NCBI GenBank assembly: GCA_003141245.1 | Contig: PLLE01000018.1 | Span: 23,097 to 82,925, forward strand | DNA from: Chloroflexota bacterium | GTDB lineage: Bacteria > Chloroflexota > Limnocylindria > Limnocylindrales > CSP1-4 | Direction of reading: 5' to 3' | DNA: 59,829 bases | Part shown: in pieces, positions 1 through 59,829 of the stretch | Numbering within the stretch: position 1 is the first letter of the stretch | How the letters are laid out: each line of letters opens with the position of its first letter | The notes under the pieces: model-generated | The model's database searches: none | Told to the model about the DNA's origin: nothing | The model's input: the letters and a program-made list of their open reading frames with translations, nothing else | Position numbers and translations under genes: made by a program

Positions 1-765
1 GATCAGCATGTGCTCGGCCAGCCAGCCCTCGTCGCGGGCGATGACCGAGGCGATGCGCAGGGCGTAGCACTTCTTGCCCAGCAGCGCGTTCCCGCCATAG
101 CCGGAGCCGAACGACCAGATCTCTCGGGTCTCCGGGTAGTGGACGATGTACTTCTTGTCCGGATCGCAGGGCCAGGCGACGTCCGTCTCGCCGGGGGCGA
201 GCGGCTTGCCTACCGAATGGATGGCGGGCACGAAATCGCCGGTCTTGACGATCTCGTCGAGGGCCGCCTTGCCCATACGGGTCATGATCCGCATGTTTAC
301 GACGACGTACGGGGAGTCCGTGATCTCGATGCCGAGCCGTCCGATCGGAGAGCCGACCGGGCCCATCGAGAACGGGATGACGTACATCGTGCGGCCGCGC
401 ATCGAGCCCTTGAACAGACCGGTCAGCGTCGCCCGCATCTCCCTGGGGTCGCGCCAGTTATTGGTGGGCCCGGCGTCTTCTTCCTTCTCCGAGCAGATGA
501 AGGTGCGATCCTCCACGCGGGCGACATCGGACGGATCGGAGCGAGCGAGGAAGCTGTTGGGGCGAAGCTTCTCGTTGAGGCGAATGAACGTGCCGGCTTC
601 GACGAGCATCTGGCAGAGGCGGTCGTACTCGCTCTGAGAACCGTCGCACCAGCGGATGGCGTCGGGTGTCGTCAGGGCCGCAACCTCGTCCACCCAGCGA
701 ACGACTGGATGATCCGCGGGCAGATTCTGCGGTCGCCCTTCGACCCTGGCGCCGGTGGTGGCCAC
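1..765 (-). CDS. pckG: Phosphoenolpyruvate carboxykinase (GTP), N-terminal part
   Basis: Interconverts oxaloacetate and PEP at the gluconeogenic branch point, using GTP/GDP, in the cytosol. Only 255 codons are present, against a usual length of about 600, because the gene runs off the left edge. Reverse-strand translation shows TNNWRDP near residue 115, [12 protein letters not shown] near 133, and near the edge [15 protein letters not shown] followed by [10 protein letters not shown]; these blocks are characteristic of the GTP class. The start is a GTG at 765, preceded by GAGGAG seven bases upstream, giving the N-terminus [10 protein letters not shown]. No in-frame ATG fits the family N-terminus. 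A possible promoter lies in the gap upstream. Identity is certain; only the exact start is open. Confidence 0.96.
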
Positions 766-1337
766 AATGTCTCCTCGTTCTCCGGGAAAGCGAGGCCCGA
801 GCCGCGCGCCATTCAAGCCCGGGTTCGGAGCGGGCTCTCGGCGTCGCGCCTTCCGGGCGCGGTTTCTGTCTTGACTTGCGACGTATTTGGGGACGCGCAA
901 ATTGTAGCGAAGCAGGCGACCGGACGCTCAACGCCGACCGGCCAGGGTCGCCGACCACCTCGATCGCTGGCAGACGACAGATAAGCCGCAGATAAGCCGC
1001 GCGTAATCGGCCTCCTCTAGGGTTCGGGCTGGAGGAGGTTCATGCAATGGATCCTTACGATCGGGTGCCGATTCTGCAGTGGTCGGGCGACGTGAACGAG
1101 CGCGACTTAGCCTCGTATGGCGAACTGACGATGGCCCGCTCGCCACTCAGGACCGTAGCTCATCCAAACATGCCCGCTGGATCGGGTATGCGGCCCGTGG
1201 CAGCCGAGCCTGCCGACCGAGACGGACCACCTACTCGAGGACGGCCGGGAAAGCGCTGGTAGAGCGGTCGCCTCGAGCTCGGAAGATCCATCGGGACCTG
1301 CCGGCCAGACTGACCAGGTCGCCCGACCGCGACCAGT
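766..1337. other. Intergenic region between pckG and lgt, with repeats and a doubtful small ORF
   Basis: No well-supported gene lies in these 572 bases. On the reverse strand TACAAT (901-906) and TTGAGC (926-931) could form a -10/-35 pair for pckG, but the 19-base spacing is long. An exact tandem duplication of AGATAAGCCGC occupies 979-1000. Its 11-base period is about one helical turn, so a bound regulator is possible. A 71-codon forward frame starts at ATG 1047, eight bases after GGAGGAGG (1031-1038), and ends at 1262. It matches no family I know and its composition looks out-of-frame, so I do not call it a gene, although its ribosome site is good. Confidence 0.4.
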
Positions 1338-2234
1338 TCAGGCGGGTTTGGACTCGGCTTCGGCGGGCGGGACCGGGGCTGCCTCGTCTTCGGTCGGGGC
1401 GGCCGGGTGGCAGCGGACGTACCAGTGCCGCAGCAGGATCGCGAGGATCGCGCCTGCGGCCGCGCCAAGGCCGACCAGCTGGGCCGTCGGGATGCCGAAG
1501 AAGGTCCAGTTCCAGCCGCCGCGGAGGAACTCGAGCAGACCGCGTTCCAGGCCGTACCAGACGAAGTAGAGCAGGCCGACGTCCCCGGCGATCAGCAGCC
1601 GGCCGCGCGCAGTGAATCGGCGCCAGAGAAAGAGCATCACCAAGACGCCCACGAGGCTGAGCATCGATTCGTAGAAGAAGAGCGGGATGAAGTGCTGGCC
1701 CAGGGTCGCGGTTGGATCGGAGCCGGCCGGGCAGGCAAACTCGGCCACTCGGTTCTGACACTGGATGGCGATGCCCCAGGGCAGGTTCGTCGGCGGCCCG
1801 TATAGCTCCTGGTTCATGAAGTTGCCCCAGCGGCCGACGACCTGCGCCAGCAGGATGCACGGCGCAATGATGTCGGCCCAGCGCCAGAAGCTGACCTTGT
1901 AGTGGCGCGCCAGCCAGACAACCGCCAGCAGGCCGGTGAACAGCCCGCCATAGATGCCCAGGCCGCTGTATGGCGGCAGCACGATCTGGGCAAGATGATC
2001 CTTGTAGTAGGCCCATTGGTCGATGACGTGGTAGGCGCGTCCGCCAATGAGCGCGGCGACGGCGATGACGATCAGGGCGTCGACGATGATGTCCGTTCGC
2101 TCGCCACGACGCCGCGCCTCCCGCTTCGCCAGCCACGCGCCGGCGAAGATCGCCGCCACATAGGCGATGCCGTACCAGCGAATCTCGAACGAACCGATGG
2201 ACAGTGCGATTGGGTTGGGCGTGAAGTCGATCAT
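1338..2234 (-). CDS. lgt: Prolipoprotein diacylglyceryl transferase Lgt
   Basis: Transfers a diacylglyceryl group from phosphatidylglycerol to the lipobox cysteine of prelipoproteins, the first step of lipoprotein maturation in the cytoplasmic membrane. The 298-residue length is normal. Several hydrophobic segments alternate through the protein. The Lgt signature appears as GRWGNFMNQELYG at about residues 134-146, and the essential early block is GGRAYHVIDQW at about 64-74. The C-terminal tail (PAAPTEDEAAPVPPAEAESKPA region) is an Ala/Pro/Glu-rich extension beyond the last helix. It is transcribed alone, divergent from the small membrane protein at 2383. A substrate candidate in the same window is the lipoprotein at 54106. 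Confidence 0.95.
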   Translation of the reverse strand: MIDFTPNPIALSIGSFEIRWYGIAYVAAIFAGAWLAKREARRRGERTDIIVDALIVIAVAALIGGRAYHVIDQWAYYKDHLAQIVLPPYSGLGIYGGLFTGLLAVVWLARHYKVSFWRWADIIAPCILLAQVVGRWGNFMNQELYGPPTNLPWGIAIQCQNRVAEFACPAGSDPTATLGQHFIPLFFYESMLSLVGVLVMLFLWRRFTARGRLLIAGDVGLLYFVWYGLERGLLEFLRGGWNWTFFGIPTAQLVGLGAAAGAILAILLRHWYVRCHPAAPTEDEAAPVPPAEAESKPA

Positions 2235-2382
2235 GGTCGGGTCAGTTTATCCGTCTTCGTCCCTCGCCTCGCGTCAGGGCCGTCGTTCGTATACTGGCCG
2301 AGACGCGAGAACGCGCAGCCTGCTTCCGCGTTTGGCTGCGCCACCGCATCCGCCGAACGAATAGCTGGGGACGAACAAGCCG

Positions 2383-2718
2383 ATGGACATGCCGTTCTAC
2401 CTCTTCTTCGGAATCGTCGGTCTGGTGGTCGGCGGCCTGGTCGTCTGGTTCCTTCTTGCCGAGCACCCCTTCGAGTCGCTGGAGACTCCGGGCGGGCCGG
2501 TCGACGCTGTCGAGGCTTCGCTCCTGGCGAAGCAGATGGCGGATGACGGCCGACCGATCGACGAGGAGACGATCGCGAAGCTGCTCGAGCTCCACGGTGC
2601 CTACGTGGACGGCGTAATCCGCGAGACCCAGGCCGCTGCCGAGGCCGCCCGCCTGGAGTCCGAGCGGACGCAACCGATCGAGGAGATCGAGGAGACGGCA
2701 CGCGAGGACGTCGGCTAG
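2383..2718 (+). CDS. Small single-pass membrane protein of unknown function
   Basis: A 111-residue protein with one strong N-terminal membrane segment (residues about 5-25, FYLFFGIVGLVVGGLVVWFL) followed by a charged, Glu- and Ala-rich helical tail likely to form a coiled coil on the cytoplasmic side. It starts at ATG 2383, and an in-frame ATG two codons later is also possible. It is divergent from lgt and convergent with the methyltransferase at 2781. I do not recognise a family. The arrangement (one anchor plus a soluble helix) resembles YtxH- or DivIVA-adjacent small proteins, but that is only a shape comparison. Confidence 0.7.
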   Translation: MDMPFYLFFGIVGLVVGGLVVWFLLAEHPFESLETPGGPVDAVEASLLAKQMADDGRPIDEETIAKLLELHGAYVDGVIRETQAAAEAARLESERTQPIEEIEETAREDVG

Positions 2719-2775
2719 CCACGGGCTGCGAGCGGTAGCCACCGGCCGCGGGCGGTAGCCACGGTCTGCGGGAGA
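2716..2775. repeat. Three imperfect 20-bp tandem repeats
   Basis: Units begin TAGCCAC and run 2716-2735, 2736-2755 and 2756-2775. They share the pattern TAGCCAC-SGKCYGCGRGCGG and start exactly on the TAG stop codon of the preceding gene. The repeats fill the gap between two convergent genes. No inverted repeat with a T-run is present, so this is not an intrinsic terminator. Similar GGCC/GCGG-rich short repeats occur in other gaps of the window (37670-37740, 45980-46040). Confidence 0.7.
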
Positions 2776-2780
2776 CCTCC

Positions 2781-3563
2781 CTAGCCCACCTCGCCCACGT
2801 GCAACGCAACCGCTCCCAGGGCGAGTCGCCGCACGGTCACGTTCGCCAGGCCAACTCGACGCATCGTCTCCGCCAGCTCGCCGGCGTCGGGGAATCCTTC
2901 GAGCGAATCCGGCAGATACGAGTAGGCGTCGCGCCGCCCGAACGCCGTGCCCATGACCGGAGCCATTCGACCGAAGACCGCCGAGTAGAGCCTTCCCGCG
3001 ATCCTGGGCCGCGGCATCGTCAATTCCAGGCAGACGACCCGCCCACCCGGCCTCAAGACCCTGGCCAGCTCGCGAAAACCATCCTCGAAGCTCGCCAGGT
3101 TTCGCAGCCCGAAGGCGATCGTGGCTGCGTCGAACGTGCGCGGCTCGAACGGCAGGGCCAGCGCGTTGCCGGCGCGGAACTCCACCTGGACGAGATCGCC
3201 GAAGGCGCGACGAGCTTCGTCGAGCATCACCGTCGAGAGATCCAGCCCCACCACGCGGCCGACCGGGCCCACCGCCATGGCCAGGGCCGCGGTCAGCTTG
3301 CCCGTGCCGCAGGCTACGTCCAGCGCGGAGTCCCCCGGCGAGAGCCGAGCGGCGCGCACGGCGGCACGGCGCCAGCGCCCATCCATCCCCGCGGTCATGA
3401 TCGTGTTTATCCGGTCGTAGACGGGGGCGATGGAGTCGAACATCGAGGCGACGCGCGGCTCCGGAACCGAGTTGCCGGTGCGGCTGTGGCGCGGCCGATC
3501 GCCTTTCGGAGTGTCGAGGTCGAGGTCGCGGTCGAGGTCGACCGAGCGATCGGCCTCGCTCAC
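2781..3563 (-). CDS. ubiE: Demethylmenaquinone/ubiquinone C-methyltransferase UbiE/MenG
   Basis: SAM-dependent methyltransferase that adds the ring methyl in the last step of menaquinone synthesis. The 260 residues include MFDSIAPVYDRIN at about 41-53, the SAM-binding motif I LDVACGTGKLTAALA at about 81-95, GNALALPF, and the family signature TIAFGLRNL. The first 35-40 residues are a hydrophilic extension with a DLDRDLDLD repeat, so the true start may be internal. It overlaps the upstream AsnC-type regulator by four bases (3560-3563), so the two are translationally coupled. A menaquinone pool is the plausible partner of the Qmo-like complex at 20-25 kb (inference). Confidence 0.93.
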   Translation of the reverse strand: MSEADRSVDLDRDLDLDTPKGDRPRHSRTGNSVPEPRVASMFDSIAPVYDRINTIMTAGMDGRWRRAAVRAARLSPGDSALDVACGTGKLTAALAMAVGPVGRVVGLDLSTVMLDEARRAFGDLVQVEFRAGNALALPFEPRTFDAATIAFGLRNLASFEDGFRELARVLRPGGRVVCLELTMPRPRIAGRLYSAVFGRMAPVMGTAFGRRDAYSYLPDSLEGFPDAGELAETMRRVGLANVTVRRLALGAVALHVGEVG

Positions 3564-4063
3564 GAGCCCGAGGTGCCGGACGGCTGCGGATCGACCTCGC
3601 GACCCAGGCGGAGCGGCCGGCGTTCGAAGGCGCTGGAGAAGACGACCTGGGTTTCGGTCGTCAAGACGTGAGGCACGACCTGGATCTTGTGCAGGACACG
3701 CTCCAGGTGCCGGGTATCGGTAGCTCGGACCTTCAGCAGGTAGTCCGCCTCACCGGCGATGTGATGGCACTCCTCGATCTCGTCGATCTCGACGAAGTTC
3801 CCGGTCAGATCGGTGGCGATCGTGCCAGGAACCTGCTTGATGAAGGTGAAGGCCAGGACTCCGTACCCGAGTAGCGTCGGGTCGACGAGGGCCGAGTAGC
3901 CGCGGATCACGCCCCGAGCTTCGAGCTTCTTGACCCGCTCGTGGGCGGATGGCCCACTCATCCCGACGGCCTGGCCGACCTCGGCGTAGGACTCGCGCCC
4001 GTCCCGCTGCAAGAGTTCGAGGATCCGAGCGTCGGTCTCGTCGATTCGTTCGGGTGAGCCCAT
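3560..4063 (-). CDS. Lrp/AsnC family transcriptional regulator
   Basis: A 167-residue regulator with an N-terminal helix-turn-helix (IDETDARILELLQRDGRESYAEVGQAVG, residues about 6-33, then SGPSAHERVKKLEARGVI) and a C-terminal RAM ligand-binding domain (VEIDEIEECHHIAGEADYLLKVRATD). The family forms octamers that sense amino acids or related metabolites. It is the first gene of a two-gene unit with ubiE, and the four-base overlap suggests it acts on, or responds with, that unit. The effector cannot be predicted from sequence. The C-terminal 20 residues are a poorly conserved tail. Confidence 0.93.
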   Translation of the reverse strand: MGSPERIDETDARILELLQRDGRESYAEVGQAVGMSGPSAHERVKKLEARGVIRGYSALVDPTLLGYGVLAFTFIKQVPGTIATDLTGNFVEIDEIEECHHIAGEADYLLKVRATDTRHLERVLHKIQVVPHVLTTETQVVFSSAFERRPLRLGREVDPQPSGTSGS

Positions 4064-4307
4064 CTTCGTCGTTCCCCCAGGCGTTCTCGCCTGTCGCTCC
4101 CTGACTTGCCCGCTACCAGGCCAAGCGAAGAGACCACCGGCTCGCCGACATATGCCGGCCTGGTGAAGACACCGCTTGGGCCGCGATGCGACAGCAGCCT
4201 AGCCTATCCCGGCGAAATCGACAGCGGACCGGGTCCGCCGGCCGGTGCCGCAAGAGCCTCGAGGCCGGCTCGATCGACGAGACTCATCGGATCGCTCCTG
4301 GTTCTGG

Positions 4308-4631
4308 CTATCTCGAACGCGCGGCGGATGGATCTGCGGTTCCGGCGGCGGTATCGCGGTTCTTCTCGGGGACGGGCATCTGGCTCTGGACGGCCTCCAT
4401 CGCCTTTCGGTCCGAGGAAGGCGGAAGGTCGGGCGCCGCGGTCAACCACGCATCGTCGGCCATGGAATCCTTCTCGCTGCTGCGAGTCCCCACGACGAGC
4501 ATGATGGCAAGGGCTTGCGCCCCGCCGGCGCCGATCGCGAACGGCCACGTGGCATGCAGCCCCAGCACGAGGAAGATGGAGAGCAGGATGCCCACGACGA
4601 TCGCCGCGCCCACTCCCTGAAGACCCCGCAT
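4308..4631 (-). CDS. Small two-helix membrane protein of unknown function
   Basis: A 107-residue protein starting at ATG 4631 (MRGLQGVGAA), chosen because AAGGAG lies seven bases upstream; a longer frame back to 4721 has Arg-rich, non-coding-looking sequence. Two hydrophobic segments (about residues 5-25 and 30-50) form a short helical hairpin, followed by a polar tail. No family is recognised. The region 4064-4307 between this gene and the AsnC regulator holds no gene I can support. Confidence 0.6.
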   Translation of the reverse strand: MRGLQGVGAAIVVGILLSIFLVLGLHATWPFAIGAGGAQALAIMLVVGTRSSEKDSMADDAWLTAAPDLPPSSDRKAMEAVQSQMPVPEKNRDTAAGTADPSAARSR

Positions 4632-4781
4632 CTGTCTCCTTCTGACTCGTCTCGGTTCGCCGCTTGTTCGCCGCCTCCGGTCGATCCGGAGGGGCCGCTG
4701 CCCAATTCTCCCGCGCCGCAAGGATCGCGGCAGGACCGGTGGGCACGCCCCGACGCCCCATCCTACCGCTAGACTCCCGTC

Positions 4782-5792
4782 GTGACAGACCGACAGCCGC
4801 TCCGATACCTCTCCGCCGCCGACGTCGCGGCGGCCATGCCGCCTCTTTCGGAGCGGCTAGAACTTGCCGAGATCGCCCTTCGGGCGCTCGGTCGGAGCGC
4901 CGAGTTGCCGGCCAAGATCGGCGTTCACCCACGTCAGCCCGGGTCGTTGGCCCACGCCATGCCGGCCCTGCTCCGGGGCGAGGCGAGCGACGCGAGCGAC
5001 GCGAGCGACGGCGCAGCGGACCTGATCGGCGTCAAATGGATCGTCGGGTTTCCGGAGAATCCGGCGCTTGGGCTGCCCACGTATCACGCCCTGGTGATCC
5101 TCAACGATGCCCGCAACGGTTTGCCGCTCGCGGTCATGGACGCGGGCACGATCACCGCTCAGCGCACGGCGGCGGTCAGCGGAGCCGCGATCCGGCTCTT
5201 CGCCCCGGCCACGGGCGCGAGGGCAGCTCGTGTCGCCCTCCTCGGCGCCGGGGTCCAGGCGCGCGGCCACCTGCCGGTGATCGGTCGCCTGCTGCCGGGG
5301 GCCTCGGTCCGGATCACGGACGTGGACCGGGCGCGGGCGGAGGCGCTGGCCGGCGGTGCCGGATCGGTCGAAGGGATCGGTTCGGCCGAGGTCGTCTCGA
5401 GCGTGCGCCGAGCGGTCGAAGGCGCGGACGTCGTCGTTTCAGTCGTCTCGTTCGGGCCCGAACACCAGGCCCTCGACCCGGACCGGCTCGGCCCGGAAAC
5501 GCTCTTCGTCGCCGTCGACTACGACATGCAGGCGTCCGCCGCACTCGCCCGCGGGGCGCTCTTCGTGGTCGACGAGCGCGACCAATTCCTGGCCGCTCGC
5601 GTCGGCGGCGGCTTCGTCGGCTACCCGGATCCGACCGCGACGCTGGGTGAGGTCCTGCGCGACCGCCCAGTCCGTTCCACCGGGCGGGTTCTCGTCTCCC
5701 ACCTCGGCGTCGGGCTGGCCGACGTCGTCTTCGCTTCGGCCATACTGAAGCGGGCAGAGCAGCTCGGCCTGGGTGTGCTGCTGCCGCACTGA
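4782..5792 (+). CDS. Ornithine cyclodeaminase / mu-crystallin family protein
   Basis: NAD(P)-dependent enzyme of the OCD/mu-crystallin family (336 residues). Members include ornithine cyclodeaminase, alanine dehydrogenase and ketimine reductases. The substrate block GVKWIVGFPENPALGLPTYHALVILND (about residues 83-109) and the Rossmann motif VALLGAGVQARGHL (about 149-162) are clear, as is the C-terminal SHLGVGLADVVFA. It starts with GTG 4782, the only start that keeps the conserved N-terminus LRYLSAADVAAAMP. A three-fold repeat of GCGAGCGAC at about 4983-5009 encodes SDASDASD, an in-frame insertion in a loop. Substrate specificity cannot be assigned. Confidence 0.88.
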   Translation: MTDRQPLRYLSAADVAAAMPPLSERLELAEIALRALGRSAELPAKIGVHPRQPGSLAHAMPALLRGEASDASDASDGAADLIGVKWIVGFPENPALGLPTYHALVILNDARNGLPLAVMDAGTITAQRTAAVSGAAIRLFAPATGARAARVALLGAGVQARGHLPVIGRLLPGASVRITDVDRARAEALAGGAGSVEGIGSAEVVSSVRRAVEGADVVVSVVSFGPEHQALDPDRLGPETLFVAVDYDMQASAALARGALFVVDERDQFLAARVGGGFVGYPDPTATLGEVLRDRPVRSTGRVLVSHLGVGLADVVFASAILKRAEQLGLGVLLPH

Positions 5793-5919
5793 GGCGGCCC
5801 GACTGAGCCACCTGCTCAGCGCTGAACGTTTCGAGGACCTCCCGTGTCATAGCAGTAGGCGCCGGAGCGGCGCGACACGGAGGCGGCCAGGATGTGGGAG
5901 GCAGCGTTGCCGGAGTTGA

Positions 5920-6522
5920 GGGGACTGCGGGGACTCACAGGGCATCGGGCGGCGCCCGCGGGTCTCCGACGGAGCAGGCAGCGGCAGGAGTCTCGCCCAC
6001 GGCACGCCCGAGGCCTGGCGTCGCGAACGCCTCGAGGCGTTCGCCGCCCTCGATGACTCGCGACTCCTGCAGAGCTACCGGCTCGCAACCCTGATCCTGC
6101 GCGATCGCGACGAGGCCGAAGACGCGACGCAAGAAGCTATCGCCCGGGCCTGGTCGAGTTGGGGAACACTGCGCGAGATGAATCGGTTCGACGCCTGGTT
6201 CGACCGGATCCTCGTCAACGTCTGCCGCAACCGGATGCGGCATACCAGGACGATTCGCGTCGTTGCCCTCGACGACGCCTCCGAGGTGCCGGCAGCCGAC
6301 TCGCACGGAGCCACGGATGCCCGGCTCGCGCTCGAGCCCGCCTTCGCCCGGCTGACGGCCGACCAGCGGATCATCGTCGTACTGCGGTACTGGCGGGACC
6401 TGCCAGTTGAGGAGATAGCCGAGCGACTTGGCATACCCGCCGGCACGGTGAAGTCCAGGCTCCACTACGCGCTCAAGACGCTTCGGGCTGCGGTCGAATC
6501 ATCCGAGGAGGCGCGGCGATGA
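5920..6522 (+). CDS. ECF-type RNA polymerase sigma factor, N-terminus unresolved
   Basis: The reading frame open from 5920 encodes region 2 (RLATLILRDRDEAEDATQEAIARAWSSW from about 6079, then FDAWFDRILVNVCRNRMR) and region 4 (LTADQRIIVVLRYWRDLPVEEIAERLGIPAGTVKSRL), a complete ECF sigma core. No ATG, GTG or TTG occurs in this frame between the upstream stop (5917-5919) and ATG 6178, which lies inside region 2. Either a CTG start is used, or an indel separates the true N-terminus (another frame opens at GTG 5894), or the gene is broken. It overlaps its membrane partner by four bases (6519-6522). Confidence 0.75.
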   Translation, partial: GDCGDSQGIGRRPRVSDGAGSGRSLAHGTPEAWRRERLEAFAALDDSRLLQSYRLATLILRDRDEAEDATQEAIARAWSSWGTLREMNRFDAWFDRILVNVCRNRMRHTRTIRVVALDDASEVPAADSHGATDARLALEPAFARLTADQRIIVVLRYWRDLPVEEIAERLGIPAGTVKSRLHYALKTLRAAVESSEEARR

Positions 6523-8012
6523 CCGGCAAGCCTCGCGATCCCGAGGAAGTCATTCGCACCTGGCTGGCCGAGTCGGTCCCCAACCGGGCGCCGGCCTCGC
6601 TGAAGGAGACGTTGGAAGACGCCACATCCGGACCGGCCGGCAACGCCCAACCGTGGCCCAGCTCGGGAGGGCACCGTCTCCGCTTCGCCGGCCGAGTTGC
6701 CGCGGCGGCCGCCATTCTGGCCATCGCCGCCACGGGCGCCTACCTCTACGGCAATGGCCGAGCATCGTCGCCCGGCGCGTCGCCGTCGGCCTCGGCTGCG
6801 GCAATCGGCTCACCCACGAACACGCGCCAAGCCACACCATCGCCAGCCAGCCCGAGGCCGTTGCCGATAGTCACGCAACTCCCGGGATCAAACTGGCTTC
6901 TTGTGAGTGGGGCCCTGCCGCAGATGGTGACGCCGCCGGGGGCCCAGTTCCAGCCAACCGTGTTTGCACTCACAGGTCGCTCGGGTGGGTTCATAGCCTT
7001 CGTGCCGTCAACAGAAGGCACGGTGAGCCACCGGTCCGGCGGCGCTGTCCTGGCCGCGTTCACGACGCCATTGGTGACGCGCGTCTACCAATCCACCGAC
7101 GGCATCAACTGGTCAGAGCAAGCACCGCTACCTGGCGACGCCGCGTCAGTGAGGGCCGTCGCGGAGTCCGGCGGGCAGATCGTGGCCGTGGGCTGGACGG
7201 GAGATATGCCAAACGAGACTGCCATGGCCTGGACGACCAGCGACCTCCTGACTTGGCATGCAGCCAAAATGCCCGTCCCGCCTCAATCCGACACCTACTC
7301 CTACGTCTTCGGCGTCGCGGCCGGACCGGCCGGCTTCCTCGCCTACGGATACGCGGGGAACACAAGCGAGTTCTGGATTTCGGCTGATGGTCTCTCTTGG
7401 ACCACGCTGGCCACGTCGGGCCTGCCTGTCGAACCTCCGATAGACGCCCTCTACGGCAACCCCGAAGGATGGGAGATCAGGGGTTTCCTTTTCGATCGTT
7501 CGGCGACCTGGCAGTCGAACCGTGACGGCAGCGTCTGGAAGCAAACATGGACCGGCCCCGGCCCATCCGGGATGGAGGGCTATGCCTTGGGCCCGATCTT
7601 CAAGGCGCCGGGCGGCGGCTTCCTCTCGTTCGGCAGCGTCGCCATGTCTCCGGGCGGCCCCTCGGCCCTCCCCTACGACAAGCTGATCTGGACAAGCAGT
7701 GACCAGCTGTCATGGACCAAGTTGGACCGCGTGAAGTCACCGGGCTGGATCGCGGGCTACGCGACCGGTCCGGGCGGATACGTCGCGGCGGGCGTACAGG
7801 CGCCCGGAGACATGGCGACGCTGCCCTGGGGATCGATCGGGATTTGGACATCGCAGGACGGGCGAAGCTGGAAGGCCGCCGCCGGTCTTCCGGCACTAGA
7901 GTCGATCGAGGTGATCGCGGTGGTGGGCGACGGCGCCCACGTCGTGGTCACTTGCGTCGACGAACTCGGCAATCTGCAACTGCTCGTCGGCGACGGGGAC
8001 GCGACTCCCTAG
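6519..8012 (+). CDS. Membrane-anchored putative anti-sigma partner with outer repeat domain
   Basis: A 497-residue protein coupled by a four-base overlap to the ECF sigma gene. Residues 1-50 are cytoplasmic and polar, about 52-75 form one membrane helix (VAAAAAILAIAATGAYLYG), then comes a Ser/Pro/Thr-rich linker. The outer 400 residues contain at least six copies of a W-x-S-x-D-x-x-x-W pattern (QSTDGINWS, TTSDLLTWH, ISADGLSWT, TSSDQLSWT, TSQDGRSWK), resembling the Asp-box/BNR repeats of beta-propellers. The sigma/anti-sigma role is inferred from position and topology; no zinc-finger anti-sigma motif is visible. The outer domain would be the sensor. Confidence 0.75.
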   Translation: MTGKPRDPEEVIRTWLAESVPNRAPASLKETLEDATSGPAGNAQPWPSSGGHRLRFAGRVAAAAAILAIAATGAYLYGNGRASSPGASPSASAAAIGSPTNTRQATPSPASPRPLPIVTQLPGSNWLLVSGALPQMVTPPGAQFQPTVFALTGRSGGFIAFVPSTEGTVSHRSGGAVLAAFTTPLVTRVYQSTDGINWSEQAPLPGDAASVRAVAESGGQIVAVGWTGDMPNETAMAWTTSDLLTWHAAKMPVPPQSDTYSYVFGVAAGPAGFLAYGYAGNTSEFWISADGLSWTTLATSGLPVEPPIDALYGNPEGWEIRGFLFDRSATWQSNRDGSVWKQTWTGPGPSGMEGYALGPIFKAPGGGFLSFGSVAMSPGGPSALPYDKLIWTSSDQLSWTKLDRVKSPGWIAGYATGPGGYVAAGVQAPGDMATLPWGSIGIWTSQDGRSWKAAAGLPALESIEVIAVVGDGAHVVVTCVDELGNLQLLVGDGDATP

Positions 8013-8362
8013 CGGTTGACCTCGAGCGGCCCAGCCGGAACGTCGATCAGGACGCGGCCACCCTCCACGGCCACCGGGTAGACCGCCAGCGGCAGCTCGG
8101 CGGGCGGATCGATGACCTCGCCGTCGATCAGCGAGAAGCGCGACATGTGGAGCGTGCACAGGATGGAGTCGCCGGTCATCGCCCCACGATCCAGCTCGAA
8201 GTACTCGTGCGTGCAGATCCCCTGAGTGGCGTGGAACGTGCCGGCCAGGTTCGTCACCAGCACCAGCTCGTCCCCGACCTCGCACAGCTTCTTCGTGCCC
8301 GGCGGCACTTCGTCGGCGGCGCACAGGTCGATGCGGCGGAGATCAGACTTCGTGGGAGCCAT
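8009..8362 (-). CDS. Rieske-type [2Fe-2S] ferredoxin
   Basis: A soluble 117-residue Rieske ferredoxin. The cluster ligands are CTH at about residues 50-52 and CTLH about 17 residues later (CTHEYFELD, then CTLHMSRFSL), the C-x-H...C-x-x-H pattern of dioxygenase and NirD-type ferredoxins; there is no signal or membrane segment. It is the last gene after sufB and sufD, 14 bases downstream of sufD. Similar small Rieske proteins sit in SUF operons of Gram-positive-like bacteria, where an electron-supply role is presumed. Its end overlaps the convergent gene at 6519 by four bases. Confidence 0.92.
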   Translation of the reverse strand: MAPTKSDLRRIDLCAADEVPPGTKKLCEVGDELVLVTNLAGTFHATQGICTHEYFELDRGAMTGDSILCTLHMSRFSLIDGEVIDPPAELPLAVYPVAVEGGRVLIDVPAGPLEVNR

Positions 8363-8376
8363 GGCTCACCTCGACC

Positions 8377-9797
8377 TCAGGATACTGCGGCGGCCGCCGG
8401 GCGAGCGACGGTGCGGGCGTCCCACTTGGCCTCGAGCAGATCGCGCAGGCGATCCTGCGCGGAAGCCAGCGGAACGCGCGCCACGACCGGTTCCAGGTAG
8501 CCCAATACGATGAACTTGCGCGCTTCGTCCGGATCGAGGCCGCGGCTTTCCAGGTAGAAGAGCTGCGTCTCGTCGACCGGGCCGACGGAGCTGGCGTGGG
8601 CGACGCGGCGGCAGTCGGGCTGGTCGATCTCCAGGCTTGGGATGGCGACCGATCGAGCCTGCTTGGAAAGCAGCATGGCGAACTCGCCCAGGTAGCTGTC
8701 GGTGCCGTGGGCCGTCAGATCGATCGTCGCAAGGCCCTTCATGTAGGCCCGGGAGCGGTCGGACAGCGCACCCTTCGAAAGCAGGTTGCCGGTCGTGTCG
8801 CGACCGATGTGGCGCGTGTAGGAAGTCAGGTCGAAGAGCTGGTCGGCCGAGCCGAAGACGATCTCGGCCTGCTCGACCGACGAACCGTCGCCCTCGAGAG
8901 TGTTGTCGATGCGGCTCCGAATGACCCGGCAGCCGAGCTGCGCGAGGGCCCACCGAACCGTCGCCCCCTGCCCGACGACTGCCGAGCGGTGCTGGAAGGC
9001 GACCTGGTCGATCGCGAAATCCTGCAGTCCGGCGAAGGAGAGCGTCGACCCGGCGCCCAGCTGAACCTCGGTCGTGCCGGTGAAGAAGGACTGGGCATGG
9101 CCGGCGGCGCCGGCGGTCGATGAGGCCACCTGCTCTTCCACGACCGATGCCTCGGCGTCGTCGCCGATCGAGAGAATCGTCCGAGACAGTAGAGCGCCGT
9201 TCGGCGCGCCCATGGCCCAGCGCAGCACGATCGGCCGCTCAAGGCGAACTCCGTTCGGGACGTGCACGAACAGGCCATGCGTCCAGAGTGCCCGCGTCAT
9301 CTGCCCGAGCTTGTCGTTCTCGGGTAGCGTGCAGCCGCCGTCGAGCAGGCGACGCAGCAGCTCCGGGTCGCGTGCGCCCAGATCGGCGAGCGTCTCCAGG
9401 ACCACGCCGGCGTCGCGAGCCTCCGGCGAGAGGACGAGCGCCGCCAGACGATCTTCGGCGAACTCGGCGTACGCGGCCGCTCCCTCGGGCAGCTGCGCCT
9501 TGCCCGCCGCGACCCCGCCACGCGTCCCGGCCGGATACGGTCGCACCGCGGCAAGGTGGGCGTTGCGCAGGTCCACGTACGGCGTGTAGAGCCGGTTCGA
9601 CTCGATCGGGAGAGTCTCGAACCCGTGCAATCCGGCGAGCCTGTCGGCCAGCAGCCAGTCGGGATCCCCCGCGGCTGCGGCGATCTTTCGAACCGTCGCT
9701 TCGTCGACGAAACTCAGGGTCAGGTCCGTCGGCGACTGACGGGCCGGCGCCGTCGGTCGAGTGACCGGCTGAGACGCCGCGGGTCGGGCTGCGGCGG

Positions 9798-9801
<4 letters not shown>
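8377..9801 (-). CDS. sufD: Fe-S cluster assembly scaffold subunit SufD
   Basis: A 474-residue SufD, partner of SufB in the SufBC2D scaffold that builds [Fe-S] clusters in the cytosol. The C-terminal beta-helix is typical (SRIDNTLEGDGSSVEQAEIVFG, LLSKGALSDRSRAYMKGLATI, SYLGEFAMLLSKQARSVAIPSLEI), ending with the conserved helical region RGLDPDEARKFIVLGYLEP. The start is the ATG at 9801, overlapping the sufB stop by four bases; the frame stays open far upstream through sufB sequence, but that part is out-of-frame. No sufC ATPase follows; the next gene is the Rieske ferredoxin. Confidence 0.95.
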
Positions 9802-12281
<2,480 letters not shown>

Positions 12282-12361
12282 CGCGCTCCTTCGGTGGCCG
12301 CGGATCCGGGCGGCGTGGGGATCCGAATCGCGGTCGCAGCTCGTGCTGAATTCCGACCCCC

Positions 12362-12390
12362 ATTATCGGGATTAGACGTGGCCCCGTCAA
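12362..12390 (-). promoter_or_regulatory. Sigma-70 promoter of sufB
   Basis: On the reverse strand TTGACG (12390-12385) and GATAAT (12367-12362) are separated by exactly 17 bases: a 5/6 match at -35 and 5/6 at -10. Transcription would start near 12355, giving a leader of about 75 bases before the sufB ATG at 12281. No SufR or IscR operator is obvious next to it. Confidence 0.7.
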
Positions 12391-12455
12391 ACGTGGTCGG
12401 CTCATGAGCCGCCGAGCCGGTCGGCCGGGCCGGTCGCCGCGCCTACCCAGCCGGT

Positions 12456-13196
12456 ATGCGGACCGCTCGAACCGTGCTATTCTGCCGGCCGCTGGCACTG
12501 GACGCCCGCCCGTCGCGAGATCGCGTCCGCCCCACCACGGCAGCCAGCCGAGCGATCCGGCCCCATCGGCGTCGGCCAGCGAAACGGACTCCGAGGAGGC
12601 GCTTGAGAAGCATTACTCCTGCGGCGGGACTGACGGCGATTGCGGCGATCCTCATCCTCATCCTCGCCGGCAGCGCGGTCGCCTTGTTGCCCAGCGCCTT
12701 CGCGGACCCGCAAGGGATACCGGACGTTGTCTCCGGCGGCGATCCCACGATCGCGGCAGCGACGATCCTTCCCACGTACCCCACCGAGAGCTTCGCGCCC
12801 GCCCCGACCGTGTATCTGGTCGTTCCGACGCTGGCGCCTACCCCAAAGCCCACCCCAAAGCCGACCCCCAAGCCCGCTGCTAAGCCGAAGATCGTGCCCA
12901 TCCCGGATACCGTCGCGGGGGCGCGCACCTACGTGAAGCTTCGAATCGGGACCAAGCAGTACAACTGCATCAACTATGTCTGGACGCGAGAGTCCAAGTG
13001 GAACCCGCGAGCGGGCGTGCCCAGCGGAGCCTACGGCATTCCACAGGCGTTCCCAGGATCGAAGATGGCCAAGTTCGGGTCCAACTGGCGCACCAGCCCG
13101 ATCACGCAGGTGAAATGGGGCCTCTGGTACGTGAACGACCGCTACGGCACCGCCTGCGGCGCGTACCAGTTCTTCCTGGCCCACGGCTGGTATTGA
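12456..13196 (+). CDS. Secreted protein with lysozyme/transglycosylase-like C-terminal domain
   Basis: The C-terminal 90 residues (ESKWNPRAGVPSGAYGIPQAFPGSKMAKFG to HGWY) match the catalytic fold of lytic-transglycosylase-like and aggregation-promoting-factor proteins, with the Glu of ESKWNP as the likely catalytic acid. Upstream are a membrane or signal segment (AAGLTAIAAILILILAGSAVALL) and a Pro/Thr/Lys linker with TPKPTPKP repeats that could span the wall. The long frame from 12456 (246 residues) begins with an Arg-rich stretch. A TTG start at 12603, five bases after GAGGAGG, gives a cleaner N-terminus right before the signal segment and is probably the true start. It would cleave or remodel peptidoglycan (inference). 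Confidence 0.78.
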   Translation: MRTARTVLFCRPLALDARPSRDRVRPTTAASRAIRPHRRRPAKRTPRRRLRSITPAAGLTAIAAILILILAGSAVALLPSAFADPQGIPDVVSGGDPTIAAATILPTYPTESFAPAPTVYLVVPTLAPTPKPTPKPTPKPAAKPKIVPIPDTVAGARTYVKLRIGTKQYNCINYVWTRESKWNPRAGVPSGAYGIPQAFPGSKMAKFGSNWRTSPITQVKWGLWYVNDRYGTACGAYQFFLAHGWY

Positions 13197-13267
13197 GGGC
13201 GACTCGCGTATCCACGGCCGGCGGATTCCTGCCAGCTGTTGACGTCGCGCTCCCGCACAATCGCGCT

Positions 13268-14554
13268 ATGCCCCACCCGATGAGTCTGGCCGTCGCGCGA
13301 CGCTTCCTGGCCATCCGCCATCTGCTCGCTCCGCCACGGGCGTTGCCGGCGGAGCCGGAGAGTGTCATGGCCGTGGTCGACCGGTTTGGATCGTTGCAGT
13401 TCGACCCGCTCGAGGTGGCCGGCCGCAATCACGACCTGGTCCTCCAGGCCCGCATCGCCGGCTATCGGCGCGAGCTGACCGACGAGTTGCTCTACGGCCG
13501 GCGTTTGCTCTTCGAGGCCAACAACAAGGCCCTCAACCTGCTGCCCACGCGCGAGCTTCCCTACTACCGCATCACCTGGGATCACGGGGCGGCGGGACGC
13601 GCGGGCCAGGTTCTGGCGCAGCAAGCACCCCTCGCGGATAAGGTGCTGGCGACGATCGAAGCGCAAGGCCCCAGGTGCTCGGGCGACTTCGAGCGTGAGG
13701 AGGCAATCGCCTGGTACTGGGGACCCACGACAGCCGTGCGCGCCGTCCTCGAGGCGCTTGCCGAGTCCGGTCGGCTGGGGCTGGCCCGACGAGTCGGCAA
13801 TCGCCGCTACTACGACCTGGTCGAGCGGCTCTTCCCGGCCGACCTTCTGGAGGTGCGCGTGCCCGAGCGCGAGCAGCGCCGCCACAAGCTCCTGTCCCGC
13901 TATCGGGCCCACGGCCTGCTGGGCACATCCGGCAGCGGCGAACTCTGGCCCGGGATCGGACCTGCCGCGCTGCGGGCGGAATTGCGGACGGAGCTGCTGG
14001 ATCGCGGGGAGCTTGTGCCGTTCACTGTCGAAGGGCTGAAGGGCCAGCGCCTCCTGGTGGCCGACGAGCTGCCGCTCCTGGCCCAGGCCGAGCGCGAGCT
14101 GACGCACGAGGTGGACGGAACAGTGGCCTTCCGCCCGGGCGACGCGGCCCCGGGCTGCAGCTTCCTGGCGCCGCTCGATCCGCTCCTGTGGGATCGCGAG
14201 GCCCTCGTACCGCTGTACGGCTTCGACTACCGCTGGGAGGTCTACACGCCCGCGGCCAAGCGCCGCTGGGGCTACTACGTCCTGCCGATCCTCTTCGGCG
14301 ATCGGCTGGTTGGGCGGATCGAGCCGCGTGTCGATCGAGCCGGCAAGGCTGTGCGCATCCTGGGCCTGAGCTGGGAGGCGGGGTTCGACCCGCTCGCGGC
14401 ACCCGGGTTCGCGCCCGCCTTCGCCGACGCGCTGCGGGCGTACCTCCACTTTGGCAACGCGGACTGCCTGACGCCACCGTCGGGGAGCGTCCACCGGGCG
14501 TTGTTCGACGCCGTCTCGGCGGAGGTTCCGGTTCGCCGGGTCGCCAGCTCGTAG
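13268..14554 (+). CDS. AlkX/YcaQ-type winged-helix DNA glycosylase
   Basis: A 428-residue member of the HTH_42 (YcaQ/AlkZ) superfamily. Family knowledge: AlkZ uses a QxQ motif and the AlkX/YcaQ branch a QxD motif to unhook interstrand crosslinks and excise alkylated bases. Here the N-terminal block RFGSLQFDPLEVAGRNHDLVLQARI (about residues 43-67) contains QFD, supporting the AlkX branch. Other features are the winged-helix stretch TTAVRAVLEALAESGRLGLARRVGNRRYYDLVERLFP and the C-terminal barrel with LAPLDPLLWDRE and FDYRWEVYTPAAKRRWGYYVLPIL. The start MPHPMSLAVARRFLAIRHLL was chosen because upstream sequence belongs to the previous gene. It stands alone. Confidence 0.88.
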   Translation: MPHPMSLAVARRFLAIRHLLAPPRALPAEPESVMAVVDRFGSLQFDPLEVAGRNHDLVLQARIAGYRRELTDELLYGRRLLFEANNKALNLLPTRELPYYRITWDHGAAGRAGQVLAQQAPLADKVLATIEAQGPRCSGDFEREEAIAWYWGPTTAVRAVLEALAESGRLGLARRVGNRRYYDLVERLFPADLLEVRVPEREQRRHKLLSRYRAHGLLGTSGSGELWPGIGPAALRAELRTELLDRGELVPFTVEGLKGQRLLVADELPLLAQAERELTHEVDGTVAFRPGDAAPGCSFLAPLDPLLWDREALVPLYGFDYRWEVYTPAAKRRWGYYVLPILFGDRLVGRIEPRVDRAGKAVRILGLSWEAGFDPLAAPGFAPAFADALRAYLHFGNADCLTPPSGSVHRALFDAVSAEVPVRRVASS

Positions 14555-14648
14555 TCCGTTCCACCGTTCGGTTTGCCGGGCCGCGGTCGACCAGGCGAGT
14601 CCGCGCGTGAGAACATGTGCCCGTCTCGAGAACACAAGGAGTCTGGCT

Positions 14649-15089
14649 ATGGCGGCTATTCGTCGCGCAACTGTGAAATGGATAGGCGATCTCGCATCGG
14701 GCTCAGGCCAGCTGAGCGCAAGCACGAGCGGCGCTTTCTCAACGCTGCCGGTGACCTGGGCCTCGAGGACCGAACGTGCCGACGGCCGAACGAGCCCGGA
14801 GGAGCTCCTGGCCGCCGCCCACGCAAGCTGCTTCTCGATGGCGTTCTCGAGCGAGCTGGCGAAGGCCGGCTCGCCGCCGGAGCATCTGGAGGTCTCGTCG
14901 GAGGTCGCTTTCGACCGCATCGACGGCAACTGGACGGTCGTCTCGAGCAAGCTGACCGTTCGAGGTCGAGTGCCGGGCATGGCCAAGGACCGCTTCCGCG
15001 CCATCGCCGGGCAGGCCAAGGACGCTTGCCCGATCTCGCGAGCCCTCGCCGGCAACGTCGCCCTGAGCGTGGATGCCGCACTCGAATAG
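14649..15089 (+). CDS. OsmC/Ohr family thiol peroxidase
   Basis: A 146-residue OsmC-family protein that reduces organic hydroperoxides with a pair of reactive cysteines. The first Cys lies in LLAAAHASCFSMAFSSELAK (about residue 60) and the second in KDACPISRALAG (about residue 126), both at family positions. The start ATG 14649 has AAGGAG nine bases upstream; an earlier in-frame GTG is unlikely. It is a single gene followed by a membrane protein in the same direction 64 bases later. Only distant from the second OsmC-like gene at 26901. Confidence 0.92.
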   Translation: MAAIRRATVKWIGDLASGSGQLSASTSGAFSTLPVTWASRTERADGRTSPEELLAAAHASCFSMAFSSELAKAGSPPEHLEVSSEVAFDRIDGNWTVVSSKLTVRGRVPGMAKDRFRAIAGQAKDACPISRALAGNVALSVDAALE

Positions 15090-15153
15090 ACGGCGCGGCC
15101 GCGGTCGCGGCAGACGGGTCGCAGGCGCGGGCTCCGGCTGCTAATCTCGCGTC

Positions 15154-15693
15154 ATGAACAACAAGAATGAGCCGGCCAAGGCGGTGCGCATCGATCGCTG
15201 GGGATTCGAAACCGACGTGCCGGGCGGCCGACGCTCGGTTTCGCTGTTCGGCGTATTCCTGATCGTTTTCGGATTGCTGCTGGCTGCCGGACAGCTGTTC
15301 GCGGGCGCCCAGGTGGGGGCTTCCGCACTCTTCCTGGCCCTGGGCATCTTCCTGGTGTTGGTCTGGCTGCGCGACCACAGCGACTCGGCTCTGTATGCCG
15401 GCGTCTTTGTGACTGCGCTGGCCCTCTCCGACCTGCTAACCAGCACCGGCGCGATCCACGGCAACGGCTGGGGGGCGCTCTTCCTGGGCATCGGCGTGCT
15501 CTGGATCGCCCTGATCCGAATTCGGTCCGGCAAGGGCTGGGTCGGGGCGACGATCCTCGGCGCGCTGCTCTGCCTGTGGGGCGGCAGCGGCGTGGCGACG
15601 AGTTACTTGAACATTGACGCCGACCGTCTCGTCGGGCCGGTGCTGCTGGTGCTCCTCGGCGTCTGGATCCTCTCCAGGAGCCGGCGCAACTAA
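15154..15693 (+). CDS. Multi-pass membrane protein of unknown function
   Basis: A 179-residue protein with an N-terminal cytoplasmic tail and about six closely spaced hydrophobic segments, ending in SRSRRN. Its arrangement in short helix pairs resembles the LiaF/DUF5668-type small membrane proteins, but no diagnostic motif is visible. It ends four bases inside the convergent aminotransferase gene (15690-15693). No function is proposed. Confidence 0.75.
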   Translation: MNNKNEPAKAVRIDRWGFETDVPGGRRSVSLFGVFLIVFGLLLAAGQLFAGAQVGASALFLALGIFLVLVWLRDHSDSALYAGVFVTALALSDLLTSTGAIHGNGWGALFLGIGVLWIALIRIRSGKGWVGATILGALLCLWGGSGVATSYLNIDADRLVGPVLLVLLGVWILSRSRRN

Positions 15694-17069
15694 CCGAGTC
15701 GGCCCGAAGCTTCGGCGGCGGCTCGCTCGACTGCGTCGCCAAGACGAGCGGCGATCGTCTTCATCTCGTCATCGGTGACCACGAACGGCGGGCCTAACAG
15801 CACGGTGTCGCCGTTCGTGCCATCCGCGTTGCCGGTGCCGTGGTAGAGCAGCAGGCCGGCGTCGCGGGCATGCGCTACCACGCCTTCGATCAGGCGGGCA
15901 GCCCGCGGGAAGGGTCGTCTGGTGGCCCGGTCGGCGACGAGCTCCACTCCTACGAGCAGCCCCCGACCGCGGACCTCGCCCACGTTGGCGTGGCCGCCGA
16001 GCCGGTCGCTCACCAGCGCGCGTAACCGTTCGCCCTTTGCCGCGCTCGCCTCGACGAGCTTCTCCGTCTCCAGGATCCGAAGCACCTCCGACGCCACCGC
16101 CGCGCCCACCGGGGAGTGGCTGTAGGTGAACCCGTGGACGAAGCCGCCGCCCGCGTTGATCGTCTCATAGACGTTGCCGCTCGCGACCGCGAGCCCGAGT
16201 GGGAAGTACCCACCGGCCACGCCCTTGGCCGCGGCCATGACGTCGGCGCGAACGCCCCAGTGGTCCATCCCGAACCAGCGCCCCGTACGCCCGAAGCCGG
16301 TCATCACTTCGTCGGCGACGAGCAGCACGCCGTGGCGCCGGCACACCTCCGCGATCGCCGGCCAGTAGCCGTCGGGCGGGGCCACGGCGCCCAGGGTGGC
16401 GCCGACGATCGGCTCCGCCACGAAGGCGGCCACTCTCCCCTGCCCCGCTTCTGCGATGGCCGCCTCCAGCTCGGCCGCCAGCGCCTCAGCGTCGCCCAAG
16501 GCGTGGGCGGCGGCCTCTCCCCCACGGTACGGGTACGCGGCGTTGACGTGGCTGAAGCGGCCCAGCCACGGTTCGTAGGGGCGGCGCAGCGGCTCGCGCC
16601 CGGATAGATCCAGCGCGCCGATCGAGTTGCCGTGGTAGCTCCCCCAGCGCGCGATCACGACGGTCCGGTCGGGCTCGCGGCGGGACAGGTGATACGAGCG
16701 CACCAGCTTGAGGCAGCTCTCGATCGCCTCGGAGCCGCCGCTGACGGGGTAGATCGCCGGATCGTCGACCGGCAGATAGCGGCCCACCGCTCGGGCGTAC
16801 GTCTCGAGCGCTTCGGTCGTGAAAGTCGTGCCGTGGACGTACGTGAAGGCCCGCGCCTGGCGTTCCATGGCGTCGACGATCGACTGCCGGCCGTGCCCGA
16901 CGTTGACGACGATGGCGCCCCCGGCGGCGTCCAGGTACGCCCGCCCGGCGGCATCCCAGATGGTGCAGCCCTCGGCCCGCACCGCGATGGGTAGCTCACG
17001 CCCGAGGACTCTCTGGAAAACCCGTCCGACGGCGGGCTCGCCGGCAACCGGGCGATCGGCAGCGCTCAT
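15690..17069 (-). CDS. Class III PLP-dependent aminotransferase
   Basis: A 459-residue omega-type aminotransferase. The PLP lysine lies in MAAAKGVAGGYFPLG (about residues 276-290), preceded by the cofactor-ring aspartate block LLVADEVMTGFGRTG, with GGSEAIESCLKLVRSYH for the phosphate site and HGFTYSHSPVGAAVA before the C-terminal domain. The closest named members are beta-alanine/pyruvate and 4-aminobutyrate-type enzymes; sequence alone does not fix the amine donor. It is monocistronic. The start MSAADRPVAGEP is reasonable, because the conserved fold begins near residue 15. Confidence 0.92.
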   Translation of the reverse strand: MSAADRPVAGEPAVGRVFQRVLGRELPIAVRAEGCTIWDAAGRAYLDAAGGAIVVNVGHGRQSIVDAMERQARAFTYVHGTTFTTEALETYARAVGRYLPVDDPAIYPVSGGSEAIESCLKLVRSYHLSRREPDRTVVIARWGSYHGNSIGALDLSGREPLRRPYEPWLGRFSHVNAAYPYRGGEAAAHALGDAEALAAELEAAIAEAGQGRVAAFVAEPIVGATLGAVAPPDGYWPAIAEVCRRHGVLLVADEVMTGFGRTGRWFGMDHWGVRADVMAAAKGVAGGYFPLGLAVASGNVYETINAGGGFVHGFTYSHSPVGAAVASEVLRILETEKLVEASAAKGERLRALVSDRLGGHANVGEVRGRGLLVGVELVADRATRRPFPRAARLIEGVVAHARDAGLLLYHGTGNADGTNGDTVLLGPPFVVTDDEMKTIAARLGDAVERAAAEASGRLG

Positions 17070-17221
17070 GGCGCGATTGTAGGTCCGGGCCGGTGACTCA
17101 GGGTCTGTATACGAACGGCTGGCTTTGGCCGAGATGGGAATAGCCGGTAGCGCCTTCTTTCGCCGATCGGCTTGACTTTCAGATCGGCGGCGAGGAAGGT
17201 TGGTGCTGAGGGAGGTTTCGC

Positions 17222-17641
17222 ATGAGCACCCACGATGCAGTCATCGGCACTGCAGCTTCCATTCGTCGGGCGGCCTGGCGCGCCGGGGGCATGATCCTGC
17301 TTGCGATGGGAGGGGCCTCCGTTGCAGTCGCGATCGGCGGCCTGATCTTTGCGGGTGGTGGAGTCATCTTCCTGCCGCTCGCATTGCCTCCCCTGGCGGC
17401 CGGTTACGCAGTCGTTCGCGTGACGCCTGGGGCTCGGATCTTCGGTATCTTGGTCGCTGTCCTCTACGGCGGCTTCATGGTGTCCGTCGCCACCTATTCC
17501 TTGCGTGGCCTCACCCCGCCGCCGGGCCAGAGCGACCCCCGCCAAATCGACATGGGTTCGGCCCTTGTTGCCTGCGTCTTTCTGGCAGCAGCGGTCCTGA
17601 TCCTGGTTGGCCGTGCTCGGCGCGAGGCTTCTGGCCGCTGA
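17222..17641 (+). CDS. Membrane protein of unknown function
   Basis: A 139-residue protein with four hydrophobic segments (about residues 20-45, 47-65, 70-92 and 112-132). A good ribosome site, GGGAGG, lies seven bases before ATG 17222. Its stop codon is immediately followed by the decayed transposase on the other strand, so the insertion happened right at its 3' end and may have replaced a few terminal residues. No family recognised. Confidence 0.7.
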   Translation: MSTHDAVIGTAASIRRAAWRAGGMILLAMGGASVAVAIGGLIFAGGGVIFLPLALPPLAAGYAVVRVTPGARIFGILVAVLYGGFMVSVATYSLRGLTPPPGQSDPRQIDMGSALVACVFLAAAVLILVGRARREASGR

Positions 17642-17642
17642 C

Positions 17643-18404
17643 CTACACGCGCCCGAGCAGATAGCCGAACGCGGCGACACGAAGCCATGCCTGGGCGCTC
17701 ATCTGCGTTTGCTAGAAACAGCGCGACAGCCGTCGCCAGCGACCGAGCTGGGCAAAGGCGTGCTCGACCTTGTAGAGCGGCGCGATCGGCTTGAATCCGC
17801 TCTGGCCCGGTGCGGGAGCCTTGATCTGAACTCGGGCGTGATGCATGCCGGCGGCCTTGGTCAAGCCTCGATAGCCACGATCGGCGAGAACATCGGTGAC
17901 GGTGGCCAGGGCGGGCAGGGCGCTGTGGATCAGGCGGCGACCGGAGGAGACATCGTGCGGCTTGGCCGACTCGACATGAGCGCCGACCGGCAAACCCATG
18001 ATCTCGATGAGCACGGTCCTCTTGGCCCCGATGGTCCGCCAACCTCGACCGCCGGCCTCGTGGAAGGTCGGGCCGGCTCGACCACCTTTGACCGTCTGGG
18101 CGTCGATCATGACCATTGACGGCGTGGGCTTGCGACCGTGCGCGGTTCGGATCTTCCGGGCCAGCCGATCCATGGCAGTCGCCCAAACTCCGCTCTCTCA
18201 CCAGCGCAACCATTGGGCCCAGACCGCGCCCCAGGGCCCAGACCGCTCGGGAAGGTAGCGCCACCGACAGCCGGTCCGACAGAGGAACAGCATCGCATCG
18301 ACCATCTGTCGGCGCGGGATTACCGGCGGGCGACCTCTATCGGTCTCGAAGAGGTCCCGCACCAGGTTCCATTGGTCGTCGTTGAGGCTGATCGCGTATG
18401 CCAT
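17643..18404 (-). pseudogene. IS5-family transposase with two in-frame stop codons
   Basis: The reverse-strand frame from ATG 18404 to TAG 17643 aligns over its whole length with an IS5/IS427-type transposase (254 codons). The N-terminal DUF4096-like part is LNDDQWNLVRDLFE...CRTGCRWRYLPERSGPWG, then come the DDE core parts MIDAQTVKGG (first D), VLADRGYRGL (second D) and APLYKVEHAFAQLGRWRRLSR (E). It is interrupted by TGA at 18198-18200, after WLRW and before ESGVWATAMDRLA, and by TAG at 17712-17714, after RRLSRCF and before QTQMSAQAWLRVA. Both sides continue in the same frame, so these are point nonsense changes, not a programmed frameshift. No terminal inverted repeats were found. Confidence 0.88.
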
Positions 18405-18716
18405 GTGCCCAGGGTCGCCGATGCAAGTGACACGTTCTCTGTCATTAGTCGGTCGGTTCGAGCACAATCTTTCGTATACAGGGCCTCAGACGCCTCCTCC
18501 GCTCCCCGTCGACCCCTCAAGTGCCTGCGGGCGCAACTTCGGGCCGAAGAGCCACCGCCTCGTGACCTATGGCACGTGGACACATGCACGTTAGCGATCT
18601 ATTCATAGAACACGCATGGCTAGTGCCTGGAGGCCCTCAAAGTGCTGAGCCCGTCACGAGTCTCGACGAGGGGTCGCGAGCGGCTCGATCGCGCGTCACA
18701 CGAGGATCTCTGAGCC
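18405..18716. other. Gap between dead transposase and arsR
   Basis: About 310 bases without a supported gene. A short dyad, TGACA-7-TGTCA, lies at 18428-18444. The rest may hold the lost right end of the insertion sequence and the promoter of the arsR-qmo operon, but I could not assign -35/-10 boxes with confidence. No TGCGC-type palindrome like those at the other two ArsR promoters is present here. Confidence 0.35.
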
Positions 18717-19091
18717 ATGCTGCGACCCTCAGACGACATCTACGGCCTGCAGGCCTCGATCCTCAAGACGATCGCGAGCCCGCGGCGCCTGGAGATGATC
18801 CACCTCCTGGGCGAGATGGGCCCCATGGAGGTCCGACGGCTGGCCGAGCACTTCGGCATGCCGCAGCCCGCTATCTCGCAGCATCTGGCCGCGCTGCGCT
18901 CCGCCGGTCTGGTCGAGGCGGTTAGGGCAGGTCGTGAGGTCCGATACCAGCTGGTGGACGCCGAAATCGTCGCCGCCTGCGACCTCATGCGTCAGGTCCT
19001 GGTGCGCCGCATGGCCCGTCTGGGCGACATGGCGGCCTCGTTCTCGAGCCAGTCACCGGCGCCACGCGAGCCGGCGGAGGCAATCCGATGA
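18717..19091 (+). CDS. ArsR-family transcriptional regulator of the sulfur/Qmo operon
   Basis: A 124-residue winged-helix repressor. The HTH is SPRRLEMIHLLGEMGPMEVRRLAEHFGMPQPAISQHLAALRSAGLVEAVRAGREVRYQL (about residues 20-78), with a Cys at about residue 89 in VAACDLMRQVL. It is closely similar in layout to the ArsR regulator at 34389, which starts a second DsrE/TusA operon. ArsR proteins near sulfur-transfer genes (SqrR/BigR type) often sense persulfides through two cysteines; only one conserved Cys is visible here, so the sensing mode is open. It is the first gene of the operon. Confidence 0.92.
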   Translation: MLRPSDDIYGLQASILKTIASPRRLEMIHLLGEMGPMEVRRLAEHFGMPQPAISQHLAALRSAGLVEAVRAGREVRYQLVDAEIVAACDLMRQVLVRRMARLGDMAASFSSQSPAPREPAEAIR

Positions 19092-19164
19092 CCGGGGCGC
19101 GCTCGGCTCAGCTCGAGAAGTGTTCATTCCATCGCAACCCAAGAAGAAAGTGAGTAACGAACCC

Positions 19165-19530
19165 ATGGCTGAGAAGCTCGTGATCATGATCACTCACGGG
19201 CCCGAGGACCCGGAGATGGCGACAATCCCGTTTGTCATGGCCGTCGCCGCAATGGCGTCCGACGTCGAAGCGATCATCGGACTTCAGGCATCGGGCGTGG
19301 AGCTGGCCGTCAAGGGTGCCGCCGACAAGGTCAACGTCGACAGCTTCCCGCCGCTTGCCAAGCTCATGAGCGATTTCAGCGAGCTGGGCGGCAAGCTCCT
19401 GCTGTGCGGCCCGTGCATCAAGTCCCGCCAGATCGACGCCGCAACGCAGCTCGTCGAGAACGCCGAGGTCGTCGCCGCGGCGCGGTTCGTCGCCGAGATC
19501 ACCTCCGCCACTAACGCCCTCGTGTACTAG
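19165..19530 (+). CDS. DsrE/DsrF-like sulfur carrier protein
   Basis: A 121-residue DsrE-fold protein (MAEKLVIMITHGPEDPEMATIPFVMAVAAMASDVEA at the start). It carries a CGPC pair in GKLLLCGPCIKSRQI (about residues 79-85), where DsrE-family proteins hold their sulfur-carrying cysteine. Family knowledge: DsrE and DsrE-like proteins exchange persulfide sulfur with TusA. ATG 19165 is preceded by an in-frame GTG at 19150 with a purine-rich AAGAAGAAA directly upstream, so five more residues are possible. It lies between arsR and tusA, 12 bases before the latter. Confidence 0.88.
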   Translation: MAEKLVIMITHGPEDPEMATIPFVMAVAAMASDVEAIIGLQASGVELAVKGAADKVNVDSFPPLAKLMSDFSELGGKLLLCGPCIKSRQIDAATQLVENAEVVAAARFVAEITSATNALVY

Positions 19531-19542
19531 GAGCACTCCCCC

Positions 19543-19809
19543 ATGCCCGCCGCACTGACCGAGTCCGAGCTCGCCGCTGTATCCGTCGCCAAGGTCGTGG
19601 ACGCGCGCGGAAGCGCCTGCCCAGGCCCTCTGCTCGAAGCCAAGAAGGGCATCGGCGCTGTGTCTGTCGGCGCCGTCCTCGAGATCTGGTCGAGCGACCC
19701 GATCACCAAGACCGACATCGGCGCCTGGGCCGCCAAGGTCGGCCACGCATTCCTCGGCTATGCGCCTGCGGACGGCTACGACCGGGTCTTCGTGCGCCGC
19801 CTGAAGTAA
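19543..19809 (+). CDS. tusA: TusA-family sulfurtransferase
   Basis: An 88-residue TusA/SirA-like sulfur carrier. The active-site signature is DARGSACPGPLLEAKKGI (about residues 21-38), CPGP in place of the commoner CPxP, followed by IEVWSSDP-type beta sequence (LEIWSSDPITKTDIGAWAAKVGHAFLG) and a complete C-terminal strand YDRVFVRRLK. The cysteine carries a persulfide that is passed to partners such as DsrE or Hdr-like complexes. A strong hairpin follows the stop codon before the mvhD-like gene. Confidence 0.93.
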   Translation: MPAALTESELAAVSVAKVVDARGSACPGPLLEAKKGIGAVSVGAVLEIWSSDPITKTDIGAWAAKVGHAFLGYAPADGYDRVFVRRLK

Positions 19810-19818
19810 GTTCCGCCG

Positions 19819-19846
19819 GCGGGCGCCCCTCCTAACGGGCGCCCGC
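19819..19846 (+). terminator. Intercistronic stem-loop after tusA
   Basis: A perfect 10-bp stem, GCGGGCGCCC (19819-19828) and GGGCGCCCGC (19837-19846), with an 8-base loop, lies 10 bases after the tusA stop and 82 bases before mvhD. No T-run follows, so it is not a classical terminator. In the middle of an operon it more likely stabilises the 5' arsR-dsrE-tusA message or lowers expression of the distal genes. Confidence 0.6.
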
Positions 19847-19927
19847 GGACCCCTCAGCCCTCGATCCATTCAAGGGAGACATCGATCTCCCGCCTAGCTC
19901 TGTCCCGGAGCAGGAGTGGCAGCGACC

Positions 19928-20365
19928 ATGGCTAGCAACCCGGCAGACACGCCGCCGACCAGGATGCTGGTCATCGCGACGCTTCTGTGCTCGTACCCCG
20001 GGATCGACGCGACCGGTCAGGCCCACATGGAATACCCACCCAACACGTTCGTCATTCCGACCCCGGATCCCGTCATGTTCCCGGAGTCTTTCTACCTGTA
20101 CTGCTTCGAGAAGGGCATCGACGGCATCCTGATCGCCTCGTGTGGCACTGACAGCCCCTACGAGGGCTCGTACGCGCAGCTTGCCGCCCGCATCAACACG
20201 GTCTACGCGCGGATGAAGGAGCGCGGCATCAGCATCCGCCGGCTCAAGCTCACCGCCATCTGCAGCGTCTGCACCAAGGCGTTCCTCAAAGAGGTGGGCG
20301 AGATGGAGGCGGTCCTCGCCGAGCTCGGCCCCGTCCGTGGCGAGGTCGCGGCCGTGGGCGCCTGA
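19928..20365 (+). CDS. MvhD-like [2Fe-2S] protein (hydrogenase iron-sulfur subunit family)
   Basis: A 145-residue MvhD/FlpD-domain protein. In methanogens MvhD links hydrogenase to heterodisulfide reductase; in QmoB of sulfate reducers the same domain is the C-terminal part. Conserved cysteines appear in LLCSYPG (about 20), YCFEKGIDGILIASCGTDSPYEGS (about 58-74) and AICSVCTKAFL (about 114-117). It starts at ATG 19928 with GGAG about 14 bases upstream; a GTG at 19916 is possible. It overlaps the qmoA-like gene by one base, so it is very likely a subunit of the same complex, here kept as a separate chain. Confidence 0.9.
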   Translation: MASNPADTPPTRMLVIATLLCSYPGIDATGQAHMEYPPNTFVIPTPDPVMFPESFYLYCFEKGIDGILIASCGTDSPYEGSYAQLAARINTVYARMKERGISIRRLKLTAICSVCTKAFLKEVGEMEAVLAELGPVRGEVAAVGA

Positions 20366-21747
20366 TGGAGCAACGCATGGAGGCCGACGTCCTCGTTGTC
20401 GGGTCAGGCATCGCCGGACTGCAGGCCGCCCTCGACCTGGCCGACCGCGGCTACAGCGTCCTCGTCGTGGAACAAGAGGCGAGCACCGGCGGCAAGATGA
20501 TCGCCCTGTCCAAGGTCTTTCCGACCATGGACTGCTCGAGCTGCATCACCACGCCGCGCATGTCGGCGGTGGCCCATCACGACAACATCACCACCTGGAC
20601 ATACACGGACGTCGACAGCATCGCACCCGAGGGCGGAGCGTTCAGTGCGCACCTGACGCGCAAGGTGCGCTACGTGGACGAGGGCCTGTGCATAGGCTGC
20701 CGGCTGTGCGAGTACGCCTGCCCGGTCGAGGTTCCCCATGAATTCGAGGGAAACATGGGGGCCCGCCGCGCCGCATACATTCCGTTCGGCACGGCCATTC
20801 CCCAGAAGGCGCTTATAGACATCGACGCCTGCATCTACTGCGGCAAGTGCGAGAAGGCCTGCCCGACCGACGCCATCGTCTGGGATCAGGAGCCCCAGGC
20901 CGTCACCGTCGCGGCCCGAGCCGTCGTCCTGGCGACGGGCTTTGAGACCACACCTCTCGACGCCAAGAAGGAGTACCGGGGCGGCCAGGCTGCGAATGTC
21001 ATCAGCGGCCTGGACATGGAGCGGCTCCTTGCCCCCAACGGCCCATACGGCCGCGTCCTGCGCCCCTCCGACGGCAAGATTCCCGACAGCGTCGCCTACG
21101 TCCAGTGCGCTGGCTCACGCGACGAGACGCTCGGTGTCCCCTACTGCTCGCGGGTCTGCTGCATGTACGCGATCAAGCAGTCGATGCTGCTCTCCGGCTC
21201 GCTGCCACTGGCCGATATCACCGTCTACTACATGGACATCCGAGCCTTCGGCAAGGGCTACGAGCAGTTCTACCAGACCGCGCGCTCGATGGGCATCAAC
21301 TTCGTGAAGGCGAAGGTGGCCCGCATCGACGAGGAGGCGAACGGCGACCTCCGTATCCGCGTCGAGATGATCGAGGAGGAGGGCAAGCTGGCCGAGCCGA
21401 TCCACGACCTCGTCGTCCTCTCCGTGGGCCTGCGGCCCGGCGACGATCCCCGACGCTTCGTGGGAGTCGATCTGGACCAGTACGGCTTCGTCGCCTCGCC
21501 CGAGCCCAAGCTCGACGCGACACTTACGAACCTGCCGGGCGTGGTGGCCGCTGGCACGGCCCTCGGACCAAAGGACATCGTCGATTCGATCGCGGAGGCG
21601 AGTGCGGCCGCGACCCGGGTGGCCGTGTATCTGGGACCGCCAGCCATGGCGCCGCATCCGCCCGACGACGGGCTCGGGGTCGAGGTGCGCGACATAAATG
21701 CAGGCGATGCGGTGGCGGTCGCTCGACCGGAGGTGCAGCGTGCCTGA
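20365..21747 (+). CDS. qmoA: QmoA/HdrA-like FAD and iron-sulfur protein
   Basis: A 460-residue flavoprotein of the HdrA family. The FAD-binding motif VLVVGSGIAGLQAALDLADRG is at about residues 9-29, followed by VFPTMDCSSCITTPRMS (51-67). Two [4Fe-4S] motifs follow, CIGCRLCEYACP (109-120) and CIYCGKCEKACP (156-167), and then YCSRVCCMYAIKQS, the HdrA block that binds a further cluster. Together with the next HdrA-like chain and the HdrC/HdrE fusion protein the order matches QmoABC, the quinone-interacting membrane oxidoreductase of sulfur-metabolising bacteria. Electrons would pass between a soluble sulfur partner and quinone; the direction cannot be read from sequence. Confidence 0.9.
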   Translation: MEQRMEADVLVVGSGIAGLQAALDLADRGYSVLVVEQEASTGGKMIALSKVFPTMDCSSCITTPRMSAVAHHDNITTWTYTDVDSIAPEGGAFSAHLTRKVRYVDEGLCIGCRLCEYACPVEVPHEFEGNMGARRAAYIPFGTAIPQKALIDIDACIYCGKCEKACPTDAIVWDQEPQAVTVAARAVVLATGFETTPLDAKKEYRGGQAANVISGLDMERLLAPNGPYGRVLRPSDGKIPDSVAYVQCAGSRDETLGVPYCSRVCCMYAIKQSMLLSGSLPLADITVYYMDIRAFGKGYEQFYQTARSMGINFVKAKVARIDEEANGDLRIRVEMIEEEGKLAEPIHDLVVLSVGLRPGDDPRRFVGVDLDQYGFVASPEPKLDATLTNLPGVVAAGTALGPKDIVDSIAEASAAATRVAVYLGPPAMAPHPPDDGLGVEVRDINAGDAVAVARPEVQRA

Positions 21748-23863
21748 GCGCAAGGCAAAGCCGCCGAAGAAACCCGCCCCGGTCGCCGGCCAAGTGCCGC
21801 AGGCTGCGCCTGCCGTGCCCGCGAACGGCAAGTCTGCTCCCAAGGCCGAGAAGGTCGGCGTATACGTCTGCCACTGCGGAGGCAACATCTCCGACGTCGT
21901 CGACGTAGACCGGGTCGCCACCGAGGCGGCCCAGCTCGAGGGAGTCGCCGTCGCTCGGCACATCATGTTTATGTGCTCGGACGAGGGTCAGAAGGCGATC
22001 GTCGACGACATCGAGGCGCTCGGCCTGGACCGCGTCGTCGTCGCTGCCTGCACGCCCACGCTCCACGAGACAACCTTCCGGCGGGCCGTCCTGCGGGGTG
22101 GACTGAACCAGTACCTCTTCCTGCCGGCGAACATCCGCGAGCAAGCAAGCTGGGCTCACCCACACAGCCCCAAGGCCGCGACCGAGAAGGCGATTGCGCT
22201 CGTTCGCGCCGCCGTCGCCAAGGCGCGCCTGCTCGAGCCGCTCGAGATGGTCAGGGTGGCGGCCGTCCATCGCGCCCTGGTCATCGGCGGCGGAGTGGCG
22301 GGTCTGCGGGCCGCGCTCGATCTCGCTCGCCAGGGCATCGGCGTCACGCTCATCGAGAAGTCGCCGTTCCTGGGCGGTCGGGCCGTCCAGCTCCACACGG
22401 TCTTCCCGACCGAGGATCTCGCCCGGCCTCTGATCCATCGGCTCATCCGCCAGGTTGTGGCGCAGTCCAACCTGAAGATCCTGACGAACACCGAGGCCGT
22501 CGAACTGGCCGGCTATGTGGGCGACTTCAGGGCGACGCTGCGGACGACGCCACGCGGCGTGAACAGCGAGCTTTCAGATCCGACCGCGGCGATCGCCGCC
22601 TGCCCGGTCGAGGTGGCGAACGAGTTCGATGACGGTCTGAGCCGGCGCCGCGCCATCTACCAGCCATACACGGGGTCAGAGCCCGACATGCCCGCCATCG
22701 ACTGGGGGGCATGCACTCGCTGCGGCGCCTGCGTCGAGGCGGTCGGCGGGCGAGGCATCGAGCTGACGGGCGAGGCTGTCGAGACTCAAATCGAGGCGGG
22801 GGCCATCGTCGTGGCCACTGGGTTCGACCACTACGAGCCGCGTGACGGGGAATACGGCTATGGTCGCTCGCCGCGAATCCTGACCCTGCCGCAGGTTGAC
22901 CGAATGCTCGATCCAGAGGGCCCCTCGCACGGGCGCCTCGAGATCGACGGCCGCGTCCCGCGGGCCGTCGCCTTCATCCACTGCGTCGGGAGCCGCCAGA
23001 TCGAGGGCGTAGACGAGCCCGGCCCGGATGGCAAGCTGCACGCGTACTGCTCGCGGGTCTGCTGCACGGCCACCCTGCAGGCCGCCAACGAGGTCCGCAG
23101 GCGATACCCGAAGACCGAGATCTACGACCTGTACCGCGACATCCGGACGTACCAGAAGGACCAGGAGCCGTACTACGTCGATGCCTCGAAGCGCGGCGTC
23201 GTCTTCATGCGCTTCGCCAACGACGCGCGGCCGACCGTCGAGGTTGCCGACGCAGCGGACTATCCGCTCAAGGTCACCGTCGCGGACACGCTTACATTCG
23301 GCACCGCGATTGAGGTCCCTGTCGACCTCGTGGTCCTGAGCGTCGGCGTAATGCCGCGCGACATCGCAGGCCTAATCGACATGACAAAAGCGCCGATCGG
23401 CAGTGACGGCTTCCTGCTCGAGGTTCATCCCAAGTTGAGGCCCGTCGAGAGCGCCATCCCCGGCCTGCTCCTGGCCGGCACTGCGCAGGCACCGATGGAC
23501 ATCAGCGAGAGCACGTCGGCAGCCTCGGCTGCCGCGGCCAAGGTGACCACGCTGCTTGCCAAGAACTACGTGGAGATGGAGCCGTTCGTGGCAAAGGTCG
23601 ATCCGTCCCTGTGCGACGGCTGCGGCCTCTGTTTGGACGCCTGCCACTACGCGGGAGCCATCGCCCTGCAGGACGTCGAGGTGGAGGAGGGCGTGATCGA
23701 AAAGCGGGCATACGTCAACCCGGTGGCCTGCAAGGGCTGTGGGGCCTGCGTGCCATCCTGTCCGGTCGCGGCCCTGGATGTGGCGGGGTGGGAGATCGAG
23801 CAGTACCGGGCCATGATCGACGCGATCACGGCCCGACCTCTGGAGGCAGGAGCCCGCTCATGA
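21740..23863 (+). CDS. qmoB: QmoB/HdrA-like flavoprotein with C-terminal ferredoxin domain
   Basis: A 707-residue HdrA-type protein starting at GTG 21740, with GGAGG ten bases upstream; it overlaps the end of qmoA by eight bases. After a Pro/Ala/Lys-rich leader, VGVYVCHCGGNISDVVD (about 39-55) and VVVAACTPTLHE form the HdrA N-terminal domain. RALVIGGGVAGLRAALDLARQG (about 178-199) binds FAD, and YCSRVCCTATLQAAN is the cluster block. The last 100 residues hold two [4Fe-4S] motifs, CDGCGLCLDACHYAGAI and CKGCGACVPSCPVAAL. Desulfovibrio-type QmoB ends in an MvhD domain; here that domain is the separate gene at 19928. Confidence 0.9.
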   Translation: MPERKAKPPKKPAPVAGQVPQAAPAVPANGKSAPKAEKVGVYVCHCGGNISDVVDVDRVATEAAQLEGVAVARHIMFMCSDEGQKAIVDDIEALGLDRVVVAACTPTLHETTFRRAVLRGGLNQYLFLPANIREQASWAHPHSPKAATEKAIALVRAAVAKARLLEPLEMVRVAAVHRALVIGGGVAGLRAALDLARQGIGVTLIEKSPFLGGRAVQLHTVFPTEDLARPLIHRLIRQVVAQSNLKILTNTEAVELAGYVGDFRATLRTTPRGVNSELSDPTAAIAACPVEVANEFDDGLSRRRAIYQPYTGSEPDMPAIDWGACTRCGACVEAVGGRGIELTGEAVETQIEAGAIVVATGFDHYEPRDGEYGYGRSPRILTLPQVDRMLDPEGPSHGRLEIDGRVPRAVAFIHCVGSRQIEGVDEPGPDGKLHAYCSRVCCTATLQAANEVRRRYPKTEIYDLYRDIRTYQKDQEPYYVDASKRGVVFMRFANDARPTVEVADAADYPLKVTVADTLTFGTAIEVPVDLVVLSVGVMPRDIAGLIDMTKAPIGSDGFLLEVHPKLRPVESAIPGLLLAGTAQAPMDISESTSAASAAAAKVTTLLAKNYVEMEPFVAKVDPSLCDGCGLCLDACHYAGAIALQDVEVEEGVIEKRAYVNPVACKGCGACVPSCPVAALDVAGWEIEQYRAMIDAITARPLEAGARS

Positions 23864-24156
23864 CCTCCGCCGACAAGCCCAGAAGCAAGATGCTCGAGCT
23901 CAAGGAGCGCCGCGGTCCCGTGTCGGCGGAGCTGCTGGACTCGGTTCGCCAGAACAACGCGGCCAAGACCGCCATCAAGCGAGCGCTGGCCGGCGGGCCC
24001 CGCACGGTACCTGAAATAGCCGAGGCGGCCGGTCTTTCGACCCGGACCATCCTCTGGACGATAACCGCCATGCGCAAGTACGGGGCGGTCCTCGAGGACT
24101 CCACGGACGGCTCATACGTCCGCTATGCACTCGCCGCGAAGGGCCCCAGGGTATGA
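23860..24156 (+). CDS. Small winged-helix protein inside the qmo operon
   Basis: A 98-residue protein with a predicted winged helix: AIKRALAGGPRTVPEIAEAAGLSTRTILWTITAMRKYGAVLEDSTDGSYVRYAL (about residues 38-91). It overlaps qmoB by four bases at its start and qmoC by four bases at its end, so it is made with the complex. It could be a regulator fed by the complex, or a structural subunit that reuses the wHTH fold. I know no named family for it. The position between qmoB and qmoC is unusual. Confidence 0.8.
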   Translation: MTSADKPRSKMLELKERRGPVSAELLDSVRQNNAAKTAIKRALAGGPRTVPEIAEAAGLSTRTILWTITAMRKYGAVLEDSTDGSYVRYALAAKGPRV

Positions 24157-25331
24157 GCGTCACCGTAGACCCAACCCTGCTCCGGACGCTGCAGCGGTAT
24201 GGCGCGTTCGACGTCGCCGCATGCTTCAACTGCGGCAACTGCACCGCCGTGTGTCCTCTGACCGGGGCCGACGCTACGTTCCCGCGCCGCATCATCCGCT
24301 ACGCCCAGGTGGGCATGAAGGACGAGCTGCTCTCCTCCAAGGAGCTGTGGACCTGCTACTACTGCGGCGAGTGCTCCGAGACGTGCCCGCGTCAGGCGGA
24401 GCCGGGTGAGTTCATGGCAGCCGCGCGGCGCTATGCGATCGCCAGCTACGACCGCACCCGTCTTGCCAGGACGATGTACCTGCAGCCGTTTCTCGGCGCG
24501 CTCATCGCCGTAATGCTGGCTGCCGTCTTCGCCCTGTTCATGTACGCCGGCCATGGCCCGCAGGACAGCACATCGCTCGCTCTCTTCCAGTTCATCCCGT
24601 CGGAGCTGATTCACAACGTCGGTCTGGCGGTGATGATCCTCGTCTTCCTGGCCGGGCTCGCCGGAGTCGCGACTATGGCGGGACGGATCGGACGGTCCGA
24701 GGGCGTCGGCTGGCGAACTGTCTTCGGTGGGCGCACAGCCTTGCGCCGATCCGGCCGCGCGCTCTGGATCGCGCTGGGCATCGAATCGCTGGGCCAGCGC
24801 CGCTACCGGGTCGACTGCGAGACAGTCCAGCAGCCGGTGGCCTGGTATCGCCGCCGCTGGCTCCTCCACGCCATGACGATGTGGGGCTTCCTGGGCCTGC
24901 TCGGCGCCACGATCGCCGATTACGGCCTCGAACTCGTCGGGATCAAGGCGACCGGCACGCCGGTGCCGATCTGGTATCCGGTCCGACTCCTGGGCACAGT
25001 CGCGGGCGCGATGCTCATCTACGGCACAACGATGCTCATGGTCGATCGGCTGCGCAAAGCCAACCGGGCGGTCCGCCATTCCATCGCCGCCGACTGGACG
25101 CTCCTGGCGCTACTCTGGATCGCTGGCGTCACCGGCTTCGTGCTCGAGCTGGCGCTCTATCTGCCGCAGGCCCCCGCATGGGGCTACTGGATCTTCCTCT
25201 TCCACGTCGCGGTCGCGATGGAGCTGGTTCTTCTGGCGCCCTTCATGAAGTTCGCCCATGCCATCTACCGGCCCGTGGCACTCTTCTTCTACGCGCTAAC
25301 ACCGGGTGGAGGCGGCCAGCGGAGCGATTGA
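24153..25331 (+). CDS. qmoC: QmoC-like HdrC/HdrE fusion, membrane quinone-reactive subunit
   Basis: A 392-residue fusion. Residues 20-100 are HdrC-like with two [4Fe-4S] motifs, CFNCGNCTAVCP (24-35) and CYYCGECSETCP (68-79). The rest is a cytochrome b-type membrane domain of about six helices related to HdrE/NarI, with candidate haem histidines in SELIHNVGLAV, RRWLLHAMTMWGFLGLL, FLFHVAVAMELVLL and MKFAHAIYRP. This is exactly the QmoC architecture. It anchors the soluble QmoAB-MvhD part to the membrane and exchanges electrons with menaquinone. Last gene of the overlapped block; the next gene starts 117 bases later. Confidence 0.9.
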   Translation: MSVTVDPTLLRTLQRYGAFDVAACFNCGNCTAVCPLTGADATFPRRIIRYAQVGMKDELLSSKELWTCYYCGECSETCPRQAEPGEFMAAARRYAIASYDRTRLARTMYLQPFLGALIAVMLAAVFALFMYAGHGPQDSTSLALFQFIPSELIHNVGLAVMILVFLAGLAGVATMAGRIGRSEGVGWRTVFGGRTALRRSGRALWIALGIESLGQRRYRVDCETVQQPVAWYRRRWLLHAMTMWGFLGLLGATIADYGLELVGIKATGTPVPIWYPVRLLGTVAGAMLIYGTTMLMVDRLRKANRAVRHSIAADWTLLALLWIAGVTGFVLELALYLPQAPAWGYWIFLFHVAVAMELVLLAPFMKFAHAIYRPVALFFYALTPGGGGQRSD

Positions 25332-25448
25332 CCGGGTCGGACCCCGGCCGCAGCTCAGCCGGGCCTCGCGGCTGTCTTATCCTCATACACAATCATCAAT
25401 GACCGGCCCGGGCTGCGTGCGAGCGGCGCCATGACCACAGGGAGACCC

Positions 25449-25856
25449 ATGCGACTGCTGATCCCGACCACCGACGCCAACGGCGCCAGCGCCCAGCTTT
25501 CCGGCCATTTCGGACGTGCCCCCTACTACGCCGTTGCCGACACCGAGACGGGCGCCGTAGCAACCGTCGCCAACCCATCGGTCTCTCACGGCCACGGCGA
25601 GTGCGTGCCCGCATCCGACGTCTTCGGAGAGGGCGGCTTCGACGCCGTCGTTTGTCAGGGGATCGGTCGGGGCGCCGTTGCCCGGCTGGCCCAGGCGGGA
25701 GTTCCCGTGTTCGTTCATGAGGGCCCGGATGTCGCCTCGGCAGTGGCGGCTTTCCGCAGACGCTCCCTGCGTGTGGTGGGCACAGACGACAGCTGCTCAG
25801 GGTCGGGCTCGTGCGGCGAGCATGAGCACGGCCAGTCCGGTCGCGAGGGGAACTAG
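25449..25856 (+). CDS. NifX/NifB-like (dinitrogenase FeMo-cofactor biosynthesis fold) protein
   Basis: A 135-residue protein of the NifX/NafY/VnfX-like fold (MRLLIPTTDANGASAQLSGHFGRAPYYAVADTETGAV, then DAVVCQGIGRGAVARLAQAGVPVF), with a C-terminal Cys/His tail (SCSGSGSCGEHEHG) that could bind metal. Members outside nitrogen fixation often accompany Fe-S or sulfur-relay genes and are presumed to carry metal-sulfur groups. ATG 25449 has GGGAGA six bases upstream. It is followed four bases later by the membrane rhodanese gene, so the two are co-transcribed. A paralogue lies at 32308. Confidence 0.85.
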   Translation: MRLLIPTTDANGASAQLSGHFGRAPYYAVADTETGAVATVANPSVSHGHGECVPASDVFGEGGFDAVVCQGIGRGAVARLAQAGVPVFVHEGPDVASAVAAFRRRSLRVVGTDDSCSGSGSCGEHEHGQSGREGN

Positions 25857-25859
25857 GCG

Positions 25860-26423
25860 ATGAGCAAGGGACGCAAGAAGGGGACCGACTCGTACTCGTC
25901 CGGCGCAAAGCGCGGCCGTTCCGCGGCGGGCTCCCCGGCTGCCTCCCACAGCCGGAGCCGGCTCTATCTTGCGATCGTCGCGGGCATCGCCACGTTGCTC
26001 GTCGTGTTCGCCGTCGGGTTCGTCGTGCTCGGCGGATCCAGATCCGGCTCATCGGCTAGCCTGGCCTCGGGCGAGACTATCGTCCCGGGAAACGGCGGCC
26101 ACTGGACCAACGTCACCCCCGATCGGCTGGCCCAGATGCTGACGCACAAGGACTTCACGCTGGTCAACGTGAAGACGCCGTACATCGGTGAGATCCAGGG
26201 CACCGATCTGTACATCCCCTACGACCAGATCTCCGCACGCGCCTCCCAACTACCGGCGGACAAGGGGGCGAAGATCCTCGTCTACTGCCTCACCGGCCAC
26301 AGCAGCGCCGTGGCGGCCCAAACTCTCCTGGACCTCGGCTACACGAACGTCTGGAACCTGGACGGCGGGATGCAGGTCTGGCAGGCGTCCGGTCGAGCGC
26401 TGGTGAACCTCAACCGTCAGTAG
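25860..26423 (+). CDS. Membrane-anchored rhodanese-domain protein
   Basis: A 187-residue protein with one N-terminal membrane helix (about residues 35-58, LYLAIVAGIATLLVVFAVGFVVLGG) and an outward-facing rhodanese domain. The active-site cysteine lies in ILVYCLTGHSSAVAAQTLLDLG (about residue 142), with NVWNLDGGMQVWQASG near the end. It lacks a lipobox. Such proteins hold or transfer persulfide sulfur outside the membrane; next to the qmo operon, it could hand extracytoplasmic sulfane sulfur inward (inference). Its last seven bases overlap the convergent methyltransferase gene. Confidence 0.9.
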   Translation: MSKGRKKGTDSYSSGAKRGRSAAGSPAASHSRSRLYLAIVAGIATLLVVFAVGFVVLGGSRSGSSASLASGETIVPGNGGHWTNVTPDRLAQMLTHKDFTLVNVKTPYIGEIQGTDLYIPYDQISARASQLPADKGAKILVYCLTGHSSAVAAQTLLDLGYTNVWNLDGGMQVWQASGRALVNLNRQ

Positions 26424-26899
26424 AGCCAGGGCAGGAGCTTTCGCGTGCGGCTCCGGTAGGCCTCGTAGCCCTCCAACTGCTCGGCCAGCCACCTCTCCTC
26501 GCGCCTCGACTTGAGGTCGAAGAAGGCCAGCAACACGCCCGCTCCGACGAGCGCTATGGGGGAAGCGGTAACGAGCCCCCAGCCTGCCGCGGCGACTATC
26601 AGCCCACCGTAGATCGGATGCCGGATCAGGCCGTATGAGCCCGTCTCCACCAGCCGGGCCCCCGGCAGCGGCTTGGGAAACGGGGTCAGGTTCTCGCGCA
26701 GATCCAGGACGCCGCGCAGCGACAGCAGGCCGCCGGCGGCGATCAGCGCGGCGCCGAGCGCGAAGCCAACGACGCGAAGCCCGCCGCTCCAGACCGGGCC
26801 GATGTCGCCTGAGGCCGCAAGCGCGCCAAAGAGAACGACCTGCAATAGAAACCAACCCTCCCCGCGGCGACCCAGGTCTGGAAGCCGCACCGAACCCAC
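26417..26899 (-). CDS. Isoprenylcysteine carboxyl methyltransferase (ICMT)/PEMT-like membrane protein
   Basis: An integral membrane methyltransferase-like protein of about 160 residues with four hydrophobic segments. The SAM-binding signature of the family is present as SYGLIRHPIYGGLIVAAAGWGL and, near the C-terminus, EERWLAEQLEGYEAYRSRTRKLLPWL. I place the start at GTG 26899, two bases after the stop of the OsmC gene; the frame is open to 26953, but the extra residues overlap OsmC and look out-of-frame. Bacterial homologues act on unknown lipids or thiols. It is the last gene of a four-gene unit with 26901, 27413 and 28064. Confidence 0.85.
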   Translation of the reverse strand: MGSVRLPDLGRRGEGWFLLQVVLFGALAASGDIGPVWSGGLRVVGFALGAALIAAGGLLSLRGVLDLRENLTPFPKPLPGARLVETGSYGLIRHPIYGGLIVAAAGWGLVTASPIALVGAGVLLAFFDLKSRREERWLAEQLEGYEAYRSRTRKLLPWLY

Positions 26900-26900
26900 G

Positions 26901-27416
26901 CTACCCCGCCGAGCCGCTCGGTTGCGGCTTCCCCAAGGCGTCCGGATCGGCATGCGGGCCGGTGACCAGGACCTCGCCCTCGATCGGATCCGCGGTGTCC
27001 GGACGCACGATCCTGTAGCGGTGGTGGATTTCGACCGTCCCGGCCGAGAGCATCGCTGCCACCGAGCAGTACTTGGTGGCGGACAGTTCGATGGCTCGCC
27101 GCACGGCGGCCTCGTCGACGGCCGGCCCCTCGATAAGATGGACCACGTCGGCCCGCGTATAGACGGCCGGTTGGCCCTCCCGCTGGTCCGCGGATACGGA
27201 GACCTCGTAGCGCGTAACGGTCTGGCGCTTCTTCTGGAGGATCGAGATCACGTCCATTCCGGTGCAGCCAACTTGGCCGACGAGAAGCATCTCGACCGGG
27301 CGAGGACCGGCGTTGCCACCGGCGTCGTCGAGGACGATCTCGTGGCCCGAGCCAGTTCGGGCGGTGAAGCGGAGACCGGTCCCCTCGTAGCGGGCAGTGG
27401 AGGTCTTGACGGTCAC
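26901..27416 (-). CDS. OsmC-family protein
   Basis: A 171-residue OsmC-fold protein. The first active cysteine is in LLVGQVGCTGMDVISILQKKRQ (about residue 51) and the second in ELSATKYCSVAAMLSAG (about 117). The core block RYEVSVSADQREGQPAVYTRADVVHLIEG links it to the YhfA-like branch rather than to Ohr. It overlaps the methyltransferase upstream by four bases (27413-27416). Thiol chemistry fits the surrounding sulfur genes, but the substrate is unknown. Confidence 0.9.
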   Translation of the reverse strand: MTVKTSTARYEGTGLRFTARTGSGHEIVLDDAGGNAGPRPVEMLLVGQVGCTGMDVISILQKKRQTVTRYEVSVSADQREGQPAVYTRADVVHLIEGPAVDEAAVRRAIELSATKYCSVAAMLSAGTVEIHHRYRIVRPDTADPIEGEVLVTGPHADPDALGKPQPSGSAG

Positions 27417-28060
27417 TGAGGCGACTCCTTGAGAAGTGTTGCATCGGGAGCTGCGCCGCGGCGCATGACAAGAAGGGCATCGATGAGCCCGCGGCCCGGG
27501 GGCGGAACTTGCCGGACGACTTCAGCTCGCTCGATCACGAGTTCTGGATCGGTGGACCGCAACTCGCGACCAATTTCCTCGGCGGTGAACAGGCGCGCGG
27601 GGTCCGGCGGTCCGGACACGCCCTCGGTGGCGTTGAGGCGGTCGTGGCCGACGATGAGCATCCGTCCGCCCGGAGCGACCGCTGCGGCGGCGCGGGCGTA
27701 GACAGGCTGCCGCTCTTCGGGCGGCAGGTGCAGATACACGATTACCACCAGGTCGAACGATCGCGCCGGCGGCATCCATTCGAACAGGTTGCGCTCCAGC
27801 CAGTCCACCTTCAGACCCGCTGCCTCGGCCTTCGCCCGGCCATTGGCCAGGCCGACCGGGGACCAGTCCACGGCGGTGGTGCGCCAGCCCCGACTCGCCA
27901 GCCAGACGGCGTTGGTTCCGCTGCCGGCCGCAAGCTCCAGGGCGCGGCAAGGAATCATATCGGAGGCCGCCGCTACCAGGGTCGGATTGGGGCCGCGCCC
28001 CTCGAAGTCACCGGCTCCGTGGCGCTCATCCCAACCCAACCGGCGCTGATCGGCAACCAC
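27413..28060 (-). CDS. SAM-dependent methyltransferase (TehB/thiopurine-type)
   Basis: A 215-residue class I methyltransferase. Motif I is ALELAAGSGTNAVWLASRGW (about residues 41-60), followed by the acidic AVDWSPVGL and the later FDLVVIVYLHLPPEERQPVY and GGRMLIVGHD. TehB-like members methylate chalcogen compounds such as tellurite or sulfide in some bacteria, which would fit this sulfur region, but the sequence does not prove it. It is four bases downstream of the rhodanese gene and overlaps OsmC. Confidence 0.88.
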   Translation of the reverse strand: MVADQRRLGWDERHGAGDFEGRGPNPTLVAAASDMIPCRALELAAGSGTNAVWLASRGWRTTAVDWSPVGLANGRAKAEAAGLKVDWLERNLFEWMPPARSFDLVVIVYLHLPPEERQPVYARAAAAVAPGGRMLIVGHDRLNATEGVSGPPDPARLFTAEEIGRELRSTDPELVIERAEVVRQVPPPGRGLIDALLVMRRGAAPDATLLKESPQ

Positions 28061-28063
28061 TGT

Positions 28064-28411
28064 CTAGCCCCTCTCCATTGGACGGTTGGTGCGAGCCCAA
28101 GCACTCGTGCCACCCCGCACGGAGACAGCGCGCTCGAAGCCCCGGTTCAGCAGGAAGTCCGTCGCGGCCTGGCTGCGGCTGCCGCTCTCGCAGATCACGG
28201 CGTAGGGTTTGTCTTGCGGCAGTTCGCCGATTCGCTGAGGCAGCTGTCCGAGCGGAACGCTCACAGCTCCGGGTACGCGACCCCGGCGGTACTCCCAATC
28301 CTCACGGACATCAATGAGGCGGACGCTGCCGCCTCGGATCAGCTCGTCGAGGTCATCGACGCCTACCTCGGGTGTGGTGTGGTGAGAGAAGAGATGCACG
28401 GGCTGCTCCAT
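28064..28411 (-). CDS. Rhodanese-like sulfurtransferase
   Basis: A 115-residue single-domain cytosolic rhodanese. The domain starts EVGVDDLDELIRGGSVRLIDVREDWEYRRGRVPGAVSVPLGQLP, and the active-site loop is VICESGSRSQAATDFL (Cys about residue 74). The six-residue loop ESGSRS matches the thiosulfate/persulfide class. First gene of the reverse unit rhodanese, methyltransferase, OsmC, ICMT. It carries sulfane sulfur, probably between small carriers such as TusA. Confidence 0.93.
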   Translation of the reverse strand: MEQPVHLFSHHTTPEVGVDDLDELIRGGSVRLIDVREDWEYRRGRVPGAVSVPLGQLPQRIGELPQDKPYAVICESGSRSQAATDFLLNRGFERAVSVRGGTSAWARTNRPMERG

Positions 28412-28540
28412 TGGGACGCGAGGATGATCAGGCGGTCGCGGGCGACCTGCCCCACAGAAGGGCGGGCAGGTCGGCGCCTTCGACTGTCAGGTGCCCATCG
28501 GATTCGAAGGTGCAGGCGGCGGTATTGGTCATGGATCGAG

Positions 28541-28936
28541 TCACCCCGCATTCCCCGCGACTGGCTCGAGCGCAGCGGCTGGCTCGAGCGCAGCGGCTGG
28601 CTTGGGAACGCTAGCCCCGGTCACGCGGCTCGCCAGCCTGCGGCCGACAATGCGGTGGATCACGTCGCAGGCCTCGACGAGCTCCGGCTCGGCCAGGCTG
28701 TAGAGGATCGTTGTGCCAGCCCGGCGCGTGTCGACAAGGCCGGCCGAACGGAGCACGGCAAGGTGCTGACTCGCGTTCGCAAGGTTGCAGCCCAGCTCCT
28801 CGGCGAGATCGCCGACCGAGTGCTCGCCCTCGCGCAGCACGTCCAAGAGCATCAGTCTCTTGGGGTCGGTCAGCACCCGGCACACTTCCGCGTGTAGCCG
28901 GTATCTCTCCGGATCTCGATAGCGCTTATCGTTCAT
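28541..28936 (-). CDS. ArsR-family transcriptional regulator, divergent from tauE
   Basis: A 131-residue winged-helix repressor starting at ATG 28936 (MNDKRYRDPERYRLHAEVCRVLTDPKRLMLLDVL). The HTH is HSVGDLAEELGCNLANASQHLAVLRSAGLVDTRRAGTTILYSL. Three cysteines (CRVL near residue 19, GCNLAN near 51, EACDVIHR near 92) could form a persulfide or metal sensing pair. The C-terminus has the in-frame repeat AAALEPAAALEP from a duplicated CTCGAGCGCAGCGGCTGG. A perfect palindrome at 28997-29012 in the divergent promoter is the likely operator, so it probably controls itself and tauE. Confidence 0.9.
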   Translation of the reverse strand: MNDKRYRDPERYRLHAEVCRVLTDPKRLMLLDVLREGEHSVGDLAEELGCNLANASQHLAVLRSAGLVDTRRAGTTILYSLAEPELVEACDVIHRIVGRRLASRVTGASVPKPAAALEPAAALEPVAGNAG

Positions 28937-28996
28937 CGATGCCTCTTGCCTGCCCCGGCGGTCCAGCCGGGCATGGGCTACACTAACAGAAGTTGC

Positions 28997-29012
28997 ATAC
29001 TTGCGCAAGTAT
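28997..29012. promoter_or_regulatory. Perfect 16-bp palindrome, likely ArsR operator
   Basis: ATACTTGCGCAAGTAT is an exact 8+8 palindrome located 61 bases before the arsR start and 39 bases before the tauE start, in the middle of a divergent promoter region. Its TTGCGCAA core resembles the TGCGCA core of the palindrome at 34779. The size and position are typical for ArsR dimers. Confidence 0.75.
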
Positions 29013-29050
29013 CCGAGTATGAGGCGGACCGCCCGGATGATGAGAGTCAG

Positions 29051-29893
29051 ATGACCCCCGAAGCGGATCTGGGGATCTTCGTTGTGAGCTTCGTCGCCGG
29101 GCTCATCGGCGCCCTCGCCGGCGTTGGCGGCGGCATCCTCGTCATCCCGGCCCTGACCTTCGGCTTCGGCGTAGACATCCGGCTGGCCGTGGGAGCGAGC
29201 ATCGTGTCGGTCATCGCGACCAGCTCTGGAGCCGCAGCCGCCTACGTCCGCGACCGTATGACCGACATGCGGGTGGGCATGTTCCTCGAGCTGGCGACGA
29301 CCACAGGGGCGGTCTGCGGCGCGCTCCTGGCGGCCGTTGTCGCGCCGGCGTTCCTGTATGTGCTGCTTGGTCTGGTTCTGCTCACATCCGCGGGCATGCA
29401 GGTGGCGCGCATGGGGGAGGAGACGCCGCCGACAGACTCTCCGTCCGCGATCGCACTTCGCCTGCGTTTGGCCTCTTCCTACCCCGACCGAAAGCTCGGC
29501 CGCGAGGTCCCCTACTCCGCCAGGCGCGTGCCGCTCGGCTTCGTGCTCATGTGGATCGCGGGCGTGGTGTCGGGCCTGCTCGGGATCGGGTCGGGAGTGC
29601 TCAAGGTGCTGGCCATGGACGGGGCAATGCGGCTGCCGATGAAAGTCAGCTCGGCGACGAGCAACTTCATGATCGGCGTGACCGCAGCCGCCTCGGCGGG
29701 AATATACCTGAGCCGCGGCGACGTGGACCCGCAGATCGCGGCCCCGGTGGCCCTGGGAGTCCTGGCCGGGGCTCTCGTGGGGGCTCGGCTGCTCCAGCAC
29801 ATATCCAACCGGGCTGTCCGGCTGGTCTTCTTGCCGGTCCTCGTGGTCGTAGGCATTGAGACGATTGGCCGCGGTCTGGGGTTTGGGCTATGA
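29051..29893 (+). CDS. TauE/SafE-family membrane exporter/permease
   Basis: A 280-residue membrane protein with about eight helices in two related halves. The family hallmarks are FVVSFVAGLIGALAGVGGGILVIPAL in the first half and MWIAGVVSGLLGIGSGVLKVLAM in the second. TauE/SafE members move sulfite, sulfoacetate or other sulfur-containing anions. It overlaps the DUF1634 gene by four bases, the common pairing in this family, and is divergent from an ArsR regulator. An exporter of sulfite or thiosulfate made by the neighbouring sulfur enzymes is plausible (inference). Confidence 0.92.
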   Translation: MTPEADLGIFVVSFVAGLIGALAGVGGGILVIPALTFGFGVDIRLAVGASIVSVIATSSGAAAAYVRDRMTDMRVGMFLELATTTGAVCGALLAAVVAPAFLYVLLGLVLLTSAGMQVARMGEETPPTDSPSAIALRLRLASSYPDRKLGREVPYSARRVPLGFVLMWIAGVVSGLLGIGSGVLKVLAMDGAMRLPMKVSSATSNFMIGVTAAASAGIYLSRGDVDPQIAAPVALGVLAGALVGARLLQHISNRAVRLVFLPVLVVVGIETIGRGLGFGL

Positions 29894-30252
29894 ACCCCGA
29901 GCGCTTCCGGACGATGGTCAGCCTGGTCCTGGCCGGGGGCGTGGCCATCAGCGCGACTCTAATCGGGGCAGGCTTTCTGGCGGCGCTGGCGGTGGGCTGG
30001 CAGGGATCGCTGCTCGGCAGCGCGCCAGGCGTCACGGCCGCCACGACAGATTTCTCGAACCTGCCAGCTCGCCTTGCCTCGTTGGAGCCGCTGGCCATCT
30101 GCCAGCTCGGCCTGCTGGCGTTACTTGCCACACCGGTGACGCGCGTGGCAGCGTCGGTCGTGGGCTTCGTCCTGGAGGGCGATCGCCTCTACACGGCTAT
30201 CACCCTCGCCGTTCTCGCCGTCCTGCTGGCGAGCATCTTTCTCCTGCGGTAG
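29890..30252 (+). CDS. DUF1634 membrane protein
   Basis: A 120-residue protein with three hydrophobic segments and the DUF1634 pattern (MVSLVLAGGVAISATLIGAGFLAAL near the start, ICQLGLLALLATPVTRVAASVVGFVLEGDRLYTAITLAVLAVLL at the end). DUF1634 genes regularly follow TauE/SafE genes and are thought to act with them. Coupled to tauE by the four-base overlap. Confidence 0.88.
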   Translation: MNPERFRTMVSLVLAGGVAISATLIGAGFLAALAVGWQGSLLGSAPGVTAATTDFSNLPARLASLEPLAICQLGLLALLATPVTRVAASVVGFVLEGDRLYTAITLAVLAVLLASIFLLR

Positions 30253-30349
30253 CACCACGAGACCACAAGGCTTGTATCCATTTCAGCGTCGACCTCGTCC
30301 TTGGAGTGAAGGCGATCGAGCGATCCGCCTCAATCAAGGAGAACTGGCC

Positions 30350-30562
30350 ATGAAGCTTCAGATCAACGAAAGCCCAATCGATCGCGCAATTCGCATCGTC
30401 CTCGGTCTCGCGCTGGCCGCCGTCGGCGTTGCCGGGTTGGTGACCGCCCCGGTCCTGTACGTCACCTGGGTCGCCGCGGCCATCGCGCTGGTGACTGGCA
30501 TCGTGGGTTTCTGCCCGCTCTACGCCATCCTTCGGCTCAGAACTGCCCCCGCCAAGAGGTGA
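30350..30562 (+). CDS. DUF2892 (YgaP-like) two-helix membrane protein
   Basis: A 70-residue protein. The pattern NESPIDRAIRIVLGLALAAVGVAGL followed by a second helix ending GIVGFCPLYAILRL is the DUF2892 domain, which is the membrane part of the rhodanese YgaP and is often encoded separately beside rhodanese genes. The conserved GFCPLY cysteine is present. ATG 30350 has AAGGAG nine bases upstream. It is probably co-transcribed with the sigma factor four bases later. Confidence 0.9.
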   Translation: MKLQINESPIDRAIRIVLGLALAAVGVAGLVTAPVLYVTWVAAAIALVTGIVGFCPLYAILRLRTAPAKR

Positions 30563-30566
30563 GCCG

Positions 30567-31373
30567 GTGACCCAGCAAACCGAGCCGGCAGCTCTGACAG
30601 GCGGGACCGATGCGGATGCCTTCGCAACTCGACTCGCCGCCGAGCTGCCGCGCCTGGTCGGACTCGCGACGCGGCTGCTGTCCGACTCGGACACTGCCGA
30701 AGACTGTGCACAGGAGACGATCGTGGGCGCCTGGCGCCGACGCGATCAGCTGCGCGACGCCGACGCTCTGCCTGCCTGGCTCAGGCGAAGCCTGGTCAAC
30801 CGGATCATCGATCGGTCAAGGCGAAGACATGATGAACTCGATATCGACGCCGTCGAATCCGACTGGCAGGACGACTCCTACTCCGTCCAGCCGGAGCTGG
30901 TTCTCGAGCGAGCCGAGCTTCGCGATGAACTCGAAGACGCCCTGGCGCGCCTTCCTGTCATCTACCGCCTCCCGGTTGTCCTCCACGACGCGCTGGGCTG
31001 GAGTGCCCCCGAGATCGCCAAATCGATGGACGTCGGCCTGCCGGCCGCAAAGCAGCGCCTCCGCCGTGGCCGGATGATGCTGGTGAGCGCACTCGCCTCG
31101 TCCGATAAGCGCCGAGAGGCGAGTCTGGCTCAGCCAATGCGGTGCTGGCAGGCTCGCCGACGCGTGTCGGCCTATCTGGACGGCGAGCTGGACGAAACCA
31201 CGAAGTCCACGGTCGAGGGGCACCTCGCCGGCTGCCCGACCTGCCCGCCGCTGTACACCAGCCTGGTCGGCGTTCGCGCGACAATGGGCGAACTGCGGGA
31301 CACCGATTCGGTCGTCGAGATGGCAATTGCTCGGCGCATTCGCGAGCGTCTGGACCTGAAGTCCAGGCCCTAG
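30567..31373 (+). CDS. ECF sigma factor fused to a C-terminal zinc-finger anti-sigma domain
   Basis: A 268-residue protein. Region 2 is LVGLATRLLSDSDTAEDCAQETIVGAWRRRD (about residues 30-60), region 4 LEDALARLPVIYRLPVVLHDALGWSAPEIAKSMDVGLPAAKQRLRRGR (about 125-173). The last 75 residues contain CWQARRRVSAYLDGELDETT...HLAGCPTC, the zinc-binding anti-sigma (ZAS) pattern with H-x3-C-x2-C. The activity would therefore be controlled within one chain, perhaps by redox release of zinc. The start is GTG 30567, five bases after the previous stop. Its targets are unknown. Confidence 0.88.
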   Translation: MTQQTEPAALTGGTDADAFATRLAAELPRLVGLATRLLSDSDTAEDCAQETIVGAWRRRDQLRDADALPAWLRRSLVNRIIDRSRRRHDELDIDAVESDWQDDSYSVQPELVLERAELRDELEDALARLPVIYRLPVVLHDALGWSAPEIAKSMDVGLPAAKQRLRRGRMMLVSALASSDKRREASLAQPMRCWQARRRVSAYLDGELDETTKSTVEGHLAGCPTCPPLYTSLVGVRATMGELRDTDSVVEMAIARRIRERLDLKSRP

Positions 31374-31428
31374 CTCCCAGAACGGGAACGGGACGTTCGG
31401 CCCTAGCGAGTGGCCGGGGTGGCCCCAA

Positions 31429-31447
31429 TATATGCGTGAGACATATA
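31429..31447. promoter_or_regulatory. Dyad before padR, likely operator
   Basis: TATATG (31429-31434) and CATATA (31442-31447) form an exact inverted repeat with a seven-base spacer, ending five bases before the padR start codon. AT-rich sequence is rare here, which makes it stand out. PadR dimers bind ATG/CAT-type dyads over their own promoter, so autorepression is likely. Confidence 0.6.
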
Positions 31448-31451
31448 GCCC

Positions 31452-31877
31452 ATGCATCACCCACCCGACCCTCACCACCATCAGCACCAACGCGGTTGGT
31501 CGCCTGGGGGGCCCAGGCGGCGCTGGCTCGAGCCATTCCTGCTCGTCCTGCTCGCGGGCGGCCCCGCCCATGGCTATTCGCTGCTTGGGCGGCTCAACGA
31601 CGCAGGCGTGGCGCCGGAAGACGTGGACGTAGGTCAGCTGTACCGCACGTTGCGCGAACTCGAGGTCGGTGGCCTGGTTCGATCGCGCTGGGAAACGCCT
31701 GCCGCTGGGGCCGCACGGCGGGAGTACGAGGTCACCGAGGCGGGACTCTCGGTGCTGGACGACTGGGCGGCAGTGATGCGAGAACGCGCCCGCCTCGTCA
31801 ATGAATTCCTCGCGGCCTACGAGCGATTGGGCCGAGCTGTCGAACCGGCGGACTCGACCAAGGAGGTTTTGACATGA
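31452..31877 (+). CDS. PadR-family transcriptional regulator
   Basis: A 141-residue regulator. After a His/Pro-rich leader (HHPPDPHHHQHQRG), the PadR winged helix runs WLEPFLLVLLAGGPAHGYSLLGRLND...DVGQLYRTLRELEVGGLVRSRWE...RREYEVTEAG. The His-rich start could bind metal. It overlaps the following Gly/His-rich small protein by four bases (31874-31877), so the two form a unit under the dyad at 31429. Confidence 0.92.
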   Translation: MHHPPDPHHHQHQRGWSPGGPRRRWLEPFLLVLLAGGPAHGYSLLGRLNDAGVAPEDVDVGQLYRTLRELEVGGLVRSRWETPAAGAARREYEVTEAGLSVLDDWAAVMRERARLVNEFLAAYERLGRAVEPADSTKEVLT

Positions 31878-32188
31878 GATACCACCACGGATCTGGCTGT
31901 TCCGGCCACGGAGGCGGGCACCAGGGCCACTGCGGGCCTGGGTCCGAGTTCGGACCGGCGTACGGCTACGGCAGGGCCGGAGGTTACGGTTGGGATGCGC
32001 CCGGCGACGACCCACGGGCCCGCGGCTTGCGAGGGCGTTTCGGCGGCGGCGCCGTCGCGCGACAATCCACCGCCACTCAGCTCGAGGGCTACCTCGAGTC
32101 GCTGCGAGACGAGATGCGGGCGATCGAGCAGGACCTGCGCGATCTCCGTGCCGCCGACGGCGGATCCGCAGACAAGCCTGAGGCCTGA
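31874..32188 (+). CDS. Gly/His-rich small protein with C-terminal coiled coil (DUF5320-like)
   Basis: A 104-residue protein. The first half is Gly, His and Tyr rich with two cysteines (GSGCSGHGGGHQGHCGPG), the second half a predicted coiled coil (QLEGYLESLRDEMRAIEQDLRDLRA). This layout matches DUF5320 proteins, which often sit next to PadR regulators and NifX-like proteins. Possible metal or cluster carrier; function unproven. The next gene, a NifX-like protein, starts 120 bases later. Confidence 0.75.
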   Translation: MRYHHGSGCSGHGGGHQGHCGPGSEFGPAYGYGRAGGYGWDAPGDDPRARGLRGRFGGGAVARQSTATQLEGYLESLRDEMRAIEQDLRDLRAADGGSADKPEA

Positions 32189-32307
32189 ACCCAGATCACC
32201 ATCGTCCTCGGGCGACGAGCCTGAGGCGCTAAGTCGACGGTCGCCCCTGACCCAATTGGCCTCGGACGGCCGTCGGCGTCACTCACGCTCACAGGAGACC
32301 CCATTCC

Positions 32308-32703
32308 GTGAAGATCGCGATCGCCACCGATGACGGGCGCACCGTCAGCATGCACTTTGGGCGGGCGGCCCACTATGCAGTTTTGACCGTCTTGGACGGC
32401 GTGGTCGTGGAACGGGAGCTTCGCGACAAGTTCTTCCCCCACGGGACCGTCGTGGAAGCCCGGCACGAGCCGGAGAGCGGCCCGCACGGCACCGGCCCGG
32501 GCTCGGACACCCGCCACGACCAGATGGCCGCCGCCATCGCGGACTGCTCGGCCTTGATCTGCGGAGGAATGGGCCAGGGCGCGTACGACCGCATTGCCGC
32601 CAACGGCATCCGGCCCATCGTGACGGATCTACAAAACGTGGATGAAGCGGCCATCGAATGCGCCGCCGGACGCATCGTCGACCATTCCGAACGCCTTCAC
32701 TGA
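32308..32703 (+). CDS. NifX/NifB-like (FeMo-cofactor biosynthesis fold) protein
   Basis: A 131-residue paralogue of the protein at 25449, closer to the canonical family: KIAIATDDGRTVSMHFGRAAHYAVLTVLDG at the start and CSALICGGMGQGAYDRIAANGIRPIVTD at about residues 77-104. The central His-rich loop (EARHEPESGPHGTG, DTRHDQM) may bind metal. It follows padR and the DUF5320-like gene, an arrangement seen in several anaerobes. Its end overlaps the convergent TusA-like gene by seven bases. Confidence 0.88.
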   Translation: MKIAIATDDGRTVSMHFGRAAHYAVLTVLDGVVVERELRDKFFPHGTVVEARHEPESGPHGTGPGSDTRHDQMAAAIADCSALICGGMGQGAYDRIAANGIRPIVTDLQNVDEAAIECAAGRIVDHSERLH

Positions 32704-33041
32704 GGTCCAGCAGGCCCATTGAGGCAGGGCGCCAGGCGATCAGGACAAAGCCCGACGGGACCCGGCGGCCGTCCGCGGCTCACCGCCGCGTCAGCGCGCC
32801 CACGCCTCTCCGGACCGGACCGCGCGCAGCGTCCCGAGCATCGTCCCTTCGTAGTGCCACCGGCGCCCTCGACCCATTTGGGGATGTCGATCCTAGAGCC
32901 GCGGTCGGCCGACCAGATGGCAATCACGTCGCTGACCTGGCCTTCGCGGATCGCCCGAATCAACTCCATCAGAGGGCCCGGGCAGAAGCTGCCGCGGGCA
33001 TCGAGGGTACGGGTGACGGAGGGTTGGGCGGTATCGGTCAT
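32697..33041 (-). CDS. TusA-family protein with aberrant C-terminus
   Basis: The first 60 residues are a normal TusA fold with the active site DARGSFCPGPLMELIRAI (about residues 14-31) and VIAIWSADRGSRIDIPKWVEGAG, very close to the TusA at 19543. From about residue 63 the sequence turns into Arg/Gly/Pro-rich text and the protein is about 25 residues too long. The next frame reads WHYEGTML directly after the conserved WVEGAG, so a one-base deletion near 32865 (assembly error or real) is likely. Last gene of the arsR-dsrE-tusA-dsrE2 operon. Confidence 0.78.
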   Translation of the reverse strand: MTDTAQPSVTRTLDARGSFCPGPLMELIRAIREGQVSDVIAIWSADRGSRIDIPKWVEGAGGTTKGRCSGRCARSGPERRGRADAAVSRGRPPGPVGLCPDRLAPCLNGPAGPQ

Positions 33042-33110
33042 CGGAGGGTCCCCTCGCGCGGAGGGAGGCGGCCGGTCGTAGAGGGGGATACGACCGGCCG
33101 CAGGGGACTA

Positions 33111-33614
33111 TTAGATGAACAGGGTCGAGTCGGCCTCGGTCATCAACTGCAGGGCAGTGGCCGCGCCAACGGGCTCTCCCATGCCGTCGATGAGGTCCTC
33201 GCGCTTGAGGCCGAACATGTCCATCGTCATCTGGCACGGCAGGAACTGAACGCCCACAGCCTGGGCCATCTCGAGCAGATCCTTGGGCTTGGCCACGTTG
33301 TAGCGCTTGGCCAGCTGGAACATCATCCAGGGGCCCATGCCCATGAAGTTCATCTTGCTGAGCTTGCGATGGCTGACACCCGGCCGCTGCATGAAGGACA
33401 TCATCTTCTGCATCCAGTTCTGGCCGGTTATGCGCTTGCGGTCCTTCACGAATGTCTGGAGACCCCAGAAAGTGACGAAGACGGTCGTCTCAATCTCCAT
33501 CGCGCCGGCGGTCGAGGCCAGGATCAAGGTCGCCCAAGTCTTCTCGAGCTCGCCGCTGTAGTCGATGATGACGAGCTTCTTGGGCTTGTCGGCACCTGCA
33601 GCCGCTGCGGTCAT
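33111..33614 (-). CDS. DsrE2-family sulfur carrier (peroxiredoxin-like DsrE/F fold)
   Basis: A 167-residue DsrE2 protein. KKLVIIDYSGELEKTWATLILASTAGAMEIETTVFVTFWGLQTF opens the fold and VQFLPCQMTMDMFGLKREDLIDG holds the conserved cysteine (about residue 129). The segment with repeated Met residues (MQKMMSFMQRPG, MNFMGMGPWMMFQL) is typical of DsrE2. DsrE2 accompanies TusA and rhodanese in dissimilatory sulfur oxidisers and receives sulfur from them. ATG 33614; 64 bases after the TusA gene upstream. Confidence 0.92.
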   Translation of the reverse strand: MTAAAAGADKPKKLVIIDYSGELEKTWATLILASTAGAMEIETTVFVTFWGLQTFVKDRKRITGQNWMQKMMSFMQRPGVSHRKLSKMNFMGMGPWMMFQLAKRYNVAKPKDLLEMAQAVGVQFLPCQMTMDMFGLKREDLIDGMGEPVGAATALQLMTEADSTLFI

Positions 33615-33678
33615 TTGTCGATCCTTTCGCGTCTCAATTCGCGTCTCGGGCGCCGTTCCGACGCCCCAACGGCTTTGC

Positions 33679-33915
33679 CTACTTGCGGCGAAGGACGAAG
33701 CGGAACTTGCCGCCGGTGGATTCCTGCTCGACCATGGCGTTGCCGGTCGACCTGGACCAGGCATCGAAGTCCTTGACCGAGCCCGGGTCCGTCGCGACGA
33801 CCTCGATGAGCTCGCCGGAGGCGACGCTCTTGATGCCCTGGGTCGCCTTGAGGATGGGCAGCGGGCACGACAGGCCGCTGGCATCGACCTTGAGCTTGAT
33901 ATCGAGATTGCCCAC
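33679..33915 (-). CDS. tusA: TusA-family sulfurtransferase
   Basis: A 78-residue canonical TusA with the active site VDASGLSCPLPILKATQGI (Cys about residue 17, CPxP motif), then IEVVATDPGSVKDFDAWSRSTGNAMVEQE and the last strand KFRFVLRRK. Complete and normal in length, in contrast to the TusA-like gene at 32697. Lies between dsrE and dsrE2, so the three carriers are made together. Confidence 0.94.
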   Translation of the reverse strand: MGNLDIKLKVDASGLSCPLPILKATQGIKSVASGELIEVVATDPGSVKDFDAWSRSTGNAMVEQESTGGKFRFVLRRK

Positions 33916-33966
33916 GCGATCCTTCCTTTCGTTCGCGGCCGCCTCCCCGGCGTCCCGCGTTGTTCC

Positions 33967-34380
33967 CTAGATGAAGACGATCTGGCCCTCGCCGGCGTTG
34001 ATGTAGAAGGCGGCCACGCCTTCGACCCCGTCGACAAGGGAGTCGAGATCCGACTGCTTGAGCTTCAGGATTTCCATGGACGCCGAGCAGGCCTGGATGT
34101 CGACCTCGCCGAGCTCCTTGGCCATGCGCAGCGTTTGCGTCCAGCTGGCCTGGCCCGCCTTTGCCGCGGCCTCGACGGAAGCCTTGCCCGCCTCGCCTGC
34201 TTCGGGCGACAAGCCGTGATCGGAGTCGATCCCGTCGGCCCGGAACGCGTTGAGACCCCAGTACTGCAAGAAGATCTTCACCGGCTTACCCAGGGCGGCC
34301 GCGCCGGCGGCGAGGGTGGCGGCGGCCTGGAGCTTGTCGTCGGTGCCGGAGAAAAGCACGATCGAGATCGTTTCGTCCAT
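33967..34380 (-). CDS. DsrE-family sulfur carrier protein
   Basis: A 137-residue DsrE-like protein starting at ATG 34380 (MDETISIVLFSGTDDKLQAAATLAAGAAALGKPVKIFLQYWGLNAF). The conserved cysteine lies in EVDIQACSASMEILKLKQSDL (about residue 99), the position of the substrate-binding Cys in DsrE2-like proteins. Only eight bases separate it from the ArsR gene upstream. It differs from the CGPC-type DsrE at 19165, so the two operons encode different carriers. Confidence 0.9.
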   Translation of the reverse strand: MDETISIVLFSGTDDKLQAAATLAAGAAALGKPVKIFLQYWGLNAFRADGIDSDHGLSPEAGEAGKASVEAAAKAGQASWTQTLRMAKELGEVDIQACSASMEILKLKQSDLDSLVDGVEGVAAFYINAGEGQIVFI

Positions 34381-34388
34381 GGTCGTCC

Positions 34389-34760
34389 TCAGCTGGTCGT
34401 TCGATTCGAGGACGCCGCGACTGCGCGTCCCGCCACCACTTCGGCCGGGGTTCGCGTGGCGGCCTGGGAGATTCGGGCAAGCCGCCGGACCAGAACACCG
34501 CGCATGGTTTCGCAGGCGACGATGATCTCCGGGTCGCTCAACCGGTACCTCACTTCGCGGCCGTCCCGCTCGGCTTCGACGACACCGGCCGCGCGCATCA
34601 GAGCCAGGTGCTGTGAGACGTTGGGCTGGCTGATCCCCATCTCCTCGGCCAGTCGGGTGACCTCGCGCGGACCGTCGGCCAGGAGGTGGATGATTTCCAG
34701 CCGCCTCGGGTTCGATAGCGTCTTGAGGACTTCCGCCTGGAGCCTGTACACCTCGTCCAT
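34389..34760 (-). CDS. ArsR-family regulator of the second sulfur-carrier operon
   Basis: A 123-residue winged-helix repressor: VYRLQAEVLKTLSNPRRLEIIHLLADGPREVTRLAEEMGISQPNVSQHLALMRAAGVVEAERDGREVRYRL. It is a clear paralogue of the ArsR at 18717 (same DDIYGLQ/DEVYRLQ start, same LRR-type linker, one Cys in IVACETMRGVLVRR). A perfect palindrome sits 19 bases upstream of its start. It probably represses this operon until persulfide or a related signal appears (inference). Confidence 0.92.
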   Translation of the reverse strand: MDEVYRLQAEVLKTLSNPRRLEIIHLLADGPREVTRLAEEMGISQPNVSQHLALMRAAGVVEAERDGREVRYRLSDPEIIVACETMRGVLVRRLARISQAATRTPAEVVAGRAVAASSNRTTS

Positions 34761-34778
34761 CAGATGCAGTCTTTGTCA

Positions 34779-34796
34779 TATGCGCAGTTGCGCATA
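34779..34796. promoter_or_regulatory. Perfect palindrome before arsR, likely operator
   Basis: TATGCGCAGTTGCGCATA consists of two exact 8-base arms around GT. It lies 19 bases upstream of the arsR start at 34760, where it would cover the promoter. The TGCGCA element is shared with the palindrome at 28997 before the other ArsR gene. Confidence 0.75.
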
Positions 34797-34902
34797 GGTA
34801 TAGGTGTCCCGACGACACGGGCCGAATGGCACGACGGAGCGCGGATATGCGAGTGGACGAGGCCTGGCGCCTAACGGATCGCCGGAAATGGGGCCGCGAC
34901 GC

Positions 34903-36107
34903 CTAGCAGATGCGGGGCAGCTGCTCCCCGACCAGCATGTCGACGATGCGCTGCGAGCCGACGATCGTGCGCATCGTGACCATGGACGGATGGTCGGCAA
35001 CCACGCGGCCGATCTCGACGGCGTCAACGCCCGAAGCGACGGAGCGCATGGCGGCGAGGACGGCCTCTACTGAGGCGGCGGGCACGATCGCGACGAGCTT
35101 GCCCTCGTTGGCGACGTGGAGTGGGTCCAGGCCGAGCATCTCGCACGCGGCGCGCACGGGACCGGGGATCGGGATCGTCTCCTCGCGCAGCTCGATCCCG
35201 ACTCCGGAGGCGGCGGCGATCTCGTTGAGCGCCGAGGCCAGGCCGCCACGAGTGGGGTCGCGGAGGACGTGCACGCTCGGGCACGCGGCCACGATCGCGG
35301 CAACCAGAGCGTTCAGGGACTGCGTGTCCGAGGCGATCTCGACCTCGAACTCGAGGCCTTCGCGGATGCTCATGATCGCGATGCCGTGAAGCCCGATCGG
35401 GCCGGAGAGAATGACAGCGTCCCCGATGGCGGCGCGGTCCGCCGCGACCGAGACCCCGTCCGCGACGAGCCCGATCCCCGCGGTGTTGACGAAGAGCCCG
35501 TCGGCCGCTCCCCGACCGACCACCTTCGTGTCGCCGGTCACGATTCGGACGCCCGCCCGCTTCGCCGCCCGGGCAACCGACTCGGTCACTCGACGCAGGT
35601 CCTCGATCGGCAGCCCCTCCTCGATCACGTAGGCCAGCGATAGCGCAAGCGGCTGGGCGCCCATCATGGCCAGGTCGTTGACGGTGCCGTTGACCGCCAG
35701 CTCGCCGATGTCGCCGCCGGGGAACTCGAGCGGACTGACGACGAACGAGTCGGTCGTGAAGGCAAGGCGCCGGCCGGCGACCTCCACCACGGCGGCATCG
35801 TTCAAGGGACCACCCGGCGTAACCCCGGCCAGCGCAGGCGCGATCACCTCGCGCATGAGCGCGGCCGAGAGCTGGCCGCCGGAGCCGTGGCCCAGCAGGA
35901 CGCGGGCTCGCTCGGGAATCGGCGCGGGGCAGACCAGCGCCGAGGGATCGGGCGCCGCGGGTTCGGTGGGCGCGGTCGGCTCAGTGAGCGCCGCCGGATC
36001 GGCAGGCGCGACGCCCTCCGGCGCGGCGCTTCGCTGCGCGACGCCCTCCGGCGCGGCGCTTCCTTGCGCGAAGCCGCCGAACGGGTCCACGGCAGGACGG
36101 CGCTCGC

Positions 36108-36111
<4 letters not shown>
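34903..36111 (-). CDS. hypE: Hydrogenase maturation protein HypE
   Basis: HypE dehydrates the carbamoyl group on its C-terminal cysteine to a cyano ligand for the [NiFe] active site. The ATP-binding core is complete ([66 protein letters not shown]) and the chain ends LPRIC with the required terminal Cys. The 402 residues include an unusual N-terminal extension of about 65 residues made of SAAPEGVA and [12 protein letters not shown] repeats before the usual start. It overlaps hypD by four bases. Start at ATG 36111. Confidence 0.95.
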
Positions 36112-37240
<1,129 letters not shown>

Positions 37241-37244
<4 letters not shown>

Positions 37245-37666
37245 CCGGCCCCCGGCGCCGCGGGCGGCGCGGCCGAACCCGAGCCTCCCGCCGCGTGTGG
37301 CGCCGCCGAGCCCGAGCCGCCGACCGAGCCTCCCGCCGCGTGTGGCGCCGCCGAGCCCGAGCCGCCGACCGAACCGCCGCCGACCGAACCGCCGCCGACC
37401 GCGGACTCCTCGGCCATCGAGCCGAGCTCCATCGCCACGCCTTCGGCGTCGATCATTCGCAGCAACTCGAGGGTCCGCATCGCCTCTTCTTCGTCGAGCT
37501 GGCTGATCGCGAATCCGACGTGAACGATCACGTAGTCGCCCAGCCCGACCTCGGGTAAGTAGGCCAGGCAGGCCTCCTTGCGCACCCCGCCGAAGTCGAC
37601 GCGAGCCATCCGCAACGGGCCGTCGTCGCGGATCTCAACCACTTTGCCGGGGATACCGAGGCACAT
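37241..37666 (-). CDS. hypC: Hydrogenase maturation chaperone HypC with long repeat tail
   Basis: The first 90 residues are ordinary Hyp[17 protein letters not shown] with the essential Cys2, then [45 protein letters not shown] tail of about 50 residues follows, made of a 15-residue unit ([15 protein letters not shown]) repeated at the DNA level with a 45-base period (about 37255-37400). HypC delivers iron to HypD and the hydrogenase large subunit; the tail would be disordered. The family normally ends near residue 80-95. Confidence 0.93.
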
Positions 37667-37739
37667 TCGAGGTTCTCCTTTTCGCCGGCCGCAGCCGCAG
37701 AGCCACGGCCGCAGAGCCGCAGCCGCTGGACCGCGGCCG

Positions 37740-40160
37740 CTAGGACGCTCCGGCCAGACGCGCGGCCGCGACCGCTGCCTGACCGTAGCTGATCCCGCCG
37801 TCGTTCGCCGGGACCAGCCTGTTGGTGTGGACCTCGAAGCCGTCGTTTGTCAGGCGCCGGACGAGGGTCGTTGCGAGCCACTGATTCTGGAATACGCCGC
37901 CCGAAAGGGCCACTGTGCGAAGACCGGTAGCGGCTCGGACGTCGCCGCACAGCTGGCGGGTCACGGCGGCGATCGTCTCCTGGAAGCGCGCGGCCAGGTT
38001 CTCCGGGGAGTCGCCCGAGGCGCGGCCTTCGAGCAGGGCCCGGAGCGTCGGCCGCGGGTCGTAAACGAGCAGATCGTCGCGGCGAACGATCTCGTACGGG
38101 AGTGGACGGAGGCTCCCCTCCTCTGCCAGCAGCTCCAGCTCGACCGCGGCCTGGGCCTCGTACTCGGCCACGTCGCGGATCCCGAGCAGGCTGGCCGCGG
38201 CATCGAAGAGTCGACCGGCCGAAGAAGCGATCGGAGCGTTGAGCCCGCGGGCCAGCTGAACTCGAACGACTTCCACCTCGCGCGGGTCCAGGCGGTCGAC
38301 GAAGGCGCGCGCCAGCTCCGGGTCGAGCCAATCGGCGACCTCGCCCTGCCACCCGTCCCGGCCGAACGCCTCGTCCGGACCGAACGCCTCGGCTGGACCG
38401 AACGCCTCGGCCGAGAGCAAATAGCCGAGCGCCATCCGATACGGCTTCTTGACCGCGAGGGCTCCGCCCGGCATCCGAGCACGTCCGAACCGCGCCACTC
38501 GCCGGTATGACGCCAGAGTCGCGACCAGCACCTCGCCTCCCCAGAAGGTCCCGTCGTCCCCCATCCCCAGGCCGTCGAACGCCACGCCGATGAACTCGCC
38601 GGTGAGCCCGGCCTCGGCCGCGGCCGACGCCACGTGAGCGTGGTGATGCTGGACGCCGATGCGCCGATTCTCCGGGAAGTGGCGCACGGCGAACTGCGTC
38701 GAGAGGTAGGCCGGATGCAGGTCGTGGGCGACGTAGACCGGCTCGACGTCGAGCAGGCGCCGCAGATGCGCCAGGTTCGTCTCGAAGGCCCGATACGTCA
38801 GCAGATCCTCGAGGTCGCCGGTGTGCGGCGCCACGTGAGCGCGGCCGCCGCGTGCCAGGGCGAAGGTGTGCTTGAGTTCGGCGCCGACCGCCAGAACGGC
38901 CTCCGGCGTCGCGATCGGCAGGGCCAACGGCTCAGGGGCGTAGCCTCTGGCACGGCGGATCAGACTCTCGCGCCCGTCCACGACCCGCGTCACCGAGTCG
39001 TCGTAGCGGGCCCGGATCTCGCGGTCGTGCGCGAGAAACGAGTCGGCGATCCCCGACAGCCGCTCCAGCGCCTCGGCGTCGTCCGTGGCGAGCGGCTCGT
39101 CGGAGAGGTTCCCGCTGGTCAGCACGATCGGCCGGCCCAGCCCCTCGAGCAGCAGATGGTGCAGCGGCGTGTACGGCAGGAATAGCCCGACGCGGCGGTT
39201 CAGGGCTGCGGCCCGCTTCGGCTCCGCATTGACCACGCCGTCGGCGAGCGGTGGCTGGCCGTCCCGCCGCCGCTCCACCAGCACGATCGGCCGCGCCGGG
39301 GAAGTCAAAAGCGCCTCTTCCTCCGCCGAGAGGTCGGCCTGGCGCCGCGCCGCCTCGACGTCCTGAACCATCACCGCGAACGGCTTGGCCCAGCGGTGCT
39401 TGCGGTCTCGCAGCCGCGCCACGGCCGTGGCATCGGTCGCGTCGCAGGCGAGGTGGTAGCCGCCCAGCCCCTTGACGGCGACGATCCGCCCGGCCCGCAA
39501 GTCCGCCAGCGCGCTCTGCAGCGCGTTCTCGCGGTGGGCCGTCGCCGCGGGGTCGCCGGGTCGCCGGTACGAGAGTTGCGGCCCGCAGTCGGGACAGGCA
39601 ATCGGCTCGGCATGGAAGCGGCGGTTCGTGGGATCGCGGTATTCGGTCTCGCACGCCGGGCACAGCGGGAAGGCGCGCATCGATGTCCGGGCGCGGTCGT
39701 ACGGCAGCTCGTCGATGATCGTGGCCCGCGGTCCGCAGTTGGTGCAGTTGGTGAACGGGTATCTATGGCGGCGATCGTTCGGATCGAGCAATTCGCGCAG
39801 GCAGTCGTCACAGGTGGCGATGTCGGGCGGGAAGAGCCGTTCAGTCGAGGCCGCAGCCTCGCTCTCTTCGATCGTGAAGCCGGAGCCCTCGGCGATCGAA
39901 CGCCTGGACGGCCGAACGACGACCTCCTCCACTCGGGCGCGCGGAGGTGCCTCCGATCGAATGCGCCGCTCGAAGGCTTCGACTGCCCAGGCCGAACCGG
40001 CGACTTCGATCTCCACCTGGCCGGCTCGATTGACGACCGTTCCATCGAGACGGAGCTCCGCTGCGAGGCGCCAGACGAACGGCCGGAAGCCGACGCCCTG
40101 GACCATGCCTCGAACCTCGAGCGCACGGGCGACTCGCTCCCCCGGCGCCGCCGAAGTCAC
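37740..40160 (-). CDS. hypF: Carbamoyltransferase HypF
   Basis: HypF makes thiocarbamate on HypE from carbamoyl phosphate and ATP. The 806 residues contain all domains in order: acylphosphatase (VRGMVQGVGFRPFVWRLAAEL, about 13-33), two zinc motifs (CDDCLRELLDPNDRRHRYPFTNCTNCGPR and CPACETEYRDPTNRRFHAEPIACPDCGP), the YrdC-like domain (KGLGGYHLACDATD), and the Kae1-like domain (VQHHHAHVASAAAEAG, LSGGVFQNQWLATTLVRRL, NDGGISYGQ). An in-frame repeat AEAFGPAEAFGPDEAFG is inserted near residue 588. It overlaps hypA by four bases. Confidence 0.96.
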   Translation of the reverse strand: MTSAAPGERVARALEVRGMVQGVGFRPFVWRLAAELRLDGTVVNRAGQVEIEVAGSAWAVEAFERRIRSEAPPRARVEEVVVRPSRRSIAEGSGFTIEESEAAASTERLFPPDIATCDDCLRELLDPNDRRHRYPFTNCTNCGPRATIIDELPYDRARTSMRAFPLCPACETEYRDPTNRRFHAEPIACPDCGPQLSYRRPGDPAATAHRENALQSALADLRAGRIVAVKGLGGYHLACDATDATAVARLRDRKHRWAKPFAVMVQDVEAARRQADLSAEEEALLTSPARPIVLVERRRDGQPPLADGVVNAEPKRAAALNRRVGLFLPYTPLHHLLLEGLGRPIVLTSGNLSDEPLATDDAEALERLSGIADSFLAHDREIRARYDDSVTRVVDGRESLIRRARGYAPEPLALPIATPEAVLAVGAELKHTFALARGGRAHVAPHTGDLEDLLTYRAFETNLAHLRRLLDVEPVYVAHDLHPAYLSTQFAVRHFPENRRIGVQHHHAHVASAAAEAGLTGEFIGVAFDGLGMGDDGTFWGGEVLVATLASYRRVARFGRARMPGGALAVKKPYRMALGYLLSAEAFGPAEAFGPDEAFGRDGWQGEVADWLDPELARAFVDRLDPREVEVVRVQLARGLNAPIASSAGRLFDAAASLLGIRDVAEYEAQAAVELELLAEEGSLRPLPYEIVRRDDLLVYDPRPTLRALLEGRASGDSPENLAARFQETIAAVTRQLCGDVRAATGLRTVALSGGVFQNQWLATTLVRRLTNDGFEVHTNRLVPANDGGISYGQAAVAAARLAGAS

Positions 40161-40495
40161 CTAATCCGCTCCAGCCGCTCGATGTCGATCTGCTCGTCGC
40201 TGAGCTCGGGCAGCGATTCGGCGTGGCAGCGTGGGCACGACGCCGCGATCTGGGCCGACTCGAACTCGTTGCCGCAGCCGGGGCATAGATGGCCGAACGG
40301 CACCCGCTTGATCTCGAGGCCGGGAATCGCCTTCGCCTCCTCGGGCATGGCCTGCAGAAGATGCACGCGCAACTCCGCCTCGAAGTCGGCAGGATCGCGA
40401 TGGCCGCCGCGCACGGTAAGGCGCACCTCGGCGAGGCGCAAGCCTCTGGTCTTGAGGGCTTTGGCCACGTTTCGCGCCAGACCTACCTCGTGCAT
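40157..40495 (-). CDS. hypA: Hydrogenase nickel-insertion protein HypA
   Basis: A 112-residue HypA. MHEVGLARNV gives the nickel-binding His2, and the zinc site is CPGCGNEFESAQIAASCPRCHAESL (about residues 71-95). It delivers nickel to the hydrogenase large subunit, normally with the GTPase HypB. It is the first gene of the hypA-F-C-D-E operon; no hypB is found upstream or inside. Confidence 0.95.
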   Translation of the reverse strand: MHEVGLARNVAKALKTRGLRLAEVRLTVRGGHRDPADFEAELRVHLLQAMPEEAKAIPGLEIKRVPFGHLCPGCGNEFESAQIAASCPRCHAESLPELSDEQIDIERLERIR

Positions 40496-41063
40496 CCGAT
40501 CTAACCTCCGTGGCCCCGGACTCGGCGCCGGGCGCGGTTGAATCCTAACCTTGCGGGCCTATCTCACACCATATCGCTCCGGGATCCGCCTGCCGAGCGG
40601 CCCACCTCCGCGGCCAAAAGGTCCCGACTAGGCCAGTCCACCGGGAAAGCGCCACAGATCGCCGGTCCGACGAACGCAGGCCAGGGCGGTGGCGAGCACG
40701 GAGCGCGACGTTGGCCGCGGTCACTCCTCTCAGACGACGACCGGGGACTTGCCTGGATGATCGCCGCCTTCCCTCGCGCGACGTGCTTCTGTCGTCTACT
40801 ACTACCAGGCGTGTCGTACGCAATGCGGGAGCCTCGGCAGGAGGCTGGGCCGGTTTGGGCGCGATACTTCACGCTCGATTAGGCCCGAAATCGCCCCCAG
40901 TCGCGGCCGGATCGGAACCGTAGGGATCTCAGTCTGCAGCCGACACGCCCACCAGGCGTAGGTGGCGGAAACCGAGCCGAATCCATCGCAGATGCGCCCA
41001 CCAGGCGTAGGTGACGGGAACGGAGCCGGTGCCCGCCGCGGCTCGGGGCCGCGGCCATTCGCC
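40496..41063. other. Non-coding gap with two sets of repeats between hypA and amrS
   Basis: No gene is supported in these 568 bases. A stretch at 40715-40756 is a degenerate copy of 41049-41091, which covers the 3' end of the amrS gene: both have TCAGACGACGACCGGGGA, so in reverse the copy still reads SPVVV and a stop. A second element is a 49-base tandem duplication (40946-40994 and 40995-41043), each unit starting with the identical 19-mer CGCCCACCAGGCGTAGGTG, which can fold into a short hairpin. The hyp promoter must lie near 40500-40560 but is not clear. Confidence 0.55.
40946..41043. repeat. Two 49-bp tandem repeats
   Basis: Unit one 40946-40994 and unit two 40995-41043. The first 19 bases (CGCCCACCAGGCGTAGGTG) are identical; the following part is about 70 percent alike (GAAACCGAGCCG against GAACGGAGCCGG). 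CACC and GGTG within each unit allow a small stem-loop. Located directly after the amrS stop codon on the reverse strand, so they could form a paired 3' hairpin structure in that message. Confidence 0.65.
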
Positions 41064-42290
41064 TCAGACGACGACCGGGGAGTCCTCCAGGCCGACGCCC
41101 GCCAGAGCGTGCTTGCAGCGCGGGCAGCGTCCTTCGACCAGGCGCCACTCCGTCACGGCGAAGTCGGCGCGTCCGATGAGTCGCTCTCCGCAGCGGGCGC
41201 AGGAGGTGGTGGCCGTCTCGACCTCGGGGGCGTTGCCGACATAGACGTGGCGCAGGCCGACCTCGCCCGCGATCCGGGCCGCATCCACAAGTGTGGCCGC
41301 CGGCGTTGGCTCGAGCCCGGAGAGCCGGTACGCGGGCTGGAAGCGGGTCAGATGCCAGGGCGTCTCGGGGCCCAGCGCGGTGGCGATCCACTCCGCCATC
41401 GCCCTAAGTTCGTCGCGGTCGTCGTTGAGGCCGGGGATCAGCAGCGTCGTCAGCTCGACCCACACGCCGCGGCCTCGCAGCTCCACGATGGTGTCGCGGA
41501 CCGGCTCCCAGCGCGCCCCGCAGATTCGACGGTAGAAGTCGTCGTTGGCCGCCTTGAGGTCCACGTTGGCCGCGTCGAGGTACGGGACGAGCAGGTCCAG
41601 GGCCTCAAGGCTCTCGTAGCCGTTGGTGACGAAGACGTTGCGCAGGCCGGCCGCACGCGCCCGGGTCATCGTGTCCAGGGCGTACTCGAGGAAGACCGTC
41701 GGCTCGGTGTACGTGTAGGCGATGCTTCGAGCGCCCGCCGCGACGGCCTCCTCCACCACGCCCTCCGGCGCCAGGTAGCGGCTCTCGGGCACGCGCCCCT
41801 CTCGATGGGCCTGCGAGATGTGCCAGTTCTGGCAGTAGGAGCAGTGGAAGTTGCAGCCCTGGGTCGCCACCGAGAACGCGTCGCTGCCGGGCAGGAAGTG
41901 GTACAGCGGCTTCTTCTCGATCGGCTCGGCCTGCGACGCCACGGCCTGGCCGTAGACGAGCGTGTACAACAGGCCGCCACGGTTCTGGTGGACGCCGCAC
42001 AGGCCGACACGGCTCGGGCGCAAGACGCACCGATGGGCGCACGCGACGCAGCGGACGCTGCCGGGAGCGATGGGGTCGTCGAAGCGCTCGCCCAGGAGGG
42101 CAAGCCGGATGCGAGGCTCGGACTCGTCGGCTGGTCCGAGGTCATCGATCCGAAGACCCGCCGGCGGCTCCTCACCGAGCATGGCGGCGCGAACCGGCTG
42201 ATGCGGTCTGGCGTCGGGATCGAATGGGACTGGCGGCGCTTTGGTGAACGTCTCGCGTCCGTCCGTCGGAGAGATGTCGTCGTCCATCAA
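41064..42290 (-). CDS. amrS: AmmeMemoRadiSam-system radical SAM enzyme (AmrS)
   Basis: A 408-residue radical SAM protein related to pyruvate-formate-lyase activases. The SAM cluster motif is TQGCNFHCSYCQNWHISQ (about residues 143-160, C-x3-C-x2-C), preceded by CVACAHRCVLRPSRVGLCGVHQNRGG typical of this family, then YTYTEPTVFLEYALDT and HLTRFQPAYRL. The C-terminus carries two zinc-type pairs (CARCGERL and CPRCKHAL). The family usually occurs with AmmeMemoRadiSam A and B proteins, which are not in the window. The N-terminal 70 residues are a poorly conserved extension. Substrate unknown. Confidence 0.9.
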   Translation of the reverse strand: MMDDDISPTDGRETFTKAPPVPFDPDARPHQPVRAAMLGEEPPAGLRIDDLGPADESEPRIRLALLGERFDDPIAPGSVRCVACAHRCVLRPSRVGLCGVHQNRGGLLYTLVYGQAVASQAEPIEKKPLYHFLPGSDAFSVATQGCNFHCSYCQNWHISQAHREGRVPESRYLAPEGVVEEAVAAGARSIAYTYTEPTVFLEYALDTMTRARAAGLRNVFVTNGYESLEALDLLVPYLDAANVDLKAANDDFYRRICGARWEPVRDTIVELRGRGVWVELTTLLIPGLNDDRDELRAMAEWIATALGPETPWHLTRFQPAYRLSGLEPTPAATLVDAARIAGEVGLRHVYVGNAPEVETATTSCARCGERLIGRADFAVTEWRLVEGRCPRCKHALAGVGLEDSPVVV

Positions 42291-42658
42291 GGCCCCCAGA
42301 GTGCGGCCTCGCCGTGACTCGTGAACAGGGCCTTTCGGTACTGCCCTACTCGATTTGCAGTATGCCTCGTCGGGGCTGACGCGATGGGCCGGGTGGGACC
42401 CCGTGACCCGCGCTTGTCGACGGCACAGCCCGCGGCAAGCTGACGGTGCCGCGCGGCCGAGAACCAGGACGTCGCACTTGTGGCTCAGGCCGAGAGGTCG
42501 TTCGGTCGTTGCTCAGGCCGACAGGTCGTTCGGCCCTTGCCTCGGGACCTCGCGCGCGGGAGGCTAAGGGCAACAAAGTCCCGTTCGCGGGACGGCCGCG
42601 GGCCAGCAGGCCGGCGGTCTGTTCGGCGATGGACTCCGCACCGGAAACTGGATAAGAG
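42291..42658. other. Divergent promoter region between amrS and the kor operon
   Basis: No gene is supported. It contains two 28-bp tandem repeats (42483-42538) with DevR-like boxes, an exact stem-loop GTCCCG-TTCG-CGGGAC at 42578-42593, and another half-site-like stretch AGGGCCTTTCGGTACTGCCCT at about 42335. The density of G3C3-type symmetric elements suggests a regulated promoter for the ferredoxin-korABC operon starting at 42659. Confidence 0.5.
42483..42538. repeat. Two 28-bp tandem repeats carrying DevR-box-like sites
   Basis: Units 42483-42510 and 42511-42538 share GCTCAGGCCGASAGGTCGTTCGG. Each contains AGGTCGTTCGG; in the second unit it completes AGGTCGTTCGGCCC (42523-42536), which fits GGGNCNNNNGNCCC with one mismatch. 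The two boxes are 28 bases apart, nearly the 29-base spacing of the pair before the stress-protein gene at 57204-57246. They lie 120-165 bases upstream of the kor operon. Confidence 0.55.
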
Positions 42659-42937
42659 ATGGCGATCAGTCCCCTTGCCATTCGGCCACCCCGGCCTCCC
42701 GTTCCGTGGACGCCACTCGTCATCGCCGACGAACACTGCAAGGGCTGCGAGCTGTGCGTGGCCGCATGCCCGAAATCCGTCCTGACGCTCGACCTCAGTC
42801 GCGTCAATGTCATCGGCTATCACCCGATCCAGCTGACCGACGCGACGGCCTGCACGAGTTGCGCCCTCTGCGCCCGCGTCTGCCCCGACGCCGTCTTCAC
42901 GGTCTGGGCCGCCCCGCGAGAGGCGCGCGTCCGATGA
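42659..42937 (+). CDS. 2-oxoacid:ferredoxin oxidoreductase, ferredoxin (delta) subunit
   Basis: A 92-residue dicluster ferredoxin with HCKGCELCVAACPKSVLTL (about residues 27-45) and ACTSCALCARVCPDAVFTV (about 64-82). It is the first gene of a delta-alpha-beta-gamma operon and overlaps the alpha gene by four bases. It accepts electrons from the thiamine-diphosphate subunits and passes them to soluble ferredoxin. Confidence 0.92.
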   Translation: MAISPLAIRPPRPPVPWTPLVIADEHCKGCELCVAACPKSVLTLDLSRVNVIGYHPIQLTDATACTSCALCARVCPDAVFTVWAAPREARVR

Positions 42938-44211
42938 CCGAGCCGCGTGAGATCGGGGTCGACGCTCGCATGACCGAGGCGGAGGCCGGCCGCCGCTCTC
43001 GGGTCCTCATGAAGGGCAACGAGGCGATCGGCGAAGCCGCGATCCAGGCCGGCTGCGACGCCTACTTCGGCTATCCGATCACGCCCCAGGCAGAGCTGCT
43101 GGAGTGGATGGCGCGCCGCATGCCGGAGCTCGGCCGGGTATTCGTCCAGGCCGAGAGCGAGCTCGGAGCGATCAACATGGCCCTGGGCGCGGCAGCGACC
43201 GGCGCCCGGGTGATGGTTTCGTCGTCGAGCCCGGGAATCAGCCTGATGGCCGAGGCGATGAGCTACATGGCCGGCTCCGGAACGCCGATGGTGCTGGTCA
43301 ACGTCATGCGCGCCGGCCCCGGCCTGGGCGGTATCGGCCCGTCGCAGAGCGACTACTTCCAGGCGACCAAGGGTCACGGCCACGGCGACTACCGCGTGCC
43401 CGTTCTCGCTCCTGCTTCGATCGGCGAGGCGATGGAGCTGATGGCCACCGCCTTCGAGCTGGCCGAGCGGTACCGGACACCCGTGATGCTGGTCGCGGAC
43501 GGGATCCTTGGCCAGGCGATGGAGCCGGTCGAGTTGCGGTTCCGAAATCCGGAGCGGCACGTCTTCGACTGGGCGCTGACGGGAGCCGCCGGGCGGCCGG
43601 CGCGAATCATCAAATCGATCGACCTGCAGCCCGAAGTCCTGGAGAGGCGCAATCTGGCCCTCCAGCACAAGTACGCGGAAATCGCCCGCCAGGAAACCCG
43701 ATTCGCGACGGAGTGCATGGATGACGCCGAGTACGTCGTCGTCGCGTACGGCACGGCAGCGCGGGTGGCGCGCAGCGCCATCGAGAAGGCACGCGCCAGG
43801 GGCATCAAAGCCGGCCTCTTCCGCCCGATCACGCTGTGGCCCTTCCCGACGCGCGAGCTGGCTCGCCTGAGCCGGCACGTCCACGGCATCCTGACGGTCG
43901 AGCTCTCGTCCGGCCAGATGGTCGAGGATGTCCGGCTGGCGGTCGAAGGTCGATGCCCGGTCGCCTTCCACGGTCGAATGGGCGGCATGGTGCCGACCCC
44001 GGACGAGGTGGTCGGCGCGCTCAAGGCCCTCTCCGGCAAGGTCGAACGGACGCGCGAGCGCGAGCGCGAGCAGCAGCAGAAGCGCCACTCCGGACTGTTG
44101 GAGGACCGGACCGGCGGTCATCGCCGCGCGACCGAGGCCGCTAGTCGCGAGCGAACTCAGGGCGCCGAAGTCGGCGTCCGCGCCGGCACGCGAGGCGGAG
44201 GCGAGCGATGA
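42934..44211 (+). CDS. korA: 2-oxoacid:ferredoxin oxidoreductase alpha subunit (KorA/VorB type)
   Basis: A 425-residue alpha subunit. The characteristic N-terminal block LMKGNEAIGEAAIQAGCDAYFGYPITPQAELLEWMARRMPE (about residues 26-66) and QAESELGAINMALGAAATGARVMVSSSSPGISLMAEAMSYMAG are complete, as is the IGPSQSDYFQATKGHGHGDYR block. It differs from POR in accepting larger or acidic 2-oxoacids (2-oxoglutarate or branched-chain); the choice cannot be made from sequence. The C-terminal 50 residues (RTREREREQQQKRHSG and onward) are a charged extension. Confidence 0.92.
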   Translation: MTEPREIGVDARMTEAEAGRRSRVLMKGNEAIGEAAIQAGCDAYFGYPITPQAELLEWMARRMPELGRVFVQAESELGAINMALGAAATGARVMVSSSSPGISLMAEAMSYMAGSGTPMVLVNVMRAGPGLGGIGPSQSDYFQATKGHGHGDYRVPVLAPASIGEAMELMATAFELAERYRTPVMLVADGILGQAMEPVELRFRNPERHVFDWALTGAAGRPARIIKSIDLQPEVLERRNLALQHKYAEIARQETRFATECMDDAEYVVVAYGTAARVARSAIEKARARGIKAGLFRPITLWPFPTRELARLSRHVHGILTVELSSGQMVEDVRLAVEGRCPVAFHGRMGGMVPTPDEVVGALKALSGKVERTREREREQQQKRHSGLLEDRTGGHRRATEAASRERTQGAEVGVRAGTRGGGER

Positions 44212-45083
44212 CGCTCAATCCGAATCCCGAGTTGGGCGTGCGGGCGGCGGCGCCGCGCCTGATCTACCGCAAGCCCGACGTGCTGGCGGACCGCTCCACT
44301 CATTACTGTCCCGGCTGCGGCCACGGCATCGTCCATCGGCTCCTGGCGGAGGTGATGACCGAGCTCGATCTGCCGGCCCACACCATCGCCGTGGCACCGG
44401 TCGGTTGCGCCGTCTTCGCCTACGACTACCTCAACGTGGACTTCGTCGAGGCGCCGCACGGCCGCGCTCCGGCCGTGGCGACGGGCATTCGCCGCGTCCG
44501 GCCCGAAGCGTTCGTGCTGACTTACCAGGGCGACGGCGACCTGGCCGCCATCGGTACTGCGGAGATCGTCCATGCCGCGGCTCGCGGCGAGCGCATCACG
44601 ACCATCTTCGTCAACAACGGCATCTACGGCATGACCGGCGGCCAGATGGCCCCAACGACGCTTATCGGGCAGCGAACAACGTCGTCGCCTTTGGGTCGCG
44701 ACGCCGCCCTGATGGGCTTCCCGATCCGGATCACCGAGATGCTGGCACAGCTCCCCGGCGTCACCTACGCCGCTCGCGGCAGCGTCGGCGATGCCTCGCT
44801 GATCGGCAAGCTCAAGGCCATGATCAAGCGGGCCTGCCTGGTCCAGATCGAAGGCGGCGGCTTCTCCATTGTGGAGGCGCTCTCCAACTGCCCGATCGGC
44901 TGGGAGATGACGCCGCAACAGTCTCTCGAGCATCTCAATGGCCCGGTCGTGGAAGCGTACCCGCTCGGAGTTATCGTGGACCGCTGGGTTGTTTCGCAGC
45001 CCGCCGGCGCGGGATCCGCCGGCGCGGGATCGGCAGGTGGCGAGGCTCCCGCGCCGGCCGCCGGGGCCGGTCCGGAGGCCTGA
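44208..45083 (+). CDS. korB: 2-oxoacid:ferredoxin oxidoreductase beta subunit
   Basis: A 291-residue TPP-binding subunit. HYCPGCGHGIVHRLLAEVM (about residues 33-51) starts the fold, and the TPP/Mg motif is YQGDGDLAAIGTAEIVHAAARGERITTIFVNNGIYGMTGGQMAPTT (about 106-151). A C-terminal tail of about 30 residues is built from AGAGSAGAGSAGG repeats, another in-frame low-complexity addition. The start overlaps korA by four bases and the gamma gene begins two bases after the stop. Confidence 0.94.
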   Translation: MTLNPNPELGVRAAAPRLIYRKPDVLADRSTHYCPGCGHGIVHRLLAEVMTELDLPAHTIAVAPVGCAVFAYDYLNVDFVEAPHGRAPAVATGIRRVRPEAFVLTYQGDGDLAAIGTAEIVHAAARGERITTIFVNNGIYGMTGGQMAPTTLIGQRTTSSPLGRDAALMGFPIRITEMLAQLPGVTYAARGSVGDASLIGKLKAMIKRACLVQIEGGGFSIVEALSNCPIGWEMTPQQSLEHLNGPVVEAYPLGVIVDRWVVSQPAGAGSAGAGSAGGEAPAPAAGAGPEA

Positions 45084-45084
45084 C

Positions 45085-45636
45085 ATGGAGTGTTCGGTCG
45101 TCTTCGCCGGCTTCGGCGGGCAGGGCCTCCTCTTCACCGGCCAGGTTCTCGCCCGCGCCGCGATCAAGGACGGCCTCGAGGTCTTCTGGATCCCCTCCTA
45201 CGGCCCGGAGATGCGGGGCGGCACGGCCGACTGCACCGTCATCGTCGCGGACCATCCGATCGGCTCGCCGGTCGTCGATCAGTTCGACGCCGCGGTGGCG
45301 ATGAACCTCCCGTCGCTGCGCAAGTTCGGCCCGCGAGTGACTCCCGGCGGGCTGCTGATCGTGAACACGTCGCTGGTCACGTCACAGACCTCCGCCCGCG
45401 CCGAGATCAACGAGTTGCGGCTCCCCTGCACCGAGCTCGCGGCCAGGGGCGGCGACGACAAGCTGGTCAGTATCGTGGCCCTGGGCGCGCTGGTCGGGCG
45501 GCTCGGATGGGTGACGCCGGAGTCGGTCCGGGCCGCGCTGCGGGAGATCTCCGCCAAGAAGCGGCCCGAGATCGTCCATACAGACCTCGGCGTCTTCGAG
45601 GCCGGCCTCGAGGCGGGACTGCGGGTCACCGCATAG
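45085..45636 (+). CDS. korC: 2-oxoacid:ferredoxin oxidoreductase gamma subunit
   Basis: A 183-residue gamma subunit: VVFAGFGGQGLLFTGQVLARAAIKDGLEVFWIPSYGPEMRGGTADCTVIV (about residues 5-54) is the family signature, followed by LVSIVALGALVGRLGWV. The gamma chain contributes to the CoA-binding side. Start ATG 45085 with GGAGG about ten bases upstream. Last gene of the operon. Confidence 0.94.
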   Translation: MECSVVFAGFGGQGLLFTGQVLARAAIKDGLEVFWIPSYGPEMRGGTADCTVIVADHPIGSPVVDQFDAAVAMNLPSLRKFGPRVTPGGLLIVNTSLVTSQTSARAEINELRLPCTELAARGGDDKLVSIVALGALVGRLGWVTPESVRAALREISAKKRPEIVHTDLGVFEAGLEAGLRVTA

Positions 45637-46041
45637 ATTCTGGCTCGGGCGCGGCGCCGCAAGCGCCACGGGCGGCGAGCCGGGCCCCTCGATTCCTCTC
45701 GCTCACTCATGGTGGGAGTTGTATCCACCGATGGGCGCGCGCACGGGCATCACCTTGGCCTCGCCGCCGTCGAGGCGAGCGTGGAATCCACCCGGCACTA
45801 GCCACGGGGGCCGCTCGCACCCGCCCGGTTCTCTGATTGCACTCCCCTGGTGCGTGGGAGCGAGGAACGGCCACGCAGGGCACGCCAGCGCCGCCTCGGC
45901 TCAGCGCGCCTCACCACGCGGAATCAGGACCGAGGCCCCTTGCGAGGTCTCGGTCCCATCGTGACGCGAAAGTAACGGCCCACGGCCCACGGCCCTGCGG
46001 CGCGAGACCGCCCACGGCCCTGAGGCGCGGAGGCCCACGGC
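45637..46041. other. Non-coding gap between convergent kor and por operons
   Basis: No gene is supported. A strong stem-loop sits at 45927-45956: GGACCGAG pairs exactly with CTCGGTCC and the stem can extend three more pairs. It has no T-run on either side, so it may end both convergent messages by another mechanism. From 45977 to 46040 the sequence is a run of CCCACGGCC repeats (at least six copies with short spacers). Confidence 0.5.
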
Positions 46042-47727
46042 CTAGCGGATGCCGGCCATCTCCTGGAGGAGGCGCCAGTTGTGGAGGCGGTCCTCCTGGG
46101 AGGCTTGCAGCTCGATGGAGGCGTTGCCCTCCTTATCGAAGTGCTGGCGGAAGCGGCCTTCTGTATGGGCGAAGGAGATGAAGTCGAAGGTCGACCCGTC
46201 GGGGTTCTTCGACCAGTCTTCCTTTACCGCCGGGTTGCCCTGGAGCGAGAGCCTCTGGGCGAGCGAGTCGCCGCGGCGCGGATCGTACGTGAAGAGCGGG
46301 AAGGCCCGCGACTCCACTGCGAGCTTGGCCTGGCGGTTGGCAGCGTCGTCGGCGATGCCGTGCTCCGGCATGCAGGGGGCATAGGCGACGATGACGGCCG
46401 GGCCCGGGTAGGCGTTGGCTTCGATCACTGCCTTGTAAAGGTGGTTCAGGTTGCAGGCCGCGACCTGGGCGACATAGACCTCGCCGTGCGCCACCATGAT
46501 TCGGCCCAGCTCCTTGCGCCTCTCCTGCTTGCCGTGCTCAACCTTGCCGTAGGCGGAGAGCTTGGCAACCTGAGCAACGAAAGAAGCGGTCGAGGTCTGG
46601 CCGCCGGTGTTCGAATAGGCTCCGGTGTCGAGGACAAGGACCTTGATGTCCATCCCCGACGCAACCAGACGCGAGAGCGACTGGAAGCCGATGTCGTACA
46701 TGGCGCCGTCGCCGCCGAAGACCCACAGCCGCCGCTCGGCATGGCCGGCCTGATCCCAGCGCATCCGGATCCCCATGGCATCGGCCGGGCCGTTCTCGAA
46801 GAGCGAGTTGGTCCACGGAACGGTGAACGGGTTGTACGGGTAGGTGCTGGCGAAGACGGTGTTGCAGCCGGTCTCAGCGACGATGCCCATGCTCTGCGGG
46901 CCGTGTACCTGGAGGGTCGCGGCCAGGACCATGCGCACCACGGTGCCTTCGCCGCAGCCCGAGCAGGAGCCACCGCCGCCGACGAAGCCGAAGGCGTTCT
47001 CGCCGAGCATGATGTCGGCCAGCGCCTTCTCGTTGCGGTACTCGACGGGGGTCGTGGGCAGGCTCTTGTAGAAGGCGAGGTCGCGGCGGTAGCGATCGAG
47101 CGTGCCTTCGCCGCTCGGCTCGCAGTCGCTCTTCTCGGCCATCAAGAGGGCGTTGTGGCCCTGCGCCACGCAGACGTCAACACACTCGGCGCAGCCCTTG
47201 CAGTGGTACGAGTCGATGAAGAGACCGAAGTCGGCCGGCTCGATGCCTCGCTTGGCCGGCACGTCGGCGTACTTGGTCGTGTGGACGAAGTGGGACTTCG
47301 CAGTCTCGGCGGCCAGCTTGGGGTTCGGCTGGGCGGCCGCGAACTTCTTGAGCGCGGTGGCCAGGGAGCCCTTCGGCTGGGCCGTGGCGAAGATCGCGCT
47401 GTCCGGGCAGGCGCTGACGCAGGCCATACAGCCCACGCACTGCTCCGCCACGAACTGCGGGATCAGCGGCGACAGGCTGCTGAAGTCGCGTACGCCGGCT
47501 GTAGCCGGGCCGATGATGCTGCGGGCAACGCCCATGTCGGCGGGCAGCTCGACATCGGCAACGCCGCTGCGGTAGGCCTCGATCACGGACGTGTTGAAGT
47601 CCTTGATGTAGGCGGCGGGATCGAAGGTCCGCGGCGCAATGCGCCCCGGACCCGCGGGAAGGTTGGCCAGCCCGCCTACCGGCAGCTGGCCCTTTCCGTT
47701 CTTCTCGGTGGCAATCGTTTCTGTCAT
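46042..47727 (-). CDS. porB: Pyruvate:ferredoxin oxidoreductase, ferredoxin-TPP (delta-beta) chain
   Basis: A 561-residue chain equal to the C-terminal half of one-chain PFOR. Two [4Fe-4S] motifs, EQCVGCMACVSACPDSAIF (about residues 96-114) and YHCKGCAECVDVCVAQGHNAL (about 176-196), precede the TPP domain with GGGGSCSGCGEGTVVRMV (about 249-266), FGGDGAMYDIGFQSLSRLVASGMDIKVLVLDTGAYSNTGGQTS (TPP/Mg site) and APCMPEHGI. The Cys residues for the third, proximal cluster (CSGCGEG and CNTV) are present. With the receiver-POR fusion upstream it completes the enzyme, which splits pyruvate to acetyl-CoA, CO2 and reduced ferredoxin. Confidence 0.94.
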   Translation of the reverse strand: MTETIATEKNGKGQLPVGGLANLPAGPGRIAPRTFDPAAYIKDFNTSVIEAYRSGVADVELPADMGVARSIIGPATAGVRDFSSLSPLIPQFVAEQCVGCMACVSACPDSAIFATAQPKGSLATALKKFAAAQPNPKLAAETAKSHFVHTTKYADVPAKRGIEPADFGLFIDSYHCKGCAECVDVCVAQGHNALLMAEKSDCEPSGEGTLDRYRRDLAFYKSLPTTPVEYRNEKALADIMLGENAFGFVGGGGSCSGCGEGTVVRMVLAATLQVHGPQSMGIVAETGCNTVFASTYPYNPFTVPWTNSLFENGPADAMGIRMRWDQAGHAERRLWVFGGDGAMYDIGFQSLSRLVASGMDIKVLVLDTGAYSNTGGQTSTASFVAQVAKLSAYGKVEHGKQERRKELGRIMVAHGEVYVAQVAACNLNHLYKAVIEANAYPGPAVIVAYAPCMPEHGIADDAANRQAKLAVESRAFPLFTYDPRRGDSLAQRLSLQGNPAVKEDWSKNPDGSTFDFISFAHTEGRFRQHFDKEGNASIELQASQEDRLHNWRLLQEMAGIR

Positions 47728-47748
47728 CGCTCGCTCTGTCTTGCGGTG

Positions 47749-48144
47749 TTATCCCAGCCAGGACCGGACGAGGTCACTGGCGGAGATGATGCCGATCGGG
47801 GTGGCCGCCGCGTCCGTGACGACGAGGCGGTGGACTCGGTGCTCCCCCATCAGCCGCGCTGCCTCGTCGAGGCGCGCGGTCGAGGGGATGGTCAGCGCCG
47901 GCTTCGTCATGATTTCTCCCACGGCCAGGCCCCGCCAGTTCGCTTGAAGCTGGGGGCTTGCCTGTGCCCTGATGAGATCGGTCTGACTCAGGACCCCGAC
48001 CAGAGACCCGCTCGCATCAACGACGGGCAGGCCGGAGATCTTCCTGCTGTCGAGCAGGCTGGCGGCTTCCGCGAGTGATGCCGCCTCTGAGATCGAGACC
48101 GGGTCGGGGGTCATGACATCCCCAACCTTGCGAGGTTCGGTCAT
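47749..48144 (-). CDS. CBS-pair domain protein
   Basis: A 131-residue protein consisting only of two CBS motifs: VGDVMTPDPVSISEAASLAEAASLLDSRKISGLPVVDASGSLVGVLSQTDLIRA and VGEIMTKPALTIPSTARLDEAARLMGEHRVHRLVVTDAAATPIGIISASDLVRS. CBS pairs bind adenine nucleotides (AMP, ATP, SAM) and act as energy sensors. It lies between the two POR chains, overlapping the alpha-gamma gene by four bases, which suggests regulation of POR activity by adenylate state (inference). Confidence 0.93.
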   Translation of the reverse strand: MTEPRKVGDVMTPDPVSISEAASLAEAASLLDSRKISGLPVVDASGSLVGVLSQTDLIRAQASPQLQANWRGLAVGEIMTKPALTIPSTARLDEAARLMGEHRVHRLVVTDAAATPIGIISASDLVRSWLG

Positions 48145-50483
48145 CGCGTTGCCTTGGCGGCCGCCGAAACGGTGCTCTTGGCAGTTATCGCCGCCGTGAC
48201 GTCGATCACGCCGTCGTAGGCGCCCTGGATGACTGCCAGGTTTGCGTCCACGACCGAGGTGCCGCGCTTCCCGAAGAAACGCTTGAGGTTCTCGCGGACG
48301 GCCGTCATGAGCGCCGGCCGATCGAGGCCCGCGCGCTCGGCGAACGGCGAGACCTTGAGGAAGACGCCGACGAGAGCCACGCCCTGCATTCGGATCTCGA
48401 GATCCTCTCGAGGGGCATACTGCTTGGCCAGCGCCGCGGCGTCCAGAGCGAGGAGCCTGATCTTGCGGGCCAGGATCTCCGCGCGCGTCGCGGGCGGAAG
48501 GGCGGCCCAGATCTCGTCGGGGTCGGTGAGCGGCGTCGGCACGAAGACCGTGCCGCCGTTCACGAGCCCGGCGAGCGGATCGCCCTGCTTGAACGAGTTG
48601 GTGTCGAAGAGCGGCACGAAGTCGACTTCGGTCAGTTCGTTGTGGAGACGGATCGGCTCCTCGGCGATGGTCAGGAAGTAAGTGGTCGGAAGACCCTTCT
48701 TTTCGGAGCCATAGCGCGGGTAGGCCTGGACGTACAGGTTGAAGAGCTCGCCGACCGTCGTCGCCACGAGCTTGTTCGTGGTGACCGAGCCGAAGCCGCC
48801 GACCGAGTGGCCGCGCAGGCTGTAGGCGCCGCGGGGACGGATGTTGACGTCGCTCTTGACCAGGGCGCTGGGGTGGCGGATGCCGAGCACGACGTGCTTG
48901 CGCTCCTTGACGGCCTTTTCGTCGGCCATCCAGTCGAAGACGGCCGCGAGGTCGCCGGGCTGGATGTCGCGCGAGCCGAGGCCGGCCGAGGCCGACACGA
49001 CACGCGGCAAACGGCCACCATCCATCGCGGCGTCGGCCAAGGCCGACTTGAGCTCGCGAGTGAGTGGGTTGTCCGCGGCCGCGGGCTCGTCCGTGCGCTC
49101 GACGACCGCCACCACCTTGGCGCTAGCCAGGGCTTTCGCCAGCTGCTTGGCCGGGAAGGGGCGGAAGGAGGTAACGGTGACTGAGCCGACCTTGCGCCCG
49201 GCGGCGCGGAGGTAGTCGACGACGGCCAGAGCCGTATCCGCCATGGTCCCCATTGAGACAATGACGTAGTCGGCGTCTTCGGTTTTGTAGGTGCTGATCA
49301 GGCCGTAGTGGCGGCCGGTCAGGGCCTCCCACTCCGCCATGGCGCGTTCCGTAATGGCGACCAGCTTGTCGTACCAGTTGCGCTGGGCGATGCGGCCCTT
49401 CATGTACGAGTCCTGATTCTGTACGACGCCGGTCATCAGAGCGTCCTTGGGGTCGAACAGATCGCGGACCGTCACGCGCGGGTCGCCGACGAAGCGCTTC
49501 AGCAGCTCGTCCTCGGGCAGCTGAACGTTCTCGATCGTGTGGGTCGTCAGGAATCCGTCCTGGGCCACGAACCACGGCGTTTCACCGTCTTCGGCGACGC
49601 GACGGGCGATGGCGGTCAGGTCGGCCGCTTCCTGGCAGTTGCGCGCAAAGAAGATGCCCCAGCCGGCGTCGGCGACACCCATGACGTCGTCGTGGCCGGC
49701 GTGGATGTTGAGGCTCTGGCTGGTCAGGGCGCGGGCGCCTACGTGGAAGACGGCAGGCAGTCGCTTGCCGGCGATGACGTACAGGACTTCCTTCATCAGG
49801 ATGAGGCCCTGTCCGGCGGTGAAGTTCGTGACCCGACCGCCGGCAAGGGCGAACCCTTCGGCGGCAGAGGCGGAGGAGTGCTCCGACTCGGGCTCGACGA
49901 ACTTCAGCTTCGTACCCCAGAGGTTGGGGGTGCCGTTGGCGACGGCGACCTGGTAGACCGCCGCCATGGTCGTCGAAGGCGTGATCGGGTAGGCGCAAGC
50001 GCCGTCGCTGATCCGCGTCTCGACGTAGGCAATGGCCTCCGAGCCGTCGATGATGGCCGGGATACCTGGGAATTCTGGCGTCGGCGTATTCGTCACGATG
50101 GTCGGTTCACCCAATGCACGCAACTGGCGGGCCAGTGCGCTTCCGTCCAAGTGCTTGAGCAGGGTGCCGCCAATCCCGCTGGCGACCGCCTCGCGCTGCT
50201 CGTCCGCATGCCAGTAGGAGGCCAGCACGGCGATCCGCTCCGCGGGGATTCGGTCGCGCAGTGCAGCAACTACAGGCCGCCATCCGCCGGGAACGTCGGC
50301 GTCGAGCAGCACCACGTCCGGGCAGGAGGTCTCTGCCTCGCGCGCCGCAGTTTCAGCGCAAGTCGCCTGGGCGACGATCGTGAAGCCGTGACGCGAGAGG
50401 TGATCGCAGAGTGCCTCGGTGGCCGCGCGGTGCTGACTGACTATAAGCAGTCGACGCAAAGGCAGATCGGAATCGGCGAGCAT
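48141..50483 (-). CDS. porA: Receiver-like domain fused to pyruvate:ferredoxin oxidoreductase alpha-gamma chain
   Basis: A 780-residue fusion. Residues about 10-125 form a response-regulator receiver-like domain: RLLIVSQHRAATEALCDHL, VVLLDADVPGG with D61 at the phosphoacceptor position, VLASYWH with S89, and LLKHLDG with K110. The acidic pair that binds Mg is replaced by S16-Q17. From about 138 the normal PFOR begins (EFPGIPAIIDGSEAIAYVETRISDGACAYPITPSTTM), with EPESEHSSASAAEGFALAGGR, the transketolase-like domain II and the gamma domain (GIRHPSALVKSDVNIRPRGAYSLRGHSVGGFGSVTTNK). Start ATG 50483; an upstream start at 50561 would add 26 implausible residues. Known PFORs lack such a domain. Confidence 0.9.
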   Translation of the reverse strand: MLADSDLPLRRLLIVSQHRAATEALCDHLSRHGFTIVAQATCAETAAREAETSCPDVVLLDADVPGGWRPVVAALRDRIPAERIAVLASYWHADEQREAVASGIGGTLLKHLDGSALARQLRALGEPTIVTNTPTPEFPGIPAIIDGSEAIAYVETRISDGACAYPITPSTTMAAVYQVAVANGTPNLWGTKLKFVEPESEHSSASAAEGFALAGGRVTNFTAGQGLILMKEVLYVIAGKRLPAVFHVGARALTSQSLNIHAGHDDVMGVADAGWGIFFARNCQEAADLTAIARRVAEDGETPWFVAQDGFLTTHTIENVQLPEDELLKRFVGDPRVTVRDLFDPKDALMTGVVQNQDSYMKGRIAQRNWYDKLVAITERAMAEWEALTGRHYGLISTYKTEDADYVIVSMGTMADTALAVVDYLRAAGRKVGSVTVTSFRPFPAKQLAKALASAKVVAVVERTDEPAAADNPLTRELKSALADAAMDGGRLPRVVSASAGLGSRDIQPGDLAAVFDWMADEKAVKERKHVVLGIRHPSALVKSDVNIRPRGAYSLRGHSVGGFGSVTTNKLVATTVGELFNLYVQAYPRYGSEKKGLPTTYFLTIAEEPIRLHNELTEVDFVPLFDTNSFKQGDPLAGLVNGGTVFVPTPLTDPDEIWAALPPATRAEILARKIRLLALDAAALAKQYAPREDLEIRMQGVALVGVFLKVSPFAERAGLDRPALMTAVRENLKRFFGKRGTSVVDANLAVIQGAYDGVIDVTAAITAKSTVSAAAKATR

Positions 50484-50543
50484 GGTGCATAGCGTGCGCG
50501 CCCGACCCACTCCGACCGTAGCGACAGGGCTCCCTAATGCCGG

Positions 50544-50557
50544 GGGCCATATGGCCC
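50544..50557. promoter_or_regulatory. Perfect palindrome upstream of receiver-POR, DevR-box-like
   Basis: GGGCCATATGGCCC is an exact 7+7 palindrome, 61 bases before the porA start at 50483. It fits the core pattern GGGNCNNNNGNCCC of mycobacterial DevR boxes at every fixed position. A DevR-like regulator is encoded at 54791, so control of the por operon by it is a reasonable guess. Confidence 0.55.
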
Positions 50558-50855
50558 GCACGGGAACGGGCCGCGGTAGGCAGACCCCGCCCGAAGGAGG
50601 AGGTAGTCGTGTCGTCCGGCTTGTCGGGCTACGGGTCGATAGCGAGTCGCCGGCAGGTCATCCGTGGATAGACCGGCGGTCGGAACCCGACCTCGGGTCT
50701 GTCTGCTGATGAGCCGTTTCAGGGGCGATTCGCGCGGGCCGTGACGGCGTCCGGATGCCACTCACCGAGCCGGTTCAGGGGAGTCCAGTTGCCCGCCACG
50801 GAGGGCCGTTCGGCACTGCGCAGGGGCTCGGTGGCGACCCCAAACTTGCGGGCGT

Positions 50856-50895
50856 GACGAACGCCGGAGGGGACGCCCGGCGTTCGTCCTTTTTT
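50856..50895 (+). terminator. Strong rho-independent terminator on the forward strand
   Basis: GACGAACGCCGG (50856-50867) pairs perfectly over 12 bases with CCGGCGTTCGTC (50877-50888), loop of nine bases, followed by C and six T (50890-50895). It is the only classical intrinsic terminator I see in the window. On the reverse strand no T-run follows, so it does not serve the gene ending at 50988. Confidence 0.88.
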
Positions 50896-50987
50896 GCGCC
50901 CTCCGTCAGCCGACCGGGCCTGCCAGGCGAAGCCCGCTCCCCCTGCAGACGCGCACCGGCACCCTGAATTCCGGAAACGGCGACTCG

Positions 50988-52376
50988 TCAACTGACCACC
51001 CGGATCAAGGTCCCCAGCAAGCTCTTGAACTCGGCCTGGCTCATGCCCATACCGCTGACCAACCAGCGGATCGGCGCCTCCCCGACGCTGCCGTCCGGTA
51101 GGAACAGGGCGACGGACGGGCCCGTGACCAAATACCAATGCCTGCCGCCGACAGTCTCAAGCGAGCCGGTCCGGCCGCGGAACGCCTCGACAGAAAACGA
51201 CTGCCCGGTGGCTTTGGGTGGCTCATCTGCCCGCGCGATTGCGCCCGCAATGAGAGTCAGGCGCTTGCCACCGGGCCCCCCATAGTCGACGCGCACCGTC
51301 CGATCGTCGGCGCTGAGAGTGCGTGATGCGATGCTCCAATCGGCCGGCAGCACGGCGCAATACACGTCCACGAGCTGGAAGGTGGTGGGATTCCAGCGAC
51401 CCTCGCCGGCATAGGCCGTGAGCGCAGCCAGCTGGAAGAAGGTGCGGTCGACGTCGCTGCCGCTGCAGTCCGACGACGGGCGGCCGCCGGCAGCTACCTC
51501 GCCCTCGAGCGCGCCGACGACGCGACCCTTCACGGCCCGGTCGCGCGCCGGGTAGCCGCCGCCGTCCCTCAGCGTCAGATTGCCTATCGGTTGATCCAGA
51601 TAGACGATCTCCGGAATCTCGCTGAAGACCGGCATGGGTTCGACGGCCCAGCCGCCGAATGCGGTGATCGTCACTGACGGCCCGTCTGCATGGATGTCGA
51701 GCGCCGCCCGGTTCTCGTAGGCATCGACAGGCGAGTAGATGACGATGTGGAGCACGCTGGAGCTGGTCTCAGGAGGCCAGTTCGGGTCGAACCACCAGCT
51801 GGCGATCTTGTACCCGGAACCGCCTCCAGGCTCGGGCGCGACCGACCTCATCACGCAATCCTCGAGGAAGACGGCTGCCCAGCGCCCCGAGCCAAGAGTC
51901 ACGCTGGCTACAGCGAACTCATCCCTGGCCGGCGGCACGGCGGCTACATAGATCCGCTCCGTGTCAGTGTTGGCAGCCAGGAGCGCGTAGCCGCTCGCCG
52001 GCACCGAGCCCGCGGCAGCTGCGATCGCCGCGCGGAGGGCGGCAGCGGGCGGCGTGTCCGCCGTCTCGTCGTGTACCGTCGAGCCGGAGGCAGCCAACAG
52101 TTGCTCGTGGTTGATGTAGGTCTCCGATCCCACCTTGCCGCAGACAAGGCCCTGAGCGTCGATCACCGGCACTGAGGCGCTGAAGACTCTGGTGGGTGTC
52201 GGTCTCGTGGTCGGCTCCGCGGTTGAGCTGGGGGTTGCGACCGCGGCCGAATGATTCGAAGTGGGCGACGCCGCGCTGAACAGCGGTCCCCATCTCGGCA
52301 TGGCCAGCACGCCAACGATGACCGCCACCAACACGACGCCGGCCAGCCACCACCTTGCCCCTCGGGTTGCGCTCAT
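50988..52376 (-). CDS. Membrane-anchored or secreted protein of unknown function
   Basis: A 462-residue protein with an N-terminal membrane/signal segment (ARWWLAGVVLVAVIVGVLAMP, about residues 7-27), a Ser/Thr/Pro linker (about 35-62) and a large outer region without recognisable domain. No lipobox is visible. The layout (anchor, STP linker, beta-rich outer part) resembles the protein at 6519, but the W-x-S-x-D repeats are absent. Transcribed alone. It may be lineage-specific. Confidence 0.75.
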   Translation of the reverse strand: MSATRGARWWLAGVVLVAVIVGVLAMPRWGPLFSAASPTSNHSAAVATPSSTAEPTTRPTPTRVFSASVPVIDAQGLVCGKVGSETYINHEQLLAASGSTVHDETADTPPAAALRAAIAAAAGSVPASGYALLAANTDTERIYVAAVPPARDEFAVASVTLGSGRWAAVFLEDCVMRSVAPEPGGGSGYKIASWWFDPNWPPETSSSVLHIVIYSPVDAYENRAALDIHADGPSVTITAFGGWAVEPMPVFSEIPEIVYLDQPIGNLTLRDGGGYPARDRAVKGRVVGALEGEVAAGGRPSSDCSGSDVDRTFFQLAALTAYAGEGRWNPTTFQLVDVYCAVLPADWSIASRTLSADDRTVRVDYGGPGGKRLTLIAGAIARADEPPKATGQSFSVEAFRGRTGSLETVGGRHWYLVTGPSVALFLPDGSVGEAPIRWLVSGMGMSQAEFKSLLGTLIRVVS

Positions 52377-52545
52377 CCTCGCATCCTCCCGCTCGAGGCC
52401 CGGATCTGACCTCGCAGCCGGGCGCCACGCGGCGTAGGTACCTTACCAAACGATTCGCACGTCGGATCGCTCGATCTTGCGGGCACTGCCGGTCTATCGG
52501 GTCAGCCTGCAGCCCCCTGCTGGAGCGTCCTGGAGAGGCCCCCGA

Positions 52546-53817
<1,272 letters not shown>

Positions 53818-53871
53818 GAGGCGGAGTGTACGAGGCGCGCGCGACTGAGGGAGGGTCCATTGCGACGTATC

Positions 53872-53891
53872 GGGGGGCCGGCCGGCCCCCC
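53872..53891. repeat. 20-bp perfect GC palindrome upstream of the CoA-transferase
   Basis: GGGGGGCCGGCCGGCCCCCC is an exact palindrome 55 bases upstream of the CoA-transferase start. It has no T-run on either side. It could be an operator or only a stable structure in the leader; no matching regulator can be named. Confidence 0.6.
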
Positions 53892-54105
53892 GTTGAACGC
53901 CGAAAACCCTCGGCTCGCTCGGCCAGCCGCCCGATTCCTTCGTTGTCGCCTGTGCTCCTCGCTGACCACGCACCTATACCCCCAGGATGCGCCCGCGCGG
54001 TGGACATCACCCCCGAGCACGGTAGAGTGGGGACGGCTGCGGCGGCTAGATCGTCGCGAGCGGTGTGCGGACGCTATACATTCCGCCCGGAACGGAGCGG
54101 GGAAG

Positions 54106-54693
54106 ATGATTAGCAGGCGGGCTCTATTCTCTTTGGTGGCGGCCGTGGCGCTCGCAGGCTGCGCGGGCCAGACCGTCGGCACGGCGGGTCCGGCAACGCC
54201 TTCCGGCTCGCCCGGGCATGCCACGAGCCAGGCCGGCGTTTCGGCAACGCCAGGGGGCGCCTCAGCGACGACCGGCCCGAAGACACACCAGGTCGGCGAG
54301 ACGGTCACAGTGACCCGTAACGGCGCGGACTGGGCCAAGATCACAGTCTCGGACGTCAGCGGCGCCACCTCCTATCCGGGCGGGCTTCCGGATAAGCCGC
54401 GGACCGCTGGCAACGTCTTCGTTGCGGCCAGAGTGACCTACGAGGCCCTGTCCCTGGGCGTCTCCTACAACCGCTACGACTGGCAAGCGGTCTGCGGTGG
54501 CATCGCGGTCGACTATTACAGCGCGCTCCACGGACCGTCTCCTAGCCTCGATTCGGGCCATCTGCCGAATGGGCAGAAAGCCACCGGCTTCGTCGTGTTC
54601 GAAGTGGCGCCGCAGGGCGAAGTGAGATTGTCCTATACCGCCGGCAGCCTGAGCAGCACGCCGATGTTCGAGGTCGTGATTCGGGTTGCATAG
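54106..54693 (+). CDS. Lipoprotein with DUF4352-like domain
   Basis: A 195-residue predicted lipoprotein. The signal peptide MISRRALFSLVAAVALAGC has a lipobox LAGC with the modified Cys at residue 19. A Ser/Thr/Gly/Pro-rich linker follows, then a beta-sandwich domain (QVGETVTVTRNGADWAKITVSDVSG...NVFVAARVTYEALS...GQKATGFVVFEVAPQGEVRLSYTAG) of the DUF4352 type found in many surface lipoproteins. Ligand unknown. ATG 54106 follows GGGGAAG. Confidence 0.85.
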   Translation: MISRRALFSLVAAVALAGCAGQTVGTAGPATPSGSPGHATSQAGVSATPGGASATTGPKTHQVGETVTVTRNGADWAKITVSDVSGATSYPGGLPDKPRTAGNVFVAARVTYEALSLGVSYNRYDWQAVCGGIAVDYYSALHGPSPSLDSGHLPNGQKATGFVVFEVAPQGEVRLSYTAGSLSSTPMFEVVIRVA

Positions 54694-54790
54694 GACACCA
54701 GGAACGTCCCGCTCCCTCCTGCGGGGGGGCGGACGTCGAGCCTGAGACACCACCGGCGAACTGGGTCGCTGGACCGCCCACGAAGTGAGC

Positions 54791-55462
54791 CTAAACGCCG
54801 CCCTTCATGCGGTGGCGGGCCACGAAGGCGGCCGCCTGGGCGCGCCGCTCCAGGTTCAGCTTCGAGAGGATGGAGCTGACGTAGTTCTTGACCGTCTTGT
54901 CGGACAGGAAGACCTCCGAGGCTATCTCCTTGTTGGTCTTCCCCTCGGCCACCAGCAGCAGGATCTTCTGCTCCTGCTGGGTCAGCTGCGCCATCTCGTC
55001 GGTGTAGGTGCCGGTGGCGATGCGGCGGACCCGGTCGAGGACCTTCTCGGTGACGGCCGGGTCGAGCAGCGACTCACCGCGCCCGACCGACTCGAGAGCG
55101 CTCACCAGGTCGCGGCTGCGGATCTGCTTGAGCAGGTAGCCGGAGGCGCCGGCGATGATCGCCGACAGGACCGCCTCTTCGTCCGGGTAACTGGTCAGGA
55201 TGACCACGCGCGTCTTGGGGAACTCGGCGCGGATCTCGCGACAGGCCTCGATCCCGGAGCCGTCCGGCAGCCGGACGTCCATGATGACCAGGTCCGGCTC
55301 GAACTTGCGCGTCATCTCGACCGCCTCGGCCGCGGTGCCGGCTTCGGCCACGACCTGGAAGTGCTCGCGCCTGTCGAGCAGCGAGACAAGACCCTGGCGG
55401 ACGACCTCGTGATCGTCGACCACGAGCAGCCGCAGCGGGCGCGCTTCGATCTGGTCGGTCAT
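54791..55462 (-). CDS. devR: NarL/DevR-type response regulator
   Basis: A 223-residue regulator with an N-terminal receiver (LLVVDDHEVVRQGLVSLL with D16-D17, VIMDVRLPDGSGI with D62, VVILTSYPDEEAVLSAIIAGASGYLLKQI) and a LuxR-type HTH (LTQQEQKILLLVAEGKTNKEIASEVFLSDKTVKNYVSSILSKLNLERRAQAAAF). Both halves strongly resemble mycobacterial DevR (DosR), including TVKNYV, which contacts the box, and ILTSY. It overlaps the histidine kinase gene by four bases. DevR controls hypoxia/redox survival genes such as universal stress proteins. Confidence 0.92.
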   Translation of the reverse strand: MTDQIEARPLRLLVVDDHEVVRQGLVSLLDRREHFQVVAEAGTAAEAVEMTRKFEPDLVIMDVRLPDGSGIEACREIRAEFPKTRVVILTSYPDEEAVLSAIIAGASGYLLKQIRSRDLVSALESVGRGESLLDPAVTEKVLDRVRRIATGTYTDEMAQLTQQEQKILLLVAEGKTNKEIASEVFLSDKTVKNYVSSILSKLNLERRAQAAAFVARHRMKGGV

Positions 55463-57027
55463 TCGTTTCCTCGATCCATGAGATCGGCGGCCGAGGGTTC
55501 GCGGCGGGCCACCTCGACGATGATACGCGTGCCGGCGCCAGGCTCGCTATGGAGTTGCAGATTGCCGCCGATCGCGGTCGCTCGGGCACGCATGTTGATC
55601 AGGCCCTGGTGGCTCGGGCCGCGCTGCGTGTCGGGCGCGAAGCCGACGCCGTTGTCGCTCACGGTCAGCCGCACGGTGCCGTCGTGGGCCTCCACGCGGA
55701 CGTTGCCGCGGGTCGCCTTGGAGTGGCGCGCGATGTTGCTGAGCGCCTCCCGCGCGATCGAGAGCAGCTCACCCGTCTGATCGGGCGATAGGTCGGATTC
55801 CTCGACGCCGTACGTCTCGATGTCGACGTCGACCATGCTGTTTACGCGGAACTCATCGGCGAGGGCGGCCAGGCCGCCGACCAGGCCGGCCTGCTCGAGC
55901 AGCTCGGGGCGCAGGCCGAAGATGAAGTTGCGGATGTCGCGGATCGCCTGGTCGAGGGAATCGATCGCTCGCTCGACGCGCTGGCGCGCCTCGTCGGCTT
56001 CGTCTTCCATCAGGTCGGGCACGTCCTCGAGGGAGAGGCCGACGGCGTAGATGCTCTGAATGATGCCGTCGTGCAGATCGCGGCCGATCCGCTCGCGCTC
56101 TTCGACGACCGCCAGGCGCTGGACCTGCTCGTGCAGCCGGGCGTTCTCGATCGCGATTCCGGCATGCAGCGCGAACATCTCGACCAGCCGCTCATCGTCC
56201 TCGGTGAAATCGCCCGAGGGAAGCTTGTTGGTCAGGTACAGCCGGCCGATCGAGCGACCCCTGGCTCCGACGGGCACCCCGAGCAGCGAACGCATCGGCG
56301 GGTGGTTCGGGGGGAAGCCGTGGCGGCGCGAGTCGGCGGCGACGTCGTGAACGCGCAGCAGATGGTTCTCGGCGACGATGACGCCGAGCAGGCCGTGGCC
56401 GCGCGGCGGCGCGCCGATCCGCTCGCGCTCCGCACGACTGATGCCGCTGGTGATGAAGCGCTCGATGCCGCCTTCCTGGTCCACGATGCCGAGGGCCGCA
56501 TATTGGGCGTGGGCCAGCTCGCGGACGCGGTCGGTGATCAGCTGCAGGACGCGGTCCAGGTCCAGGACCCCGGCGATGCCGCGAGTGGCGGCATCCAGCG
56601 CCGCAAGCTCGTCCGTGGCCTGACCCGCCCGGGCCTCCGACCACGCGGCGCCTATCACGATCTCCAGACCGCGGGCGCACTCGTCGACCGACAAGACCGC
56701 TGCCGGCGGGGCGTCCAGCTGCAGAGTGGCCAGGATTCGATCGCCGAGCCGAAGCTCGTAGGCGCGCAGGCCGGCGGTCTCGGCTTCAGGATCTAGCAGG
56801 CTACCGGCGCGCAATTCCGCCTCGGCGAGCGGCGGCGCCTGGAGGTAGAGATGGCCGCCGCTCAGGCCGGAACCGGCCACGACCCGGCCGAACGCCCCGG
56901 TCAGTCGCCCATGGCTGGAGGCGCTCGGATCGCGCCGCCACGACTCCAACCCGGCGGCCACGTCGCGCAGACCGAGCAGGCCGGTCGAGTCCTGGCGTGC
57001 GTTCGAAGCCGAATGCGAGGTAGTCAT
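55459..57027 (-). CDS. devS: GAF-domain sensor histidine kinase (DevS/DosT-like)
   Basis: A 522-residue soluble kinase. After a variable N-terminal part, one clear GAF domain (about 155-300) contains HGFPPNHPPMRSLLGVPVGARGRSIGRLYLTNKLPSGDFTEDDERLVEMFALHAGIAIENARL, close to the GAF-A of DevS, where a His in this area binds haem; H242 of NHPPM is the candidate. HisKA_3 follows with ERERIGRDLHDGIIQ (H319), then HATPase with REALSNIARHSKA and DNGVGFAP. No membrane segment. Start ATG 57027 has only GGAG directly before it; ATG 57072 would add 15 residues. The pair senses O2, NO, CO or redox state (inference). Confidence 0.9.
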   Translation of the reverse strand: MTTSHSASNARQDSTGLLGLRDVAAGLESWRRDPSASSHGRLTGAFGRVVAGSGLSGGHLYLQAPPLAEAELRAGSLLDPEAETAGLRAYELRLGDRILATLQLDAPPAAVLSVDECARGLEIVIGAAWSEARAGQATDELAALDAATRGIAGVLDLDRVLQLITDRVRELAHAQYAALGIVDQEGGIERFITSGISRAERERIGAPPRGHGLLGVIVAENHLLRVHDVAADSRRHGFPPNHPPMRSLLGVPVGARGRSIGRLYLTNKLPSGDFTEDDERLVEMFALHAGIAIENARLHEQVQRLAVVEERERIGRDLHDGIIQSIYAVGLSLEDVPDLMEDEADEARQRVERAIDSLDQAIRDIRNFIFGLRPELLEQAGLVGGLAALADEFRVNSMVDVDIETYGVEESDLSPDQTGELLSIAREALSNIARHSKATRGNVRVEAHDGTVRLTVSDNGVGFAPDTQRGPSHQGLINMRARATAIGGNLQLHSEPGAGTRIIVEVARREPSAADLMDRGNE

Positions 57028-57126
57028 CTCCGGCAGCCTAACAAAAGGCTGGTAATCGGTGTCGTTACCCATTCCGGTGATGCGTTCTGGTGACACGCGC
57101 CCGGCGAGATGCGACTCGGACCGTAT

Positions 57127-57207
57127 CCGCCGCCGGGGGCGGGGAGCCGCGCCGCCCCATCCGCCGCCGGGCACGGGGAGCCGCGCCGCCCCATCTGCCG
57201 CCGGGGA
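57127..57207. repeat. 34-bp GC-rich tandem repeat (2.4 copies)
   Basis: Units at 57127-57160 and 57161-57194 differ by only two bases; a third, partial unit starts at 57195. Each holds CCGCCGCCGGG and GGGGAGCCGCGCCGCCCCAT. The repeat abuts the DevR-like boxes in the divergent promoter of devS and the stress protein. Confidence 0.8.
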
Positions 57208-57246
57208 CCTTGGACCCTCGGGAACGGGCCGGAGGTCCCTTGGCCC
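57204..57246. promoter_or_regulatory. Pair of DevR-box-like sites upstream of usp
   Basis: GGGACCTTGGACCC (57204-57217) fits GGGNCNNNNGNCCC fully and matches the mycobacterial DevR core GGGACTWWAGTCCC at 11 of 14 positions. AGGTCCCTTGGCCC (57233-57246) has one mismatch to the pattern. The two are 29 bases apart, about three helical turns, and lie 72-114 bases before the stress-protein start, on the face of a divergent promoter with devS. Confidence 0.6.
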
Positions 57247-57317
57247 TCCCCGGGGGGGCGCCCACCATCGCCACGTAGGAGACCGGCAGCGACCCGCACG
57301 ACCGCCGGAGAGCAAGC

Positions 57318-57770
57318 GTGATGCCCCGACTCGAAACGATTGTGCTCGCCACCGACGGCTCGCCCGAATCGGTGCCGGCCAGCGAACAGGCCATCGACCT
57401 GGCCATTCAAGTCGACGCGCGACTCCTCGTCGTCAGCGTCGTGGCCTCGGCGCGCCAGCCGTCCGAAGCTGCCAGCGACGAAATCACGGCATCGGATTCG
57501 CGCGACTCGCTGTCGACCAAGGCGCAGGGAATCGTGCAGCGAGCGCGGGCGGCCGGGGCGAACGCGACGTATCTCGTCTGGGAGGGCGAGGCTGGCGACG
57601 CGATCGTCGCCGCGGCCGACTCCGAGAATGCCGACCTGATCGTGGTCGGCTCGCACGGCCGCAGCGGCGTCAGCCGTTTCCTGATCGGCAGCGTCTCGGA
57701 CTTCGTGGTCCGCCACGCCCATTGCCCGGTCATGGTGGTCCGCGGAAAGGCCGAGGCGACGCGGCGCTGA
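57318..57770 (+). CDS. Universal stress protein (UspA family)
   Basis: A 150-residue single-domain Usp. IVLATDGSPESVPASEQAIDLA (about residues 8-29) begins the fold, and ADLIVVGSHGRSGVSRFLIGSVSDFVVRHAHCPVMVVR (about 104-141) contains the ATP-binding G-x2-G-x9-G-S/T motif. Divergent from the DevS-like kinase and preceded by two DevR-like boxes; usp genes are classical members of the DevR regulon. An alternative start one codon later (ATG 57321) is possible. Confidence 0.93.
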   Translation: MMPRLETIVLATDGSPESVPASEQAIDLAIQVDARLLVVSVVASARQPSEAASDEITASDSRDSLSTKAQGIVQRARAAGANATYLVWEGEAGDAIVAAADSENADLIVVGSHGRSGVSRFLIGSVSDFVVRHAHCPVMVVRGKAEATRR

Positions 57771-58174
57771 GCAGATACCGGCGCCGGGACCGGCGCCTCG
57801 GTGGCCGCAGTCGCCCGCCCCTGTCGACACGACCCACCTCCCGCTGCTGCCCAGTTCGCGCGGCGTGCGCGCGCGCAGGTACACGTTCGACCGGCTCGTC
57901 CGGCTCTGACGCAAGAGAGCGTCGAGACTACGCGTCCGCAGATACAGAACCGACGAGTGAGGCGGGGAAGTGTCGATCCTGCTCATCTGCGAGCACAGAT
58001 CGGACCGATGCGGGCCCGCCGCGAGGTCAGCATGTCCGACGTGTATCCGCCAACGCGCACTGAAGCCCCATCGAGGCGCTGCGGGTCGAGATTGCATTCC
58101 CCTACGCACACACGTGACGTGCCCCAGGCCTCGCGCCACGGCCGCCCGCGCGCTACTCGCCCCGCCCTGCTCCC
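57771..58174. other. Non-coding gap, no feature recognised
   Basis: About 400 bases between the stress protein and the convergent CoA-transferase beta gene. Frames on both strands are short or show out-of-frame composition. I see no hairpin with a T-run and no clear repeat. Confidence 0.4.
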
Positions 58175-59104
58175 CTACTTCGTGTAGGCGCCGTCGGGGT
58201 CGAGCTGTTGGCGGATCAGCCGGAGTTCTTCGGGCGTGGGCGCGGGCGTCGTCTCCAGCGGCTCAGCCACCTTCGGCTCCCAGCCCATCGTCTCGCGGAT
58301 CTGGTCCAGCGTGGCGCCGGGGTGGATCGACTCGAGCCGCATCTCGCCCGACTCGTCGAAGTGGTAGATGCCCAGGTCCGTGACCACGACCGACGGCCCG
58401 CTGCCGAGCCAGCCCTGCTCGCGCCTGATCCGAGCCGCCGCCTCGGCCCCGCCGAGATTGCCCGGCGAGGTCCGGAAGTCGATGCGGTCGACGAACGAGC
58501 GCTTCGACTGGCGCATGATCACGAAGACCTGGCGAGCGTTGATCGCGATCTCGCACGCCCCGCCCGAACCCGGAAGCCTCGTCTTCGGATGCTCGTAGTC
58601 GCCGATGACGGTGCTGTTGATGTTGCCGAAGCGGTCGATCTGGGCGGCGCCGAGGAACCCGACGTCTACCAGCCCGCCCTGCAGGTAGAAGCTGAACAGC
58701 TCGAACATCGAGACGACGGCGGTGGCTCCGGTGACGATGGTGGGGTCGCCGATCGAGAGCGGCAGGCGGGCCGGCACCGCGCCGAAGGCGCCCGACTCGT
58801 AGACCAGCTCGAGCGTGGGGGCGACGGTCAGGCGGGCCAGGTTGACGGCGATGTTCGGCAGCCCAACGCCGACGAAGCAGACGCGCTGGCCGGCCAACTC
58901 GCGGGCCGCGGCCACGATCATCATCTCGGACCTGGTGAAGGCGGCGGCTTCTGGGGCGCCGGGATCGCCGGGGGTCGAGCTCGAGGCGCCGGGACCGCTG
59001 GGGGTCGAGCTCGAGGCGGCGGGACCGCCGGGAGCCGAGTTCGAGGCGCCGGGACCGCCGGGACCGCCGGGGGTCGAGCTCGAGCTCACGCGCGGCTTGT
59101 TCAT
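58175..59104 (-). CDS. CoA-transferase family I, beta subunit (glutaconate/IpdB-like)
   Basis: A 309-residue beta subunit. CFVGVGLPNIAVNLARLTVAPTLELVYESGAFGAVPARLPLSIGDP (about residues 75-120) carries the YESG block where family I enzymes have their catalytic Glu, followed by FYLQGGLVDVGFLGAAQIDRFGNINSTVIGDY and GSGGACEIAI. The first 55 residues are an extension of STPGGPG / SSSTPSGPG repeats (DNA about 58945-59095), absent from relatives. It overlaps the alpha gene by four bases. Closest named groups are glutaconate CoA-transferase and the steroid-degradation hydrolase IpdAB; which one cannot be settled. Confidence 0.88.
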   Translation of the reverse strand: MNKPRVSSSSTPGGPGGPGASNSAPGGPAASSSTPSGPGASSSTPGDPGAPEAAAFTRSEMMIVAAARELAGQRVCFVGVGLPNIAVNLARLTVAPTLELVYESGAFGAVPARLPLSIGDPTIVTGATAVVSMFELFSFYLQGGLVDVGFLGAAQIDRFGNINSTVIGDYEHPKTRLPGSGGACEIAINARQVFVIMRQSKRSFVDRIDFRTSPGNLGGAEAAARIRREQGWLGSGPSVVVTDLGIYHFDESGEMRLESIHPGATLDQIRETMGWEPKVAEPLETTPAPTPEELRLIRQQLDPDGAYTK

Positions 59105-59829
59105 TTGTAGACCCCGTAGTCGACCGAGCCGGATGGCGCTTGGCCGGAGGGCCGCAGCGAGGCGACCCTTTCGGCCCCGAGCTTCTCGACGTATTCCGCC
59201 CGGCCGCTGACGCTGTAGACCCATTCGTCCAGCCAGGCCGCTGTCGTGGCGGCGTCGCGGCTGATCGCCTCCCAGTCGCGATAGAAGTGGTTGTCGCGAT
59301 CGTATGCGCCCTGCACGTAGGACGGGTGCGCCCCGAACGGCTCCACCACGACCGCGTCGACGATCAGGCCGGGGATTACGGTGCGGTTCGGGTCGGCGCG
59401 GATGACCGCCTCGTCGACCAGCTCCTCGACCACGACGATGACCCGCTCCGCGGCGAAGGCGGCCTCTTTCTGGCAGCCGAGCAAACCCCACATCTGGGTG
59501 TTGCCGTCGGCGTCGGCCCGCTGGGCATGGACGATCGTGACGTCCGGCTTGAGCGGCGGAACGGCGTAGACCGTCTCCTCGCCGAACGGCGAGCGGATCG
59601 GCCGGATCAGCGGGTTCGCCTTCGGCAGGTCCGTCTCGAAGTACGAGCGCAACGGGAAGAACGGCAGGTTCGAGGCGCCGGCCGTGTACCGGCCGACCAT
59701 CCCGAAGTGGCTGTACTCCTCCAGCTCGAGCGGCGCGGGATCGGCATCTTCCACACGGCGGCGGATGGCGTGCAGCCCGCCGACGCCGGGGTTGCCGAGC
59801 CAGCTGAAGACGAGCTTGCGCGCTGTGCC
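59101..59829 (-). CDS. CoA-transferase family I, alpha subunit (glutaconate/IpdA-like), C-terminal part
   Basis: The last 242 codons of an alpha subunit whose start lies beyond the right edge; the frame stays open to base 59829 with GTARKLVFSWLGNPGVGGLHAIRRRVED, so the GTG at 59754 is internal. Typical blocks are LEEYSHFGMVGRYTAGASNLPFFPLRSY, PDVTIVHAQRADADGNTQMWGLLGCQKEAAFAAERVIVVVEELVD and GAHPSYVQGAYDRDNHFY. Partner of the beta subunit downstream. Confidence 0.9.
   Translation of the reverse strand, partial: GTARKLVFSWLGNPGVGGLHAIRRRVEDADPAPLELEEYSHFGMVGRYTAGASNLPFFPLRSYFETDLPKANPLIRPIRSPFGEETVYAVPPLKPDVTIVHAQRADADGNTQMWGLLGCQKEAAFAAERVIVVVEELVDEAVIRADPNRTVIPGLIVDAVVVEPFGAHPSYVQGAYDRDNHFYRDWEAISRDAATTAAWLDEWVYSVSGRAEYVEKLGAERVASLRPSGQAPSGSVDYGVYK

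Follow-up and report, generated by a model that had tools for sequence, protein, structure and literature searches.

In a Limnocylindrales-like Chloroflexota MAG, we describe a cassette of ten genes on a single strand (arsR-dsrE-tusA-mvhD-hdrA-hdrA-wHTH-qmoC-nifX-rhodanese) that may encode a membrane-bound complex of the HdrA family, linking TusA/DsrE-borne sulfane sulfur with the menaquinone pool by way of a rebuilt MvhD subunit; we favor this reading tentatively, as somewhat short of probable. The cassette lies within the window, by which we mean the whole stretch of 59,829 nucleotides that was analyzed. All ten genes were recovered with Pfam and NCBIfam where the initial annotation of this DNA had placed them (Table 1), and their spacing is mostly tight as it had claimed, with measured intergenic gaps of −8 to +12 bases except between arsR and dsrE (73), tusA and mvhD (118), and qmoC and nifX (99). 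The QmoB-like protein has an HdrA domain at its N-terminus, a ferredoxin domain at its C-terminus and no MvhD fusion, and the rhodanese domain of the last protein probably faces the outside.

Table 1. Genes of the cassette, with positions in the window and the profile matches of their products
Product	Position	Strand	Match
ArsR/SmtB-family regulator, one Cys	18717..19091	+	HTH_5 56 bits; NF033788 81.6 bits, above cut-off
DsrE-family sulfurtransferase, CGPC motif	19165..19530	+	PF02635 53.7 bits
TusA sulfur carrier, ACPGPLLEAKK (CPGP)	19543..19809	+	PF01206 62.3 bits
MvhD/FlpD-like subunit, Cys112-x-Val-Cys115	19928..20365	+	PF02662 61.4 bits
QmoA-like HdrA flavoprotein, inserted two-cluster ferredoxin loop	20365..21747	+	NF040770 463 bits, below cut-off 1100
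QmoB-like HdrA flavoprotein	21740..23863	+	NF040770 626 bits, below cut-off 1100
Small winged-helix (wHTH) protein, between qmoB and qmoC	23860..24156	+	Pfam matches weak, all below cut-off
QmoC-like HdrC-HdrE fusion, two 4-Cys motifs and membrane domain	24153..25331	+	NF038018 196.5 bits, below cut-off 300
NifX/Nitro_FeMo-Co-like protein	25431..25856	+	PF02579 68.2 bits
TM-rhodanese, N-terminal membrane helix	25860..26423	+	PF00581 43 bits; hydropathy 32-64

Relatives of the cassette were retrieved with the QmoC protein as the sole query, TusA being outside the query, and the best 80 of 164 were taken as the locus set. Upstream sequence exceeds 6.5 kb in 56 loci; all of these have tusA, mvhD and a pair of different hdrA-type genes directly before qmoC, and the core gene order is identical in 55 of them. 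Since a search with QmoC only still returned these genes every time, their grouping is not a matter of chance. The core spans Chloroflexota to Asgard archaea, including many bacterial phyla, in genomes that are nearly all MAGs. Matches to DsrE or DsrE2 occur at most 3 kb away from the cassette in 47 of the 56 long loci, and none was found at that range in the other nine; the CPGP motif is present in all 65 cassette TusA proteins compared. The earlier view of an Hdr-family quinone complex wired to TusA/DsrE is thereby strengthened, as the association with TusA is kept across phyla; TusA could also serve another pathway out of the same operon.

A Cys-x-Val-Cys motif (CxVC) occurs in the MvhD of 66/66 cassette loci, and its cysteines, Cys112 and Cys115, are the only invariant ones in the protein (41 rows). 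The AF2 model of the window MvhD (pLDDT 92) matches MvhD 5odc_D with a TM-score of 0.82 and an rmsd of 1.3, indicating that the MvhD fold is present. A hydrogenase-linked MvhD, that of Asgard locus L186, supplies five Cys columns for comparison, of which the 67 cassette MvhDs retain three in 36 cases, two in 19 (including the window), one in 8 and none in 4; four or more are never retained, and the first column is never a cysteine. None of the 67 carries the full connector-type set of cysteines that we take to ligate the [2Fe-2S] cluster. In those MvhDs that retain two or three of the old cysteines, a cluster could conceivably be held with CxVC as new ligands. We propose instead that Cys112-x-Val-Cys115 is a TusA-facing redox site. 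The initial annotation had placed the TusA interface on QmoAB; the altered MvhD is the likelier contact, judging from the fact that CxVC accompanies TusA and not hydrogenase.

This last point comes from the Asgard archaea. Three Asgard loci with a [NiFe]-hydrogenase (L186, L238 and L239) carry hdrA-mvhD-mvhA-qmoC; a leading hdrA and mvhG are seen in L186 and L239, and the L238 sequence begins within the locus. TusA, DsrE and wHTH gave no matches in these three loci. The CxVC motif is missing from all four hydrogenase-linked Asgard MvhDs, which retain the C..C, CSG and CHY cysteines, and is present in 5/5 additional Asgard loci of the TusA type. Further Asgard loci were taken from the 11 best-matching Asgard genomes after G076, of which two were of the hydrogenase type, five of the TusA type, one rearranged (L241) and three cut upstream (L240, L242 and L243). 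The HdrA of L186 groups with the QmoA-like proteins of the cassettes (support 97). The cassette shares the HdrA core and MvhD fold with MvhAGD-HdrABC and with the Asgard MvhAGD-HdrAA-QmoC loci, but has TusA/DsrE in place of hydrogenase, an incomplete set of MvhD cysteines with CxVC and, in the window, no HdrB. Hydrogenase and sulfur carrier thus seem to have traded places at a single electron port, and the MvhD cysteines differ accordingly.

The proposed mechanism builds on what can be read directly from the sequences, namely which genes are present and how well they are conserved, their position outside Qmo, the altered MvhD cysteines and the insertion of a domain in QmoA. In the model inferred for hydrogenase complexes, MvhD would accept electrons via its [2Fe-2S] cluster and pass them to the bifurcating HdrA flavin; this cluster is reported to lie close to the bifurcating FAD, and the inserted ferredoxin domain of HdrA to bind a polyferredoxin (PMC12350162). 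In the cassette MvhD, which has an incomplete set of cluster cysteines and has gained an invariant Cys-x-Val-Cys dithiol, the same region would be the docking site of TusA. Oxidatively, sulfide would react with the MvhD disulfide to give a persulfide that is handed to TusA, with the electrons going to the HdrA flavins; in the reductive sense, a TusA persulfide would yield H2S and the MvhD disulfide, which the flavins would reduce. From the flavins, electrons would reach menaquinone via QmoC on a high-potential branch; a low-potential branch would use the ferredoxin loop of QmoA to reach ferredoxin, or NAD(P)H in a long variant. The regulator ArsR probably responds to the sulfur state.

The long QmoA, found in 12 of the 56 long loci, has Fer4_20 and Pyr_redox_2 (an NAD(P)H-type domain) inserted in the ferredoxin loop. 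The window QmoA has the plain loop, and we rejected the idea that cassettes generally have the NAD(P)H domain. A more far-reaching version of the mechanism, which we regard as doubtful, is a sulfur-fed bifurcating respiratory complex in which sulfide/persulfide on TusA replaces H2 at the rebuilt MvhD and electron pairs are split between menaquinone at high potential and NAD(P)H or ferredoxin at low potential. If so, sulfide would give both membrane energy and a strong reductant to anaerobes and microaerobes across numerous phyla, Asgard archaea among them, with no need for Dsr, Apr, Sox or sHdr.

The same anatomy might work in the reductive direction only, as a cytoplasmic sulfur (persulfide) reductase that takes electrons from menaquinol and/or NAD(P)H to release the sulfane on TusA as H2S; this is an appreciable possibility, if on balance an unlikely one. 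Dithiol/persulfide chemistry is reversible, neither COX1 nor Mo-bisPGD gave a match in the 11 genomes of the window genus, and COX1 is missing from 29 of the 63 cassette genomes searched. The cassette has dsrC and a DsrK-like gene next to it in six Bacteroidota loci, with no dsrA match in any of the four of these genomes searched. Menaquinol, however, is a weak reductant for persulfide, and cytochrome bd, present in all 11 genomes of the window genus, would provide an oxidative sink, and the family relatives G021 and G026 have COX1. The TM-rhodanese and ArsR suit sulfide/persulfide oxidation equally well.

It is rather improbable that the cassette encodes an HdrA-family quinone complex of general function (type II Qmo) that has another soluble redox partner and an MvhD still holding an iron-sulfur cluster through new CxVC ligands, with TusA and DsrE only supplying sulfur for cofactors or the regulator. 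TusA has numerous housekeeping roles, and three of the five old cysteines are kept in the 36 MvhDs counted above, both of which fit such a complex; the adjacency of tusA in every long locus, the way in which CxVC tracks TusA, and the 12 of 67 MvhDs with one or no old cysteine speak against it. Type II QmoAB(C), in the portions of its description available to us (Neukirchen, Pereira and Sousa 2023; PMC10504309), occurs with or without Apr and Dsr and has an open role, which also agrees with a general complex. Its QmoAB is nearer to HdrA than to canonical Qmo, as in our cassette, whereas those portions do not mention TusA with type II, and MvhD is absent from the main text. By this description the cassette is probably a type II Qmo or a close relative, and the new element is the candidate sulfur partner.

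An sHdr-like oxidation of carrier-bound sulfane to sulfite is very unlikely. The sHdr system of Hyphomicrobium and Acidithiobacillus uses TusA/DsrE carriers, and TusA and DsrE likewise stand beside Hdr-type subunits in the cassette; the structure 6tjr, which we take to be sHdrA, nevertheless scored 122 bits as compared to 318-388 bits for methanogen HdrA. In sHdr, Hdr-like proteins are reported to work with lipoate-binding proteins (PMC6067878), while among the ten window proteins neither HdrB (CCG) nor a lipoate-binding protein was found with Pfam, and the window cluster encodes a membrane quinone subunit of its own. A separate CCG protein and HdrA are encoded elsewhere in the window genome (at C21). 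The YTD cluster and type II DsrEFH similarly combine tusA with dsrE, and type II DsrEFH adjoins dsrMK or qmoAB genes in archaea, according to PMC12998232 and PMC13293266; YedE, however, is missing among the ten window proteins, and the cassette core is an oxidoreductase.

An ordinary Qmo that serves an APS reductase encoded elsewhere in the genome is the least credible alternative, and we reject it: two HdrA-type flavoproteins and an HdrC/HdrE fusion leading to quinone are indeed the architecture of the QmoABC of sulfate reducers, but canonical Qmo forms a separate clade and adjoins aprA, and has MvhD fused to the C-terminus of QmoB in the three examples aligned, as opposed to the separate gene of the window. 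In the flavoprotein tree, 16 canonical QmoA/QmoB rows are set apart by a branch of support 100, and both cassette flavoproteins fall on the HdrA side, the QmoA-like ones in a clade of support 98 (cassette A) and the QmoB-like ones in a second group (cassette B). This tree was built by a quick method from 73 of 115 trimmed sequences, with 20 loci and the window representing the cassettes; HdrA fragments and further cassette copies were omitted, the QmoB of L055 was removed at trimming, and the sequences included neither Chlorobium Qmo nor sHdrA. The QmoC-like protein, for its part, scored below the cut-off of the QmoC equivalog model NF038018. The "Qmo-like" label of the initial annotation thus stands for a quinone-linked complex of the Hdr family, but not for Qmo by descent. 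One cluster ligand of QmoB is absent from many cassettes; because the window retains this cysteine, its loss was discarded as a defining mark.

Marker genes point in the same direction. In the window draft genome (92% complete) and 12 relatives of its genus or family, aprA, dsrA and sat were each above cut-off in 0/13, as expected from the earlier claim that AprAB, Sat and DsrAB do not accompany the locus. Every one of the 13 had an aprA match under threshold (23-30 bits), and dsrA and sat gave none. The initial annotation had named aprAB or dsrAB nearby, with branching inside the sulfate-reducer clade, as signs of an ordinary Qmo locus, and we found neither aprA or dsrA above cut-off in the genome nor branching inside the canonical clade. 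Across 63 genomes selected by QmoC match (these 13 and 50 genomes of cassette loci), aprA was above cut-off in 11. We fetched the aprA regions of ten of these, and in 10/10 a Qmo-type gene lies within 3.4 kb of aprA, on a contig other than that of the cassette (QmoA alone in L152, a fragment alone in L155). The aprA profile was TIGR02061, as PF12139 matched no genome, controls included, and was discarded; 14 control genomes had no aprA or dsrA above cut-off, and the 11 (aprA) and 13 (dsrA) matching cassette genomes were the positive controls.

With TusA associated across phyla and aprA, sat and dsrA below cut-off or unmatched in the window's genus and family, it is reasonable to hypothesize, along the lines of the initial annotation, a distinct sulfur pathway built on Hdr proteins. 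It proposes a partner, and a chemistry open to testing, for HdrA-type "Qmo" complexes of open role, and predicts sulfide or sulfur metabolism in Limnocylindrales, Acidobacteriota, Bacteroidota and Asgard archaea. Since the genomes of these lineages often lack the usual sulfur markers, marker-based surveys could overlook such metabolism.

The cassette QmoC has the canonical-type features, two 4-Cys cluster motifs and membrane-domain His residues, with eight Cys and His239 in 81/81 rows and His351 and His369 in 99%; two of 28 cassette QmoC rows branch outside the cassette clade, and QmoC is thus exchangeable among cassettes. The wHTH protein is present in 65 of the 77 loci with more than 500 bases upstream of qmoC, a count that leaves out a match located within qmoB (L078), and is missing from 12 (11 Bacteroidota and L049). 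Its AF2 model (pLDDT 88) has SmtB/ArsR as closest folds; DsrD was absent from the 25 Pfam families and from the 60 of 63 PDB matches listed, and we rejected a DsrD-like activator. Among the 80 loci, the NifX-like gene adjoins qmoC in L031-L033 only, and the NifX-like protein and the rhodanese are lineage accessories of near relatives, outside the general core. In one genus, the MvhD-QmoA portion is of the long type, while ArsR, DsrE, TusA and the rhodanese match those of the window.

All ten genes named in the initial annotation were recovered at its positions and on a single strand, with Pfam and NCBIfam supporting the family assignments (Table). The two HdrA-type flavoproteins, here called QmoA-like and QmoB-like, matched NF040770 at 463 and 626 bits (cut-off 1100), and the QmoC-like HdrC/HdrE fusion matched NF038018 at 196.5 bits (cut-off 300), all below these NCBIfam thresholds; the small wHTH protein had weak family matches only (Pfam, NCBIfam). 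Every junction in mvhD-qmoA-qmoB-wHTH-qmoC overlaps, by 1 to 8 bases, and intergenic gaps occur after arsR (73 bases), tusA (118) and qmoC (99). The genes downstream of the locus form a wider sulfur neighbourhood. The genome assembly comprises 47 contigs, totals 2.54 Mb and has a completeness of 92%. Strong QmoC matches (E < 1e-100) occur in 16 of 20 genomes of the same genus, in 2 of 16 from other genera of the family and in none of 24 more distant ones; in an even draw of 400 Chloroflexota genomes that included the window's own, 22 had a QmoC match at E <= 1e-30, a count that refers to QmoC alone.

Table. Positions of the window's locus, its surroundings and features of other loci
Sequence	Position	Strand	Feature
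Window	17712-18467		Two frames matching IS4/IS5-type transposase (DDE_Tnp_1 and DUF4096), directly upstream of arsR
Window	18717-26423	+	ArsR, DsrE, TusA, MvhD/FlpD, two HdrA-type flavoproteins, wHTH, QmoC-like, NifX-like, rhodanese (Pfam, NCBIfam)
Window	26901-29893	-, -, -, +	OsmC, rhodanese, second ArsR, TauE/SafE exporter, downstream
L187 (contig C21 of the window's genome)	4006-10984		HdrA, CCG (HdrB-type) protein, HdrC-like protein and Ni-dependent hydrogenase in one stretch
L189 (same genus)	2238-3868		Second arsR-dsrE-like-tusA-dsrE2 cluster near cassette (DsrE2 assigned by Pfam)
L190 (same genus)	16463-18135		Second arsR-dsrE-like-tusA-dsrE2 cluster near cassette
L193 (same genus)	2339-4034		Second arsR-dsrE-like-tusA-dsrE2 cluster near cassette
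L244 (Asgard genome)	5948-8793		Second hdrA-hdrA pair directly after TusA cassette
L063 (Acidobacteriota)	3429-4859		Flanking gene (Pfam)
L086 (Acidobacteriota)	11999-13834		Flanking gene (Pfam)

The cassette tusA-mvhD-hdrA-hdrA(-wHTH)-qmoC encodes a real and widespread sulfur-linked quinone complex of the HdrA family. With the QmoC protein alone as query, we collected the best 80 of 164 relatives from named genomes, mostly MAGs whose taxon labels may be wrong. By record titles these loci belong to Chloroflexota, Acidobacteriota, Bacteroidota, Planctomycetota, Actinomycetota, Myxococcota/Deltaproteobacteria, Desulfobacteraceae, Armatimonadota, Methylomirabilota, Fibrobacterota and Asgard archaea. 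The tie between TusA and the complex, proposed from the window, was borne out: wherever the sequence upstream of qmoC exceeds 6.5 kb (56 long loci), tusA, mvhD and two separate hdrA-type genes are present, and 55 of the 56 share one gene order. The wHTH gene is present in 65 of the 77 loci with more than 500 bases upstream of qmoC, the rest being 11 Bacteroidota loci and L049. Of the 56 long loci, 47 have a match to DsrE (PF02635-type) or DsrE2 (PF13686-type) no more than 3 kb from the cassette; none was found within that distance in the other nine, among them L039, where a protein matches PF13686 weakly.

That the complex stands without Apr, Dsr and Sat also held for the window's genus and family. 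Among 63 genomes selected because they encode a cassette-type QmoC (50 of them from outside this genus and family, 13 from within), aprA, dsrA and sat exceeded their cut-offs in 11, 13 and 17, but in none of the 13 from within, where aprA matches stayed below threshold at 23 to 30 bits; in two further genomes (G085 and G086) dsrA reached 343 bits against a cut-off of 393. Because no control genome has aprA or dsrA over cut-off, the cassette genomes that do are the positive evidence that these searches work. All 11 window-genus genomes encode cytochrome bd and complex-I-type antiporter subunits, and none of the 11 has COX1 or a Mo-bisPGD (PF00384) match; COX1 is present in two family relatives (G021 and G026) and in 34 of the 63 genomes overall.

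The reading of the complex as Qmo fared less well. In every aprA region fetched from cassette genomes (n = 10; L152 and L155 end at contig edges), a homologue of QmoA or QmoB stands no more than 3.4 kb from aprA, on a contig that differs in length from the cassette's, and the nine QmoA proteins beside aprA are 31 to 36% identical to the window's. In a flavoprotein tree of 73 sequences (quick method with SH-aLRT as the sole support measure, midpoint rooting and 15 further HdrA rows), canonical QmoA and QmoB fall on one side of a branch with support 100. The QmoA-like proteins of the cassettes form a single clade (98), the QmoB-like proteins share an unresolved fork (base support 100) with one HdrA from the hydrogenase-linked locus L186, and both are placed with HdrA. 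As judged from this tree, the cassette flavoproteins are not Qmo by descent. Neither mark of an ordinary Qmo locus was found: the flavoproteins do not branch inside the canonical clade, and no aprA or dsrA exceeds its cut-off in the window's genome. In the QmoC tree 26 of 28 cassette rows form one group (92), the other two stand apart and canonical QmoC is split, pointing to exchange of QmoC at times. The canonical QmoC beside aprA in L150 and L153 fall outside other canonical QmoC, a placement by which QmoC seems to move between complexes. Two Asgard loci cut off upstream (L240 and L242) have a cassette-type wHTH and a QmoC beyond the cassette clade, next to that of L241.

In the 73-sequence tree the cassette flavoproteins are most closely related to those of L186, a locus of a Heimdallarchaeota genome that reads hdrA-hdrA-mvhD-mvhG-mvhA-qmoC, then hypA. 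A search of 148 genomes of this phylum, with the 11 best after genome G076 examined, retrieved two further hydrogenase-type loci (L238, which starts within the locus, and L239), a rearranged one (L241) and five TusA-type cassettes (L244 to L248); the three remaining loci are cut off upstream. Cassette TusA, DsrE or wHTH had no match in L186, L238, L239 or L241.

MvhD is described as a connector whose [2Fe-2S] cluster lies near the bifurcating FAD (available text of PMC12350162). In the four hydrogenase-linked loci its C..C, CSG and CHY cysteines are retained and CxVC is absent, while TusA-type MvhDs carry [IV]C[ST]VC in 66/66 loci and in 5/5 further Asgard loci. The two cysteines of this motif, Cys112 and Cys115, are the only invariant ones across 41 aligned MvhD rows, and the solved MvhDs compared have ISASEG in its place. 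In an AF2 model of the window's MvhD (pLDDT 92; TM 0.82 and rmsd 1.3 against MvhD of 5odc) both lie in the loop joining strand 106-110 to helix 116-133. At the five Cys columns of the L186 MvhD, which hold the presumed [2Fe-2S] ligands as judged by conservation, we found cysteine in 0, 41, 14, 42 and 57 of 67 cassette MvhDs (66 loci and the window). Three are kept in 36 proteins, two in 19 (the window's included), one in 8 and none in 4, and no protein of the 67 keeps four or five; the old set is therefore complete nowhere and half kept often. MvhDs with two or three old cysteines might thus hold an iron-sulfur cluster with CxVC as new ligands, and a CxVC dithiol is favoured by the 12 that retain at most one. 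The electron port of the complex is altered. In QmoB, the second Cys of one C-terminal ferredoxin cluster is kept in 32% of 37 cassettes and present in the window; cassettes without it show the spacing C-x5-C-x3-C.

A long QmoA, with an NAD(P)H-type domain inserted in the ferredoxin loop, was found in 12 of the 56 long loci (nine Bacteroidota plus L035, L037 and L038), in L034 and in the same-genus or same-family loci L189 to L194. Its open frame spans ~900 to 1000 aa, and the insert inside the loop (~460 aa, Fer4_20 and Pyr_redox_2 by Pfam on L056 and L193) is GltD/NfnB-like. In the same-genus loci L189, L190, L193 and L194, ArsR (73-79%), DsrE (72-77%, one partial), TusA (65-67%) and rhodanese (62-78%) resemble the window's, but their MvhD shares only 35-38% identity with the window's and their QmoA is the long form, so that the core seems to have been replaced in situ within the genus. 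Polyferredoxin binds at the inserted ferredoxin domain of HdrA (available text of PMC12350162), and the NAD(P)H domain at this loop suggests a low-potential port.

We infer a mechanism in which TusA persulfide or thiol would be donor or acceptor at MvhD, via CxVC. The high-potential branch would lead through QmoC, whose cluster cysteines and His residues are conserved, to menaquinone, and the low-potential branch would start at the ferredoxin loop of QmoA and end at ferredoxin or NAD(P)H. With potentials of about -270 mV for sulfur/sulfide, -75 for menaquinone and -320 for NAD(P), bifurcating the two electrons taken from sulfide would be energetically favourable. Operation in reverse would require persulfide to be high and sulfide low, and the complex may operate either way.

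Two Qmo types have been distinguished, type II being closer to HdrA and occurring both with Apr and Dsr and without them; experiments are called for to establish its role, and TusA appears twice, in a DsrEFH figure legend and a reference (available text of PMC10504309). In archaea, DsrEFH type II lies close to dsrMK or qmoAB (available text of PMC13293266). The complex probably belongs within or next to type II Qmo. No such cassette appears in the available text of PMC13047784, PMC12998232, PMC6397845, PMC12142623, PMC10839748, PMC12054007 or PMC5736913, nor did we find it described in the literature searched, mostly outside subscription journals and preprints.

Six Bacteroidota loci (L056, L059, L066, L071, L073 and L096) carry, upstream of the cassette, dsrC and genes for a DsrK-like CCG protein and a cysteine-desulfurase-like class-V aminotransferase, as assigned by protein clustering of the first 4 kb and by Pfam on L056. 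The four of these genomes searched have no dsrA match, and a DsrC cycle without DsrAB is possible in these Bacteroidota. Some Acidobacteriota cassettes, those of L063 and L086 among them (Table), lie near a FadL-type porin or a pyridine nucleotide-disulfide oxidoreductase/rhodanese fusion.
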